Notes under the pieces: model-generated
What the model saw: the letters and a program-made list of their open reading frames with translations, nothing else
Database searches by the model: none
Told to the model about the DNA's origin: nothing
Shown: positions 1 through 64,000 of the stretch, piece by piece
Numbering within the stretch: the stretch's first letter is position 1
Layout of the letters: each line of letters opens with the position of its first letter
NCBI GenBank assembly: GCA_018806915.1
Contig: JAGKQI010000090.1
Location: 2,790,001 to 2,854,000, forward strand
DNA from: Phytophthora colocasiae
Lineage: Eukaryota > Oomycota > Peronosporomycetes > Peronosporales > Peronosporaceae
Reading direction: 5' to 3'
Length of the DNA stretch: 64,000 bases
Position numbers and translations under genes: made by a program

Positions 1-228
1 TAGCTTTGGAGGTAGAATTACTCGGTCTCCTGCCGCCGTGCCGATCAATACCAATTCGTTCCGCTTCGTCACTCTCATTCCTCGATGGCTGCCCGCGTTC
101 AACAACTTCTGGACCAACTGACTCCTGCCCTGTGCTGCCACGATCTCGTCGTCCGTTAGTTGTAGAGTCGGCTCCGTCGCTCGATGCTCTTCTCGTCCTC
201 GCACTGCTGCATCTCTCAATGCCAACGT

Positions 229-2226
229 CTATGGTGCACTGTTACCGTCTCGTTCATTTGTTGTCGTCTCGACGTTGTCATACTGGGGCCGTAAAGGAGG
301 AATCTGTTCCTTTGTCTGTCGCTCTTTCTCCGTCCGAGTCTGCTGTCGCTTACCCGTCCTCCGTTTCTTCGCCATTGGTGTCGTCGCCGTCACCGGTTCT
401 TGTCTTGTCCGCGTCGCTGTCTTCCCCGCCGTACTGTCCGGTGCATGTGTACGTGGTAATACGTTCCTAATGTCTCGTTCATCCGCACGTCCAGTGTCAG
501 CGCTCACGGTATCACCAGGGGCCGCTGCTACTGCCCGTAATTCTGTTTCTAATTGCCGTAGTTCCTCCGCCCGTTGTGCTTCCATCGCGCGCCGTCTCGC
601 CGCCCGTGTTTGCGGTCGATTCACCGTCTGCTTGTCGTTCGCGCTTACCGCCGTGTTATCGTCCAGAGCGTTTTCCGTCGCCCTACCGCCAGAAGACTGC
701 TGCCGTTCGCCGCCACTTGGTGCGCCCGCCGTTCCTGTACCCGGCTGCTCATCGCCCTTGGTACCGGTACCCGTAGTCGCCGCCATGGTCGCCGTTGCAG
801 GAGCGATCTCCTCCTCACTTTCATCCATCGTAGCTAGCCGTCGAGCCGCTCTCTGTCTTGATTTTCGTCGTCGTCCGACCGCCGCCAATACCTTCGCCGC
901 CACTGGCGCTCTAGATAGTGCATCCGCCACTACGTTAGTGCTACCAGGTCTATAAACCACGTCAAATTCGAATTCTTGTAAGGTTAGAGCCCATCGATGC
1001 AACTTGCCCGTCAACTCGGAGCTCGTCATCAACCACTTTAACGCTGCGTGGTCCGTCACAATGGTGAACCTCCGTCCATATAAGTAGGGTCTAAATAGCT
1101 TGATCGCCCAAACCACCGCGTAACACTCCAACTCCGTGATTCCGTACTTACTTTCCGTAGGGATGTTGACCTTACTCGCATATGCAATGGGTTGCCACCC
1201 GCGTCCGTCATCTTGTAGCAAACACGCGCCCAAACCAACCGTACTAGCGTCCGTTTCCACTCGAAATGGCAACTGAAAATTAGGATACCGCAAGACTGGC
1301 TTCGTCGTCAGGATCTTCTTGACCGTTTCGAAGGCCGCCTCCTGAGCGTCTCCCCACTCCCATGCTACACTCTTACGCAACAACTTGGTCACTGGCGCCA
1401 ACAGAGATCCAAAGTTCGGCACAAACCTCCTGTAGTAACCCGCCAAATGCACGAAGCGCTTCGCTTCTTTCACGTCCTTCGGCCTTGGAAACTCTCGCAC
1501 AGCCGTCACCAAACGCTCAAGAGGTTGTACACCGTCCGCACTCAACCGATGTCCCAGATATTCCATCGAAGTAGCTGCGAACACGCACGTCTTCAGCTTC
1601 AATGTCAGCCCTGCTGCCGCCAACCGCTCTAATACGCACGCCAACTCAATAACGTGACGTGCAATACCGCATCTAGTGTACACCACGATGTCGTCCAGAT
1701 ACACCAAGCATGTCAATCCGCGCAACACGTGATTCATCATCCGTTGGAAAGTAGAAGGAGCGTTTGTCAGGCCAAATGGCATCCGCACAAACTGAAACAG
1801 CCCTTGTTTCGACGTAAACGCTGTCTTCTCTCGATCTGCCGCTGCTACCAAAATTTGCCAATATCCCGCTTTAAGATCTAGGGTCGTGAACAGTAACGCA
1901 CCGCCCAACGCTTCCAGAGTTTCATCTATCCTGGGTAACGGGTACACATCCTTCCGGGTAACCTTGTTCAAAGCCCGATAGTCCACGCAAAATCGCACTT
2001 CGCCGTCCTTCTTTCTAACCAATACGACTGGGAAGCCCCATGCTCCGTTGCCTTCTTCAATCACACCAGCTTGTAACATCTTGGTCACATTCTCTTCGAT
2101 AATTGCGTCCTCCGTTTGTGCCTGACGTCTTCGTTTCAACATTATTGGCCGCGTTTCTCCCGTATCGATGTGGTGTTCCACGTCCAAAGCTGTTGCCGGT
2201 GGGCAATCACCCGTGTCTTTCGTCAA
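229..2226 (-). pseudogene. Ty3/gypsy reverse transcriptase-RNase H fragment
   Basis: A 665-codon open frame encodes the middle of a retrotransposon Pol protein. Reverse transcriptase runs over about residues 60-240, with the catalytic box YLDDIVVY. RNase H follows (VETDAS, then TDHAALKWL, ending in VADALSR near residue 440). The last 220 residues are Ala/Thr/Arg-rich linker. Integrase is absent and would lie beyond the left edge of the window. Upstream, from 2228 to about 2366, the same protein continues in another frame (an acidic segment ending LKLQDV), so a one-base frameshift separates the two parts. The homology then stops at the junction with an oppositely oriented gypsy fragment. The family assignment is secure; I infer the copy is dead because it lacks both ends. 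Confidence 0.85.
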
Positions 2227-2410
2227 CGTCCTGTAGCTTCAAGATCATATCTGAACCATCTTTGTCGTCCACGCCAATGTTCACCGAGCTCTCGTCATCC
2301 AGAGGCGTTTCCGTATCGCCCAATTCGTTCATCCATGAGAGTAAACGATCTCTCTGTAGTGCTCCGTCCATCTACCACGAGGAGCAAAAGCATATATAAA
2401 GTTTGTTCAC

Positions 2411-2907
2411 GTGTGGGTTGGACCGATGAGGATTGTTGAGCCTGCGGGTTACGATAACTTTCTGTTAAAGCGCGAAGATCAGGACGGCGATGGCGAGTTG
2501 ATTTTGGCGCATGTTTCATTTTTGGTGACGTATTTTTATCCTGCCGAGTTATTAGCGAAGACGGCGGCAGATATTGACGAGCAGTTGGCGTGCGAAGATG
2601 AGTGCGAGTCACGGACGAGCAGCGCGACGACTAGAGCGACTACTAGCTCAGCGACGAAGACAATTGGCGCGACCAAGGCGATTAGCGAAATCGAACGGCA
2701 ATGGGCGGTGAGGACGAGCGAGACGAATCGGACATTGTCTTGGTGGAAGTTCGACGAAGGCGACGACGAAATAAGGCAGGGCATTACGTACTCGAGTACC
2801 AGCTCAAGCCTGCGAGCGATGAACACGACGACGGAAGCCGGTGGGTATCTGTTGAACAATACGAACAACTATTCGATAGCGTCAGGATCGTGGAAGACAC
2901 TGAGTGA
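2411..2907 (+). pseudogene. Ty3/gypsy Pol C-terminal fragment (SH3-like and chromodomain-like)
   Basis: The frame opening at 2411 begins WVGPMRIVEPAGYDN, the SH3-like C-terminal module that follows integrase in oomycete gypsy elements. It runs through an acidic/Thr-rich linker to about 2700. The expected chromodomain-like tail (HYVLEYQLKPASDEHDDG, then WVSVEQYEQLFDSVRIVEDTE-like sequence) is in the next frame at about 2720-2907, so a frameshift breaks the protein. The fragment is on the plus strand and directly abuts the minus-strand RT fragment, so the two come from different insertions. Reverse transcriptase, RNase H and integrase are absent. Confidence 0.7.
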
Positions 2908-3790
2908 GGAGAAGGCGTGTAAGGGATCCTCGATGCAGGACGGATTCGAACGGCTGGGCGATATGACGGATGAGGCGTGTAGCGAGGAAGTGGCCTCGGG
3001 AGACAGGCGGATGGCCAGGTGGCTTGAAGTACCTCGGTCGCCGTCAGATACCTCCCGTGGGTTGGCAGCAAGGAACCGAAGAGCGAGCACGTGGCAAGCT
3101 TCTAGCGGGTTGGACGGAGACCACGACCAGGTCTCACTTTAGTTTTGGACGGAGACCACACGGAGGTCTCACTTCTCTTTTGACCTTGGACGAGTGAAGG
3201 GCAGCAGAGGCTGGACGGACGGGGGACGGACGGACGGACGGACGGACGGACGGACGGACGGACGGCTGAAGGCTACGACCGAACGGAGAGACTGACGCGG
3301 CGGACTAGGCTCAGGCGAGGCTGCGTGTGGAGGTGACGTGCTAACTCGTTGTTGGACGGGTAGCAGGAAGCTTGGTTGACTCACAGTCGTTGGACGTGAA
3401 GGGGCGTGCTACTTCACAGTCGTTGGACGTGGAGAAGCGTGAAGCTCACTGTTGTTGTACGGTTCAAGCAGCTTAGTATCTCAGCACGAAGTCGTTCGAC
3501 CTGCAGGTAGTGACGTCGTACAGTCCCGGTTAGTAGTAGTTGTAGGACGGACGAGCGTAGGAATAATATAAATAGGGACGCACACTGAAAAGTGGCGTAC
3601 CGGCGCGGTGAACCGAGTCATCGAGTGTTGAACGGACGTTGAAAGAGAACCAGGCGAGAAACGTAAGCGAAGCACGGACAACTATATAACCCGCCGGCAC
3701 GCAGGTGATAGTAGACGTGTTACAGATGTCTCGCGAATGAGCTCGTTCGAGATGAGTCGCCATGGATGACAGCGACTGGTATTCCCCCTC
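2908..3790 (+). repeat. Probable 3' UTR and LTR of the truncated gypsy element
   Basis: This non-coding stretch follows the Pol C-terminus. It has repeated short modules (GGACGGAGACCAC twice at about 3112-3160; CACAGTCGTTGGACGTG twice at about 3380-3431) and a TATA-like TATAAATA at 3567-3574, as expected for an LTR promoter. No second LTR copy is in the window, so the boundaries are approximate and the call rests on position. Confidence 0.4.
3224..3265. repeat. (GACG)n microsatellite
   Basis: About ten uninterrupted copies of the tetranucleotide GACG lie inside the LTR-like segment. On the minus strand they read as Pro-Ser-Val-Arg repeats, an artefact of the repeat and not a protein. Confidence 0.95.
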
Positions 3791-5347
3791 AAGATGTGAT
3801 GTTTGGTCTGCAGAAGAAAATACAGGCTACCGTTTGTGCTCTTCCTGAGTGTTTGGCAGCTCGATTTTCTTAGCTACTGGAAGAAAAAGGGATGTACGGG
3901 ACTGGTATAACACAGCAGCAGCTCGAGGATACAATGCGTAGAGTGTTATCAGCCACGCTCGGATGCGGTCCGTCTTCACAGTTCTTCACCGACAACTACT
4001 GTTCACTTTTGGCCACTTGATGGCAAACTGCACACACTTCCAGAAAGCTTTGAGTTTCCGAGTTCAGATGTGCTGCACGCTTGGCACCTGTGGTGGTTCG
4101 GTAACGAAGCCGAAGGTCAGCCTCATACAAGTCAGTATCAACGCATGACCTGGCGACACGAAAGAAGCGCCAAACGTACTCAGAATGACGCTTGATGATG
4201 GAGCACCTTTCAGCTGTAATTGAGAGAGAGAGACCGGCGCTTTACCTTCCTCCTCAATGACTGAGCAGCCGGTTGTAATGCTCTGCGTCACCGGTGTCAA
4301 CAGCCTGCCGCTTAGCTCCTCAACCAGTTCACGCAGAACCACGCAGTTGAAAGTCACGACAATGCTTCGACTAGTTCGTCAAGCAGCACACACAAACAAC
4401 CAAAACGCACGCACGTTAGAGTACAGACCTAGGAAGAGGAGGAAGGAAGGCTAAACGCACTTACTTGTAACAATGTTCACTGCGTCTGCTTGTCCTTCAC
4501 CGTCTATGCTGTGCTGACTCGAACTTGGACTTTTGACGAATCACAACCCACCGTTTCTTTGTCGTCTGACTGTCTTACGAAGGCTCGACACAAGTGATTG
4601 ATAAGCTTGAATATTGGGTGGAGAAGTATCTCGTAATCGAGAACAAGCCAAAATCGTGACTTTGATCTAAATTTCAGTAGTTTTGAGAAGATGTTGAAGA
4701 CTACTAGCTTCGAGTCTATTCATTTGCTGAAACGATTCGTGCTCTACTGAGTTCTACATCTTTAAAGGATCTGATATCACGTACTACAAGCGTAAGCCAA
4801 CATGAACTGGGGTTTTGCTTCGCTCCTTCACTTCATATTCATCCAGAATCACAACCAGCGGTGATACTTGGAATCAAATGAACCATAAATTTCTTTTGTA
4901 GCAAACTCCTTGTTGAAACGCTCGACTTTTTGTTTCAGCGATAGATCTTGCGCATCAAATATCAATCAGAATGAGGTTGACGGGCAAAGTATCCGGCGCG
5001 ATTACACAGGTTTTGGTTGTTGCGGTACCGAATTATCATGCATAATTGATACAATCTGTCATCGTAGGCTTTTGTCGCAAAGAAGTATTCCACCCCGCAT
5101 TCAATGCTTGCTCGAATGATTCGCGGTCTTCATTAGACTTGAAGAAGTATCTAGAAACGGAGATCCATCGCTCTCTTCTAATTGATATTGCAACAGATAC
5201 GTGTATCCGTCGTTTCCAAACTCAGTTGTAGCAGCATCATTTTATGCTTGTAGTCGATGGAATCACCAACTAAGTGCATTTCCGACTTGATCCAATCACC
5301 TGGTGACAATACTCGCGAATCTCACAACTTGGGTTGATCATATTTTT
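3791..5347. other. Non-coding stretch, no gene recognised
   Basis: Only short open frames with no recognisable domain are present. A GAGAGAGA run occurs near 4224. I see no terminal repeats or RNA gene here. It is probably decayed repeat DNA up to the TTAA target of the piggyBac element. Confidence 0.5.
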
Positions 5348-5351
5348 TTAA

Positions 5352-5366
5352 ACCCTCCAACCCGGA
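5352..5366 (+). repeat. piggyBac-1 left terminal inverted repeat
   Basis: The sequence ACCCTCCAACCCGGA directly follows TTAA at 5348-5351. It matches the inverted right end except at the first base and near position 14. Confidence 0.85.
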
Positions 5367-5927
5367 GCGATTTTTGTTTTTTTTTAAATTGCATATGCAA
5401 CTTACCATGACTTGATGTTTGTAAATAAAGGGTTGAGCCACTGGCGGGAAACGGGGTAAAGTCAGTCGTGAATGGGTAAGGACCAGACTAAACTGTTCAT
5501 AAGGCGCATATTGGGAGCTGGATTGACCTGGACAGTCTGCATAATGCAGCATTACAGGACCGGTAATCGACAGACACTGTACAGATACGAGTCATTCGCA
5601 TCGGTCTATGCATTTGGTAGAGTTTTCATTTTTAGAAATTTCGAGGTGAAAACTTCCCATACAAAGTGTCATAGTGTCCGATGGGGGGTCACCCACAGAA
5701 AGTAACGCCATCAGATGGTTCTGTGCTGGCAGCTCGAGGAACGTATACTCAAATCAAGTGAAAAGACCAGCTGACAAAAGAGTCAGATGGATTGCTCACA
5801 GTCTCAGATGAGCAAGCAATACCTTGTGCGGGACGTTCGCGCAAGTAACCATCCTGATATCTTAGACTGCATATATTCTACTCAAAGTTTTTATTTGAGC
5901 ACCAAACACAACAATGCAGTTTACCAG

Positions 5928-8900
5928 CTAATAGTCCATCCTACGTCGCTTTCCTCTACTAGCCGGATCCAGTGGTGTGAGAGGCGTGACAGGCGTTCCA
6001 GGCGTTGACGGAGCTCCAGTCGACGTGTCTGCAGCTCGACGCACTCTGATATTTCTACCAGTGTCGACCGGAACCAACTTGCCGTTCACCCATTCACGGT
6101 GCCAGATATCCCAGCATGTCATAGCTACTCCACGGATCTGTCGGCGCGGCTTCATACACAGGAACATTGGTCCCGAGCTGCTGCATTCTTGACAAAAGAA
6201 GGATGTTGTTGTCGCGCGTTTGTCAGCAACACGGAGAAGCGAGCAGACTTTGCACGCGCGCTGTCGGCGCTTCGGCTGCGTCGTCGTATTCCGCCACTCA
6301 TCAAGCTGATGGACAGCGTGAGTAGTTTGCGTACCTCCAGATCCTGGAATGGAAGCGCCTTGTGAGGATTCGTGTGTACCAAACGTGTTGCCTTCATACA
6401 TGTCGGACGCCTGCAGCTGCGAGAGCTGCAAATGCAGCTTCTTCATGTACTTCACATGCGTCAATGGGCGAGACGACTTCTGCTTGTGGTAGGCTTTGTG
6501 GACTATGTAGCCATTCACAATTGCTAGATCAATTAATCCCAACACCAGCGACTTGTAGTATTTTTTGAACCGCACGGCCCTCTGAATAGTGTACCGCTGC
6601 AAACGTAACTGGTCGTGGACATCCACGCCCCCCATGAAGGCGTGGTAGTCCTTCACGACGCGTGGGCAAGGAACTTCGACTTTATCTGCGAATTCTTGGC
6701 GAGCAACACGATCCACCTCTAGACTCCCGCCAGTGCACAGGAAGTGAACCGGACGCGCGTCCCACCAGCAAACTGCAGTCATGTTTGGCACTAACTTTGA
6801 TCTTGAAACTTTGAAAGCTCCGCGAGCAATTGTAGCAGGTCTAGATTTCATTTTTTCAATGACTCCTTTGCAATAGCCCAGCCGGTTCGTCATAATAGTC
6901 CCAACACAGTAGAATCCCATGAGCAGTAATTGAATTGCCAATGCCACTGACGTATAGAACCGATCCACGACAACAAGCCTCATTCCATTCATCCGAGAAA
7001 CTGGCCCAAACACAGCGAGGAGATTGCGGACAACTGCAGCAGGACCTGACTTCATATCTGTGTTGTGTGCATCACTGGAGTGCTGTTTCTTCCCGCAGTA
7101 AACCTCGAACCTGCATTATACAGCATACACATAGCAAAATATTCAGCTTTAGTCTGCATAATTCAGCATAAGAAAAACTTAGAACCAAAAAAAAATACCT
7201 GATGCAGTAGGCGGTCACCGCACTGCACAGCATAAAGAGCTTCGTGCCCCACTTATGGGGTTTGTCTTTCATGTAGACACGCATCTTGTTGAATGACGAG
7301 CGGCTAGGAAGCATCGCTTCATCAAAAGCCAAGTGTGCTGGAGCCGCATAGCCTCGCTCAAATGTCTTTTGTAGAACTTATACAACTTTGCGAATCTTCC
7401 ATGCCCTATCTATGACCGCCCTCGGATCAGAGTTCGGATTGAAATGTAGGTTTCGAGTAATCTCCATAAATCTATCGCGACGCAGCACGGATCCAAACGC
7501 TCCGCGTGGAATACCGCCTTCATCAGTAGTTTTCCAATGGTTTGCAAGTTTTTCGCGGTTGGGGGCAATCGTGCGTGCAATTAGGAGGCCGATAAAGCGA
7601 CAAGGCTCGTGAGGTTGTATCGGTTTCACGCCTTCTAGCTCTGTCTGGATGTCTCGCTTGGTCTTCTTCGGTAGTTGAGGATTGAGCCGGAACTTGCTAC
7701 GGTAGCGTTTGTACCTTTCACCAACACGAAAGGGTGCCATTTCACGCCCATACTCGTTTGAGCACACCGCAATGTGCTGCCACAGCACTACAGGTAGAAA
7801 GAAAAAGAAAAGCGCAAGCGGAGAGTCAGCATTGCGCAGTGCGTCAGCTGTAGGGGCCGAATACCCTTGCCGTAGCCCAGGGTAGCTTCGTGTGTTGTCC
7901 ACCGGGTCGTACGGCGTGTTCATGTAGTCAAACGTATCTGGTTCCTCCACATCTTCCCAACCAGTCGCAGCCATTTCACGTAGAACATCGTTCTTGAGGT
8001 TACCAGCTAACACTGCGTCCTCTCCTCCAAAACTATCCAGGAATTGCTCCGCGAACAGACCTTCAGCGGCAATCTCAGTCTCAGAAGCTTCTGATTCATC
8101 TTCATCAGCTGGAATGTGCGTATCAGCGCATTCGCCATCTTCTCCACTGTCTTCATCCATAACCAAGTCGTCTTTAGCAGCATCATCACCAGAATCCATG
8201 GCAGCATACTCGGCAGAGTCGTCACCATCACACACCGTATTGAGCGAGTCGTCTTTATCAACAAGTAGCTCACTGCTCATTCCTCCATCTTCATCGTCAA
8301 CTCCATCTCCAACACTACCATCTACAAAGCATCGAACAATACAAAATCAGCGAAATGCACCACAAAATGCAGCACTATATGCAGCATAATTGAAACGTAC
8401 CAGGCTGGTAATCGCTTCCTTCCTCGGCCGAATCCATCGATACATCGTCCACAATCTCCACGGCTTCAAGCTCGGAGTCTTCGTCCAAGTTGTCCGGACT
8501 ACCAACGCTGACATGAGGTGACGTAGCAATCAGTGTCGTGTTTGGCGGAGGTGTAGACGCCATAGGACTCTCAGTATCAGCCAATGAGCGCCGCGTAGAG
8601 CGCGAAGACCGTCGACCTGCTCCAGGACTTGACGGTGGGGTTGTTGGGGCACTTGCAGGAACATTAGGAGGTGCACTTCCAGGCGGTGAAAGCATTTGAG
8701 ATGGTTGTGGAGGCTATGGTACACTCCCAGCTTCGTTGCGACAACTTGTATCTTCAAAAAGGTGGCCGTAGGATTCGCGAACGACTTGAGCAGCGCGCGT
8801 CAGCTCAGCATCACCACGGGAAGGAAGGCTGGACGTTCGCGCTCGAGTACGTAGCACTGTACATGTAAACATGTAACGTTAGTTTTCAATTGATAATAAC

Positions 8901-9102
8901 ATCACTACAGTACCTTACTGTTCGCATAATACTCCAGCACTGCTTTTTCTCCAAGGAAAACGTCGACTCCTTCGACTCCGTCGGGGTTGCATCCGGGACG
9001 GACGTAGCGATATCTGTCGTCAAGGCCACGGCTTGAAGGACGCTTGTTAGTCCAGCCTTGGTCTCTCAACTCACGCCACACCGACCTCCAGGAAAGTGTC
9101 AC
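5928..9102 (-). pseudogene. piggyBac transposase, four exons, two premature stops
   Basis: Exons inferred from reading frame and GT-AG sites are 9102-8919, 8856-8401, 8321-7199 and 7110-5928; the introns are 62, 79 and 88 bp. Exon 1 carries the N-terminal motif of oomycete copies (GWTNKRP ... VFLGEKAVLEYY). A Ser/Pro-rich then acidic region follows. The DDE_Tnp_1_7 core shows the acidic catalytic positions in FDEAMLPSRS, VVDRFYTS and GGVDVHDQL. A Cys-rich zinc-binding tail (CKVCSLL ... CQEC) precedes a Pro/Thr-rich end. In-frame stops lie at 8714-8716 (TAG, exon 2) and 7378-7380 (TAA, between the two core segments); otherwise the frame is continuous. The product would cut and paste DNA at TTAA sites in the nucleus. 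I judge the gene recently inactivated. Confidence 0.85.
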
Positions 9103-9444
9103 GCGACGTCACGTCGGCGTCACGAACTTGTTTGTGTCGGGATCGCACCATCTTGGGTCTCCACTTGTGTCCTAGGCGTGCAAAATCTCGAATGGAAAAA
9201 ATATTCCTCCGTCAGCGTGTGGCTGTCAGCCGTTACCTGTCAAATCTGCTGATGCGCATCAAAATCGTTTTTCTCAATTTTCAAAAATATGAGCGACTAT
9301 CTCTTGCCAGAAGACTGATCAGGTTTCGGTTACGTAACAGATAAAGATCATTTTGCCAAGATTCGTTATCTTAAAGTTTGTATACCCACTGGCGAGGGAA
9401 AAAACGGTCTTTACAAAATTTCAAGTCTAAATTGCTCTTATGTA

Positions 9445-9485
9445 GCATAATGCAGTTTATGAAAAAAAAATAAACTGCATTATGC
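9445..9485. repeat. Perfect 15-bp palindrome near the piggyBac-1 right end
   Basis: GCATAATGCAGTTTA at 9445-9459 is exactly inverted at 9471-9485, with an A-rich 11-base loop. It lies 20 bp inside the right end. The left end has only a smaller TTGCATATGCAA palindrome at about 5389-5400. Confidence 0.9.
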
Positions 9486-9490
9486 AACAC

Positions 9491-9505
9491 GTCGGGTTGG
9501 AGGGG
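9491..9505 (-). repeat. piggyBac-1 right terminal inverted repeat
   Basis: Read on the minus strand this is CCCCTCCAACCCGAC, the partner of the left end. TTAA follows at 9506-9509. Confidence 0.85.
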
Positions 9506-9635
9506 TTAACAGACTTGACGTGCTGAATACAGTGCTCTCCATGCATTTCCCTCACTCCTGTTTTACTTCCAGCTCACACAAGTCTCAGCCTTCTCTGGCA
9601 CTTCTCGGTACGCATGGCTCGCAGATATCTCTACC

Positions 9636-9704
9636 ACCGACGTAGCTTAACGGGAAAGCGAGAGGGTCACTCCTCTAGACGTTGGTTCGACACCAGCCGT
9701 CGGT
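9636..9704 (+). tRNA. tRNA-like sequence (tRNA pseudogene or SINE head)
   Basis: The 69-nt sequence folds as a tRNA. It has a perfect 7-bp acceptor stem (ACCGACG with CGTCGGT), a 4-bp D stem (GCTT/AAGC), an anticodon stem AGAGG/CCTCT and a T stem GTTGG/CCAGC with loop TTCGACA. Internal promoter matches are excellent: box A TAGCTTAACGGG and box B GGTTCGACACC. The anticodon loop has six bases (GTCACT) instead of seven and the variable loop only four, so the anticodon cannot be assigned and no T-run terminator follows. It may be a degenerate tRNA gene or the head of a tRNA-derived SINE. Confidence 0.55.
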
Positions 9705-9748
9705 ATGATCATGCAGGGTTAAGAGTGTCGTGAAGACCGGACAGTGCT

Positions 9749-11649
9749 TTATACCAAGTCTTTCGGCTTCCAGAGGTGAGTTTCAGGTGTACATGCATCA
9801 GTAACTTGGTCATTTGCCTTCATTTGCAGGAACTGAGCGATAATGGCTTGGACGGCGTCGGGTTCGTCAGCTTTAAAGCTTTCCAGCGTTTTCTGAGCGA
9901 TGACACTTTGCGTGTCGGTTCTTTCTGGCCCAATACATAGAGACACTCGTTCACAGCAGTATCCATCGCAACGACCAAGGTCCACAAAGCATTCTTCCAC
10001 TGCTGATATGATGCTTCGCAATCGCAATGGCTCCTGACAGGCTCCGCTGGAATCTCGAGAGGCTTCTGGTAGTATTAGCATGGTGTTGACTGCCGCTTTA
10101 GATTCTGCTCGTTTATTCTGCTCCTTCTCTCCCTTAACAGTTTCCCAAATGTGATTCGTGTACCAATTTAACAGGCATCCAGCAAGTGTCGAAGTCATTG
10201 CGATCGCAGGTGGGACAGGCAGAGCTCCAGCAGCATCTACTCGTGGATGCACTTGCGCAAGTAGGCACTGTGGTGTCTCACAAGGAGGTTGGTCAATCAG
10301 TTGTCGATAGGCGTCCTCGTGACGCCACAATTTCTCATTTACAAGTACTAATTGATTGGGTACGTTCTCCAACGTCGACGCCAGTAGCGTGTCTCCACCA
10401 GCCATAGCGTTACCGATCTGCCCGTGGTTGACCGCTTGCCAGTGAGTCTTCAAATGGTCATCCCATTCGCAACAAGTATTGAGGCTGATAGACGACCCCA
10501 AGCTAGCGTTCGTGGCTGCGACACCCCGTTGTAACTCGTACAGATAGCGATAAACCACTGTGACACCGCCGGAGGATGCAGCTGCTGTTTGAACTTCTTC
10601 TAGATGGATTAGTAACGCTGCAAATGTGGCACCGATGACCTCAAGGGCGACATTAAAGCGAACATCGTTGAATCCAGTGACATGGCGAAAGAGTTCGCTC
10701 CGAAGTGTGAGAACCTGCTTATACTCCAGCACAGTGAGTCGCTCCTGAAGGTCACGGATACATAGCGTCACAACCGGTAAGTCAGGAGAACGATAACCGG
10801 CTAATACTTTCGCGACGCTCTGATCTTCTATTGTGGTGGTTCCTATGTCGGCAAAAGCCTTGGTAAGTGACTCAAGTAGCCAAGCTCCACGCGTTGAGAT
10901 CCACTGGATCGCCAACTTTGGCGACGCATTAGCGTACGCTGCAGCACCTCGACGGATAGAGGTGTGTGGGGTGATCGAATTACGTGTTGTAGGTGGCATA
11001 GCTTTGACTGCATCTCGGATTACTTCCGTAATATAGCTGGCAATATTTGGACGTTTTCTTTCTCGTTTGCGAGGAGGAAGCGTGTTGTCGTCTGCCACAA
11101 GTCGGTCCCAATACAATACATCTTCCTCCTGAGAATATGGGTGACTACCAGGCAAATCGGACTCCACAAAGTGAGGTGCCAGTGGGAAAAAAAAATTCAG
11201 AAGGTTCATCATAGCATACGAACAGCAATCCAAATGCATGAAACATGCATTGCTGCCACCTCTTGAAGGCCTTGTAAACAGACACACCTTGTACCACAGA
11301 AGTTTTAATACGAGCAATGTGCAAAAACAATTCTCCAGAAGCAGCCTAAGAAAGTTGTTGTTTACGAGAAAAACAGGTGTCCACAGCTCTGCCAAAAGTC
11401 TGCCGCATCATTACTAGCAGTGCAGAATCATGAATAGTCTTAAAACCAGTTGCAACATCCGCTGTAGCCACAAGCATACTGAGATCATCAAAAGAACAAC
11501 CAGGAGCGTCGTTAGTTCGCGCATTTGCTCGTAAATTTCTCTCTTCGATATAACTTGACATCTTGTCGCGTATTTTGGCGATGCGTTTCGAATCATCTAG
11601 CAATTTCGAGTAGCGCTGACGGAGCAAATTGACGATCTGAGAAAAATAT
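9749..11649 (-). CDS. Hypothetical protein gene, 5' part cut off by element A
   Basis: The main open frame covers 9749-11395 (548 codons). It carries a basic patch (PPRKRERKRPN) and a long helical, Leu/Ala-rich body with no domain I recognise. A second frame at 11346-11649 encodes YIEERNLRANARTND and other protein-like sequence; an intron near 11310-11370 probably joins the two. Retrotransposon A begins at 11655, and the target sequence resumes at 19916, where a short minus-strand frame (19916-20100, starting MFEKFLNSIGLSKNDLDII) could be the original N-terminus. The frames do not join directly, so an intron or decay must be assumed. Codon use and composition look genic. Function unknown. Confidence 0.5.
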
Positions 11650-11654
11650 CCGAG

Positions 11655-12114
11655 TGTAACGGGGTTACACGTACAAGTGGTTGTACCACTTGTAGCTCTA
11701 ACAGTTAGGATAACTGTTAGAGGTTGGAAATGGGCCTCAGACCTTGGTGTGCTGTACACACCAATGGATACATGGGCGAACCGCATTATTGGGTGGTTCG
11801 TGTGCATTTGTGCATATTATTGGTAGAAAGTAACGGATTTCTACCAATCACTGAGCAGAGTTTCTGCCAACCACACGTTGGCAGACCCTTTAGAAATAGA
11901 TAACAAACAGTTTTAGGAGGTCCATAATTGGCTCATGCCAAATTCAATAACAGTTCTCATTTTACGGTATTTTGCAGTTTAATTTAGTTATATTTGATTT
12001 AATTATACTTATTTAAATAAGTATACTTAAATTAAGTCTATTCTAATTGCACGCTTCCTCATACACGTAAGCGCACGTGTACGCCATCTAATAGGTCTAG
12101 GTAGACCCATTACA
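11655..12114 (+). repeat. Element A 5' LTR
   Basis: The 460-bp terminal repeat is near-identical to 19451-19910. It contains several perfect inverted repeats, including TCTGCCAAC/GTTGGCAGA, and a 20-bp AT palindrome near 12010-12030. It is expected to carry the Pol II promoter and the polyadenylation signal. Confidence 0.95.
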
Positions 12115-12116
12115 CC

Positions 12117-12136
12117 TGGTAGCACTTGTAGTCCGT
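12117..12136 (+). promoter_or_regulatory. Element A primer-binding site
   Basis: TGGTAGCACTTGTAGTCCGT starts two bases after the 5' LTR. It begins with TGG, complementary to a tRNA CCA end. Element B has nearly the same sequence at the matching place, which supports its role in priming minus-strand DNA synthesis. I could not assign the tRNA. Confidence 0.7.
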
Positions 12137-12162
12137 CCCACGACCGACTGCTGTTCGTTCGT

Positions 12163-13148
12163 ATGGAGTCATACGAACGCGGGGTAGAGAACTCCCCAAT
12201 GGATGAGGGATCCGCTGGGACCCCTCAAATGTCCGTGACGCGCACGGACTGCCCCCACCTGTCTGATCCAGAGTGGGAGGCTCTCCAAAGACTCTCGCGA
12301 GTCATTGGAGAGGCAGCGGTAGCTACGATGCTTCGTACACTATCGCCGACAGAGCAACACGGTGTTGCTCTGGGGTACATTGCTAAGGAGCAACGAGATG
12401 TTGCTGCCTCGGTGGCTTCCCCTAAGCCACGCGTGGAGTCGTTGAAACTCCACGTGAGTACCTACACGGGGAAGGAGGACGAGACCCTCCTTCGGTGGCT
12501 TGTCGAACTCGACACAGCCGTTGCGGCTCGACGTATCGTCGATCCGATGTCGAAGGTCGCGTTCGCCATGTCATGTCTTGGCGGACGTGCGAGGAGTTGG
12601 GCCTATGGGCGCCGACTCTCGGATCCTACGTGCTTCAGCACGTACGAGGCGTTCAAGGAGGAACTCAAGCTTGCGTTTGAGCCTCCGAAGAACGAGTTCA
12701 GATCGAGAGCAGAGTTTCTCGATCTGCAACAGGGCAAGGATGATGTTCACACCTTTGCCCAGCGTGCTCGATACTTGGTATCGAACACAGTGGCCAACCC
12801 GATCGACGAGGCGACCAAGGTCGTCACGTTCATGAAGGGACTAAGAGATGGTCCCGTCAAAACATATCTCTTCCGAGAGTATCCGAATACTCTCGAGGAG
12901 GCGATCAGCCTTGCAATGCAAGAGGAGTTTAGCCGGCGTCAAGCTAACTCCATGCGAACGCGCCGAAGCCGGCGCGTCCTGTTGTGAAGACGGGAGGTCC
13001 GGAACCTATGGACCTCTCGAGTGCTACGACTGCTGGTCAACAGCAGCGTAGATACGGCAAGGTTCGATGTTACAAGTGTAGTAACATCGGTCACTATGCA
13101 CGCGAGTGCACAGCGGGCGGGCGTTCAAAAAACGCCAAGGACCAGTAG
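12163..13148 (+). pseudogene. Element A gag (capsid and CCHC nucleocapsid), one frameshift
   Basis: The start ATG lies inside the first stem of a 10-bp hairpin (12156-12179). Residues 1-260 form a retrotransposon Gag capsid-type domain (LRWLVELDTAVAARRI ... LKLAFEPPKNEF ... FMKGLRDGPVKTYLF). Near 12953 the frame breaks: the original frame stops at 12987, while the continuation (NAPKPARPVVKTGGPEPMD) is in the -1 frame. It reaches a CCHC zinc knuckle, CYKCSNIGHYAREC, at about 13068-13110 and stops at TAG 13146-13148. Element B has the same order in one frame, so the 12953 shift is a mutation. Gag would form the particle and bind the RNA. Confidence 0.85.
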
Positions 13149-13167
13149 GCGTGGGGCGTCCTACTGG
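13127..13167 (+). promoter_or_regulatory. Programmed -1 ribosomal frameshift signal, element A
   Basis: The heptamer AAAAAAC at 13127-13133 is phased as A AAA AAC in the gag frame, the classic X XXY YYZ slippery form. After an 8-nt spacer comes an 8-bp stem, CCAGTAGG (13142-13149) with CCTACTGG (13160-13167), with a 10-nt loop. The gag stop TAG lies inside the 5' arm. Protease opens in the -1 frame from this site. Element B has the same heptamer, phase, spacer length, stem and loop length. Function is inferred from sequence. Confidence 0.8.
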
Positions 13168-13783
13168 TGATGCAGTCTCGCGTGTCGAGCTTGGACACGC
13201 GACGATGAGGACTGCTGCCCCCAGCGAGAAGGTTTCTCGCTGTAAGCTGCAAGATGACAAGCCAAACCTTGTCATCCTGAACGTGATGTCGAAGAGAGCG
13301 AACTCTCTTCGTGCCCTAGTGGACTCGGGCGCGTCGAACAACTTTGTTCGACAGGGAAGTCTTCGAAGTTTTGACTTCGAAGAGGCCGACACGCCTCGCG
13401 GCGTGTTGGAGGTGCGGTTGGCAACAGGTTCCACCGTGAGGACTGAGAAGCGCGTAGTCCGTGTGCGCTTCTCTTACAAACGAAGGATGTTTGTAGAAGA
13501 TCTTATCGTCTTGGATCTAGACGATAAGTTCGACTTGGTATTAGGCATGCCGTGGCTTGCACGGCATGACCCGGTGATCAACTGGGAGAAGCGTACGCTC
13601 GTACGCTTCAACAACACATGCGCGACAGAGAGCGATGGCCCTGTCAGTGCTGCACATGCACCGGCCGGTGCATGTGGATCCCCAGTTGAGGCAGCAGCGG
13701 CCGCCGCTGCCTCCGATCGCCGCCGGCGACCATCAACGACTCCGGGAGTCGTTGTGAGAAAATGTGTCGACTCAGAAATCTGA
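13134..13783 (+). CDS. Element A protease region (-1 frame)
   Basis: Downstream of the slippery site the -1 frame begins with a basic segment containing GPVGVGRPTGD, conserved in element B as RPVGAGRPTGY. It then encodes a retropepsin-type aspartic protease with the active-site motif LVDSGASNNFV and the later LVLGMPWLARHDPVINW. It would cleave the Gag-Pol precursor. The frame ends at 13783 after an Ala-rich stretch, while Pol continues in a different frame from about 13764, so a further shift separates protease from the rest. Because the equivalent place in B is not built this way, I read it as damage and not programming. Confidence 0.85.
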
Positions 13784-16700
13784 GCCGAAGGGTCGCGGTC
13801 ACATGAGTGATGGTCAGGTGAATGTGAATCACCTGACGCGTAAACATCTGAATGATGTTTGTCACATGAGTGATGGTCAGGTGAATGCGATTCACCTGAG
13901 AGAAGGTAAAATACCGGTATTACCGGTATCCTTGGAGGTAGTTCAAGCCTCCAAGGGTCGCGCCGACGACGTCGCGTCAACTCTGGGAGTTGACGAAGCA
14001 AATAATATTCGGGGAACCGAAAGACGTGCGTCAGCTCTGGGAGCTGACGCCACTGGCGCTTCGCTGCTAGTTCCGGGAACTAGCGATCGGTCATCAGCTC
14101 CGGGAGCTGATGAGACGTGTATAGGCGAACAGTCGCTGCTAGTTCCGGGAACTAGCGATCGTACATCCGCTCTGGGAACGGATGATATGTGTACAAGCGA
14201 ACACTCGCTAGCGCAGGAAGCTAGCGAGAGCACGTCGACTCCGGGAGTCGACGATGCGGTTGCTTCATCCGCTCCGGGAGCGGATGGAGGCGCAGCGGTT
14301 CAGGGAACCGACTGCGTGGCAGGAGGTGCTGGCGGTTGCAAACGCCCAGCACCCGAACAACCTGCGTGCTCACGTGCAGCAGCGCTGCACGCGATGAGCG
14401 GCACTCAAGCCGGGCTTGATAGTGCGAGTCAGCGGAAGGAATCCGCTGACGATTGCGATAACGTCCCGTCCAAGGTGCGATGCCTTGGACGTGGAGCACC
14501 TGGAGCCGGGCTCCATGGTAGATCTTCGCGGCGCAAGCTCAGGGAGCTGTGCGAGTCTCAGTCCGGGACTGAGATAGGTGTATCTGCAGTGCAGACACCG
14601 AGTGTCGAGACGTTGAACGTCTTGACACGTACTGGTACTGGGTTACAGTACCAGAGGATGCGGTTGGAGAATCCGCCGACGAGTGCGTCGGCGTTGACCG
14701 CACTTCCAACGATAAGTTGGAAGCGCTTCGCGCGAGACTTGTACGATGGACGCATCGAACAAATTTGCATTCTCTCGGATATCGAGAGAGTGGATCGCTA
14801 AGCCGAAGAGCTGAAGCAGCTCGTCGTCGATGGCATCACTGAGGGCGATGACCCCCTCAGTGCGAAGACCAAGAAGCAACGCTTCGAGGAGCAGAGTTGG
14901 GACTCGTTGAAGTCGAGTCCCTATTACGAGATTCCTTCGGAGCTTCCGAAGGATAAGGGCGTACAGCACGAGATTGATCTCGTGCCGGGCACGAAGTACT
15001 GTGTTACACGGCAGTGGCCACTGCCGCGTGAACAAGTGCAAGCGATCGACGATTTCTTTGAAAGTCGTCGTCTTGCAGGTCAAGTGCGGGAGTCAAAGTC
15101 CCCGCACAGTGCCCCAACGTTCTGTGTTAAGAAACCACAGGGCGGCTGGCGCATCGTTCATGCGTACAACAAGTTGAACGATGCGACGATACCGGCGCAG
15201 ACGCCGATACCGCGAAAAGATGTTATCATCGATTCGATGGCCTTGAGCACTATCTTCAGTGCTCTAGATCTGCGTGATGGATTCTATCAGATCCTCATGC
15301 GTGAGAGGGACATCCCTCTCACAGCGGTAAGCACTCCAAGCGGTATGCTTTGGGAGTGGCTCGTCATGCCACAGGGGCTTAAGAACGCCCCTGCGACGTT
15401 CAATAGATGCGTGACACATCTATTGCGCTCGGTGCGCGACTTCGCACCGAGCTACTTCGACGACGTGTTCGTCCACAGCCGGACTGTGAACGGAAAGACG
15501 GACATTGAGATGCACAAGGTGCATCTCCGGAAGCTGCTAGAGCTTATGAGGAAACATAAGCTCTATGCGAACCTGAAGAAGTGTATAATCGGGGCGAGCG
15601 AGATACCCGTGCTGGGGTGTCTCGTGGGGAAAGACGGCGTGCGCCCTGACCCAGAGAAGGTCAGAGTGATCAATGAATGGCCCACGCCATCCAATGTGAA
15701 GGAACTGAGGCAGTTCCTTGGGCTTGCCACGTACTTGTGCAAGTACGTGGAGAACTATGCGGGCAAGATTCGCCCGTTGTCACAGCTTCTTTAGAAAGAA
15801 GCTGAGTGGATTTGGACGACCGAGTGCGAGGAGGCATTCGGTGCAGTCAAGCAGGGCTTGACTGAAGCGCCGATCTTGGCCGTGGCGGACCAAGATCGTC
15901 CATTCCACGTAGTGTGCGATGCATCCGACTTTGCAGTCGGATGTGCATTGATGCAACACGATCACGAAGGGCGTGATCGTGTAGTCTACTATCAATCGCG
16001 TCAGCTGAAGCCAGCTGAGCGTAACTATCCCGTACATGACAAGGAACTCCTTGCCATGAAGTATGCACTCGCAAAGTTCCGAGTGTATCTACTTGGGAGT
16101 AGACCGTTCGTGGTCTATACAGACCACGCATCATTGCGTACGGCGATTAAGTCGCCGCACATCTCGCAACGTATGGCGAGATGGTTGTCCTTCTTCGCGG
16201 AGTACAACTTCCGGGTGGAGTACAAACCCGGAAGACTCAATGTAGTGGCCGACGCGTTATCGCGTCGACCTGACTATGCGGAGACGGTCGACGCCAACGC
16301 TGTTGGCGTCGTGAGGACAAGTGTGCCGTCGTCAACGTTGATTGACGACGTGAAGAACGCGTATGCAAGGGATGCAGACGCGAAGGGGCTGCTGGAGTTC
16401 CTCGCAGCACCTTCCGACGTGGCACGTCGGAAGCTAACCCCTCATCTTCGAGCTCGTGTACACCGCTATCGTGTACACGAAGGCCTACTGTTGTACAGTG
16501 CAGTAGACGACAATGCGGATCGCATTGTCGTTCCGAATGATCATGACCTCCGGTTGAGGATCATGTTCGAGTATCACGATGCCCCCACGGCAGGGCATCC
16601 GGGTCGTGAGAAGACATACACTCTTCTCACGCGTGACTTCTACTGGCACCACCAGTACAAGTGGGTGTACAAGTACGTACGTGCTTGCGAGGTTTGTCAA

Positions 16701-18218
16701 CGCGTGAAGCCTGCGCAGTTCTCGCAGGCTCCTCTTCAATCACTACCGACTCCGTCGGAGTGTTGGCAGTCCATGTCCATGGACTTTGTCTTCGGTCTTC
16801 CGCCTGACAGCAAGCGGAGGACGGGCATCGTTGTCTTTGTGGACCGATTCAGCAAGATGGTTCATCTTGCTGCCGTCCCGGCTACTGTTACAGCCGCACA
16901 GACTGCGCGACTGTTTGTTGACATGGTGTTCAAACACCATGGCATGCCGCTCGACATTGTGTCGGACCGTGATCCACGCTTCACAGCGCGGTTCTGGCAA
17001 GAAGTGTTTACACTTCTTGGTTCACAGTTATCAATGTCGACTGCGGATCATCCGCAGACGGACGGACAGACCGAACGTGTCAACCGTGTATTGGGTGACA
17101 CGTTGAAGAGCTACGCTCACTCGTTCCCGCATTGGAGCGAGTGCTTGCCGATGGCAGAGTTTGCCATCAACAACTCGGTGCATGCCTCGACAGGGCATAC
17201 ACCGTTCTACGTGAACGCCATGAGGCATCCACGATTGCCGAGCGTGCTCGGCGGGGTAGCTTCCTCCTTAAGTGGGGGAGGATCTACGGTTGCGTCCGAA
17301 CAACCGCAGAATGCAACTGATAGCAGCACACTATCAGCTGCGGTGACGCGTGCGACGTCTCGTTCGAGCAGGATGTCTGTGCCGGGCACAGACATGAGAG
17401 ATGATAGCGAGCAGGCAGGGCCTGCTGCTGACAAGGGCGACAAGCTGAAAGGATTCAGCTCGGGTGCGCTAGACTTTGTCCAGCGAAGACAAGCCGTCAT
17501 ACGGTTTGTCCAGGATGCTATCGCAGCTTCTGTCGATCGACAGAAGCTGAACGCTGATACTGTTGGTAGAGGCAACACAAATGAATTCGAAAAGGGTTCA
17601 TTAGTTTTGTTAGCTACACAAAACCTACCTAGACATGCAGTGTCTGACTTTGGAGCAAGCAAGCTTGCTCCAAGATTCATTGGGCCGTTCAAAGTACTTG
17701 AACGGCACGGCAACGCGTACCGGCTGGACATACCGTCCAGCATGAGGCTCCACCCGACCTTCTACGTCGGGCGGTTGAAGCCGTACGTGCAGCACGGACT
17801 ACCTAGGGTTGGTAGTCCGACTGAGGAGTGCGAGAGGCCTGGAAGGCCTTCTCGAGACCGTCGACACGGTCGATCAATCGGTTCACTCTCGTCCCAAGAC
17901 CGGACGAGAGGTTCGAGGCAGTCTGAGCTGCCTCGCAGACCTCAGCACGGAGGACACGAACCTCCTGCTTCAGAGCAGCTATCTCAGCGCTCTGTGTCTG
18001 CTCCAGCGCAGCAACTCGATCGTGCAGGGCACGATCGTCATGGTCATAGCGTTGACCATGCGGAGGGAGTGTTCCCACCCCCTCCGCCGCCGTTGCGCGA
18101 CGCGCGTGGAGCGATCCGCTGGATTGTGGAGCGGGTCGTGGCTCATAAGAGAACGAACTCTCAAGGGGTTCGTTTTCGTATTCGTTGGAGAGGATTTCCT
18201 CCCCATCGAGATACATAG
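13764..18218 (+). pseudogene. Element A Pol: linker, RT, RNase H, integrase, chromodomain
   Basis: One frame (three blocks: to 14801, 14802-15794, 15795-18218) encodes the rest of Pol. First comes a 340-residue linker with degenerate repeats around LLVPGTSDR and GAD. Reverse transcriptase has the catalytic box YFDDVFVHS. RNase H shows CDASDFAVGCAL and TDHASLRTA, ending VVADALSRR. Integrase has the zinc part (H..H then CEVCQRVK) and the core motifs SMDFVFGLP, SDRDPRF and TDGQTERVNR. A chromodomain-like end (RFRIRWRGFPPHRDT) is cut by a small deletion at about 18213; its remainder, WEPRNVLMEDVPEMV, is out of frame. In-frame stops TAA (14799-14801) and TAG (15792-15794) make the copy non-autonomous. 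Confidence 0.9.
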
Positions 18219-19349
18219 AGCCGCGGAACGTCCTGATGGAGGACGTTCCGGAAATGGTGAGGGCGTACGAAGCCCACCATAACTTGCAGGGTTAAACCCT
18301 GCACGAGGAGTGCTGCGGTCAGCCACAGCACTCGGAGCTTCGCGTGGCACAATACGACCACGGAGTTCCTTGATGTGATCGGGTACACGGACGACCGTGT
18401 ACCCCAGGAGATCACTTTCGGTAAGGCGTGTTGCCAAGGGTTGGCAACACGGGCAGGGTGTGCCAAAGGGAACGGCACATGGGATCCCCGCTTCCATGGA
18501 CTGATCATGGAGGCGTTCACACTTACCACGTGTAGTGTAAGTGTAGTAGCGATCGCGAGCCGCAGCAACGCGATCGCGATATGCCTTCGGGTCTTTGTTG
18601 AAGTTATCAACAAAGGCGTTCCACGACTGACAAAGTGCCTGCCACTCTGGCACTTTGCTCTTGCGCGAAGTCTTCTTCGCTGCATAGTATCGAAGCTCGT
18701 GGAAGAGCCCGATATAGTAGTCGCGTCTTTGAGTCTCGGACTCAAAGACAACCTTAGCGGCGACGTCGTCGTCGTTGATACTGTTGCATGAGTACAATAG
18801 TATCGGGTTCGGTGGTGCACTAGCACCGAACCGGTCATGGATCTCCGCCTCAGTAGGCATCCATGGCGTGCGCACTGGCGGATCAGTGCGCGGTGCAGTG
18901 AGCGCCCTCGACATGGGGGACGCTTCATCATCACTGCGCGGACGCTTCGAGCTTGAAGTGTCCGAGGCCTCATGACGAGGTCGTCGAGATCCCACGGGTG
19001 GGTCTGACGTGTCTTCGGACGAAGACACGGGAGCGGGAGCCTTGACATCAACCTCCCCCTCCTCGACATCCTCCTCGTAGTCGAGGATGTCTTCGTAGTC
19101 CTCTCCAAAGAGTTCTTTGAGAGGGACAGCAGGATTCTTAATCTCTGCTAGAGAAGAAGACTTCTTCTTCTTCTCATGCTTCTCCTTATGGAGAGCATGG
19201 TACTTGGTGACAGAGAGCTTTTCTGTCGGACCGCTGGAAGCAGCAGTGCTAGTGAGCACTGCTGAGGTCGTTGTTCCTGCTGCAGAGGCAGCAGGTGAGG
19301 CTTGCGCGTCCGCAGTAGCGGACGGAGACGTGGGCGTTGGCGAGTCCAT
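17979..19349 (-). CDS. Antisense ORF of element A (456 codons)
   Basis: This frame starts about 100 bp inside the 3' LTR and runs opposite to gag-pol, with its tail overlapping the chromodomain region. The predicted protein has a Ser/Thr/Ala-rich N-terminus, a Lys-rich patch, an acidic stretch (EDYEDILDYEEDVEEGEVD), a Ser/Pro/Arg-rich part, and then a compact domain with SWNAFVDNFNKDPKAYRDRV and a Cys cluster ending CPCC. No known family was recognised. The antisense ORF of element B has SWNAFVDNFN-like WTAFVERWN, a similar following segment and a Cys cluster, in the same position and orientation. Conservation between diverged elements suggests a real gene. A nuclear or nucleic-acid-binding role is only a guess from its charge. 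Confidence 0.65.
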   Translation of the reverse strand: MDSPTPTSPSATADAQASPAASAAGTTTSAVLTSTAASSGPTEKLSVTKYHALHKEKHEKKKKSSSLAEIKNPAVPLKELFGEDYEDILDYEEDVEEGEVDVKAPAPVSSSEDTSDPPVGSRRPRHEASDTSSSKRPRSDDEASPMSRALTAPRTDPPVRTPWMPTEAEIHDRFGASAPPNPILLYSCNSINDDDVAAKVVFESETQRRDYYIGLFHELRYYAAKKTSRKSKVPEWQALCQSWNAFVDNFNKDPKAYRDRVAAARDRYYTYTTRGKCERLHDQSMEAGIPCAVPFGTPCPCCQPLATRLTESDLLGYTVVRVPDHIKELRGRIVPREAPSAVADRSTPRAGFNPASYGGLRTPSPFPERPPSGRSAALCISMGRKSSPTNTKTNPLRVRSLMSHDPLHNPADRSTRVAQRRRRGWEHSLRMVNAMTMTIVPCTIELLRWSRHRALR

Positions 19350-19437
19350 TGCGAAATGAACTCGGATTTCTCTTGGGAACTTGACGGTCTTGTCAAGTTC
19401 TGTTGATTGACGTATCGAGACCGATACGTCGAATCTT

Positions 19438-19450
19438 AACGGGGGGATGG
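19438..19450 (+). promoter_or_regulatory. Element A polypurine tract
   Basis: The tract AACGGGGGGATGG directly precedes the 3' LTR and is expected to prime plus-strand DNA. Element B has GGGGGTGG at the same place. Confidence 0.8.
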
Positions 19451-19910
19451 TGTAACGGGGTTACACGTACAAGTGGTTGTACCACTTGTAACTCTAACAG
19501 TTAGGATAACTGTTAGAGGTTGGAAATGGGCCTCAGACCTTGGTGTGCTGTACACACCAATGGATACATGGGCGAACCGCATTATTGGGTGGTTCGTGTG
19601 CATTTGTGCATATTATTGGTAGAAAGTAACGGATTTCTACCAATCACTGAGCAGAGTTTCTGCCAACCACACGTTGGCAGACCCTTTAGAAATAGATAAC
19701 AAACAGTTTTAGGAGGTCCATAATTGGCTCATGCCAAATTCAATAACAGTTCTCATTTTACGGTATTTTGCAGTTTAATTTAGTTATATTTGATTTAATT
19801 ATACTTATTTAAATAAGTATACTTAAATTAAGTCTATTCTAATTGCACGCTTCCTCATACACGTAAGCGCACGTGTACGCCATCTAATAGGTCTAGGTAG
19901 ACCCATTACA
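19451..19910 (+). repeat. Element A 3' LTR
   Basis: The 460-bp copy of the 5' LTR has one noted substitution. It is followed by the target duplication CCGAG at 19911-19915. The antisense ORF starts about 100 bp inside the element, so this LTR is a candidate promoter for antisense transcription. Confidence 0.95.
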
Positions 19911-19915
19911 CCGAG

Positions 19916-20660
19916 TGCAGTCGCAAACCATCAGTAGATCTGGCCTTGTCGCTCTTTTTTGTCTGAATGAAAATGGAGAATGCAGTTAGAAGAGAATACA
20001 AATTTTGCGTTGGTAGGCTTGCTTCTTCGTGATGGGACTTGTGTATGATGTCTAAGTCGTTTTTAGAGAGCCCTATAGAGTTTAGAAATTTCTCGAACAA
20101 TTTCTCGGCGGCTGCCCGATCGTCCCTGCGGGGGTGTACAGACCTCTAGAAGCTCGCTTCATCACTAAGCTGTTCACGGAATGGCCATGAAGCGTCGCTG
20201 CACAGGATTCTCTATCTTTAGAAGCGATCTTTCCGTTATAACCTAACTTACCTCGATAATTGAGTGTATACCTTGACTTTTACTATTCATACTTATTTAA
20301 AAAAAACGGATATTCCGGACAATTCCGGAAAAAAAGTAGGAATGCTAAACACCTAACCCTATCGTCAGCTGATTGGATATTTATTTGATTTATTTGAGCT
20401 GTTTTCATTGGCTAGAAGTTTGAATGACAGGGTTTTGACTATTGTCTTATCCTACATTAAATGATTTTACCATGTTTGCTTCGATTTAGTTTTACTATGG
20501 ATATTAACCTAACCCGGATAGAAAACATGGACAATAACACCTGCCTTAATTTATTGAGGAATTTGTTAAAAATAAGAATAATCTATTGGTGTGATCTGAT
20601 TGGCTAAAAATATGCCGGACAGAACAGATTTTGCCTAGCATTGTCGACTAGCCAACTTGC
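19916..20660. other. Flank of element A, no firm gene
   Basis: A 60-codon minus-strand frame (to 20100) may be the displaced N-terminus of the 9749-11649 gene. The rest is AT-rich, with a small TTCCGGACAATTCCGGAA palindrome near 20310. I see no other feature. Confidence 0.45.
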
Positions 20661-20662
20661 GG

Positions 20663-22784
20663 TCAATAGCGGTTGGTAATTTCATTGTCAACTCCGATGG
20701 CAAAGACGTTTGCACTGCAAGCTTTGAATGTTTGATCGGGATGACTCCGAGTAGCTCGCGCTGGCGACGAAGCAACTTCCACAACTCTCTTCTTGAAGTC
20801 TTCCGTGCTCACTGGTAACCTGAACGTTTCCAGCCGAGCCATTGGGACGACAAAACACATTTCAACCGTAGCAACTTTCTCCAGATCGCCAGCGAAGAGT
20901 GTATGTCTCATCAAACGTATGGCACTCAGCACGCGTCACTTGAACAAACCGCACAAGTTGTGCTGCTTTGTCGATAAAAACAGCTTCGTATCCGCCTTGG
21001 TTCCACTTCTTTGGAGCGATCCACACCGGACCATCCAATGAAACAGCAATCGGATACTTCTCTGGATCGAAAAATACGATGCTTGATCTCTTCCATTCGC
21101 CACATTGTAATGTCGATTCCACATACACGCTCCACGTTAGACCATTATGGCTGAGCTGAGCAAAAAACCAAGCTTCGAGGATAATACCACCCGTGGATGG
21201 ATACACATTGCAAGCCCTCACGAAATTCTCTACTAGATGCGGACCCATCACCGTTGCAAAGTGACGCACGACGTATTCGCTCACCAATCGAACGTCGGAA
21301 CTCTCATACCGAGCAAATAAAAGGCTGACAGCACCATACTTTGGTGATAATGAGTCGCCAACGTAGCCTCGAAGGTAAGGTACCAGGTCTGGTGCTTCCG
21401 CGATTGCGTTGTCAAGTTCTTCAATCGCCATAGCTGTTGAAGCTTCGAACATGAGTCTAGCGCTTCCACCGGCAATAAAGTATTTCTCTTGTAACAACTT
21501 GGTTCGCTCCGTCGCTTCCTTTTCTGGATCAGACTGTGTAGGAAACATGTCCACTACATTACGAAAGAAATCGTCGTTCAGGGCTGCCTTCTTATAATCA
21601 TCAAAGCACCATGACGTCAGCTCAAACAGCTCCTGTTCACGTACCACCTCCAGATTGTGTAATGCTCCAGCCGACATCTCCACATCCTCCATTTCACAGT
21701 CCCGTGACTCCTCATCCACTTTCGCCGGAATCGGATCGTAGAGTTCTGGACGATATTCTTTTCCGACAGAAACCATGGAGCAAACACACACCAATCGATG
21801 CTTGATTTTGTCTTGTTGATGCCAACGTAGGCACCTGAGATGAGCTGCCTCTATAGCTGCAGATGAATTGACATACCCATCCAGGAATACAATCGTTTTC
21901 CTTGTCTGAGACGTCGATTCCAAGATTGCTGCCAGATCACGCTCTATCGCTTTCTCCTGCAGGATACAAACCGCTTTCTTGTTACCCTTAAGCCAAACAC
22001 AATTAAAATGTTCTTGAATTCGCGAGTAATGAATCCAAATCACGTCCCAGCGCGATCGATCAAGTGAGCAAGCGAAGGCGAACGCTGCGCACGACTTTCC
22101 CGTTCCAGGTGGACCAACAACCCAAAGACGCGCATACGTTTGGATTGAGCACCTGTTCATCTCATTCCATTGCTTCACCAGAGGTGGCCGACGATAGAGG
22201 ATCAGCGCCTGATCAGGGCGACCAATTCCGGTACCACTGACGCAAGATGGTGGCAATTCAATCAGTTGATCGTCATCTCTAACGACGAGTTGAGGGCACG
22301 ATTCAGGAGCGATAGTCCAGTTGACTTGCGGTATATCGATGGTAATAGCCGCTCGACGCTGCTGCACTAGCCAAGGGGGCTTCACTAGTAGGTGCAAGTA
22401 ACCTGATGGGAGGTCTTTACCGAGAGCGTCTGCGATTGTTTCCAGTCCCGTAAATGACGTCCTGTCGTCTCCAATGATGTCCTTGATCTCGGCAGGAGCA
22501 TCGCCACTTAGCATAGCCTGCAGGGTTTCTTTAAAAGCAGGATCAGCAGACAGCCACGTGCCATCCGCCTTCTTGGCCTCAAAAAGCAGCAGCTCGCCTT
22601 GATCAACGTCCTTCAGTTCTGATTTGTACGCTTCCTTTATTGGCGCGCTCAAGGTCCCCACCAATGCATTCAACTTGGTGCTTAAGCTGACCGGCCGTCC
22701 GCGTACGCCAACGACGATACAGTTTACCACAATGCGGTTCTCTTGAGCTGCCATCGCGTCTTGTTCCATCTTCGCGTCTTCCAT
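20663..22784 (-). pseudogene. Crinkler-type (CRN) effector-like gene, copy 1, 3' frameshift
   Basis: The 640-codon frame starts MEDAKMEQDAMAAQ and is collinear with copy 2. The N-terminal ubiquitin-like Crinkler header has LLLFEAK near residue 65, in the position of the family LFLAK motif, and HLLVKPP near 130. A P-loop NTPase follows (GPPGTGKS, then TIVFLDGY as Walker B). The C-terminal part contains ILEAWFF and GGYEAVFIDK, resembling the restriction-enzyme-like nuclease of CRN proteins; copies 2 and 3 have D where this copy has E in GGYD. Near 20900 a deletion relative to copy 2 shifts the frame, and the usual last 90 residues continue out of frame to 20663. No signal peptide is visible. 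Family assignment is firm; activity is unknown. Confidence 0.8.
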
Positions 22785-23083
22785 CGCTTCTCTCGAAACT
22801 TGTAGAATGGCATACTAAACCAATATTAGAGGTTGTTGAAACATCAAGTGATGGTTGCATCCGTATGCCATTTTTCTTGGAGTTTTCGCGAATCGCGAGG
22901 TGCAGGTGCCCGGTACAGTTCAACCCTAGAGTATACCAGGATTTTACCTGCGACGGTTCCCAGCTTTCACAACCCCACAATACCAACCGCATAGCTTTCT
23001 TGATGGCCGTAAACTCAAACACTTGCTCAACTAAGCTTCGAACTGCTACAAATGCAAATGGAACAATTTGTTGTATTTGTGAT
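22785..23083. other. CRN copy 1 upstream region
   Basis: This is the 5' flank of CRN copy 1. It matches 61441-61745 closely, which places the promoter-side sequence of CRN copy 3 beyond MULE-2. A frame over 22603-23022 extends the CRN start upstream in another frame and looks incidental. No TATA box is evident. Confidence 0.5.
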
Positions 23084-23645
23084 CTAGTTGCGCCGCTTTT
23101 TGTTTTTGCTTTTATTCTTCTTCTTCTGTGATGGCTGTTGCTCTATTTTCCGCTTCTGGCCTTGCTGTGATTGCTCAGGCTGAGCCACACTTGACGATTT
23201 ACAGTCCTCTTCCTTTACGTTATCCTTCACTACACGTTTTTCCTCCTTTATCTTCTGTGCTGCTTCCAATTATCGTTTCACTTTCCTCGCCACTTTCTCC
23301 TGCCCTCTTTCCTGTCCTTCCTTCTTCCGTCTCTCCTTCCTAGCAGCTTTGGCCGCCTCCTTCCATTGCAAAAAAGTATTGGTTGTTTTCGTAGCCAACG
23401 CTTCATCCAACCACTCCTGCTTTGAATGCCATTCCTGTACCAAAACCTTCTGCAGCAACGTACGAGTTAGTTCTTGCTCTCCAACTGTTCAAAACTTTTT
23501 TTCTCCTACTCTGCACTGTTTTACGTCCCAAACGTCGATGAACTTGTCCCCACATGTAATTTCCCGAGATCGCCGATATCGTCTCGAAAGTGACGATCAA
23601 GGACACTGGCAAGTTCCTGAATGCAGACCTCACGATTCCCAGCAT
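23084..23645 (-). pseudogene. Lys/Glu/Gln-rich hypothetical protein fragment, copy 1
   Basis: Three adjoining minus-strand frames encode protein-like sequence. An upstream part (MWGQVHRRLGRKTVQSRRKK) is followed by a charged helical part (LQWKEAAKAARKERRKKEG) and a Lys-rich tail (KKKNKSKNKKRRN). They are separated by frame changes, so either introns or decay are present. The same set recurs at 62654-63219 with few changes. No domain is recognised; the charge suggests nuclear or nucleolar location, which is inference. Confidence 0.4.
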
Positions 23646-23866
23646 TGAGTTGCCGTGGTAAGGACGAGTGAAAAGGAGACGATGCAGAGTGATGTATCAA
23701 AAACGTTTTTCTAAATGCTGTTCTCTTTACTAAATATTTAAAATATGCTGCTTGATATGTCTCTTTTGTGAAGATGAAAGCAAGCAAGTACTACTACAAG
23801 TAGTAGTTTCAACGATCTATGTATTAGAGGATGTTATCTCTGTCTGCACTACCACATCTGACATAC

Positions 23867-24655
23867 TTACAACTCGTCCTTGGCCTCCGGCACCTCAGCG
23901 AACTCGTCCACTTCCTCCTCGGAAACAGTTTCCTTCGTAGACTCAGTCGGGATCGCATCCAGATCGTCCACCACCTCAGTGCGAGGCACCACGTTGGCAT
24001 TGTACACTCCCGTGTACGATGGCAGCGTGAGCTTGGTCGGGTAAGCGCCTCCGAAGTGAATGGTAAGCTTGGTAGCCTCCTTCTCGCCGGCTGATCCGAA
24101 ATCGGGCGAGCTAGCAACGCCAACGGAAATGCGGATTTGGTGGTCGCGCTTGACTACGTACGACGTCGGCTGGAAGCGGAAAACAGCCTCGTACACCTGT
24201 CCAGGTACGATCTCGCGCGAGTCGGTGCGCTTGAACGAGTGCACGCTCGAGTCCGGGCGGATGGTCTTGTGCACCGGGTTCAATAGTGCCTCCGTGACGT
24301 ACGTGACTCCCGGACGCTTGTTTTCGTTCGGGAATGGGGCCGTGTAGTCGACGTCTTCAAGGTATGCGACGAGGTTAACGTCCGGTTGGTCCACCGAGAA
24401 GAAGAGACGCAGCTCAGCCTCGCCAGTGATCTCCGTAAGCGGGGTCAGGAACGTCGCGTACTGGTCAGCCAACGGCGCGCGGTCGTGGTAGAATCTTGGA
24501 CGTAGCCCGGAGAGGTGGCTCAGCATATTCCAGCGCGTAACAGCGTCCAGCGTGGGCTTCACAGTGACGTTGTGCGAGACTTCGTTGACTTAAACCACCA
24601 CAAGCAGCAAAATGCCAGCTCAAAGTCCTCCACTTCACAATAATCTCACTTACGA
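23867..24655 (-). pseudogene. Xaa-Pro dipeptidyl-peptidase-like C-terminal domain ending KDEL, copy 1
   Basis: The 231-codon frame (23867-24562) encodes a beta-rich domain with LFFSVDQPDVNLVAYLEDVD, GVTYVTEALLNPVHK and PTSYVVKRDHQIRISV. These match the C-terminal jelly-roll of the PepX/CocE alpha/beta-hydrolase family. An acidic tail ends in KDEL, the ER-retrieval signal. A spliced exon probably joins upstream (acceptor TTTAAG near 24591, donor GTAAGT near 24650). The catalytic hydrolase domain is absent, so this is a 3' fragment. Three copies in the window travel with CRN genes. Without a signal peptide or active site here, I infer a broken gene of an ER-resident secretory hydrolase. Confidence 0.65.
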
Positions 24656-25100
24656 AGGCGAAGACTTCATAGTGTCCAGCATTTGTGCATGCGCTGATCC
24701 TTTCCGTATCATTTGCTGGTAAATGGGGACGTAGCTCAGGAATCCTTTAAAACTTACCTTCGCTTGGTCGTACAATTTTCGTTTTTGGCCTTCTGAGTCG
24801 TTGCGTGGTATGGAACGTCGGTCATACACACTATCGGATGGCAATTGCCCCACAGTTAGCCTCCGTCAGCGACTTCAATTCACTGGCGCAATTTCCAACC
24901 GGCTTGACAAAAACCTCGGTACGCTTTCAGGGAAAAACCTCGGTACGCTTTCAGGGAAATATTTGCTATCTCAAGAAAGACTAACATTTTTTGTCATTTT
25001 TTTTAGAACATCCAATCGGGATGCTAATTAACTACTCCGACAAGTACAACGGATAAAGATGCGTATCGTAACGAAGCACAAGACTTGTCGACTTGCACTT
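24656..25100. other. Spacer between KDEL-protein fragment and CRN copy 2
   Basis: A frame at about 24763-24853 (VYDRRSIPRNDSEGQKRKLYDQA) ends at a GTAAGT donor-like site and may be a leftover exon. A perfect tandem duplication of AAAAACCTCGGTACGCTTTC occurs at about 24908-24957. A diverged version of this spacer is at 39960-40420. Confidence 0.5.
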
Positions 25101-27278
25101 CTAGCCAACTTGCGATCCTTCGACCCGATTGTGATCGGTAATCTTGTAGTCCACTCCGATGACCATGACTTCTGCACTGCAGTCTTTGAATGTTTGGTCA
25201 GGACAACTCCGAGTTGATCGCGATGGCGACGAAGCCACTTCCACAACGCTCTTCTTAAAGTCTTCGTTGCCCACGGGTAACCTGAACGTTTCCAGCCTAG
25301 CCTCCGGGACGACAAAACATAATTCAACCGTAGCAACTTTCTCCAGATCGCCAGCGACGAGGCTGTTCAAGAGCTCGACGAAGTGTTTTGGATCGAACTT
25401 ATGGGACTCAGAACGCGTCACTTGAACAAACCGGACAAGTTGTGCTGCTTTGTCGATAAAAACAGCATCGTATCCGCCTTGGTTCCACTTCTTTGGAGCC
25501 ATCCACACCGGACCATCCAATGAAACAGCAATCGGATACTTGGCTGGATTAAAAATGACGATGGATGATTTATCCCAGCTGTGGTGTTCTACTGTATCTC
25601 CCCCCACACGCCGGATCCACGCCAGGCCATTATGGCTTAGATGGGCAAAAAACCAAGCTTCAAGGATAAAACCATCCATGGATGGATTAACATTGCAAGC
25701 CCTCGCGAAATTCTCGACTAGTTTCGGACCCATGACCATTGCAAAATGACGCACGACGTACTCGCTCACCAATCGAACATCGTAACCACTGGGACCGTCA
25801 TACCATGCAAGTAAACGGTTGACAGCACCAGATGACGAATCGCCAACAAAGCCTTGAAGGTAAAGCTCAATGTTTGGAGTTGCCTTGATTGCTTTGTCAA
25901 GTGCTTCACTTGCCATCTCTGTCGAAGCTTCAAACATGAGTCTAGCGCTTCCACCGACAATAAAGTACTTATCTTGCAACAACTTGGTTCGCTCCGTCGT
26001 TTTTTTTTCTGGATCGGACTGTGTAGGAGACTGTGTAGGAAACATGTCCACTACATTACGAAAGAAATCGTCGTTGAGGACTGCCTTCTTGTAATCATCA
26101 AAGCACCATGACGTCAGCTCAAACAGCTCCTGTTCACGTACCACCTCCAGATTGTGTAATTCTCCAGCCGACATCTCCACATCCTCCATTTCACAGTCCC
26201 GTGACTCCTCATCCACTTTCGCCGGAATCGGATCGTAGAGTTCTGGACGATATTCTTTTCCGACAGAAACCATGGAGCAAACACACACCAATCGATGCTT
26301 GATTTTGTCTTGTTGATGCCAAGTTAGGCACTCGTGACGTGCTGCCTTTGCAACTCTAGAGTGGATGTACCCATCCAGGAATACAATCGTTTGCTTTGTC
26401 TGCGACGTCGTATTCAAGATGGCTGCCAGATCACGCTCTAGCGTCTTCTGCTTCACAACGCAAACCGCTTTCTGATTGCCCTGAAGCCAAACACAATTAA
26501 AATATTCATGAATTCGCGAGTAATGAATCCAAATCACGTCCCAGCGCGATCGATCAAGTGAGCAAGCGAAGGCGAACGCTGCGCACGACTTTCCCGTTCC
26601 AGGTGGACCAACAACCCAAAGACGCGCATACGTTTGGATTGAGCACCTGTTCATCTCATTCCATTGCTTCACCAGAGGTGGCCGACGATAGAGGATCAGC
26701 GCCTGATGAGGGCGACCAATTCCGGTACCACTGACGTAAGATGATGGCAATTCAATCAGTTGATCGTCATCTCTAACGTCGAGTTGAGGGCACGATTCAG
26801 GAGCGATAGTCCAGTTGACTTGCGGTATATCGATGGTAATAGCCGCTCGACGCTGCTGCACTAGCCAAGGGGGCTTCACTAGTAGGTGCAAGTAACCTGA
26901 TGGGAGGTCTTTACCGAGAGCGTCTGCGATTGTTTCCAGTCCCGTAAATGACGTCCTGTCGTCTCCAATGATGTCCTTGATCTCGGCAGGAGCATCGCCA
27001 CTTAGCATAGCCTGCAGGGTTTCTTTAAAAGCAGGATCAGCAGACAGCCATGTGCCATCCGCCTTCTTGGCCTCAAAAAGCAGCAGCTGGCCTTGACCAA
27101 CGTCCTTCAGTTCTGGGTTGTATGCTTCCTTTATTGGCTCGCTCAAGGTCCATACCAATGCATTCAACTTGGTGCTTAAGCTGACCGGCCGTCCGCGTAC
27201 GCCAACGACGATACAGTTTACCACAATGCGGTTCTCTTGAGCTGCCATCGCGTCTTCTTCCATCTTCGCGTCTTCCAT
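25101..27278 (-). CDS. Crinkler-type (CRN) protein, copy 2, intact
   Basis: The 725-codon frame is uninterrupted. The Crinkler header covers about residues 18-137, with LLLFEAK at 65-71 and HLLVKPP at 131-137. The Walker A motif GPPGTGKS is at 224-231 and the Walker B-like TIVFLDGY at 297-304. The C-terminal half has GGSARLMFEAS, FILEAWFFAHLS and WNQGGYDAVFIDK ... VRFVQVTR, which fit a divergent PD-(D/E)XK-type nuclease (inference). CRN proteins are intracellular effectors of oomycetes that act in host nuclei; this NTPase-nuclease architecture is the one thought to resemble ancient polymorphic toxins. No classical signal peptide is seen at the N-terminus. It is the only undamaged copy of the three. 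Confidence 0.85.
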   Translation of the reverse strand: MEDAKMEEDAMAAQENRIVVNCIVVGVRGRPVSLSTKLNALVWTLSEPIKEAYNPELKDVGQGQLLLFEAKKADGTWLSADPAFKETLQAMLSGDAPAEIKDIIGDDRTSFTGLETIADALGKDLPSGYLHLLVKPPWLVQQRRAAITIDIPQVNWTIAPESCPQLDVRDDDQLIELPSSYVSGTGIGRPHQALILYRRPPLVKQWNEMNRCSIQTYARLWVVGPPGTGKSCAAFAFACSLDRSRWDVIWIHYSRIHEYFNCVWLQGNQKAVCVVKQKTLERDLAAILNTTSQTKQTIVFLDGYIHSRVAKAARHECLTWHQQDKIKHRLVCVCSMVSVGKEYRPELYDPIPAKVDEESRDCEMEDVEMSAGELHNLEVVREQELFELTSWCFDDYKKAVLNDDFFRNVVDMFPTQSPTQSDPEKKTTERTKLLQDKYFIVGGSARLMFEASTEMASEALDKAIKATPNIELYLQGFVGDSSSGAVNRLLAWYDGPSGYDVRLVSEYVVRHFAMVMGPKLVENFARACNVNPSMDGFILEAWFFAHLSHNGLAWIRRVGGDTVEHHSWDKSSIVIFNPAKYPIAVSLDGPVWMAPKKWNQGGYDAVFIDKAAQLVRFVQVTRSESHKFDPKHFVELLNSLVAGDLEKVATVELCFVVPEARLETFRLPVGNEDFKKSVVEVASSPSRSTRSCPDQTFKDCSAEVMVIGVDYKITDHNRVEGSQVG

Positions 27279-27508
27279 CTCTTCTCAGCTCTCTCGAAAC
27301 TTGTAGAATGGTACTGTTTACTAAAACCAAGAGCGTATTTCCCTGCTAATACCGATAATCACGAACGTTCTTTCCAGAAATTACAATAGTAGCACTGTCC
27401 ACAAAATTATTCGGACTTAATCGGATTTTCTCCTGCATACAGTCATTCGACAAAATTGACTACTACTACCGTCTTACCGCGCATAATCCGTCTAGGCGTT
27501 AATAACGA

Positions 27509-27559
27509 ATACAACGCCCACAGGGCGTTGTATTCCTGTACAACGCCCTAGGCGTTGTA
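27509..27559. repeat. Two tandem hairpins inside the pogo left end
   Basis: ATACAACGCCC/GGGCGTTGTAT (27509-27533, 3-nt loop) is followed by TACAACGCC/GGCGTTGTA (27539-27559). Both arms contain the same GGCGTTGTA unit, so the unit occurs four times in alternating direction. Confidence 0.9.
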
Positions 27560-27674
27560 TTGAAGGGAGACTTCGCAATGAGACTAAAGCCAACACGATA
27601 GATGTTGTATTTGAGAGAATGTTGTCTGTCGGGTGCTTGTAGACTAATGATCAAACAGCCAAAGCAAATGTGTA

Positions 27675-29389
27675 TTATAGATGCATTCCATTTACCTGTA
27701 GAGCAAAGTAACAACCCAAGCGAGCCACGGAGATGGTCTGGACTGCGTCTTTGACGCTGTATGTAAATTCGGAAATCACGCGACAGTCGTCATTGAGAGT
27801 TGTCACGTGAATGTTCCAGCAGTGCATCTGGGATGCAGCGTACAGCTCAAGTTCCCCCGCAGCAAGTCTACCCTCTCGTAGCCCAGCAATATAAGCTTCG
27901 TCAAAAAGCCCATTGATGTCTTCGAGTGACAGCATGTACTCTGTCAACTCAGACGTGTACGCGAAAGTAGAAGTGCCTACAATATGGCACATGCAGCAAA
28001 ACAAACTGGAGCACTCATCACCCGGAAGATACCATTCTGGTGGCGCAATGCAAAGCTCTTCACGGTCGTTGCATGCTTCCACTAATTCATGATACCGCTG
28101 GTTCCACTCATCCACGCTAATCTCTTTGGCAATGAGCTCTCTAAGCGGAGGGTGAAGCTTTTTCAACTCGAAAGACGACCTCGAAACAAGCCCGCATAGC
28201 TCAAAAGCCTTCGCAATCTCCTCTTGACTTTTGCTTGCAGCCCACTCAAGTACCCACTCAGCGACCTTGAAATATTTGGGAACCTTTGGATTTCCCGCAA
28301 CAGTTTGGAATCGTTGATCGTCTAAAGCTTGAGCAATGTAGCTGTCATACTTTTCACAATAAAAAGCTTGGAGGCTTCTGTTTACCGCAACATCCAGAGG
28401 CTGGCAAATGCTGGTGAGATTGGGGGGAACGAGCAGCACAAAAATGTTGTAGCCACGAAGGCGATCCTCATCGTACAGCTTCACGTGGGCGGAGTAAGAG
28501 TCGATGATGTATAGTACTGGTTGCTTGTAGAAGTTGGTCTCCTTTCTGCCGCAAATAACCTCTTTTGCGTGGCCGAGTAAAATGTCATCGCTCCACATTC
28601 CTGTGGCATTAACGTCAACCATCACACCTGCGGGGCACGAGGGTTTGTTTTTCAGCTTAGAGAACAGTAGATGTGGCTTGAGTATCTGACCGTCTCCTGT
28701 GATGGTGAACGTAGCTGTAAAGCGCTTATGACTGGTGCCGCCTTTTCGTAGCAGTACTTCAGGTGAACCTTTAGTCGCGATGGTAGATGTGGGCTCTGTC
28801 TCAAAATAACGCGGCACTTGATCCATGTTGATCACATTGTGAGGCTGTATGTTGTACTCGTCAATGATGGTCTGTGCTTTGGTGATGAATTGGAATGCGA
28901 TGTCAGCGGCATCATCCGGAAGTTTTCTTGTGGTTGTGTGACGGCGTGACACAAGGTTGTATCGCTTTTTGAAACGATCGAGCCATCCAGATGACGCAGC
29001 AAAACTCGAGCTTTCAGGAGCAGGAGTTACCGGTTGTGCTTCTTTATAAATGTTGCGTGCCTTTAGCTGAATGTATTTGTCCTTCACCCGAAAGCCTTTC
29101 ATATTTCTTGAGACGACCCAATTGTATAGCTGCTGCTCCAATGCTACGTGTTGAGCCTTTTTACCAGCTCCTGGAATGCGACGTATTGTTCGTGTTGCAG
29201 CTTGTCGACTCTTTGAGAGTTCACGAAGCTCAGCGAGATGCTTGTGCCAATCCCGGACAATAGATGCTGATGGAATCTTGTGCTTCTTAGCCAGGGCGTT
29301 GAACCCGCAGCCCCGTACATTTTCTTGTATTCACTCAGCACTGCCAGCTTAAAGTGCACACTGTAGCTGTTGCGGTGCTTTGTCGACAT
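27675..29389 (-). pseudogene. pogo/Tigger-type transposase, one frameshift
   Basis: The start MSTKHRNSYSVHFKLAVL (from 29389) begins a psq-type helix-turn-helix. At about 29318 (AAGAAAATG) a one-base shift moves the protein to a second frame ([17 protein letters not shown]), which joins the 488-codon frame at 29141. That frame contains a CENP-B-type DNA-binding region ([17 protein letters not shown]) and a DDE_1 catalytic domain. The acidic triad candidates are the Asp residues in [14 protein letters not shown] and CQPLDVAV, residues 107, 214 and 250 of the main frame. The tail, with [12 protein letters not shown], is family-variable. The shift is the only clear lesion, so inactivation is recent. 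Confidence 0.85.
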
Positions 29390-29649
29390 GCTTGCTGTCG
29401 ACAGTGACTTGAAAAATGGTCTGGTAACCACAGCTCTCCACTCGATAAGCCAAGCAGCTAACGAAGCAACTGCCAGCCAACCGTTCTGTTGGCAACCATT
29501 ACTCTCGCGTCGCAAATGACGAAGCTAATACAATGAGCGTTCTATTTGAAGTAGGCGTGTTAGTCGCGAGGTTGAACATCAAATCATTACTGTTTATCTC
29601 TTTTGTAGAACGCCTAGGCATCTGAAGCGCGGTAAGACGGTAGTGTAGC

Positions 29650-31124
29650 CATTGCAATGTTTATCTTGATTTTTGTATTGTGCTCAAGTGGTCTTATTAA
29701 TGGGCGCGTCTTAAACTGCGAAATCGCGTTTGTTAAAACTAGCCTCAAACGCGCTTTTACGTCACAAACAACATATCTAAATAGCATCACTCAACTCGCA
29801 AAAAAATTGAGGGAGCAATGCCAGAAAACGTGGGTGGTCATATTATCCTGGCGCGCACTGTAATACTACATGTTAAGGACAGTGTAATCGTGATTTTTGT
29901 ATTGCCTGTGATAAGTACGAGTGAAAAGTCTGTACTGCGGGAAGGCAACCTGATCGGTCAAGATTGCTTGCACATCGTGCGCAGCGCTCTGTACCAGGGA
30001 AGTTGTCATATACACCTTCTCCAGTCTCGCAGGTGCGACTGGTTTGGGCCTTTTTATTTGAAGTTGACACAGAGCAAACATATTTGCCTAGCTATGCCAC
30101 GCTGCAGTTCCAGAAGGATTGAACATCATGTAGCAAGCAAGCTTTCCTTTGCGATTGTAATCATCAGTGTTCCTACTTGTCTTATTCGCTACCAGCATCC
30201 TAACGCTTCTTACGATTCCTCCTCGCCCACCTCCTCCTCTTCCGCTTCCTTCTGCTCGTCTTCTTTCGCTTCTTCTTCTCCCTCTTGCTCGTCCTCTTTC
30301 TCTGCTTCATCCCCCTCATGCTGCTCCTCCTTCTCTTCTTCCTTCCCCCTCATGCTGCTCCTCCTTCTCTTCTTCCTTCCCCCTCCCCCCATCCTCAGCA
30401 TCTGGAGAAGGACGGCGGTGGCGTTTCTCTCCAAGTCCTATCGATCTGTGTCTTGGCCTTGCACATTTCTGGCTTTTCTTGGTACGATATTCCCCTACCC
30501 TCGTGCATTTCACGGTTTTTAACATGTTCTACTATAATACAACATGTTAAAAATAAGCCAATTCTGGTGCGTACCACTAATTTAGTCATATACAACGGTT
30601 GAGAGCCGGGGGGGGGGGGGTAATCGAATGATCTCCAACCTAATCGAATTGCCTCCGCGTCTGGGACAGAGCGAGGCTTCATCAACAACTTCTGTTGGAT
30701 TTTAGACACCAGTTGTAGTCATCAGCGTCCTCTACTCACCAAGCTTCCCTAAGTGCTAGAGTCTTCGAGGTCAAGTAATCTGCTGCCTGGTTGAACTCGC
30801 GTTTCTTCAGAGTCTGAAATTTGGTTTTCAGAGATTCAAACTCTGCCGACCTTCGTTGCAGCTTGGTTTGGTTACAGTTAATCAGTCCCTAAGCCTTTTG
30901 AATGGCGATACGTGAATCTCCAACAACAACGAGCTACAATTCCATGTTCCAGCACCATTTTCAGGCCGTAATTCAGACCACAATCCTCCGAATCGTTCAC
31001 AGTGGAATCCTTCAATGGGAATCCCCGGGTTTCCAGGATGCTCCACCCAGGATGTTTCCAGAGTAACTTTTCAGACGAGTAGACGTCTTCGCTGCGCCAT
31101 AGAGCATAGCTCCACCTGGAAGGA
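29650..31124. other. Non-coding stretch with low-complexity DNA
   Basis: The region holds a CT-rich tract (about 30213-30400, CTCCTC/CTTCC units) and a run of 13 G at 30608-30620. Frames across the tract on either strand are compositional (Ser-rich or Glu-rich). A few Helitron-derived remnants may lie from about 30900. No gene is supported. Confidence 0.5.
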
Positions 31125-31796
31125 ATGAGCCTGGTCTCGTACCGAGATCATGCAACGACCCCACAGCTTCAGAATTTGGTCCGGCGAGGAGATCGAACGA
31201 AATTGACTGCTTTTTTCAACCTGTGCATGCAAGACCCAGAAGGGGCCGCTGATTTGTTGTACACGGATGTGACGGTGAAGTACAGGTGGGATGATCGTTT
31301 GAAGTATTGGGTATTGTACAGACGATACATTGCTTCGCTGAGTAGATTGGTGCACGTCTCGCCACAAGACCCAGAGCGGTTTTACCTTAGACTTCTACTG
31401 TGTCATCGGCGATCACCCCAATCATTCGAAGATATTCCCACAGTGAATGTAGCGGTTTATGGTACCTTTCACGACGCAGCACTGGCTGCTGGATACTTGG
31501 AGAATGATCAAGAGTGGGAAGAATGCTTAGCGGAGGCAGTTTCGTATAAGATGCCATCCGGTTTGCGCCAACTTTTGGGAATCATTTTGGTTTACTCGCT
31601 ACCTGATTATGCCGCTGCTCTGTGCGATCGGTTCAAGAAGGATTTGTCAGAAGCCTTTTTCAGATCCATCCAGGAAAGAGACGCGTTGTCGAGGGTGCCT
31701 TCACGGAAGGCGATCAAGATAGCCGTGGACCCGGAAGCTATCGACGGAGACAGGAACATACACACCAAGAACATTGTCTATCGGGAGATCTTCTAA
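31125..31796 (+). pseudogene. Helitron helicase-region fragment
   Basis: A 223-codon frame encodes SRLVHVSPQDPERFYLRLLL, then SFEDIPTVN, then a segment beginning TFHDAALAAGYLENDQEW. This is the conserved block that precedes the PIF1-type helicase in Helitron Rep-Hel proteins. Neither the rolling-circle Rep motif nor the helicase Walker motifs are present, so it is a short internal fragment of a rolling-circle transposon. No Helitron 3' hairpin with a CTRR end was identified nearby. Confidence 0.8.
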
Positions 31797-34240
31797 GTGC
31801 ATCATTTCATATTTTTATGAATCAAATCTCTTACTGATTCTCTTTGTGGTTTTCATGCGTAAATCCTTAAACCATATAATATTTTCAACTTTACTGGTCT
31901 TTATTAACCGTACCAAACTACTGGGGTCAACCAAGTCCAAGCGTCCGCGTAGCAGGCGCCCAGAGCGCTAGTCCAGGTATCCTTAAAATCGCAAAGTGTC
32001 TGTCTGTCCGTGGTCCGCACACCCGACCACAATATTATCATTGGACAAAATTAAGCTAAGTACGATAAAAATGCTTGGATAAGTACGAAAAATAGCAGCG
32101 AGCTCGCGAAGCGAGTGAGCTGCTCCGCTATTACAGACCGGTGATTGGCTAAAATACATCCTAACGAGCGAAGCGAAGGTAGCATGTGGCGAAGTGGGTG
32201 AACACTTTTGACCGCCCAGGGGGTTGCGTATAGTGTGCCGTCCAGCAAAGGGCAACCAAACACTAAAAACTCCAAAAGAGAGTTAGTAGTAAGGTGTCCA
32301 GCTGGATTGAGTTAGCACCACCTTCCGGTGTCCAAATGGGTATCCGGAAAGTGGCTTGGCGTGTGACCTTGTGACTACCCTCGTAGGTGTCGTTTGTCTT
32401 CGAACGCGAGGAGTCTGCACCGAAAGTGTTATCTCCAAAAGATTGTAGAACTAGATCCGGAGGGAGAGTGCTAACCAAATAAACACTTCCCAAACGGTGG
32501 TTAATTAGTCCGAAAGTGGGTAAGCACTTATGGGCAAAGTACTTCCCCTCAACAGTTAACCAAATACACAAGAGAATTAAACCAAAATATACAACCGCTT
32601 CTTATTCTTTTCGGCCCTCGAGCGGTGGGCACTCCAAATGCCAGTACGACAAGAGCGAAATCCGGAACACTGGCACAGTTCCGGGGCTCTATAAACAGCG
32701 CACCACTTCCGATAGATTCACTAGGAACCTTCGGAAGAATAATAGAATCCAATATATATATGTTCAAATACTATGTAGTATTTCAACACACACACAACCA
32801 ATACAGTCCAAACACACAAGCAGTCAAATCAATCAATTTTAGGGTGACTACCACTAACCTCCCAAAATGCAGCTATAATTTGAAATAATACCCGAAAGTA
32901 TCAACTGGAATATGAAATGGAAGGGGTCACGCCCGGGATACGCCGCCGGGATACGCCGCCCGGATCACCTTTCCAACTTAGTCTTACCCTGGCGGAGATT
33001 CACGCGGCGGTGACGCTTGTCGACGCGGTCTGACGCTTGTTCGGCTACACGTGAAGCCCTCTTCTCGAGGCTAGTCCACGGCTTCTCACAGTGTGTCTTG
33101 GGAACACCTTCCAAGACTTTGCAGGGTGGCAAATTGAACTCTCTTTAATGTATAATAGCTAGCACTAGCTAAACATGCAAAAATATACTTGGTTTCACTA
33201 TGTAGTAGGGGCGCCTCATCAGGAAGAGGCTTGCATTTCAGTAGAATACCATAGAACACGGAAGAATTCCAGCTGGCTCTGGACACATCATCGTCGGTCG
33301 TCTTGGTCGGTCGGAAATATATGGCCTTGAGTATGCCCGAGACTCAACCTGGGTACTGGGTACAAATACAGCCAGTCCTCGATAGTCCAACGTTAACCTC
33401 CACTTCGAACCTTCGACTGCTAGCTTGGGTCTCGCATATAATCCAGAAATATAACCCCTTGGCCATGGCGTTAACGAAAAGTCACTTGATTTTCACATGC
33501 GAGCCATCAGGAGTGTATCATCCGGAGTATACCAGGATCTTTTGAAGTCGTTTCCATCTTTTGGAGTTGGAAACCCCTTCCCAGGCTTGCCATCGTCCCT
33601 TGGCACCCACAACTGTGCCTTAACCCTGAAATCATCTGGACCAATAATATCTTCAATGCCGCTCTGGTTCTGGGAACCGGCAGTCCATAAAAAAAAATTG
33701 TAGAGTCGCAGCTTCACAAGCACCTCGGCCAGGTGTGACGCCGATGGTGAGTAGTGGGGCTCACTGTCCAGTTTGCCCCACGGTTTCGACCAAACACATA
33801 CAAACTGCCCACAAATGCGGGCGGCACCCGGCTTGTTGCTGGTGTTACATCGGTTCTGTGACACGAAACCGGTTCAGATTTCAGAACTTTACGCACTACT
33901 GGATAATGATATCTACAATCACTCCCCTCGTCTAAAGTGATTTAATCATACAATGTAAGGGATGCTGTTTATGTTTCAGGACTTTGCGAACAACTGGATT
34001 TAGATAATGCTTCCTCGTTTAAAGTAACAATTCTGGCAATGTCAGAGAATTCATATTAGAGGTTTTTAGCAGAACCGTTTCTGTTCAGACTTGTCAATCA
34101 TCTGTCAGCACAACCGACAAGTTTCCGTAACTAACTTTAGCAGAATCGTCCTGCTTCTTCGTGGCCTGATGTCGACGGTGCTTAAAATTAGCTGGGTTCT
34201 ACCAACGTTTTACTCACATTCAGTAATTAACTGCAGGCGA
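31797..34240. other. Repeat-like DNA, no gene recognised
   Basis: Only short frames occur. Visible structure includes a GCTCGCGAAGCGAGTGAGC palindrome near 32102, a CGGGATACGCCGCC direct repeat near 32935-32960 and a TGACGCTTG repeat near 33012-33040. A 123-codon minus-strand frame (33493-33864) has no recognised domain. Confidence 0.4.
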
Positions 34241-34245
34241 CCAAG

Positions 34246-34872
34246 ATGGTATTTCGGTTTACGGAGGAGCATGATAAAGAGCTCATGAGGGAAGTGATTG
34301 TCCAGAAGCCATTTGAAGCTAAGTAGGATGCCGCTCGGATGTGGACACATGTAGCAGAGCGTGTATCTACAACTATCCAAACGAAAGTTGTGAAGAAGCA
34401 AGTTCGTGACCGTGTGCGGCTCCTGAAAAAACACTGGCGTGTAGGTGAGCTTCATTCCGCCCTGGGGAGCCGTGATGCTGTCAACGAACAGAGCCATTAC
34501 GAGACGTTGGCAGGTTTGGTGGGTCAATATGTGTTGCTAGAAGACGTTTTTAAAGACGACAAAAAGGAACGAGCAAAGAAAAAGAAGGTGGACGAGGCTA
34601 GCGCTACCCGTTGTGCATCTGAAATAGTAGAAGAAGCCATCGATATAGACGATGTTGCGTCATCCTCGTCGACACCCAGCAAACCGCGTAGAACGAAGCG
34701 TAAGAACGCTTTCCAACAAGAAGTCGAGCGGCAAGAAAAACGTTTATGCGCCGATTTGTGGTGCTTCTCAAATCGGAACTTTTTAACGCATTGGCAGTTC
34801 GACAGCGCATTAAAGTTGATAGACATCCTACGCGATTCTTCCGGAGATTCTTCAGCTGACAAAAAGGCGTAG
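34246..34872 (+). pseudogene. SANT/Myb-like protein gene with a premature stop
   Basis: From the ATG at 34246 the protein starts FRFTEEHDKELMREVI and continues after an in-frame TAG (34324-34326) as AARMWTHVAERVS ... VRDRVRLLKKHW. This is the pattern of a SANT/Myb-like DNA-binding domain. An acidic/Ser-rich linker with a basic patch (KPRRTKRKN) and a C-terminal helix follow. Such single-domain proteins are common in oomycete genomes, often near transposons. The stop probably kills the gene unless translation starts at the Met at 34339. Confidence 0.5.
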
Positions 34873-35350
34873 ATTGCTGTGATGACAGTCGTGCTTCCTT
34901 CAGATTGCGCTTGATGCCACAGGTGCAGCAGATACGCTCGCTTTTGATGTCCACGCAAGCCTGACGCACGACCTGGAGCATGTCGCTCTCGTAGCCTTCC
35001 TCTATTGCCAACATGACGGGCGGTGTACTCTTGTTATCGAGCTGTTAGGAAAGTGAGGTTAGCAAAGTTCTTCAGCACCCGAATGTCTCTCCCGAAGGTC
35101 TTCTATTTCACCTAAAGTTTAGCGCGCCAGGAGAACGCCCCAGTTAGCTCACGGTACCATGATGAGCAAGAACAGCATTTTGTTGTTCAAATAGCGTGTT
35201 TGAAGCTACCTACCTGTTCACCTTGTCAGTTCCACGATGAGATTAGGCGTAAAACCCGTATGGTCAACAGACTTTTCGTGAATACACAGTTCTGCTAAAA
35301 ACCTCTATTACGTTAACTCGCGCGGTCTTTTTGGTGGACGGACTGCATTG

Positions 35351-35500
35351 ATTATGTGACATCGTCCGCTCAAGCACTGCATATCTAGAGTACCCCTAGA
35401 CCCCCTTAGAGACCACATTAACCGCTCAGTTCCCGATGTCGTATTATTCACCATACCAAAACAAATATGTCGTATTATACGACGTTGAAGGAGGAACAAC
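35351..35500 (+). repeat. 150-bp repeat, copy 1
   Basis: This 150-bp unit begins ATTATGTGACATCG and ends GGAGGAACAAC. It is about 93-95% identical by eye to 37569-37718. It lies at the left edge of piggyBac-2 and includes the TTAA that I propose as that element's left boundary. Confidence 0.8.
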
Positions 35501-35669
35501 AGCAATTGGCTCGGGTTGCGATTTGCAATACTTTAATCAAGACAAATACAAGAAATAAGTTGCAAGAGGTAAATGAGATATTTCAGAGACAATACATACA
35601 TACGGAGCAGGATAGAAGTTAGGATGGGGTGGCTTCGGATTCGGACAGGGTCATTTACGAACTTGACGG

Positions 35670-38606
35670 ATGGCGCGCATCCGAGCGAGCACACGCGGAA
35701 AAGTCAAAACAATCGCGGCAGCTGCGCGGGACGTTGATTTCGGACATTTGTGGCGGCAGCTTCGGGCTGCTGGGTGGACGTCAAGGCGGCCACGAGGTCT
35801 CCAGACAGAGTGGAGCTACACGAGTCCGGATGGGGTGAGCGTGCTATTGGGGGAGGAAGCTGTCGTGAAGCATGTTGTAGAGGCGGGATTGTCGAGTGAA
35901 GCCAGCGATAGTGACGGCGACAGCACTAACGAGGACAGTGGGGACACGTGTGTTCGCGCTTCACAGATAGACACAAGCGTCGACCTCTCCCAGAATACCA
36001 TTAACGCTTTGTTCGGTACATCGAGCGACTCTGAAGTCGAGCTTTCACAACATGCAGTTTCCCGAGCGTTTAAAATACCGACGAGCGATCTTCAGCCTGA
36101 CGAGTCGCAGCGAGAGGCTGCTAGCAGTTTGCAGCTGCTGTCAGAAGCATCGGAGGCAGAGAGTTGCGAGGAAGGGGGCAGTGAACCGGCATCAAATAAA
36201 GATGTCGTCAACCTCGTGCAGGTTAGAGAGCAACCATACGGTTACGAGACTAGAAGCTCAGACGAAAGCGACGGAGTCGCAGTCAAAGAGGATGATGAAG
36301 ACGTGACACCTGATGAGCTTGACGATTCGGACAACTATCTTTCCGATGGTGATGCCGTCGCTATGGATGAAGCCTTCATTTCTTCTCTTTGTATGGACGC
36401 AGATGCACCTGATAGACAGACCGGGAAACAACGAGAGGACGCCTTACGATCTATGGAGTGGGGCACTCCATCTTCTACTTTTGAGACCAATGGTACTGGA
36501 TATCCTGGCTTGGATATGGAAGTGGCGCAACCTGTAAGTGAACTGCGTGCGGTTTGCCTCTCTTCTTTGCTGACACTATTCTACTTCATGCCTAAATCTA
36601 TGTGGGTAAGTATCACCACGGAAACAAATCGATACAGACTGCAGCAAGTCGATCGACGGGCACGCGTTATCCAGACAAGGCAGGCGAAACAGGGAGAACA
36701 CGGCCAATAATTGCTGAAGACAACCCGCCGGCATTTGAGGTCTACCCAGGAGTACGAGCCGCACGAGATCCTCCATGTCCTTGGCCTTCTTGTTTCCCGC
36801 ATGCTTTGCCCGCAGAAACGATTCGCGGCACACTGGTAGATGGTAGAGGATGGAGCCGTTCCAGCAGGGAACTTTAGTCGCTACATGGAGCGCAATCGCT
36901 GTCAAGAAATTTTGCGGGATCTTCATTTCGTCGACAATGAAACAGAGCGGACGGGCGACAAACTGTGGAAGCTGCGTTCTGTCGTCACCAAGATTCAGCA
37001 CCGTTTTCTTGCAGGGTGGTCACTGCCAGCGGTGTTCTCGTTCGACGAAGGAGTTTTGCCTGCTACATCCAAACGGAACTCAACGCGAATGTTTATGCCG
37101 GATAAGCCCCATCGCTATGGCTCAAAGATGTTTATGACGTGTGATTCAAGGACAGCGTACTGCAACAGGTAAGAATTTGTATGTCGCATGTTACGACCTT
37201 CTCCTCCTCAGGTAACACCCAATGTCGTATGTTACCAGATTTGAAATGTATGTAGGCAAACGCAAGGCTGACGACCCAAGCACGACTCCACTCGACAACA
37301 AGACAGGCGCTGCTGCTGTGGTCAGAAACCTGAACTGCGTTCTGGGCTCGAATACGCGTCATCGATGGCATGCCGTTGTTGTAGATCGCTTCTACTCGTC
37401 CGTCCTACTCGCGATTGAACTCTTGAAGATGAACATTAACGTCGTCGGTACGATAATGACCAACCGGCTTGGGCTTGAGTAGCGCATCAAGGCTAAGAGC
37501 GAGACGCGTCCTGGCAGCATCCCCCGCGGCACTTTTACGTTCTCACGTTCGGTTGCTATTCCTACTCTATTACGTGACATCGTCCGCTCAAGCACTGCAT
37601 ATCTTGAGTACCCCTAGACCCCCTTAGAGACCACGTTAACCCCTCAGTTCCCGATGTCGTATTATACACCATACCAAAAAAAATATGTCGCATTATACGA
37701 CGTAGAAGGAGGAACAACATTCCTACTCTGGTGCACTATCACTGGTGGGATCGCAAACCCGTGCACTACTTGTGCACGGGCGCTGTGATGACCATGTCAA
37801 TGATCAAGAGGGAGATCAAACAAGTCGGAGCTATCACTGTGCCGTGTCCAGCCGCCGTCAATGACTACCAGCAGTGGATGGGCGGAGTTGACGTGCATGA
37901 TCAGCTCCGCCTCCAATCCTAGTCTCTCCAAACGTCCACAAAGTTAAAAAAAATACTACAAAAAAGCCTGTTCTTAGGCTTCGTCGACCTATTGCTGGTC
38001 AACGCGTACATCTCACACAAGGAGACGGCCAAGATTGCTAAAACGACGGCGATGACTCGCCGAGAATGGTACGGTGTTCTGCAAAACCAGCTACTACAAC
38101 TCAAGGCAGGTGACTTCACTGGTATTGTCTCGACTCCGCCTCCTCTAGCCCAGATAAGAAAGCGTGCACCCCCTCGTATCACCCATGTTCTCGACCAGTC
38201 AGAGGACTGGGTGACAATCGGCAACACTCAGAAGCGCAGACAGCGCTCTTGTACGGTGTGTGCCCTCTTATGGGTGGACCGCAAGAAGAAGTCGTTTGCA
38301 ACGACGTATTTTTGCGAACGTTGTTCCATCGATGACGCGAAATGCTGGCTGTGTAACAAGATACGACAGTACAAGGGTATGGCCAAAACATGCTTTGAAA
38401 TCTGGCATGATGATTTCGAAGCTGGGGAGGCGATTCCAACTACCTTGGGGAAACGAGTTGTGTGCGGCTTCCTAGCCAGTAAGTCGGACTGCGTAAGAAG
38501 ACACGCCGTGAACTCCAGTTGCTGGGTGGAGACGATGCTGATGACGAGGCAGATTAGAGACTGTAGTGAAGAGAAGAAGGAAGTTAGTGATGAGTCCTGC
38601 ATATAG
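35670..38606 (+). pseudogene. piggyBac-2 transposase remnant
   Basis: The N-terminal frame (35670-36710) has HLWRQLRAAGWTSRRP and VSVLLGEEAVV, as in piggyBac-1, and a long acidic region. After a frame change the DDE core appears at 36840-37172 (VFSFDEGVLPATSKRN). A GT-AG intron near 37170-37226 precedes FEMYVGKRKAD and VVVDRFYSSVLL (to 37482, stop). The 150-bp insertion follows, then GGVDVHDQLRLQS and a stop at 37920. The Cys-rich tail is at 38250-38370 (CTVCALL ... CERC). Several stops and frame changes show older decay than in piggyBac-1. Confidence 0.75.
37569..37718 (+). repeat. 150-bp repeat, copy 2, inserted in a piggyBac gene
   Basis: It is flanked by a perfect 11-bp target duplication, ATTCCTACTCT (37558-37568 and 37719-37729). 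It interrupts the piggyBac-2 transposase between ATPTLL-like and VHYHWWDRKP sequence, and removing it restores collinearity with relatives. It has no clear terminal inverted repeats and no TG...CA ends. Confidence 0.85.
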
Positions 38607-38905
38607 TGCGCACGCAATTCACGATACCTTGAATTGACGCCGCTTCTGTACCGCAAATGTGCTAATGAAAGTGCACGCTTCAAATCGGTTCTGCAAGCTT
38701 TCCCGTCGTTGGTAGTTACATACGACATACAAGTTAGTTTCCGGGATAAGCTACGACATTGACAAAAAAACCTGTTGACAATTTATACATCGCTAGCAAG
38801 TGCTATTTATGCTCAATACAGTTTTGTAGATTTACACGTACGTCGTACACTTACGCCATGAGATAAGCTGTTCCTACGACATATCCTCGGGATCCAGGGG
38901 GTTAA

Positions 38906-39160
38906 TGTACTACTAGTACATGGTACGATTCGCTCTCGAACCTGCTTTTGTGGCTCCCTAAACGTGCCCTTCAAAGCGGGGACACGAGCGATTCGGTTTT
39001 TAAGTTCGGCATCACAGCTACCTTAAAGGATAGAGGTGGTCAACTCGTAGTTTGTGCAGAAACGATATTTACCTCTTTAGCGGCTCGCACATTAATAGTA
39101 AGCACGAGTGAAAAGGAGGCGATCATCATGCGTATATTTGCAGAATGATTTTTCGAAAAC
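38906..39160. other. Junction to the duplicated block
   Basis: From about 39085 the sequence resembles the 3' flank of the KDEL-protein fragments (ACGAGTGAAAAGGAG as at 23662). Before that nothing is recognised. Confidence 0.4.
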
Positions 39161-39291
39161 GTTTTTCTTAATGGTTGCTTGATATGTCTCTTTCGTGAAG
39201 ATGAAAGCAAACAAGTACTACAAGTAGTAGTTTCAACGATCTATGTATTAGAGGGATGTTATCTCTGTCTGCACTACCACATCTGACATAC

Positions 39292-40012
39292 TTACAACTC
39301 GTCCTTGGCCTCCGGCACCTCAGCGAACTCGTCCACTTCCTCCTCGGAAACAGTTTCCTTCGTAGACTCAGTCGGGATCGCATCCAGATCGTCCACCACC
39401 TCAGCGCGAGGCACCACGTTGGCATTGTACACTCCCGTGTACGATGGCAGCGTGAGCTTGGTCGGGTAAGCGCCTCCGAAGTGAATGGTAAGCTTGGTAG
39501 CCTCCTTCTCGCCGGCTGATCCGAAATCGGGCGAGCTAGCAACGCCAACGGAAATGCGGATTTGGTGGTCGCGCTTGACTACGTACGACGTCGGCTGGAA
39601 GCGGAAAACAGCCTCGTACACCTGTCCAGGTACGATCTCGCGCGAGTCGGTGCGCTTGAACGAGTGCACGCTCGAGTTCGGGCGGATGGTCTTGTGCACC
39701 GGGTTCAATAGTGCCTCCGTGACGTACGTGACTCCCGGACGCTTGTTTTCGTTCGGGAATGGGGCCGTGTAGTCGACGTCTTCAAGGTATGCGACGAGGT
39801 TAACGTCCGGTTGGTCCACCGAGAAGAAGAGACGCAGCTCAGCCTCGCCAGTGATCTCCGTAAGGGGTAGTTCGGGGGTCAGGAACGTCGCGTACTGGTC
39901 AGCCAACGGCGGTCGTGGTAGTATCTTGGACGTAGCCCGAAGAGGTGGCTCAGCATATCCCAGCGCGTAACAGCTTAAAGCGTGGGCTTCACAGTGACGT
40001 TGTGCGAGACTT
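39292..40012 (-). pseudogene. Xaa-Pro dipeptidyl-peptidase-like C-terminal fragment ending KDEL, copy 2
   Basis: Nearly identical to copy 1, with a few substitutions (for example N for D in RPDSSVHS) and the same acidic tail ending KDEL. Near 39855 a small insertion adds residues, and at about 39910 a 4-base loss (GGCGCGCGG to GGCGG) shifts the frame, so the first 40 codons of the exon are out of frame. The catalytic domain is again missing. CRN copy 3 lies immediately upstream on the same strand, the same order as copy 1 with CRN copy 2. Confidence 0.65.
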
Positions 40013-40426
40013 CGTTGACTTAAACCACCACAAGCAGCAAAATGTCAGCTCAAAGTCCTCCACTTCACAATAATCTCACTTACGATGGCGAAGACTTCAT
40101 AGTGTCCAGCATTTGCGCTGATCCTTTCGGTAAATGATGACGTAGGAATCCTTTAAAACTTACCTTCTGTTGGTCGTACAATTTTCTTTTCAGCGAATTC
40201 AATTCACTTACCAACTCAAAATGACACAATGTCCAACCGGCTTGACAAAAACCCCAGTACGAATCTCAGCCCCCGCTTTCAGGAAAGACTAACATTTTTT
40301 TGTCATTTTTTTTAGAACATCCAAACGGGGCCTATCCCTATACCAACGAACTAAACTGTACTCCGACAAGTACAACGGATAAAGATGCGTATCGTAACGA
40401 AGCACAAGACTTGTCGACTTGCACTT

Positions 40427-42005
40427 CTAGTGATATTGATCGGTAATCTTGTAGTCCACTCCGACGACCATGACTTTTGCACTGCTATCTTTGAATGTTT
40501 GGTCAGGACAACTCCGAGTAGCTCGCGATGGCGACGAAGCAACTTCCACAACGCTCTTCTTAAAATCTTCATTGCCCACGGGTAAGGCAAATGTGTCCCG
40601 CCTAGCCACTGGGACGACAAAACATAATTCAACCGTAGCAACTTTCTCCAGATCGCCAGCGACGAGGCTGTTCAAGAGCTCGACGAAGTGTTTTGGATCG
40701 AACTTATGGGACTCAGCACGCGTCACTTGAACAAACCGGACAAGTTGTGCTGCTTTGTCGATAAAAACAGCATCGTATCCGCCTTGGTTCCACTTCTTTG
40801 GAGCCATCCACACCGGACCATCCAATGAAACAGCAATCGGATACTTGGCTGGATTAAAAATGACGATGGATGATTTATCCCAGCTGTGGTGTTCTACTGT
40901 ATCTCCCCCCACACGCCGGATCCACGCCAGGCCATTATGGCTTAGATGGGCAAAAAACCAAGCTTCAAGGATAAAACCATCCATGGATGGATTAACATTG
41001 CAAGCCCTCGCGAAATTCTCGACTAGTTTCGGACCCATGACCATTGCAAAATGACGCACGACGTACTCGCTCACCAATCGGACATCGTAACCACTGGGAC
41101 CGTCATACCATGCAAGTAAACGGTTGACAGCACCAGATAAAGAATCGCCAACAAAGCCTTGAAGGTAAAGCTCAATGTTTGGAGTTGTAAACTTGATTGC
41201 TATGTCGAGTGCTTCACTTGCCTCAAACATGAGTCTAGCGCTTCCACCGGCAATAAAGTACTTCTCTTGCAACAACTTGGTTCGCTCCGTCGTTTTTTTT
41301 TCTGGATCGGACTGTGTAGGAGACTGTGTAGGAAACATGTCCACTACATTACGAAAGAAATCGTCGTTCAGGGCTGCCTTCTTGTAATCATCAAAGCACC
41401 ATGACGTCAGCTCAAACAGCTCCTGTTCATGTACCACCTCCAGATTGTGTAATTCTCCAGCCGACATCTCCACATCCTCCATTTCACAGTCCCGTGACTC
41501 CTCATCCACTTTTGCCGGAATCCGATCGTAAAGTTCTGGACGATATTCTTTTCCGACACTAACCATCGAGCAAACACACACTAGTCGATGCTTGATTTTG
41601 TCTTGTTGATGCCAAGTTAGGCACTCGTGACGTGCTGCCTTTGCAACTCTAGAGTGGATGTACCCATCCAGGAATACAATCGTTTGCTTTGTCTGCGACG
41701 TCGTATTCAAGATGGCTGCCAGATCACGCTCTAGCGTCTTCTGCTTCACAACGCAAACCGCTTTCTGATTGCCCTGAAGCCAAACACAATTAAAATATTC
41801 ATGAATTCGCGAGTAATGAATCCAAATCACGTCCCAGCGCGATCGATCAAGTGAGCAAGCGAAGGCGAACGCTGCGCATGACTTTCCCGTTCCAGGTGGG
41901 CCGACAACCCAAAGAAGCGCATACGTTTGGATTGAGCACCTGTTCATCTCATACCATTGCTTCACCAGAGGTGGCCGACGATAGAGGATCAGCGCCTGAT
42001 GAGGG
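40427..42005 (-). pseudogene. CRN copy 3, 3' part (NTPase and nuclease-like region)
   Basis: The frame is collinear with CRN copy 2 from about residue 190 to the C-terminus. It holds Walker A GPPGTGKS, Walker B TIVFLDGY and the WNQGGYDAVFIDK segment. It breaks exactly at 42005, where the LTR of element C begins; the missing 5' part resumes at 57083. The break falls within the linker between header and NTPase. The coding content of this half is otherwise open. The gene is interrupted by about 15 kb of transposons and cannot yield the normal protein. Confidence 0.9.
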
Positions 42006-42287
42006 TGTGGGGTTTGTATCAGACGACCTGGCGCTGCTGTCGCCGACGGCGACGACGTGCAGACAGAGACCTACCGACATCTACATGTACACCTGAAGAC
42101 CGCGTCAACATCGGGCTGCATATACAATGCGTGCCGCGTCAACAGCGACCTTCATCAACAAGCACCAATGGTTGGTGCTGGGGAGCTGGAGCGTACTGAG
42201 GCAAGTAGAGCTAGGAGGTAAGCTCGGGGAACTGCTTGCTTTAATAAACTCACTTCGCAACTTACTTTGAAGCGCGCAAACGTCATA
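42006..42287 (+). repeat. Element C 5' LTR
   Basis: 282-bp terminal repeat starting TGTGGGGTTTG, preceded by GAGGG (42001-42005). An AATAAA-like TTTAATAAACTC near 42240 could act in polyadenylation. Confidence 0.92.
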
Positions 42288-42320
42288 AAGAATTCTTTGA
42301 CGACAAGAACAAGCATCGCA

Positions 42321-43117
42321 ATGCCGGGCATGGTGGATTACGAGTACGACGCAGAAGGTGACGTCAAGATGACCGTACCCCAGCCAATTTTCGAGGTGGT
42401 TACTGCACCTGAGCTTGCGGTGTGGAGTCAAGCTGCGATCACTGCGTTCATCCGAGAACGTAGGCGGTATGAGACCAAGATCGCTGAGAGATGCTCGACC
42501 ACGGGCGAAGTCCCAGAAACCGTGGCAAGAAGTATCCGGACGTCATTGAAACCCCGGGTGCTCGAGCATGTAGCTCACTACATTCTGAAGAGAGAATTGG
42601 AGAGTGTTACCGACGCTATGCTTCTGGCAGAAATGAAGCGTAAGGTTGGTGGAATGGTGAATGACCGAGTTCCTGATGTAGCTCGGCTCTTCACAGAATT
42701 GAAGATGGACTTGGAGGAGGTGGATGTTGAGGCGAGAATCGCGAAATACTTCATGAATTTTGACTGTTTGGTTGAAGACAATGGCTTGACAGACATGTTG
42801 GGCCGGGGACCGGCCGTGGGTGAGGCTGGCCGACAGCGAATGAAGATGAGGTGCAAGCTGCTGCTGAAACACGTAACCCCCGAGATCCTGAAGATTGATT
42901 TGACTCGGATGGTGGACCTGACACATCGGCAAGCGAAGACCGATGATCTCGTCCTTCACGACTTGATGATTGAGAGAGCAACTCGCCAACAGCAGTACTA
43001 TTTGATACAAAGTGAAATGAAGCAGAACACATCTCTGCGTTCAAAGGAAGAAGGTAATGCAGTGAATAAGTTGCATAACCGACCTTCTAAGCAGCTTCCT
43101 AAGGCAGGGAGTACCAA
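42321..43117 (+). CDS. Element C gag, 5' segment interrupted by element B
   Basis: The likely start is the ATG at 42321 (MPGMVDYEYDAEGDVKM), although the frame is open from 42267. The segment is helical and charged, as expected for Gag capsid (VARLFTELKMDLEEVDVEARI). Element B is inserted after 43117, within the target sequence ACCAA. The frame resumes in phase at 50132, so the insertion alone breaks the gene. Function is assigned from position and from the CCHC motif that follows the insertion. Confidence 0.75.
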
Positions 43118-43280
43118 TGTAACGGGGCGGTGCTTCTTGTATTATATAACTCTGGGTTGGTTTAGAAGGTGGTGGCGGCCTTGGAGCCGCCACAGCCACC
43201 AACCTATAGCTAGCAGAGATTGGCCGCGGTTCAACCAATCGAACCGCGGCGTGTGACGGGTATAGTGAAAGCCCGTCACA
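43118..43280 (-). repeat. Element B 3' LTR
   Basis: 163-bp repeat identical by eye to 49964-50126. It contains perfect inverted repeats (CCGCGGTTC/GAACCGCGG; GTGACGGG/CCCGTCAC). On the minus strand the purine tract ATAGGGGGTGG (43281-43291) immediately precedes it. Confidence 0.95.
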
Positions 43281-43360
43281 CCACCCCCTATCTAAAATAA
43301 AAGCTACATATAGAAATCTAAGGAAGCCCGACATTCGAGAATCGTCGGGGAGAAAGCAGA

Positions 43361-44383
43361 ATGACGGACAGCACGCGCGATGCAGTGATCGCTGCACGGC
43401 AAGCAGAGGGGATCGACACGTACGAGAGGGTCTTGGGGAGGTGGACGCTGCACGACTGCAGTGGCTTTGAGGACGGCCTGAACGATGGTGAGATGGTGGA
43501 GCTGTTCCGACGCTGGCGGGCCACCCGGAGCAAACCAGACGCGGCCAGTGGCCGCGTCACCGAGCGTTCACTTGACTGTGCGTGGACGGCTTTCGTTGAA
43601 CGCTGGAATACTGAGGGTGCGGATGCCTTTCAGCGCAAGCTAGCGCGACGCGAGGAGCAGCACTCGCGTCTGTCCGTTCGAGCTTTAGCTGACCAGATCT
43701 GCAACCTGTCGTGGATGGCAGACCGTGACTGTTGTTACGTCCACTTCAAGCAGCGTTGTACGAGTTGTAGTGGAAACAGCGTGCAGCAGCCAGATGTAAC
43801 GCGCTGGGAAGACATCGTTAAGGCAGTTCCTCTCTCTGGCACCGAGCGCAGCGTGATCGGACTGTACGACCGCGCATTATGGGAGGCTAGGCGCGGTGGC
43901 CCATCGCGCCACGATGAAGTCCCGTCTCATACGCTGCAACAGCATCTGGAACATCGACCAGAAGTACAGCGCGCGGTTCCCAGCTATCCTCAAGTGGACC
44001 GAGCCATCGCACCAGGTACTGGCGGTGCAGCGGTGGGTCACCATCGCGACGCCGAGCGTCGCGACTTCGATGCAGTGGACGCGCGCGATCGTCATCATGA
44101 GCCAATATACCCTCGACAATATGTCGAATATTACCACCCCGTCAACAAGTGGAGCGGGACCATCGCGCTGGAATGGAGGAACGGGACCGCTGGGAGGACG
44201 CTGCGATGGCGCGGCGTCTCGATCGAATGGAGCGCCGGCTGCGGGACTTGGAACGGGAGAACGGCGAGCTCCGTCATCAGCTGCCTCAGCAGTGGGCGCC
44301 GCGCCGCGCGGCGCCGGACTATCGCTAGGAAGCGAAGCGGGTTCATAGCGGCGGAGTCGGCCAACGTAGAAGGTAGGGTGTAG
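43361..44383 (+). CDS. Antisense ORF of element B (340 codons)
   Basis: The frame starts 80 bp inside the 3' LTR and runs opposite to gag-pol, like the antisense ORF of element A. Residues 1-150 contain LGRWTLHDCSGFEDGL, then WTAFVERWNTEGADAFQRKLA, then a Cys cluster (DRDCCYVHFKQRCTSCSG). The middle motif aligns with WNAFVDNFNKDPKAYRDRVA of A, and both are followed by a Cys cluster. The second half overlaps the chromodomain region on the other strand and is probably less constrained. It lacks the long Ser/acidic N-terminus of A. No known family recognised. Confidence 0.6.
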   Translation: MTDSTRDAVIAARQAEGIDTYERVLGRWTLHDCSGFEDGLNDGEMVELFRRWRATRSKPDAASGRVTERSLDCAWTAFVERWNTEGADAFQRKLARREEQHSRLSVRALADQICNLSWMADRDCCYVHFKQRCTSCSGNSVQQPDVTRWEDIVKAVPLSGTERSVIGLYDRALWEARRGGPSRHDEVPSHTLQQHLEHRPEVQRAVPSYPQVDRAIAPGTGGAAVGHHRDAERRDFDAVDARDRHHEPIYPRQYVEYYHPVNKWSGTIALEWRNGTAGRTLRWRGVSIEWSAGCGTWNGRTASSVISCLSSGRRAARRRTIARKRSGFIAAESANVEGRV

Positions 44384-44401
44384 CCGCAGGGTACTAGGCA
44401 A
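43887..44401 (-). pseudogene. Element B Pol C-terminus, out of frame (chromodomain)
   Basis: After a frameshift at about 44405 the Pol sequence continues as STLRLHPTFYVGRLRRYEP. In a further frame lies a chromodomain-like YLVRWLGPLEDSWEPR ... DVPDAVAAYE. Chromodomains in gypsy elements guide integration to marked chromatin. At least two shifts separate it from the main Pol frame, so this copy is broken here. Confidence 0.7.
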
Positions 44402-44404
44402 CTG

Positions 44405-47400
44405 CTGTAGGCGTCCCCTAATACCTTGAGCACCTTGAATGGTCCGATATACCTCGGGGCGAGCTTGTTTGCACCAAGATTTGTCACTAGTGTCGGCGCT
44501 ATCCCATTGGTGGATAATAGAACGCGATCCCCAACGTGGAATGTCTCCATGTTCTTTCTCCCTCTGCGGTCGGCATTCTCCTTCTGGCGATCGACGGCCG
44601 CAGCAATCGCATCGCGGACGTAGCGGACAATGGACTCGCGCTGTCGCACGAACTCATGGACAGCCGCAGCGTCGCTTCGCTGCGGCGCTGCGTTGGGCGC
44701 AAAGTTTGCTGGCGGAGGATCAGTAGGCGCGACCGGATCGGGAGCAGTGTGAAGCTCAGCTGCGCGCCGCGGACGCGGGTTGATTAGCGTCCGACTGGTC
44801 CAAGCGGCAACGTCCCGTGGAGAAGCAGTCACCGCTCGCGCGGCAGCCCGTGTAAGAGGACGCTGGCTTGGGATCCGCGTGGAAGACCTCGTGCTCACCG
44901 CGTTCACATCCGTGTCAGCGGCCATCTCATGCGTCGCGACGGGGGCACCACCAGTGGGGGTGGGAGTCGTAGCGTCGTCATTCTCGGACAGTTGAACTGG
45001 AAGGGGGCGCTCCAGCCCAAGGAGCGCCGGAACGCGCGGATGACGGCCGAAGTTTACGAAGAACGGCGTCAAGCCAGTTGACGCGTGCGCGGCATTATTG
45101 ATGGCGAACTCCACCATCGGCAGGAAAGAGCTCCATGACTTGAACGACGTGGCGTAACTCCTCAGCACGTCTTCAACAACCCGATTAACACGTTCGGTCT
45201 GGCCATCGGTCTCAGGATGCGACGCGGTGGACATCGCCAACCGCGTCCCGACAAGTTTGAAGAGTTCCGTCCAGAAAGCAGCAGTAAAACGTGGGTCACG
45301 ATCAGATACAATTGAGGACGGAAGTCCATGGTGGCGATACACTGTGTCTAGAAACAGCGCCGCCGACTGAGACGCGGTGATCGAAGACGCCACGGGAGCA
45401 AGATGGACCATCTTGCTAAATCGGTCGACGAAAACAAGTATGCCTGTACGGCCCTGAGCGTCTCGCGGCAGACCAAAGACGAAATCCATGCTGACCGATG
45501 TCCACGGACCCGTCGCGACTGGAAGGGGTCGAAGCGGAGCTCGCTTCGACGGCGACGGTTTGACGCGCTGGCACGCTTCACAGGAGCGGACCCACTTGCG
45601 AACCCACTTGTACATGTGTGGCCAGTAAAAGTCGCGCGATAGTGACGCGAATGTTTTCTCGCGTCCGAGGTGGCCGCCGCTCGGCGTGTCATGGAACTCG
45701 TGAATCAGCCGAGCTCGGAGATCGTCGTCCAGAGGAACGACGATGCGCGGGGGGTCTTCACGGTCGACGCGGTACGTGAGCAACTCCCCGTCCAGCGCGT
45801 AGCGATCGACGCGGGAGCGGCCGCGTGGAGACAGCTTGCGCTTCGACGCGACACCAGGGTCGCGCAGGAACTGGATCAGCTCCAAGCAGGGCGCGTCCTC
45901 CTTGTACGCGTCCACGATCAAGTCGTGGAGCGGACTGGTCGCTGCAACCTCAACAGCAGCGACGTCTTCGGCAGTGCAGACAGCGCATTCATCGTCATCC
46001 TCGTCGCCAACTGCGTGGCGACCGCGCGGCACGTAATCCGGCCTGCGTGAAAGCGCGTCGGCGAGGATGTTGGACTTGCCCGGTTTGTAATGCACGACGA
46101 AATTGTACTCGGAGAAGAGCGACAACCAGCGCGCCATGCGCTGGGACAAGTAGCTCTTCGTCGCTGTCCTCAGCGACGCGTGATCTGTGTAGATTGCGAA
46201 GGTCTTCTCACCGAGGAGATACACACGGAACTTGATGAGTGCGTAGCGCATGGCAAGCAGCTCTTTATCATGAACCGGATAATTCCGTTCCGCCTGCTTC
46301 AGTTGGCGCGACTGGTAACTCACCACTCGCTCGCGACCCTCGTCGTCAAACTGCATCAAGGCACAGCCGATCGCGAAGTCGCTCGCGTCGCACACAACGT
46401 GGAACGGCTTTGATTGATCTGGAAGCATCAAGACGGGCGCGGTTGACAAACTCGTCTTCACCGCGTCGAAGGCTGTTTGGTGCTCGGGGCGCCATGACCA
46501 CATGGCGTCTGCCTTCAGGAGTTGAGACAGCGGTTGGATCGTCAGCGCGAAGTTCTTCGAGTAATTGTGGAGATACGTCGCGAGCCCCAACCACTGACGG
46601 AGCTGCTTCTGGTCCTGCGGCACGGGCCAAGCGCAAATGGCTTCAATCTTCTCGGGGTCAGCACGGACACCTTCCCTGCTGACGTAGCTCCCGAGCACTG
46701 GGATCTCGGGAGCGCAGAAGATACACTTCTTCAAGTTGGCGTACAGCTTGTTCTCTCGCATCACTTGGAACACCTGCCGCAGGTGTTGCAGATGCATCTC
46801 GACGTCCGTCAAGCCCCGTTCAGCACGGCTGTGGATGAAAATGTCATCAAAGTAGCTGGGCGCGAAGTCCCGGTACGGGCGGAGCAAGTTTGACACCATG
46901 CGGTTGAAGGTGGCAGGGGCGTTCTTGAGCCCCTGTGGCATCACAAGCCATTCCCAAAGCATTCCACTGGGCGTGCTGACCGCGGTCAGCGGTACGTCAT
47001 CCTCCCGCATCAAGATCTGATAGAAGCCGTCCATCAGATCGATCGCACTGTATTTGGTACTCCCCGACATGGTGTCGAGCACCATGTCTTTCCGCGGGAT
47101 CGGCGTCTGCGCCGGGATGGTGGCATCGTTGAGCTTGTTGAAGGCGTGGACGATCCGCCATCCACCGGTTGCTTTCTTCACGCAGAACGTCGGACTGGAG
47201 TGCGGGGACAGACTCTCACGGACGTGGCCGGCTTGCCGGCGACCCTCGAAGAAGGTGTCGATTGCTTCGACTTGATCACGGGGAAGCGGCCATTGCCTCG
47301 TCACGCAGTATTTTGCGCCAGGCACGAGGTCGATCTCGTGCCGAACTCCACGGTCCGGTGGAAGGACGGCTGGCACCTTGTCAGGGAAGATGTCGATGAA

Positions 47401-48447
47401 CTCGCGAACCAGCGGAGCAACCGAGTTACCAGCGGCTTCGAGTGCTGGTAACGACTGGGCCAAGTAGCGAGCCTCGCGAGCGGACTTAGGCTCAGCGCCT
47501 TTCGGGCGTTCCCGGGTATTGGGCGCTGGGTCACCAGCATCTACATCGACAGCCGCGATCGTCGCGGTGTTGTCCGCGACGATCATGCAAACCTGCTCGA
47601 TCTCGCCATGTTTCAAGTCGCGGAGAAAGTGTTTCCAAGACAGGCCAGGCAACTTGGTGATCTCAGACGCATCGCACGGCGGGCGTGCGACCTCGACATT
47701 GTGCATTCGCGGGATCGATGCCGCGTCGTCCCCAATCAGAACGGAGATAACCTCGGAGTCAGACGCGTCTGACTCATTCGGAGGAGTGCGGGGTCGCCGG
47801 GGCTGGCGGCGACCGCGGCGACGGACTGGCCGGGTGAACTCTTCCGTAGCAGGCAGTGGGAGACCACGCTCGACCAGGTCTGCTGCACTCAGACGCCGAG
47901 ACACGACATCGGCGTCGACTCTATCAGGGAGCCCCTGCTCAACCACATGCGGGAGCCCCTGCTCGACCGCTCGTGGGAGACCACGCTCAACCACATCTTC
48001 TTGTTCATCGTCAACGGAGAGCCGCTGCTCGTCCGTGCGTGGGAACCCCTGTTCGACCACATTGCTGGCTGTTGCCGAGAGCCGCTGCTCATCGGGACGT
48101 GGGAACCCCTGTTCGACCACGGTGGTGTCTGCTGCCGAGAACCGCTGCTCATCGGGACGTGGGAACCCCTCTTCTACCACGGTGTTGTCTGCTGCCGAGA
48201 GCCACTGCTCATCGGGACGTGGGAACTCATGCTCGACCACGTCAGACATGTCTTGAGTCACCTGCTCAAGACCTGCACACGTCACAGGCTCGCGAGCACC
48301 CGAAGGGCCATCGCTCACTTCGGATACAACGGGAGTCATGGATTCGGGGTCCATGACTGCAACGTGTGGCCATCGATTGGGCGTCCCGCATAGGGATGCC
48401 AATACCGCATTCACATCAATGTCGCGCGGACGGACAGTTCGAGCCAA
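44405..48447 (-). CDS. Element B Pol: repeat linker, RT, RNase H, integrase
   Basis: This long frame (about 1,350 codons before the 3' shift) begins with a linker holding about seven copies of a roughly 20-residue unit like VVEQGFPRPDEQRLSAAD (about 47860-48240). RT follows with SYFDDIFIHS as catalytic box. RNase H has CDASDFAIGCAL and TDHASLRTA, ending LADALSRR. The integrase zinc motif includes HLGREKT ... CEACQRVK, and the core shows SMDFVFGLP, SDRDPRF and TDGQTERVNR. Upstream it is cut from protease by a shift at about 48468, where residues between GIP and RHQPHIDW are missing. Polymerase and integrase domains look intact. Confidence 0.9.
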
Positions 48448-48880
48448 CCAGTCAATATGAGGCTGGTGACGGGGATGCCGAAGACACAGTCGAAGGATCC
48501 GGCCAACTCGATCACCAGAAAGTCATCGGACCCATGGAAACCGTCGAACTCGTAAGAGAAGGTGGCCGAACGCCGCGGGACACGCCGCGGCTTCCCGTCA
48601 GCATACTTAACAACCATGTGGCCGGGACCTTCCCGAACTCGCATGTTCGCCGGTAACACCGACAAACTCTCGGCGCGAACGAAGTTGTTCGTCGCGCCTG
48701 AATCCAGCAGGGCGCGAAGCGGACGCTTCGCGCCATTGACGTGGATACTGAGGATGATCAGTCTCAGGTCACTGCCGGAGGTGGTGGCAAAGAATTGTGC
48801 ATGAAGCACGTGGGGGCTAGGAGGAGGATCTGCCACCAGAGATCCGTCGTCCTCATCATACCCAGTAGGGCGCCCCGCAC
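48411..48880 (-). pseudogene. Element B protease (-1 frame), 3' deletion
   Basis: The -1 frame opened by the slippery site encodes RPVGAGRPTGY, then FFATTSGSDLRL, then the aspartic-protease active site LLDSGATNNFV and FDCVFGIP. The stretch corresponding to PWLA in element A is lost, with a frame change, at about 48468; the continuation RHQPHIDWLART is in the Pol frame. The small deletion probably destroys processing of the polyprotein. Confidence 0.8.
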
Positions 48881-48902
48881 CTACTGGTCGTCGCCGTTTT
48901 TT
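48862..48902 (-). promoter_or_regulatory. Programmed -1 ribosomal frameshift signal, element B
   Basis: On the minus strand the heptamer AAAAAAC (48902-48896) is phased A AAA AAC in gag. An 8-nt spacer is followed by the stem CCAGTAGG/CCTACTGG (48887-48880 with 48869-48862) and a 10-nt loop. The gag stop TAG (48883-48881) is in the 5' arm. Every feature matches element A. Confidence 0.8.
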
Positions 48903-49930
48903 GGGATGGCGACTGTATCATCAGCAACGTTGGCGACAACGTGTGCCAAGACCGGAGCAGGAGCGCGGCACACAGCCGCGCGATGTCCGAATTTGCGACA
49001 GCGAAAGCATCGGAGAGGGCGTGAACCGCGGCCAGATACCGGAGCCGGGCGAGTAGATGTCGTCGGCGAGTTGTCGCGCCGATGGCCACGGTAATCCTGG
49101 ATGGCGTCAATCTCCATCGGCTCGGGCTCCGTGGCAGGAGGCCTGACGAGAGAGAACGCCTCGGAGGCGGACACGCTGTAGTCCTCGCGCAGCGCCGTCT
49201 CAAACGCTTCCTCCAGCGAGTCGGGCGTCTTTCGTGTCAAATAGAAGCGCTGATAACCAGCGTTCATACCAGAGATGAAGACATGGACTTGAGTCGCCAT
49301 GTCCACCGGCTTCGTCGTGATGCACGACACCAAGTGACGAGCCCGTTGAATGTACTCGAGCATGGACATCCGACCCTGCTTCAGCGACAGGAACGCCGAG
49401 CGCTGAACCTGTTCGTCTTGAGGGGGCTCAAAAGCCAGGCGGAGATCGCTCTTCAGCGATTCCATCGTCGAAAAGCAGGAGGCGTCGGCAACAAGCTTGC
49501 CGAGCGCCCACTCCTTGGCCTTCCCCGTTAACTTGGACAAAAGGAACCGGGTACGAGCGAACTCGGTAGACAGCTGCCGAGCTTCGATCGCGATGTCGAT
49601 CTCACAGAACCAGCGGTTCAGCTGGAGGCGAGCGGCGCCATCGCCGCTGTAGCAGGAGACATCGAGTTTCACGATGTCAGTCTTGTTCTTGGTCGGCGTG
49701 GGAGTCGTCGCACGCCGACGCAGGTCAGCGAGCTCACGCGCCATGAACTCGTGAGCAGCCAGTCGTTGATCTTCTTCCGTTCCGGCAGTCAGCAAGGTCT
49801 TGATGACTCCTTCTCCGGACACCGCGGCAAGACGGTGTAGCGCCTCCCACTCGAAGGCGGACAAGTGGGGGAAGCTGGCATGCTCGAGGGCAGCACCAGC
49901 CCCTTCGGTGAAATAGGAAGCGTCATTCAT
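48881..49930 (-). CDS. Element B gag (349 codons)
   Basis: The undamaged Gag frame starts MNDASYFTEGAG. Its capsid-type region contains LNRWFCEIDIAIEAR, LRLAFEPPQDEQ and FISGMNAGYQRFYL, matching element A. The nucleocapsid CCHC knuckle is CFRCRKFGHRAAVC, and the frame ends GDDQ at the TAG within the frameshift hairpin. It lies 33 bp inside the 5' LTR, just after the primer site. Since Gag is intact and LTRs identical, this copy or a close sibling was recently active. Confidence 0.88.
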   Translation of the reverse strand: MNDASYFTEGAGAALEHASFPHLSAFEWEALHRLAAVSGEGVIKTLLTAGTEEDQRLAAHEFMARELADLRRRATTPTPTKNKTDIVKLDVSCYSGDGAARLQLNRWFCEIDIAIEARQLSTEFARTRFLLSKLTGKAKEWALGKLVADASCFSTMESLKSDLRLAFEPPQDEQVQRSAFLSLKQGRMSMLEYIQRARHLVSCITTKPVDMATQVHVFISGMNAGYQRFYLTRKTPDSLEEAFETALREDYSVSASEAFSLVRPPATEPEPMEIDAIQDYRGHRRDNSPTTSTRPAPVSGRGSRPLRCFRCRKFGHRAAVCRAPAPVLAHVVANVADDTVAIPKNGDDQ

Positions 49931-49963
49931 GGTCGTGTGGACGGACTACAAAGTGCTACCAGA

Positions 49964-50126
49964 TGTAACGGGGCGGTGCTTCTTGTATTATATAACTCTG
50001 GGTTGGTTTAGAAGGTGGTGGCGGCCTTGGAGCCGCCACAGCCACCAACCTATAGCTAGCAGAGATTGGCCGCGGTTCAACCAATCGAACCGCGGCGTGT
50101 GACGGGTATAGTGAAAGCCCGTCACA
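49964..50126 (-). repeat. Element B 5' LTR
   Basis: 163-bp repeat. Two bases inside it on the minus strand is the primer-binding site TGGTAGCACTTTGTAGTCC (about 49943-49961), almost the same as in element A. Confidence 0.95.
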
Positions 50127-50131
50127 ACCAA

Positions 50132-53100
50132 GGAAAATGGTTCGGGCGCTGCAAGTACTCGGAAGCCTCCTCGCGATGGGTGTTTGGTATGCAAGGGCCC
50201 TCACTGGGTTCGAGATTGCCCAACCGCGACCGCGGAGCAAAAGGCCAATGTGGGGAAGTTAATGAAGGAGAAACGGAATCGCCCGCAGGGCGTCAAGAGG
50301 GTCACTACTGAAGGTGAACTCGAGTTCCGTAACGCGATTGTGAACGGTGTGATGGAAGTACCGTTCTGCCCGGACACAGGTTCGGACGTTAACATTATAG
50401 GTCGGCCGGTGATGGCTGAGTTACGCAACTTGATGCCCGAGCTGCCTACTGTGGCAATTGAACCACCTCTGGAAGTTGTTGCAGCCGGCGGAAACTCGAT
50501 GTTGTGTCATGAGAAGGTCCTGATAGACATAGAGATTGTGACAGCAGCAGGACCGTTGCATCTAGATGCCATCGAGTGTTTGGTGCTTGTCGCACCCGAG
50601 GAAGAGCTGTTATTGGGAAAAACGACATTGCAATCAATCGGGGTAGACCTCGATGGGGTGTTTGCCCAATTGGCACAACAACATATCGATACCGCCGACC
50701 TTGAGGCAGATGACATACCCAGCGACGACTTGGATGTGCTGGGGGCTGCCGACGGCAGTGAAGTTGATGTCCTGTTGCAAAGCATGGTTGATGAGGCCAT
50801 TGATGCCGGATTTGAACCAAACCTATCAGCCGAACTACGAGACTTGGTGACCAGCTATTCGGACGTTTTTCGAGTGAACCTTGGTCGCGATGAAGCTGCC
50901 GATGTTCAGCCTCTTGAGGTGCGTCTTCAAGACGGCGCACAACCGTACCGTAGTGGTGTCCGGCGATATCCCGAGGCTCAGCGACAGTTCCTTCGGGAAT
51001 ATGTGCGGGAGCTTGAAGAAGCAGGTTTAATTCATCGCAACACTCAAAGTCGCTGGGCGTGTCCGGCACTACCGGTGGCGAAGCGGGGCACGGATGAGTT
51101 TCGCATTACCATTGATTACCGACCCGTTAACCGTCTTACGGTGCCATTGGCGGGTGCATCGCCGAATCTGGCAGTCGTGACGGAGTCCGTACGTGGGTCT
51201 TACGGTTTCGGAGCTTTTGATTTTCACAAAGGTTTCTGGCAGATGCCTCTGCATTCGAATAGCAGAGAGATGTTCAGTTTTGTGACAGAGGATGGAGTTT
51301 TCACGCCAACTCGCGTACCTCAAGGCGCTAGTGATTCGGCAGTACACTTCCAGGCTCAGATGAACGAAGTGCTGAGGGACCTATTGTTCCGGAGTGTACT
51401 GGTGTGGATAGATGATGTGCTATTGTTTGCACGCACTGCAAGTGAATATCTCGAGAATCTGACGAACTTTTTCGGTATTCTACGCCAGCGGAAGTTAAAG
51501 CTAAACGCTCGCAAGTGCAAACTTTTTGCCAAGCGAGTTAAATGGTGTGGAAAACTGATCGACGGAGAAGGTGTTGAGCATGATCCCGAGCGGTTGGCTG
51601 CGTTGCAGCAGATGCCATTACCCCCCACTGGAGCCGCGCTCCAGCATTTTCTGTGTGCTCTCAATTGGCTGAGAGACTCGATGGTGGACTACTCACGCAT
51701 CACATCGCCTCTGCATGAGAAACTGGAGCATGTGATGCAGTCTCGTGGGCGTAGGAAAGCTCAGCTGAGTGGAGCTATACTGGAATGGAGTGCCGCAGAG
51801 ACCGAGGCGTTTCGCGAGACGCTCATGATGGTTGAATGCTCGTGCAAATTAGCGTTTCCGGACAAAGGTGCGACAGTTTGTATGTTCTCCGATGCCTCGC
51901 TCACCGGGTACGCACTGGTATTGACTCAGGTATTGAACTGGCAGGATGGTGTCCCTGTGGAGGAGCAGCAACATGAATTGCTGATATGTCGAGGTGGCCT
52001 GTTCAAAGGTGCACAGAAAAACTGGTCGATCGTTGAGAAGGAGGGATACCCAATTGTGAAAGCGTGTGGAAATCTAGATTACATGCTCGTCCGTGAGAAA
52101 GGTTTCCACGTGTACTGTGACCACTCGAACCTGATCCAGATCTTTACGCCTGACCGAGAAGTGAAACAACACATCAAGGGAAAGCTCCAGCGCTGGGCGT
52201 TGAAACTAGTGGGTTGCCGGTATGTGATTCATCATATCGCTGGCGAGACCAACCTCTGGGCGGATATAATTTCTCGCTGGGGCCAACCTGCGCATCCCGA
52301 TGCATCTGAGCCGCTAGCAGTTCGTAGAGTGACTACACGATCTGCACAGACTCTCCCAGAGCTCCGTCCGTTGCAGAATGACCAGTTCACGTGGCCGACG
52401 CGGGCTGAGATCGTTCGCGTACAGCAACAGTATCGCGGAAATGAACCTGACAGTGCTGTCACGGTTAGCGATGGGATCGAAGTGGACGGGAAGCTGTGGT
52501 TACCTTCCGAGGCGAAGAATCTTTTGAAGCGTCTGTTTGTGGTGGCGCATTGTGGCACCCAAGGGCATCGAGGTGTGAACGTGATGGTGGAGCTTCTGGA
52601 TCGCCGTTTCGTGTTATTAAACGCCCGCCAAATGGTCACTCGGTTTGTCAACCAGTGCCTCTTATGCAAGCACGTCAAAGGCGGTCAAGTGATCCAAAGG
52701 AACTGGACTGTGGACCGACCAGTGGCTAAACGCAACGAGTGCCTGCATCTCGACTACCTATACCTCGGTGACAGCTACGGTGACACTTTGTACGTGTTGG
52801 TCCTCAAGGACGAACTTACCCACTACTGCGAACTTGTACCGGCAGATGTAGCGGACAGTCAGACTGCAGTGGCAGCTATTCTTGATTGGAACAAACGGTT
52901 CGGGGCTCCGGTTTCGTGGATGTCTGACAATGGCTCGCATTTTAAGAACGAAGTAATGGAGCTGTTGGCAGAGCGGCTTGGTGCGACTCACCAGTTCGCT
53001 CCGGTGTATACGCCGTGGATTAATGGTACCGTCGAGCGAGTGAACCGGGATATTCTTCAAGTCCTGCGTGTTATGCTATTGGAGAGCTGGCTGGACACCC

Positions 53101-53828
53101 GCAATTGGGTACATCTACTTCCTATCATTCAGGCGAACCTGAACCACACCCCAGTGTTCTCGCTAGGCAACTGTGCCCCGGTAGAGCTATTCACCGGCCT
53201 ACCTGCAGCATCTTGCCTTGATGTTGTGGCTGCACCTACAGAGAGAGTACTACGAAACCTTCCAATGGAGAAGGCTGAGCTACGAGAGGCTGTCGAGACT
53301 CTTCGACAGAGCCTGCACGGAATGCATCGCGTTGTTCGTGACCGCCGTGAGCAGCAACGCGTGGCTGCAATGGCTCGTTCCAAAGGCACCGTGTGCAATT
53401 TCAGTGAAGGGGACTACGTGCTGTGGTCCAGGGTGGACAAGCGTCTGCAGGGTAACAAGTTGCTGGTGCGTTGGGTCGGGCCATTCCAGGTTGTCAAAGC
53501 CCTCCCTCACTCTTTCCTCGTCCGTCATCTACTCACTGGGGCTGAGTATGACGTTCATGGATCAAGGCTGAAGTTCTACTACGATGCAGACCTCGACGTG
53601 ACCGCCGAGATCCGTGAGCATGTGTCACTGCAAGGAATTGTTCTAGAAGTCCGAGCCATAGTTGCGCACCGATTCAACACGGCGTCTGGCGAGCTGGAGC
53701 TGCTTGTTGCCTGGCGTTGTCTACAAGACGCTGAGAACTCCTGGGAACCCGCCCATTCGATCAAGCGTGACGTTCCGGCGCTGGTGGCCAAGTATGCTGA
53801 TGACCACAATGTGGAGGAGCTCCAGTAG
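50132..53828 (+). CDS. Element C nucleocapsid-protease-Pol segment
   Basis: The frame continues Gag with a short zinc-knuckle-like CLVCKGPHWVRDCP. Protease has the motif CPDTGSDVNII. Reverse transcriptase has VWIDDVLLF as catalytic box, and RNase H has FSDASLTGYAL and YCDHSNLIQ. Integrase shows HCGTQGHRG with CLLCKHVKGG, then LHLDYLYLG, SDNGSHF and NGTVERVNRD. The C-terminal chromodomain-like end is VAWRCLQDAENSWEP. No stop or shift is seen over about 1,230 codons, so Gag-Pol was a single undivided frame before B inserted. This design differs from A and B, which use a -1 shift. Confidence 0.9.
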
Positions 53829-53991
53829 AATTTTGGCGGTTCAAGGGTGTCTGGTTGTGGAGTTATGTCCAATCGCAGTGAAAGGGTACAAGTTCAACAC
53901 GTTGCCGTTGAAGTTGGGTACATACGACGGGACATGGCTACATGTGTTCAGAAACGGTCAAGGGAAACGTGACCCGAAGGTTATCAGAAGG

Positions 53992-56748
53992 GCAGAGAAT
54001 ATTGCCACAAGGTGCAATAAGGATTTGTCTTCATATTGTGGCCCATTTACACAAGCTGACACAAGTTACCACAATAATCCCTTTACAATCTCCACAACAC
54101 ACACAAGCCAACAAGCGCTATGACCCCCCCATCCGATCTGGAATCCTGCTGGCGTCCATGGACTTGCCATCACCTGCGTTATTTAAGCGTTATTTTGTGT
54201 TGACACTTCATGTGAGCACATGGGTTCACAACAATGACAGAGTCGTTTAAACGTGTATTGTGCTTCACCTTACTCCCCACTTAGAAGAATCTTCAGCATG
54301 TAACGAAAGCGCAACAATTTGGTATCAGACGGGATATCTAGCGACTCAAACAGGTAGCTCTCGATGAATGCTAGAACCAGTACCCCGCAGCTTTCACCGT
54401 CTAGTTGCTGAAAGAAGCGACTAACTTCACGCCTCCAACGTTTCTCATGAGGTAGTAGAGGGAGAAATGTTCTCCTGAAAATGCGCTCGATTGCATCAAT
54501 AGTCGCTTCGTCGTTCCTCAGATCCATAACCTTAAATACGTACGTTTTCAGGCTAATTCCAATGCCACACCAGTGATCTTTATGAAGCCACAGCGCACCC
54601 ACAATCTTATCGCCGCTGGAACTGATCACCGTGTGTTCTTTTAGCCATTCCAGCCTCTCTTCATCTGTTCCAAACCCCATTAACTGAGTCGTGAACGTAG
54701 TTGAATGTGCAGATTCGGCTACACTGTTGGCATCGGCGCACATCGCAGAAATAGCCGCAGTCATAGCAATGTCTTCCGCTTCATTATGGAGTAGGTCCAG
54801 TAATGACTTCTCTGTGTCGTCACAAATATTGATATTGCCCACACAGGTTGAGATGTCTTCTATTGTTACCACTCCCACACCGTCAAATATAGAACCAAGT
54901 TGAGCTCCTTCAACATCGATATCGCGAATCCACTCAAGGCAATCTTCGATCATACTAAATCCAGTTCTAGCACCGTGAAATCCTCCCATTGTAACGATAT
55001 AATTTCCTGTCGTTTTGGGAAATAGCGAATTACGTCCCCGCTCAAACTTGAGTAGTATTTCGGCGTATTGGAGGTCAGTGCCTTGTTGTTCTCGATATTC
55101 TCGCCGACATTTATCCATTAAAAACAGACAATGACGAACCCAGTTCCGAGGAAGAATCACACTGCAAACCTTCATTGTCTTCGCAGTATTGTTTGATTTA
55201 GACGCGAGAACTGCAACACACAGGTCCGGAGCTTCACGGGGGGATGGGAGATTAGACAAGACAGAAAATTTCGCGAGATACTCGTTCAGTGCGTTATACG
55301 TAACTGGTTCTTCGTCTAGACGCCGCTGTAGCTCCACCAAATTTCCACTGTCTTCATCAATCGGGGGCTGATATTTCTGCAGAAGTGCTGCCATCTCCCT
55401 AAATTTGTTCCGCCGTGTACCATAAAAGAAAACAACTTGTACCGAGATGCATTAGTGTCGTGTGTGGCGTCTACTAGCATGGCCTCCGGAAAAGACGAAA
55501 ATAGCGCGCGCATGTGACCGGTTTGTATCGTGATGCACCTCGCGATGCGCTGAACAAGTTTGAAACACATTGTTAGCAATGATGTCCGGATTTATCAAAT
55601 GTACATACAGCCTACCCTTGATCCCTCCTGGTCAATATCCACATGAGAGGCTGCAAAACGGTCGGACTCGCAAAACCGATCAAGTGTCTCTGCAACTCTG
55701 TCCGAAACACTCATTCCCCTCTCATCTTCTCTCTTCAATTTTGCAAGCAGATTGTGGACGTCGACCATATCCGGCTCAGAACTCGTGTTGTCCCAAATGT
55801 ACCGGAGAATTTTCTTTCGAGAGAGCCCCGCTTTTCGAAGCATATCCACGGTAACAAGCTCTTCTGGTGGCAGATGCAAACGGTTTTTAGGAGACGTTTG
55901 TGAGCGTACTTGCCAAGGCTGTGATTGTGGGAGGTTTGGTGAACTGAGATCTTCAGATAATAAGAATCTTCTTTGCGTTGCAGCAGGATATTGAGCTTTA
56001 ACACAGAAACACAACAATGCTAAGTAAAAAATAGCTGCAATGATAAAAGACGAGAATAGTGTACCTTCGCTTTGCAGCCTATGGAACGAACGTTCTGACG
56101 TGGACGTTTACCTTGGCCACGGTTGCGATGCTTACCAGCATAGGTGCACTCGTACGACACCAGATAATATGGAAACGCGTCGTCATGAAATAGCTCCGAG
56201 TCTGGGGGCTCCTCACCTCTATCTGGTAGTGCTTCGTAACGCGTTTGTTCCGGGCAGTCCGACTTGTTGATGTGCGTTTGGCGTATGTTTAATTACAACA
56301 TCGAGTTACTACAGTGTATACGAATATACTTTAGCCGACATACCTGGTAGGTTTCCTCACAGTACTTTTTGAAGCCGTTGGTGAATTCCTCCCAAGTGGC
56401 GTATTCTTGATTCAGTAGACTGGGTACGTGCTGAGTTGACGAGTCCGACCACTGACTTGCATCGGATTTGGATGCCTCGCCATCTTCTGAAGATGCTTGG
56501 GCCTCGTGCGGTGGGGACCGACGCTTGCGGGGCATATTAATAGGACGGCAATACTGCAGGCTGGGAACGGAGGGGGAGGGCGTTCGCCGGACAAGATTTC
56601 AGAATGATTTTGAGCCACAAATTTATCTAACGTTTAATTGGCGTTGCTTTACGCGTTTTTTTCGGGGCGAAAAAGCTCAACATCGAACGACCCTTTCACT
56701 GGGATAGTGAAAAATCCGGCTCTCCCCCTTGTGGTAATAGTCACTCTC
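53992..56748 (-). mobile_element. MULE-1, Mutator-like element with a Ulp1-type gene
   Basis: The 2.76-kb element lies between an 11-bp direct repeat TTATCAGAAGG (53981-53991 and 56749-56759). Its diverged terminal repeats are AATATTGCCACAAGG ... GGATTTGTC at the left and GACTATTACCACAAGG ... GGATTTTTC inverted at the right. Long target duplications of 9-11 bp are typical of MULEs. It sits in the 3' region of element C, between Pol and LTR. Its content is an N-terminal transposase part fused or followed by a cysteine protease. Confidence 0.75.
54270..56535 (-). pseudogene. MULE-1 genes: transposase N-terminal part and Ulp1-like C48 protease
   Basis: The first exon (56344-56535, ending before GTATGT) encodes TWEEFTNGFKKYCEETYQ, the start of MULE/FAR1-type DNA-binding domains. 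The next part (about 56063-56270) has a Cys/His segment (YECTYAGKHRNRGQGKR). Exon 55600-56000 gives LPPEELVTVDMLRKAG and DVHNLLAKL. The segment 55395-55550 has LVDATHDTNASRYKLFSFMV, the first catalytic Asp region of the transposase. The rest of the transposase is missing. The 374-codon frame 54270-55394 then carries a Ulp1-type catalytic set: His 274 (KDHWCGIGI), Asp 291 (KVMDLRND), Gln 330 and Cys 336 (GESCGVLVLAF). It could cut SUMO-like conjugates; function inferred. Confidence 0.75.
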
Positions 56749-56800
56749 TTATCAGAAGGTAAGTACCAAGATATTTTGCGTCTGGTCGTCTTGGGGGCAG

Positions 56801-57082
56801 TGTGGGGTTTGTATCAGACGACCTGGCGCTGCTGTCGCCGACGGCGACGACGTGCAGACAGAGACCTACCGACATCTACATGTACACCTGAAGACCGCGT
56901 CAACATCGGGCTGCATATACAATGTGTGCCGCGTCAACAGCGACCTTCATCAACAAGCACCAATGGTTGGTGCTGGGGAGCTGGAGCGTACTGAGGCAAG
57001 TAGAGCTAGGAGGTAAGCTCGGGGAACTGCTTGCTTTAATAAACTCACTTCGCAACTTACTTTGAAGCGCGCAAACGTCATA
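56801..57082 (+). repeat. Element C 3' LTR
   Basis: 282-bp copy of the 5' LTR, followed by GAGGG (57083-57087). The purine-rich TTGGGGGCAG immediately before it is the likely plus-strand primer. Confidence 0.92.
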
Positions 57083-57620
57083 GAGGGCGACCAATTCCGG
57101 TACCACTGACGCAAGATGGTGGCAATTCAATCAGTTGATCGTCATCTCTAACGTCGAGTTGAGGGCACGATTCAGGAGCGATAGTCCAGTTGACTTGCGG
57201 TATATCGATGGTAATAGCCGCTCGACGCTGCTGCACTAGCCAAGGGGGCTTCACTAGTAGGTGCAAGTAACCTGATGGGAGGTCTTTACCGAGAGCGTCT
57301 GCGATTGTTTCCAGTCCCGTAAATGACGTCCTGTCGTCTCCAATGATGTCCTTGATCTCGGCAGGAGCATCGCCACTTAGCATAGCCTGCAGGGTTCCTT
57401 TAAAAGCAGGATCAGCAGACAGCCTCGTGCCATCCGCCTTCTTGGCCTCAAAAAGCAGCAGCTCGCCTTGATCAACGTCCTTCAGTTCTGATTTGTACGC
57501 TTCCTTTATTGGCGCGCTCAAGGTCCCCACCAATGCATTCAACTTGGTGCTTAAGCTGACCGGCCGTCCGCGTACGCCAACGACGATACAGTTTACCGCC
57601 GCCATCGCGTCTTCTTCCAT
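57083..57620 (-). pseudogene. CRN copy 3, 5' part (Crinkler header)
   Basis: The start codon is at 57618-57620 and the protein begins MEEDAMAA. It lacks about six residues relative to copies 1 and 2 (an 18-bp deletion before VNCIVVGVRGRP). The header has LLLFEAK and HLLVKPP. The frame ends at the element C target site GAGGG (57083-57087), the duplicate of 42001-42005. MULE-2 begins 27 bp upstream of the start codon, so the native promoter is displaced to beyond 61440. Confidence 0.9.
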
Positions 57621-58134
57621 CTTCGCGCTTTTTTGCTTTCTTGAAAGGCAGGTGATATTGCCCATGTTTTTCTAAAATTTGAATAGGTTTAGGTTTAAAG
57701 ACATGTATGTATTGTCCACGTGTCTGCCATGTTTTCTCCATGTAACTAATTTATGTGGCAGACGCGATTTAGGAGAAAATAAATGACGGTAATATTACCA
57801 ATCGCACTATTTCTGTTCTTGATAGGCATCATGTGATCTGTTCTCGATTCCTGTCACGTCATCAAAGTTCCTCCATGTATTGTACATGTAAAAATACGTG
57901 CTGGATTCATGTTTAGTTTACACGCAAAATTGAAGACTGATGCGTAAATCTTTTTGTCGGCTGTCAGGTTATTTGTTCTTCATTCAGACATAATTGTCCT
58001 ATTTACATACAGAAGATGAAAAGCGAGACACTTTTCCGCGGACAAGCCAAAATATAAAAAACACTGGGAAAAACCTGGGCAAAACCTAGATATCAAATGT
58101 ATTTGCTCGGCAGAGTAAAGTTCAACCTGACAAG

Positions 58135-59373
58135 CTAACTCGTGAAGAGATCGCGTCCTTCGCATTTCGTGCTGTAGTCGACGATCGCCCGCAACACATC
58201 CCAGCGGCGACGCGTGAGACCTTCACTGGAGTAATCGCTACCAGCCTCTTTCCATAGTCGCTTCCAGCAAAACAGACAGACGAAGAGTCCGCAATTATCG
58301 CTGTCTTTTTGCAGTGGGCTATGCACCGCCTTGTATCCGAACCCAGGTAGTGAGGCGGCAATCAACTCCATCGCGAGGGCTTTGAGTATTTTGTGGTTCT
58401 TTGGCTTGTCAAGGCTATCATAGCCGAGTATCGTAGCGTTGTTATGATCCATAACAATGCACGCCCAGTGAACACTATTCAGGTTGATGGGCAAGAAAAC
58501 AAATTCTTCAGAAGCCGTTTCCAATACCTCGTGAACTGCCTTGGGTACCAGCTCGCCTCCTTTCTTCTTATACAACGGGCCGGAAAAAGCTGGTAAAAAC
58601 ACTGTCTTGTTCTTCTTGAGGTTCTCGTGCGCTAAAGTCTCCAAAAATCCGTGGATGACAGCTTCGTTATACCATAAACCCTCCCGTGAGCAGTATAGAT
58701 TTGCCCAAAAGAGATCGAAAGAAAAACCGGCCAGCGGTAATCCAGTTCCTGGCCACGCCCGCAACAGCTCTCCAGCAACGCTTTGGGCACCCTCATCTGG
58801 AAAGGAGGAGTCGACCTTGCCCATTAGCCACGAATAACAGCGTAATCCACTTGCACATGTATTGCCCATGTTCCACAGGTATTGCATAGCCGAAAGTGCA
58901 GCTTCGCTGAAATCTCCTACGCCATCAATGTTCACAACCAGATCGACTTCTGTATCTCCAGAGTGGCTCTTATTCTCAGAGGATTCCGTAAGATCCACTT
59001 TGTTGGCATGGGGATGCGTTTCCTTTTCATCCTTTATGAGCTGTAGAGCGTGACTCACCCAACTCTGAGGAAGTCGGTAAAGAGTGCCGGCAACTGGAAG
59101 TCCATTTTTCTGGATGCTCATCTTCTTTTTTTTCTGCTCCTTGAAGCGCGTATCCAAAGTATCGAGAAACGACGCCACTTCCTTAAGAGACGGTCTGTTT
59201 TTCTGCAGATATTTCACCACATCCTCGACCGTTTTGTCTCGGAGTACCTTGCGCGATGCCGTGCCGTTGTTATATGCCTTTTGATCAGCATGGCGCTTTG
59301 AGTTAACGTGAGCACGGTTCAACTTGGGGCGACCAACTTTAGGTGCTCTGGAATTGAAAGGCTTGACAGTCAA
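58135..59373 (-). CDS. Ulp1-like C48 cysteine protease of MULE-2
   Basis: The 412-codon frame has the full Ulp1/SENP-type layout: an entry motif LWYNEAVIHGFLE (residues 234-246), His 302 in NSVHWACIVMD, Asp 319 in LGYDSLDK, Gln 355 and Cys 361 in KDSDNCGLFVCLF. The N-terminal third is basic and helical. Such enzymes remove SUMO-like modifiers. Known plant MULEs (Kaonashi type) carry related genes; the role in transposition is not settled. All catalytic residues are present, so the protease could be active. It follows the SWIM-containing transposase remnant on the same strand. Confidence 0.82.
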   Translation of the reverse strand: MTVKPFNSRAPKVGRPKLNRAHVNSKRHADQKAYNNGTASRKVLRDKTVEDVVKYLQKNRPSLKEVASFLDTLDTRFKEQKKKKMSIQKNGLPVAGTLYRLPQSWVSHALQLIKDEKETHPHANKVDLTESSENKSHSGDTEVDLVVNIDGVGDFSEAALSAMQYLWNMGNTCASGLRCYSWLMGKVDSSFPDEGAQSVAGELLRAWPGTGLPLAGFSFDLFWANLYCSREGLWYNEAVIHGFLETLAHENLKKNKTVFLPAFSGPLYKKKGGELVPKAVHEVLETASEEFVFLPINLNSVHWACIVMDHNNATILGYDSLDKPKNHKILKALAMELIAASLPGFGYKAVHSPLQKDSDNCGLFVCLFCWKRLWKEAGSDYSSEGLTRRRWDVLRAIVDYSTKCEGRDLFTS

Positions 59374-59454
59374 TTTGTCTCCAGCTGTATCATCGGCGCC
59401 ACCACTGTGAACCTGGTCATCTTTTTCCTCGTCATCCTCGGGCTCTACGTTAAC

Positions 59455-59857
59455 TTAGATAGGCTCAATTTCACTTGACTCTGACTCCAGAGAAATCATG
59501 GAACCTGTCGACGCTGACTTCCCTTGGCGGAAGTCTCTCCACCAGTGCTCCAAGTTGTGCATTGCAGCTTCAAACTTTGTGTCGGTGAAGTCAGCTAACT
59601 CCGTAGAAATTCGGGAGAAGACGTCCTGGGCTCTCGTGAACTTGTCCTTCTCGGTCATGAGCTTTTTCGCTTTGATCTCCTCCGCAGACGAGACCACACG
59701 AATTGGTACGTCTACGTCGAGAATTGGTTCGTCCAGCGGAGATGTTTTGAGCCATCTAGAGAGAATACACAACCAAAACGCGGTCAAAACCCGGGTAAAA
59801 CATGGTAGCATAACAATTGAAACAGGATGTCCATACTGAAACATGGACAACATGGCC
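59455..59857 (-). CDS. Helical segment between SWIM domain and Ulp1 in MULE-2
   Basis: The frame encodes LDEPILDVDVPIRVVSSAEE and a helical stretch ending with acidic Ser-rich sequence. Its first part (hydrophobic, 59770-59857) may be intronic. It probably belongs to the transposase or Ulp1 transcript. No domain recognised. Confidence 0.35.
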
Positions 59858-59858
59858 A

Positions 59859-60395
59859 TTACCTGGATGGAATCGAGGCGTACGGAATCGTAAGCAAGGT
59901 GTCAGACTTCCTTCGAAACATCAGCGCGTGGCGACAAGGTAGCAGCATTGTCTTTGAGAACTCGCAGTCGCACAGCCATGTCGTTTTGTCGACGTGGTGG
60001 GTTCGATCGTCTCGAACGACATTGACACTAGAATCCGAGTCGATAAATTCATAGTTTGCCGCGTTTTCCGGATCCACTGCGTACTTGTACTCCTCAAACA
60101 AAATGTCGGCAACCCACTCAGTTGTTATACCAAGTAGCTGGTTCATCTCCTCTCCGTAGTTGTGATTTATCGTAGTACCCGGCATCACCCGCGCAGCAAA
60201 TTCATCTTCCTTGCGACGCTGAAACTTTAACACGACCTCTAAGCACTCACGCATTGAATACGCGCTTTCAATGTCCGCTTTCAACTTGCCAAAAAAACTC
60301 TCCAGCCTGTTATTTGTGTTGTTACGAAAGTGAGGTAGGTGCATGCATTTGTTTGATCCTCGTACTCTTTTAAGTACTTCTCCAAGCGTTCCCAC
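59859..60395 (-). pseudogene. MULE-2 transposase C-terminal part with SWIM zinc finger
   Basis: The segment HFRNNTNNRLESFFGKLK is typical of the end of MULE transposase cores. A SWIM zinc finger follows (WLCDCEFSKTMLLPCRHALMFRR; C-x-C then C-x-H). The three-acid catalytic core is absent, replaced by an acidic frame upstream in another phase. The copy therefore cannot encode an active transposase and depends on others. Confidence 0.8.
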
Positions 60396-60904
60396 GAGCG
60401 GTGCAATTTCTTCAGCGTGGGTACGTAGTGCATAACATCGTCACGGTCCGAAGAAGATCTTTTACGAGAGCTGCGCCCACTCGAAGAGCTCTGGGCAGCA
60501 CCGTCGCTGCCAGCATCATCAGCTTCCCCATCCCCTCCCTCTCCTTCCTCCTCCTCCTCCTCCTCCTCCTCCTCCTCCTCCTCATCCTCCTCCTCATCCT
60601 CCTCCTCTTCCTCCTCCTCTTCCTCATCCTCCTCCTCCTCTTCCTCCTCATTCTCCTCCTCGTCATCCTTTGGGTCACCATCCTCCGCTTCATCAGCATC
60701 CGAAACTTCGTCGCCGTTTGGAGCATCGCTGCCAGCACTTCCAGCATCAACATCTAGAGAAGGTTGGGTATCTGTTGCATTCTCATCAGCAGCGACGTCA
60801 CCCTTGTGATCTTCAGTCTTCGTTGATGCGGCAGCAGCCATCTCCTTCTCCTCCTTCAGCTTTTGCTGTCTCTGGATGTGTGCAGTTTTCCGAGTTCGAG
60901 CCAT
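60281..60904 (-). CDS. Acidic Glu-rich protein of MULE-2
   Basis: The frame starts MARTRKTAHIQRQQKLKEEK and has a Glu/Asp tract of about 60 residues encoded by a CTC/CTT-type microsatellite (60536-60660). It ends in a helical part (HYVPTLKKLHRSWERLEKYL) that overlaps the SWIM-containing frame in a different phase, so a shift joins the two proteins. The tract length is probably unstable. Confidence 0.5.
   Translation of the reverse strand: MARTRKTAHIQRQQKLKEEKEMAAAASTKTEDHKGDVAADENATDTQPSLDVDAGSAGSDAPNGDEVSDADEAEDGDPKDDEEENEEEEEEEDEEEEEEEEEDEEEDEEEEEEEEEEEEEGEGGDGEADDAGSDGAAQSSSSGRSSRKRSSSDRDDVMHYVPTLKKLHRSWERLEKYLKEYEDQTNACTYLTFVTTQITGWRVFLAS
60536..60660. repeat. (CTC/CTCAT)n trinucleotide tract
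   Basis: About 40 near-perfect CTC, CTT and CAT triplets; on the minus strand they encode the Glu-rich tract. Confidence 0.9.
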
Positions 60905-61757
60905 ATCTGGATGTGTTCGTAAAACCTGGTCAATACCTGCAAAATACGTGGCAGATGCATCAGCTCAAGATTTCAACACGAAGGCTCCCGTGCCAGTATG
61001 CGTGCGTACCCGACTAAAGCGAAGACGAATTGATAGGGAGACGCGTGTGCGGAGAACAAAACGGACTTCAGCCGTGCAGATGCAATTAGATACTCGTTCC
61101 ACACTAGAAATCCACACAAAAGATGAGAATAGAGTCATTCCGTCGTCTATCACTTGTGTACGTACATTCAGCTACCACAGGAGCTTCAGCAGCAGCCACA
61201 GGAGCGTCAGCAGCGGCGGGGGAGGCAGGGTTCTTGCGTCCGCGGCACGTTGAGAAATGAGTGGCGCTGGCTGCGCGCGGGAACGTGCTGGCACGTGCGT
61301 GAAATAAAATGGACGTGTGTGAAAATAATCCGGACGGTATTGTAATTTATCTTCGCCGTTATTTAATTCCAACATGGCCAATACATGCTCCTGAACCTGG
61401 GTTTTACATGCCTAATAAAACATGGACAATATATTTTTCGTTCTTGAAACTTTGTAGAATGGCATACTAAACCAATACTTGTCGAATTAGAGGTTGTTGA
61501 AACATCAAGTGATGGTTGCATCCGTATGCCATCTTTCTTGGAGTTTTCGCGAATCGCGAGTGCAGAGTTCAGTCCTGGAGTTATACCAAGATTTTACCTG
61601 CAACGGTTCCTAGCTTTCACAACCCCACAATACCAACCGCATAGCTTTCTTGATGGCCGTAAACTCAAGCAATTGCTTTACCAAGCTCAACTAAGCTTCG
61701 AACTGCTACAAATGCAAATGGAACAATTCGTTGTATTTGTGATCTACTTCTGAAGTA

Positions 61758-62114
61758 CAAATAACGACGGAAAAAGACGACGGACTCAAAAAGACGTCGT
61801 AAGTCCAGCAATGTTCATCCGACCACCTGGTGAAAAACTCACTAAGAATACAAAAAAAGTGAACCATTTTCCGCAAATCACTTCTTCGATTGGTTGAATA
61901 TTATTTATAATAGCTGTAAATTTTGCTTTGCCGATTCTATTGGATAAAACAGAATTTTGTAATGAACAAAAATTGGACTTTGGGACATAGATTTCAATTT
62001 TGAGCCAATAGAAAACAGTAATGCCAGACGTCGTGTTTTTCCGTCGTGTAAGCTGCCCGTTCTTAACTATTGAAAGCACTAACATTTCCCGGCGGGTTTT
62101 TCCGTCGTTATTTG
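61758..62114. mobile_element. 357-bp MITE with TA target site
   Basis: The ends form a perfect inverted repeat: CAAATAACGACGGAAAAA at the left and its inverse ending at 62114. TA flanks each side (61756-61757 and 62115-62116), as for Tc1/mariner-type MITEs. It has no coding frame of its own. The paralogous block at 23084 lacks it. Confidence 0.8.
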
Positions 62115-62125
62115 TAGTTGCGCCG

Positions 62126-62644
62126 GGAACGGGCTTCTTTTCGCGTGCAAATCCTGGGACTTCGAGTGCACTGCACTTTTCATGCACTTGCGGTGGCTTT
62201 CCGAGTGCACTTTGCAAGAATCGGATGCTTGACCGCGTGCAGGTACATGTAGCATTTCCAACCAGGTCTTTGATGTTGCTCAGTGCGTGTTACTACTGTA
62301 TCACATTACGTTCGTTGCTGTCCGAGCTATCCAAGCAGCAAAATACGAAGCGTGGCTACTAACAGTACATTACTTTGACTACCTTGCAATTGTCATTGTC
62401 TCTTTAGTCTAGTACGAGCAGCATAACTAGAGGTAACGGGAGCGACGTCTCATGATCCCACGCATGCCAACAAACGGGTTGGTAGCGGGGGGGCCTTCCC
62501 CGTTAGTGAAATAAGAAAAATGTGTGTGTGTGTGTGTTGCATGGTCGTGTGCTGTCCAACATGCACTCGACGACCAGCCGAAACGTGTCGACGCGGGGTG
62601 CACGTGGGAACCAGCCGTTGAGCACGCGAAAAGAATCCCCACCC
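62126..62644. mobile_element. 519-bp MULE-type MITE with 9-bp target duplication
   Basis: The insertion is flanked by GTTGCGCCG (62117-62125 and 62645-62653), present once at the empty paralogous site near 23088. The ends share TTCTTTTCGCGTGC about ten bases in, in inverted orientation. A (TG)n tract is at 62521-62537. It has no coding capacity. Confidence 0.78.
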
Positions 62645-62653
62645 GTTGCGCCG

Positions 62654-63250
62654 CTTCTTGTTTTTGCTTTTATTCTTCTTCTTCTGTGATCGCTGTTGCT
62701 CATTTTTCCGCTTCTGGCCTTGCTGTGATTGCTCAGGCTGAGCCACACTTGACGATTTACAGTTCTCTTCCTTTACGTTATCCTTCACTACACGTTTTTC
62801 CTCCTTTATCTTCTGTGCAGCTTCCTATTCTCGTTTCACTTTCCTCGCCACTTTCTCCTGCCCTCTTTCCTGTCCTTCCTTCTTCCGTCTCTCCTTCCTA
62901 GCAGCTTTGGCCGCCTCCTTCCATTGCAAAAATGTATTGGTTCTTTTCGTAGCCAACGCTTCATCCAACCACTCCTCCTTTGAATGCCATTCCTGTACCA
63001 AAACCTTCTGCAGCAACGTTGAACTCTGAACAAATAGCCAGCAACGTACGAGTTAGCTCTTGCTCTCCAACTGTTCAAAACTTTTTTTCTCCTACTCTGC
63101 ACTGTTTTACGTCCCAAACGTCGATGAACTTGTCCCCACATGTAATTTTCCGAGATCGCCGATATCGTCTCGAAAGTGACGATCAAGGACACTGGCAAGT
63201 TCCTGAATGCAGACCCCACGATTCCTCACGATTCCTCACGATTCCCAGCA
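62654..63250 (-). pseudogene. Lys/Glu/Gln-rich hypothetical protein fragment, copy 2
   Basis: This repeats 23084-23645 nearly base for base: Lys-rich tail (KKKNKSKNKKRRNG), helical EAAKAARKERRKKEG segment, and the RRLGRKTVQSRRKK part. It has an extra insertion near 63020 and a CACGATTCCT unit present three times at 63217-63245. Function unknown. Confidence 0.4.
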
Positions 63251-63472
63251 TTGAGTTGCCGTGGTAAGGACGAGTGAAAAGGAGACGATGCAGAGTGATG
63301 TATCAAAAACGATTTTCTTAATGCTGTTCTCTTTACTAAATATTTAAAATATGCTGCTTGATATGTCTCTTTTGTGAAGATGAAAGCAAGCAAGTACTAC
63401 TACAAGTAGTAGTTTCAACGATCTATGTATTAGAGGATGTTATCTCTGTCTGCACTACCACATCTGACATAC

Positions 63473-64000
63473 TTACAACTCGTCCTTGGCCTCCGGCACC
63501 TCAGCGAACTCGTCCACTTCCTCCTCGGAAACAGTTTCCTTCGTAGACTCAGTCGGGATCGCATCCAGATCGTCCACCACCTCAGCGCGAGGCACCACGT
63601 TGGCATTGTACACTCCCGTGTACGATGGCAGCGTGAGCTTGGTCGGGTAAGCGCCTCCGAAGTGAATGGTAAGCTTGGTAGCCTCCTTCTCGCCGGCTGA
63701 TCCGAAATCGGGCGAGCTAGCAACGCCAACGGAAATGCGGATTTGGTGGTCGCGCTTGACTACGTACGACGTCGGCTGGAAGCGGAAAACAGCCTCGTAC
63801 ACCTGTCCAGGTACGATCTCGCGCGAGTCGGTGCGCTTGAACGAGTGCACGCTCGAGTCCGGGCGGATGGTCTTGTGCACCGGGTTCAATAGTGCCTCCG
63901 TGACGTACGTGACTCCCGGACGCTTGTTTTCGTTCGGGAATGGGGCCGTGTAGTCGACGTCTTCAAGGTATGCGACGACTGGTCAGCCAACGGCGCGCGG
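63473..64000 (-). pseudogene. Xaa-Pro dipeptidyl-peptidase-like C-terminal fragment ending KDEL, copy 3
   Basis: Identical or nearly so to copies 1 and 2 over the last 170 codons, including the acidic tail and KDEL. At 63977 sequence present in copy 1 (about 100 bp encoding LRLFFSVDQPDVNLV) is missing, and the copy runs off the window edge. It is therefore doubly truncated. Confidence 0.65.

What the first reader, a model, noticed from the sequence alone, without database searches (positions are those of the whole stretch)
11655..19910. A whole retrotransposon built of short perfect hairpins
Element A is an almost continuous chain of perfect inverted repeats with arms of 5-10 bp and loops of about 2-15 nt. 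In 12150-13570 I counted about 35, roughly one per 40 bases. Examples: CGTTCGTATG/CATACGAACG (12156-12179, holding the gag start), AGAGCAACAC/GTGTTGCTCT (12351-12371), CTTATCGTCT/AGACGATAAG (13502-13528), CCACGTACTT/AAGTACGTGG (15727-15750), GTGTTGCCAA/TTGGCAACAC (18428-18450). They fill LTRs, coding DNA in several frames and the antisense ORF, and stop at the element edges. Related element B encodes similar protein (e.g. LRQWLGLATYL) with far fewer. Possible causes are selection for RNA structure (packaging, reverse transcription, or evasion of silencing with stems too short for Dicer) or repeated template switching that perfects quasi-palindromes. I know of no described element with this property.
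Basis: seen in the sequence. Interest (0 to 1): 0.92.

Follow-up and report, generated by a model that had tools for sequence, protein, structure and literature searches.

The report
Jumping gene armoured with tiny hairpins
A mobile genetic element in a Phytophthora-like water mould folds almost its whole length into hundreds of short perfect hairpins, and natural selection appears to keep them there, perhaps to hide the element from the cell's RNA-silencing defences.

Summary
Confirmed, and stronger than claimed. Element A (11655-19910, a Ty3/Gypsy LTR retrotransposon) holds 123 perfect inverted repeats with arms >=8 and loops <=15, 14.9 per kb; equal stretches either side hold 0.2 and 0.5 per kb. 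Coding pieces exceed codon-preserving shuffles 17- to 35-fold. Folding-energy difference (MFED) is 35% sense and 43% antisense; a coronavirus paper gives 15% for SARS-CoV-2 and 23.4% as its highest (PMC7642675, passages). In 33 copies, variants shared by >=3 copies avoid stem interiors (12 seen, 42 expected; 31 v 50 with the most liberal stem definition), while private mutations do not (139 v 139). Four of five stem pairs polymorphic on both sides keep two Watson-Crick forms. So selection very likely maintains the stems. Related families carry the trait in grades (E strong, C weak, without a selection signal); three B-type elements lack it. Stem positions mostly turn over between families. [quoted passage not shown] Shielding from small-RNA silencing is the most likely role, but inferred.

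The parts
11655..19910 (+). Element A: Ty3/Gypsy LTR retrotransposon filled with short perfect hairpins (123 with arms >=8, loops <=15)
   Evidence: LTR pair and TSD; hairpin counts; domains. Several scripts used 11655-19908, two bases short.
11650..11654 (.). target-site duplication CCGAG, left copy (right copy 19911-19915)
   Evidence: read
11655..12114 (+). 5' LTR, 460 bp, 14 hairpins with arms >=6
   Evidence: one difference from the 3' LTR; counts
12115..12140 (+). putative primer-binding site (end approximate); lies in a hairpin-free gap of 45 nt (12108-12152); gaps of this size are not rare in A
   Evidence: position just after the 5' LTR; a nearly identical stretch follows the LTR of element C; gap; gap lengths
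12031..12987 (+). gag open frame (Retrotrans_gag, Ty3_capsid); an in-frame ATG read by eye at 12163 lies in a hairpin arm
13085..13783 (+). protease piece (RVP_2)
13758..18218 (+). pol region in one frame with two in-frame stops in this copy: RT, RNase H, integrase, Tf2-1-like SH3, sub-threshold chromodomain
   Evidence: pieces searched apart
14061..14209 (+). 72-bp tandem repeat, 2.1 copies, whose units carry hairpins (the other arrays found in A have periods of 8-15)
17979..19349 (-). antisense gene, 456 aa, between pol and the 3' LTR (its end overlaps pol); hairpin-filled like the rest (23 with arms >=8)
   Evidence: 456 relatives at E<=0.001 among the 7993 candidates scored, 120 listed, those with a species name from Phytophthora; counts
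19451..19910 (+). 3' LTR
43118..50126 (-). Scripts used 43117 or 43119 as its start.
43322..44383 (+). open frame antisense to element C's pol, next to its 3' LTR (353 aa); weakly similar to A's antisense protein
   Evidence: 24% over 107 aa, E 2e-4 for the single comparison

Best explanation
Element A belongs to a group of oomycete Ty3/Gypsy retrotransposons whose sequence, coding or not, has evolved, within the limits of its proteins, into a chain of short local stem-loops (one per about 37 bases at arms >=6, one per 67 at arms >=8; mostly arms up to 11 bp and loops 0-10 nt). Purifying and compensatory selection keep the stems while copies still propagate; after insertion the stems mutate freely. 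Shown here: the structure, its element-wide extent, the selection signature in A, strand symmetry in A, and grading among families. Inferred: (1) that the hairpins form in the element's RNAs; (2) that their use is generic shielding rather than many separate signals, since positions mostly turn over between families; (3) that the threat shielded against is small-RNA silencing: stems would hide the RNA as a target and make small RNAs of either strand self-folding, while staying too short to be Dicer substrates. The element also carries a conserved antisense gene, so both strands are probably transcribed, which would favour structure on both. My estimates: selected structure 0.9; generic shielding given that, 0.6; silencing as the threat given both, 0.6. 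The confidence below is for selected structure acting as a generic shield, whatever the threat; the whole chain including silencing stands at about 0.3.
For: Hairpin excess over codon-preserving shuffles. MFED 35.4% sense and 43.3% antisense over 23 windows of 350 nt, lowest sense window 20.3%. Over 33 copies, stem-core sites have as many singletons as other sites (135 at 1087 sites v 264 at 2211, p 0.69) but fewer variants shared by >=3 copies (12 v 94, p 2.7e-7); apex and outermost pairs are less constrained than the core (p 2e-6 and 0.002). With stems taken from any copy the deficit persists: 31 v 50.1 (all shifts; fraction as low 0.0015; 0 of 278 nearby shifts); with stems in >=15 copies, 10 v 42.1; singletons 165 v 166.5 and 143 v 140.0. 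At synonymous sites, window-defined stems: 6 shared to 40 private v 56 to 99, p 0.003. Compensatory change: 4 of 5 doubly polymorphic stem pairs have two Watson-Crick forms; partners slid by 1-3 columns give 0-1 of 2-9. Amino-acid identity to relatives is equal in stem and non-stem codons. Arm lengths have a second peak at 9 (51, v 27 at 8) and fall from 17 at 11 to 3 at 12; 81% of predicted pairs span <=40 nt v 48% in the left flank. Phytophthora transposon small RNAs are mainly 25/26 nt (PMC3804510, passages); A's hairpins with arms >=8 span 17-36 nt, mode 23. Antisense gene conserved.
Against: No expression, small-RNA or probing data were available; the silencing role rests on analogy. The weak family C shows no constraint or covariation in its 28 aligned copies. 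Compensatory pairs in A are few: two of the four sit at the apex of one-base loops and the other two in one hairpin, in linked haplotypes, so they may be two or three events. The any-copy stem set gives only p 0.018 in the Fisher test. Family E leans to G-U over A-C (6 v 1), which fits sense-RNA selection better than strand-neutral shielding. B-type elements are abundant without structure. Six near-perfect duplexes of 18-22 pairs exist in A, so long stems are rare, not absent. Transposons in Phytophthora may be silenced at chromatin, where RNA structure would matter less.
Confidence: 0.5

Rival explanations
1. Selection on the sense genomic RNA only: the stems serve packaging, reverse transcription, stability or translation of the element's RNA, as one large GORS-type fold.
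For: The putative primer-binding site lies in a hairpin-free gap, though such gaps are not rare. Family E leans to G-U over A-C in single-mismatch stems (6 v 1). GORS precedent in RNA viruses (PMC7642675).
Against: A shows no G-U preference (12 v 14; stricter setting 1 v 5). Among inner stem pairs with shared variation the non-Watson-Crick forms in >=3 copies are 7 G-U, 8 A-C and 3 others (my tally of the list). Relative to shuffles the antisense strand folds at least as well. Helices are isolated: pairing beyond the arms falls to background.
Confidence: 0.25
2. A mutational process: the element's reverse transcriptase repeatedly switches template at quasi-palindromes and perfects them, with no benefit.
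For: Stems are perfect, strand-symmetric and limited to the element and its kin; pairing ends abruptly outside the arms. Perfecting during copying would also restore stems and so mimic conservation of shared variants.
Against: Stem codons show no loss of amino-acid identity to relatives. At one pair a one-sided intermediate haplotype exists in 3 copies (C-G, A-G, A-T), which suggests stepwise change. Random correction should often fix the new base in both arms, yet stem pairs with shared variation are mostly one-sided (36 v 5). Arm lengths have a second peak at 9 and a sharp fall after 11 instead of a geometric tail.
Confidence: 0.15
3. Selection on DNA: hairpins in single-stranded cDNA or extruded cruciforms aid reverse transcription, integration or chromatin escape.
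For: Strand symmetry in A; loops have more private mutations (66 at 366 sites v 264 at 2211, p 0.002), as single-stranded loops might.
Against: Arms of 8-11 bp with loops are poor cruciform formers (general knowledge). The loop excess of private mutations is seen in transitions of both kinds and in transversions and could reflect relaxed constraint.
Confidence: 0.09
4. Chance, base composition, codon usage, or a repeat array.
For: One 72-bp tandem array carries some hairpins.
Against: Codon shuffles, Markov sequences and dinucleotide shuffles; 116 distinct inner 8-mers among 124 stems; flanks and B-type elements at or below chance.
Confidence: 0.01

Closest known systems
[quoted passage not shown]
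   Same: Consecutive local stem-loops along the whole coding and non-coding sequence, measured by MFED; strength is a property of a lineage while positions of pairs are poorly conserved between relatives; linked by its authors to shielding from host recognition.
   Different: Here in an LTR retrotransposon of a water mould; MFED 35% sense and 43% antisense against 15% (SARS-CoV-2) and 23.4% (highest that paper gives for vertebrate RNA viruses); helices short, perfect and isolated; in A both strands fold about equally well. I call it GORS-like, not a member.
Viroids, folding to escape RNA silencing (PMC3185485: search listing with start of abstract only)
   Same: Compact self-pairing proposed as a constraint set by silencing.
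   Different: Viroids are small non-coding circular RNAs (general knowledge); A codes for proteins through the same bases.
Retand-type Gypsy elements with antisense ORFs in plants (PMC11963269: search listing with start of abstract only)
   Same: Long internal region; the title names the stretch from pol to 3' LTR and the listing counts 10 uses of 'antisense ORF'.
   Different: No relationship of the antisense proteins was tested; Retand is described there as a non-chromovirus plant lineage, while A has a sub-threshold chromodomain match and an oomycete host.
Oomycete Ty3/Gypsy retrotransposons of Phytophthora and Pythium
   Same: RT relatives: 1706 proteins at E<=0.001, the 120 listed at 66-93% identity, including Phytophthora, Globisporangium, Pythium and Peronosclerospora.
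   Different: Their DNA could not be fetched, so whether they carry the hairpins is unknown.

Membership tests
Ty3/Gypsy LTR retrotransposon | paired LTRs, target-site duplication, gag, PR-RT-RH-IN order | tested here: met
   460-bp LTRs with one difference, 5-bp TSD; Pfam gag, RVP_2, RVT_1, RT_RNaseH, integrase in order
Chromovirus-like Gypsy | C-terminal chromodomain | tested here: inconclusive
   PF00385 21.2 bits, below its cut-off of 25.1
GORS | MFED well above shuffled controls along the whole sequence | tested here: met
   35.4%, 23 of 23 sense windows at 20.3% or more; my shuffle keeps dinucleotides exactly, with 12 shuffles per adjacent 350-nt window; the paper uses NDR and overlapping windows
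GORS | pair positions poorly conserved between relatives | tested here: met
   Stem centres that coincide, arms >=7: A v C 4 of 60 (3.4 expected), A v E 5 of 40 (2.7), C v E 4 of 22 (1.5); arms >=6: A v E 13 of 49 (7.8 expected, 3% of shifts as high); closer pair C v C2 7 of 30 (1.3). So weak to partial overlap.
GORS | structure favours the sense genomic RNA (expected of an RNA-level role; my wording, not taken from the paper) | tested here: not met
   A: antisense folding excess equal or larger; no G-U preference in A. Family E leans to G-U, 6 v 1
GORS | RNA virus with host persistence | tested here: not met
   A is a retrotransposon; RNA accessibility could not be tested
Silencing-escape structure (viroid-like) | reduced small-RNA targeting because of folding | not testable with these tools
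   no small-RNA reads available

The most novel reading that the evidence does not exclude
A group of oomycete retrotransposons has evolved a strand-symmetric armour: nearly every stretch of the element on either strand folds into roughly small-RNA-sized perfect hairpins, so that targets are closed and any small RNA cut from either strand folds on itself, while almost no stem is long enough to be diced. It would be the most structured long coding sequence known to me and a passive counter-defence against RNA silencing written largely into synonymous sites.
Probability: 0.3. Interest if true: 0.95.

Novelty: new variant of a known kind. Interest (0 to 1): 0.87.

Why it matters
It shows that a second, element-wide code can be held by selection across some 8 kb of coding and non-coding DNA of a transposon, stronger than the RNA-virus values quoted in the coronavirus GORS paper. 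The natural contrast of strongly structured (A, E), weakly structured (C) and unstructured (B, D) elements in one genome makes an old question, whether transposons escape RNA silencing by folding, directly testable with ordinary small-RNA and probing data.

Tried and rejected
Rejected: chance and composition; dispersed repeat or tandem array as the source; window-copy ascertainment as the sole cause of stem conservation (any-copy stems and shift tests; it does account for part, since the deficit shrinks from 12 v 42 to 31 v 50). A codon-phase preference of stems was looked for and gave no clear pattern (27, 30 and 30 stems in the three phases, summed). The raw covariation test over all linked variant pairs, without regard to stems, was uninformative: complementary pairs were no commoner than pairs with identical letters (8 v 8 at 1-10 nt, 5 v 5 at 11-20, 1 v 2 at 21-30, 6 v 6 at 31-45); only pairs in stem register gave a signal. 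The C family gave no selection signal. Between families, double changes at stem pairs were too few to judge (for example C stems in C2: 4 Watson-Crick of 8; A stems in E: 2 of 8; one third expected by chance). The arm-loop anticorrelation (Spearman -0.35) may arise from chance inner extension and is not used. The antisense z-score seemed lower than sense, but a second run showed no significant difference (p 0.31); MFED was again higher on antisense. Relatives in viral contigs: none confirmed in two scans. First alignments with loci in the wrong orientation were discarded and redone.

Those for ordered RNA structure or MFED with retrotransposon (35, 62), Phytophthora or oomycete with hairpin, inverted repeats or palindrome (36, 49), folding energy with retrotransposon (53) and structure with silencing or evasion listed no paper whose title or shown abstract start describes such an element. 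Only open-licence papers are held, and none of these was read in full.
Full report
What is there. It has 460-bp LTRs with one difference between them and a 5-bp target-site duplication CCGAG. Pfam finds gag, protease, reverse transcriptase, RNase H and integrase in Ty3/Gypsy order plus a Tf2-1-like SH3 domain; the chromodomain match is below its cut-off. This copy has two in-frame stops in pol; most of the places listed have the RT stretch open. The genome is 92.5 Mb in 105 contigs; Crinkler domains in neighbouring frames and protein relatives point to Phytophthora or close kin. The species is not known to me.

The hairpins are real. The five quoted examples are at their coordinates. A holds 223 perfect inverted repeats with arms >=6 and loops <=15, and 123 with arms >=8; equal stretches on the two sides hold 39 and 32, and 2 and 4. 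The five coding pieces each exceed every one of 100 codon-preserving shuffles at arms >=6, >=7 and >=8. Against first-order Markov sequences the 30 A-type loci of about 4 kb (L009-L038) run at 11.9-17.4 per kb for arms >=8, with 0.1-0.5 expected. The excess is restricted to loops up to about 16 nt. Pairing outside the arms falls to background at once. Arm lengths have a second peak at 9 and drop from 17 at 11 to 3 at 12. Near-perfect duplexes of 12-16 pairs are only modestly above one shuffle (94 v 70), though six of 18-22 pairs exist where the shuffle has none.

How strong it is. With adjacent 350-nt windows and dinucleotide shuffles, MFED (sense, antisense) is 35.4 and 43.3% for A; 30.0 and 34.0 for one locus of family E; 6.5 and 9.3 for C; 9.8 and 5.9 for C2; 8.8 and 5.8 for C3; -5.7 to -4.6 sense and -6.6 to -2.4 antisense for three B-type elements; 0.3 and 2.8 for D; and -1.3 to 1.9 for two other stretches of the window. 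A coronavirus study gives about 15% for SARS-CoV-2, 7.5-10.7% for hepatitis C virus and 23.4% as the highest recorded among vertebrate RNA viruses (PMC7642675, passages). My shuffling and windows differ slightly from theirs.

Selection. A 4-kb part was aligned for 33 copies (the window copy, 29 close copies and three fetched as more diverged); 30-base blocks with local identity under 80% were masked and columns with fewer than 15 letters skipped. Private mutations, which mostly arise after insertion, fall on stem cores as often as elsewhere (135 at 1087 sites v 264 at 2211). Variants shared by three or more copies, which probably passed through active elements, are about four times rarer in stem cores (12 v 94; p 2.7e-7); apex and outermost pairs are less constrained than the core. 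Because stems were first defined on the window copy, the test was repeated with stems found in any copy: 31 seen against 50.1 from shifted masks (0.15% of all shifts as low, 0 of 278 nearby shifts); with stems present in at least 15 copies, 10 against 42.1. The Fisher test for the any-copy set is weaker (p 0.018). The effect holds at synonymous sites with window-defined stems. Five stem pairs vary on both sides and four keep Watson-Crick pairing in two forms, against 0-1 of 2-9 in slid controls; two of the four lie in one hairpin and two are apex pairs of one-base loops. One pair shows an intermediate haplotype (C-G, A-G, A-T). By eye, outer pairs near 14405 and 14498 also covary with their hairpins. 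In the C family (28 copies) neither signal appears.

Which strand. In A, single mismatches inside stems are 12 G-U and 14 A-C as read on the sense strand. Relative to shuffles, folding is not significantly different between strands in one run (p 0.31) and stronger on the antisense in two others, which were not tested for significance. Selection on the sense RNA alone should leave G-U pairs behind. Family E does lean that way (6 v 1), and C the other (0 v 3), on small numbers; the families may differ.

Protein cost. Stem codons of A (locus L010) are as conserved in amino acid as other codons against C, C2, C3 and E (for example 76% v 69% against C; no p under 0.2 in these four comparisons). The stems therefore lie within protein limits, which speaks against indiscriminate arm copying.

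Spread of the trait. C's RT is about 71-72% identical in amino acid to A-type copies and 68-70% to E-type ones. The trait is strong in A and in the three E loci (19-20 per kb at arms >=6, 3-5 expected), weaker in C and its 80-82% relatives; three B-type elements have no repeat with arms >=7. Stem positions coincide little more than by chance between A and C, slightly between A and E, and partly between C and C2. What is conserved is the habit of folding, not most individual stems.

Antisense gene. Between pol and the 3' LTR, on the other strand, lies a gene of 456 codons (17979-19349) with 456 relatives at E<=0.001 among the candidates scored (120 listed, those with a species name from Phytophthora, up to 71% identity at full length). 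C has an antisense frame in the same place, weakly similar. Both strands of these elements are therefore probably transcribed, which would give selection a reason to fold both.

Mechanism. I take the hairpins to be a generic shield. The most likely threat is RNA silencing: Phytophthora makes 25/26-nt small RNAs from transposons (PMC3804510, passages), stems of 8-11 bp are too short to be diced (general knowledge), and a hairpin spanning about 23 nt would close both the target and any guide cut from it. This last step is inference. Template switching, sense-RNA functions and DNA-level functions remain as rivals with the weights given. It works like GORS; I do not file it as a member, because A is not an RNA virus and its structure does not favour the sense strand.

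Noticed in passing
229-2238 (-), L072, L073: B-type Gypsy elements are less structured than shuffles (MFED about -5% sense) and have no inverted repeat with arms >=7 in 6.2 kb, where about 0.8-1 per kb is expected: a possible opposite strategy in a related group.
   Followed up: partly
17979-19349 (-): A conserved antisense protein family without a Pfam match at E<=0.001 (its open frame was scanned), carried by the element and widespread in Phytophthora annotation as hypothetical proteins.
   Followed up: partly
43113-50131: Element C with TSD ACCAA sits directly beside the 50115-53828 Gypsy pol frame, which suggests insertion into or next to another element.
   Followed up: no
14061-14209: 72-bp tandem unit in pol before the RT; the units carry related hairpins that differ at a pair, A-T in one and G-C in the other, as read by eye.
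   Followed up: partly
20862-22814, 25101-27284 and 40427-42070 (-): Three related open frames, two with a Crinkler N-terminal domain, in segmental repeats (blocks at 72-98% identity).
   Followed up: no
A copies, hairpin loops: Loops carry more private mutations than other sites (66 at 366 sites v 264 at 2211).
   Followed up: partly
A's LTR in G000: The 40 scored of 674 candidate places all match a 377-base part of A's LTR at 99-100%, so the family was recently active; older copies would not show in this capped list.
   Followed up: no
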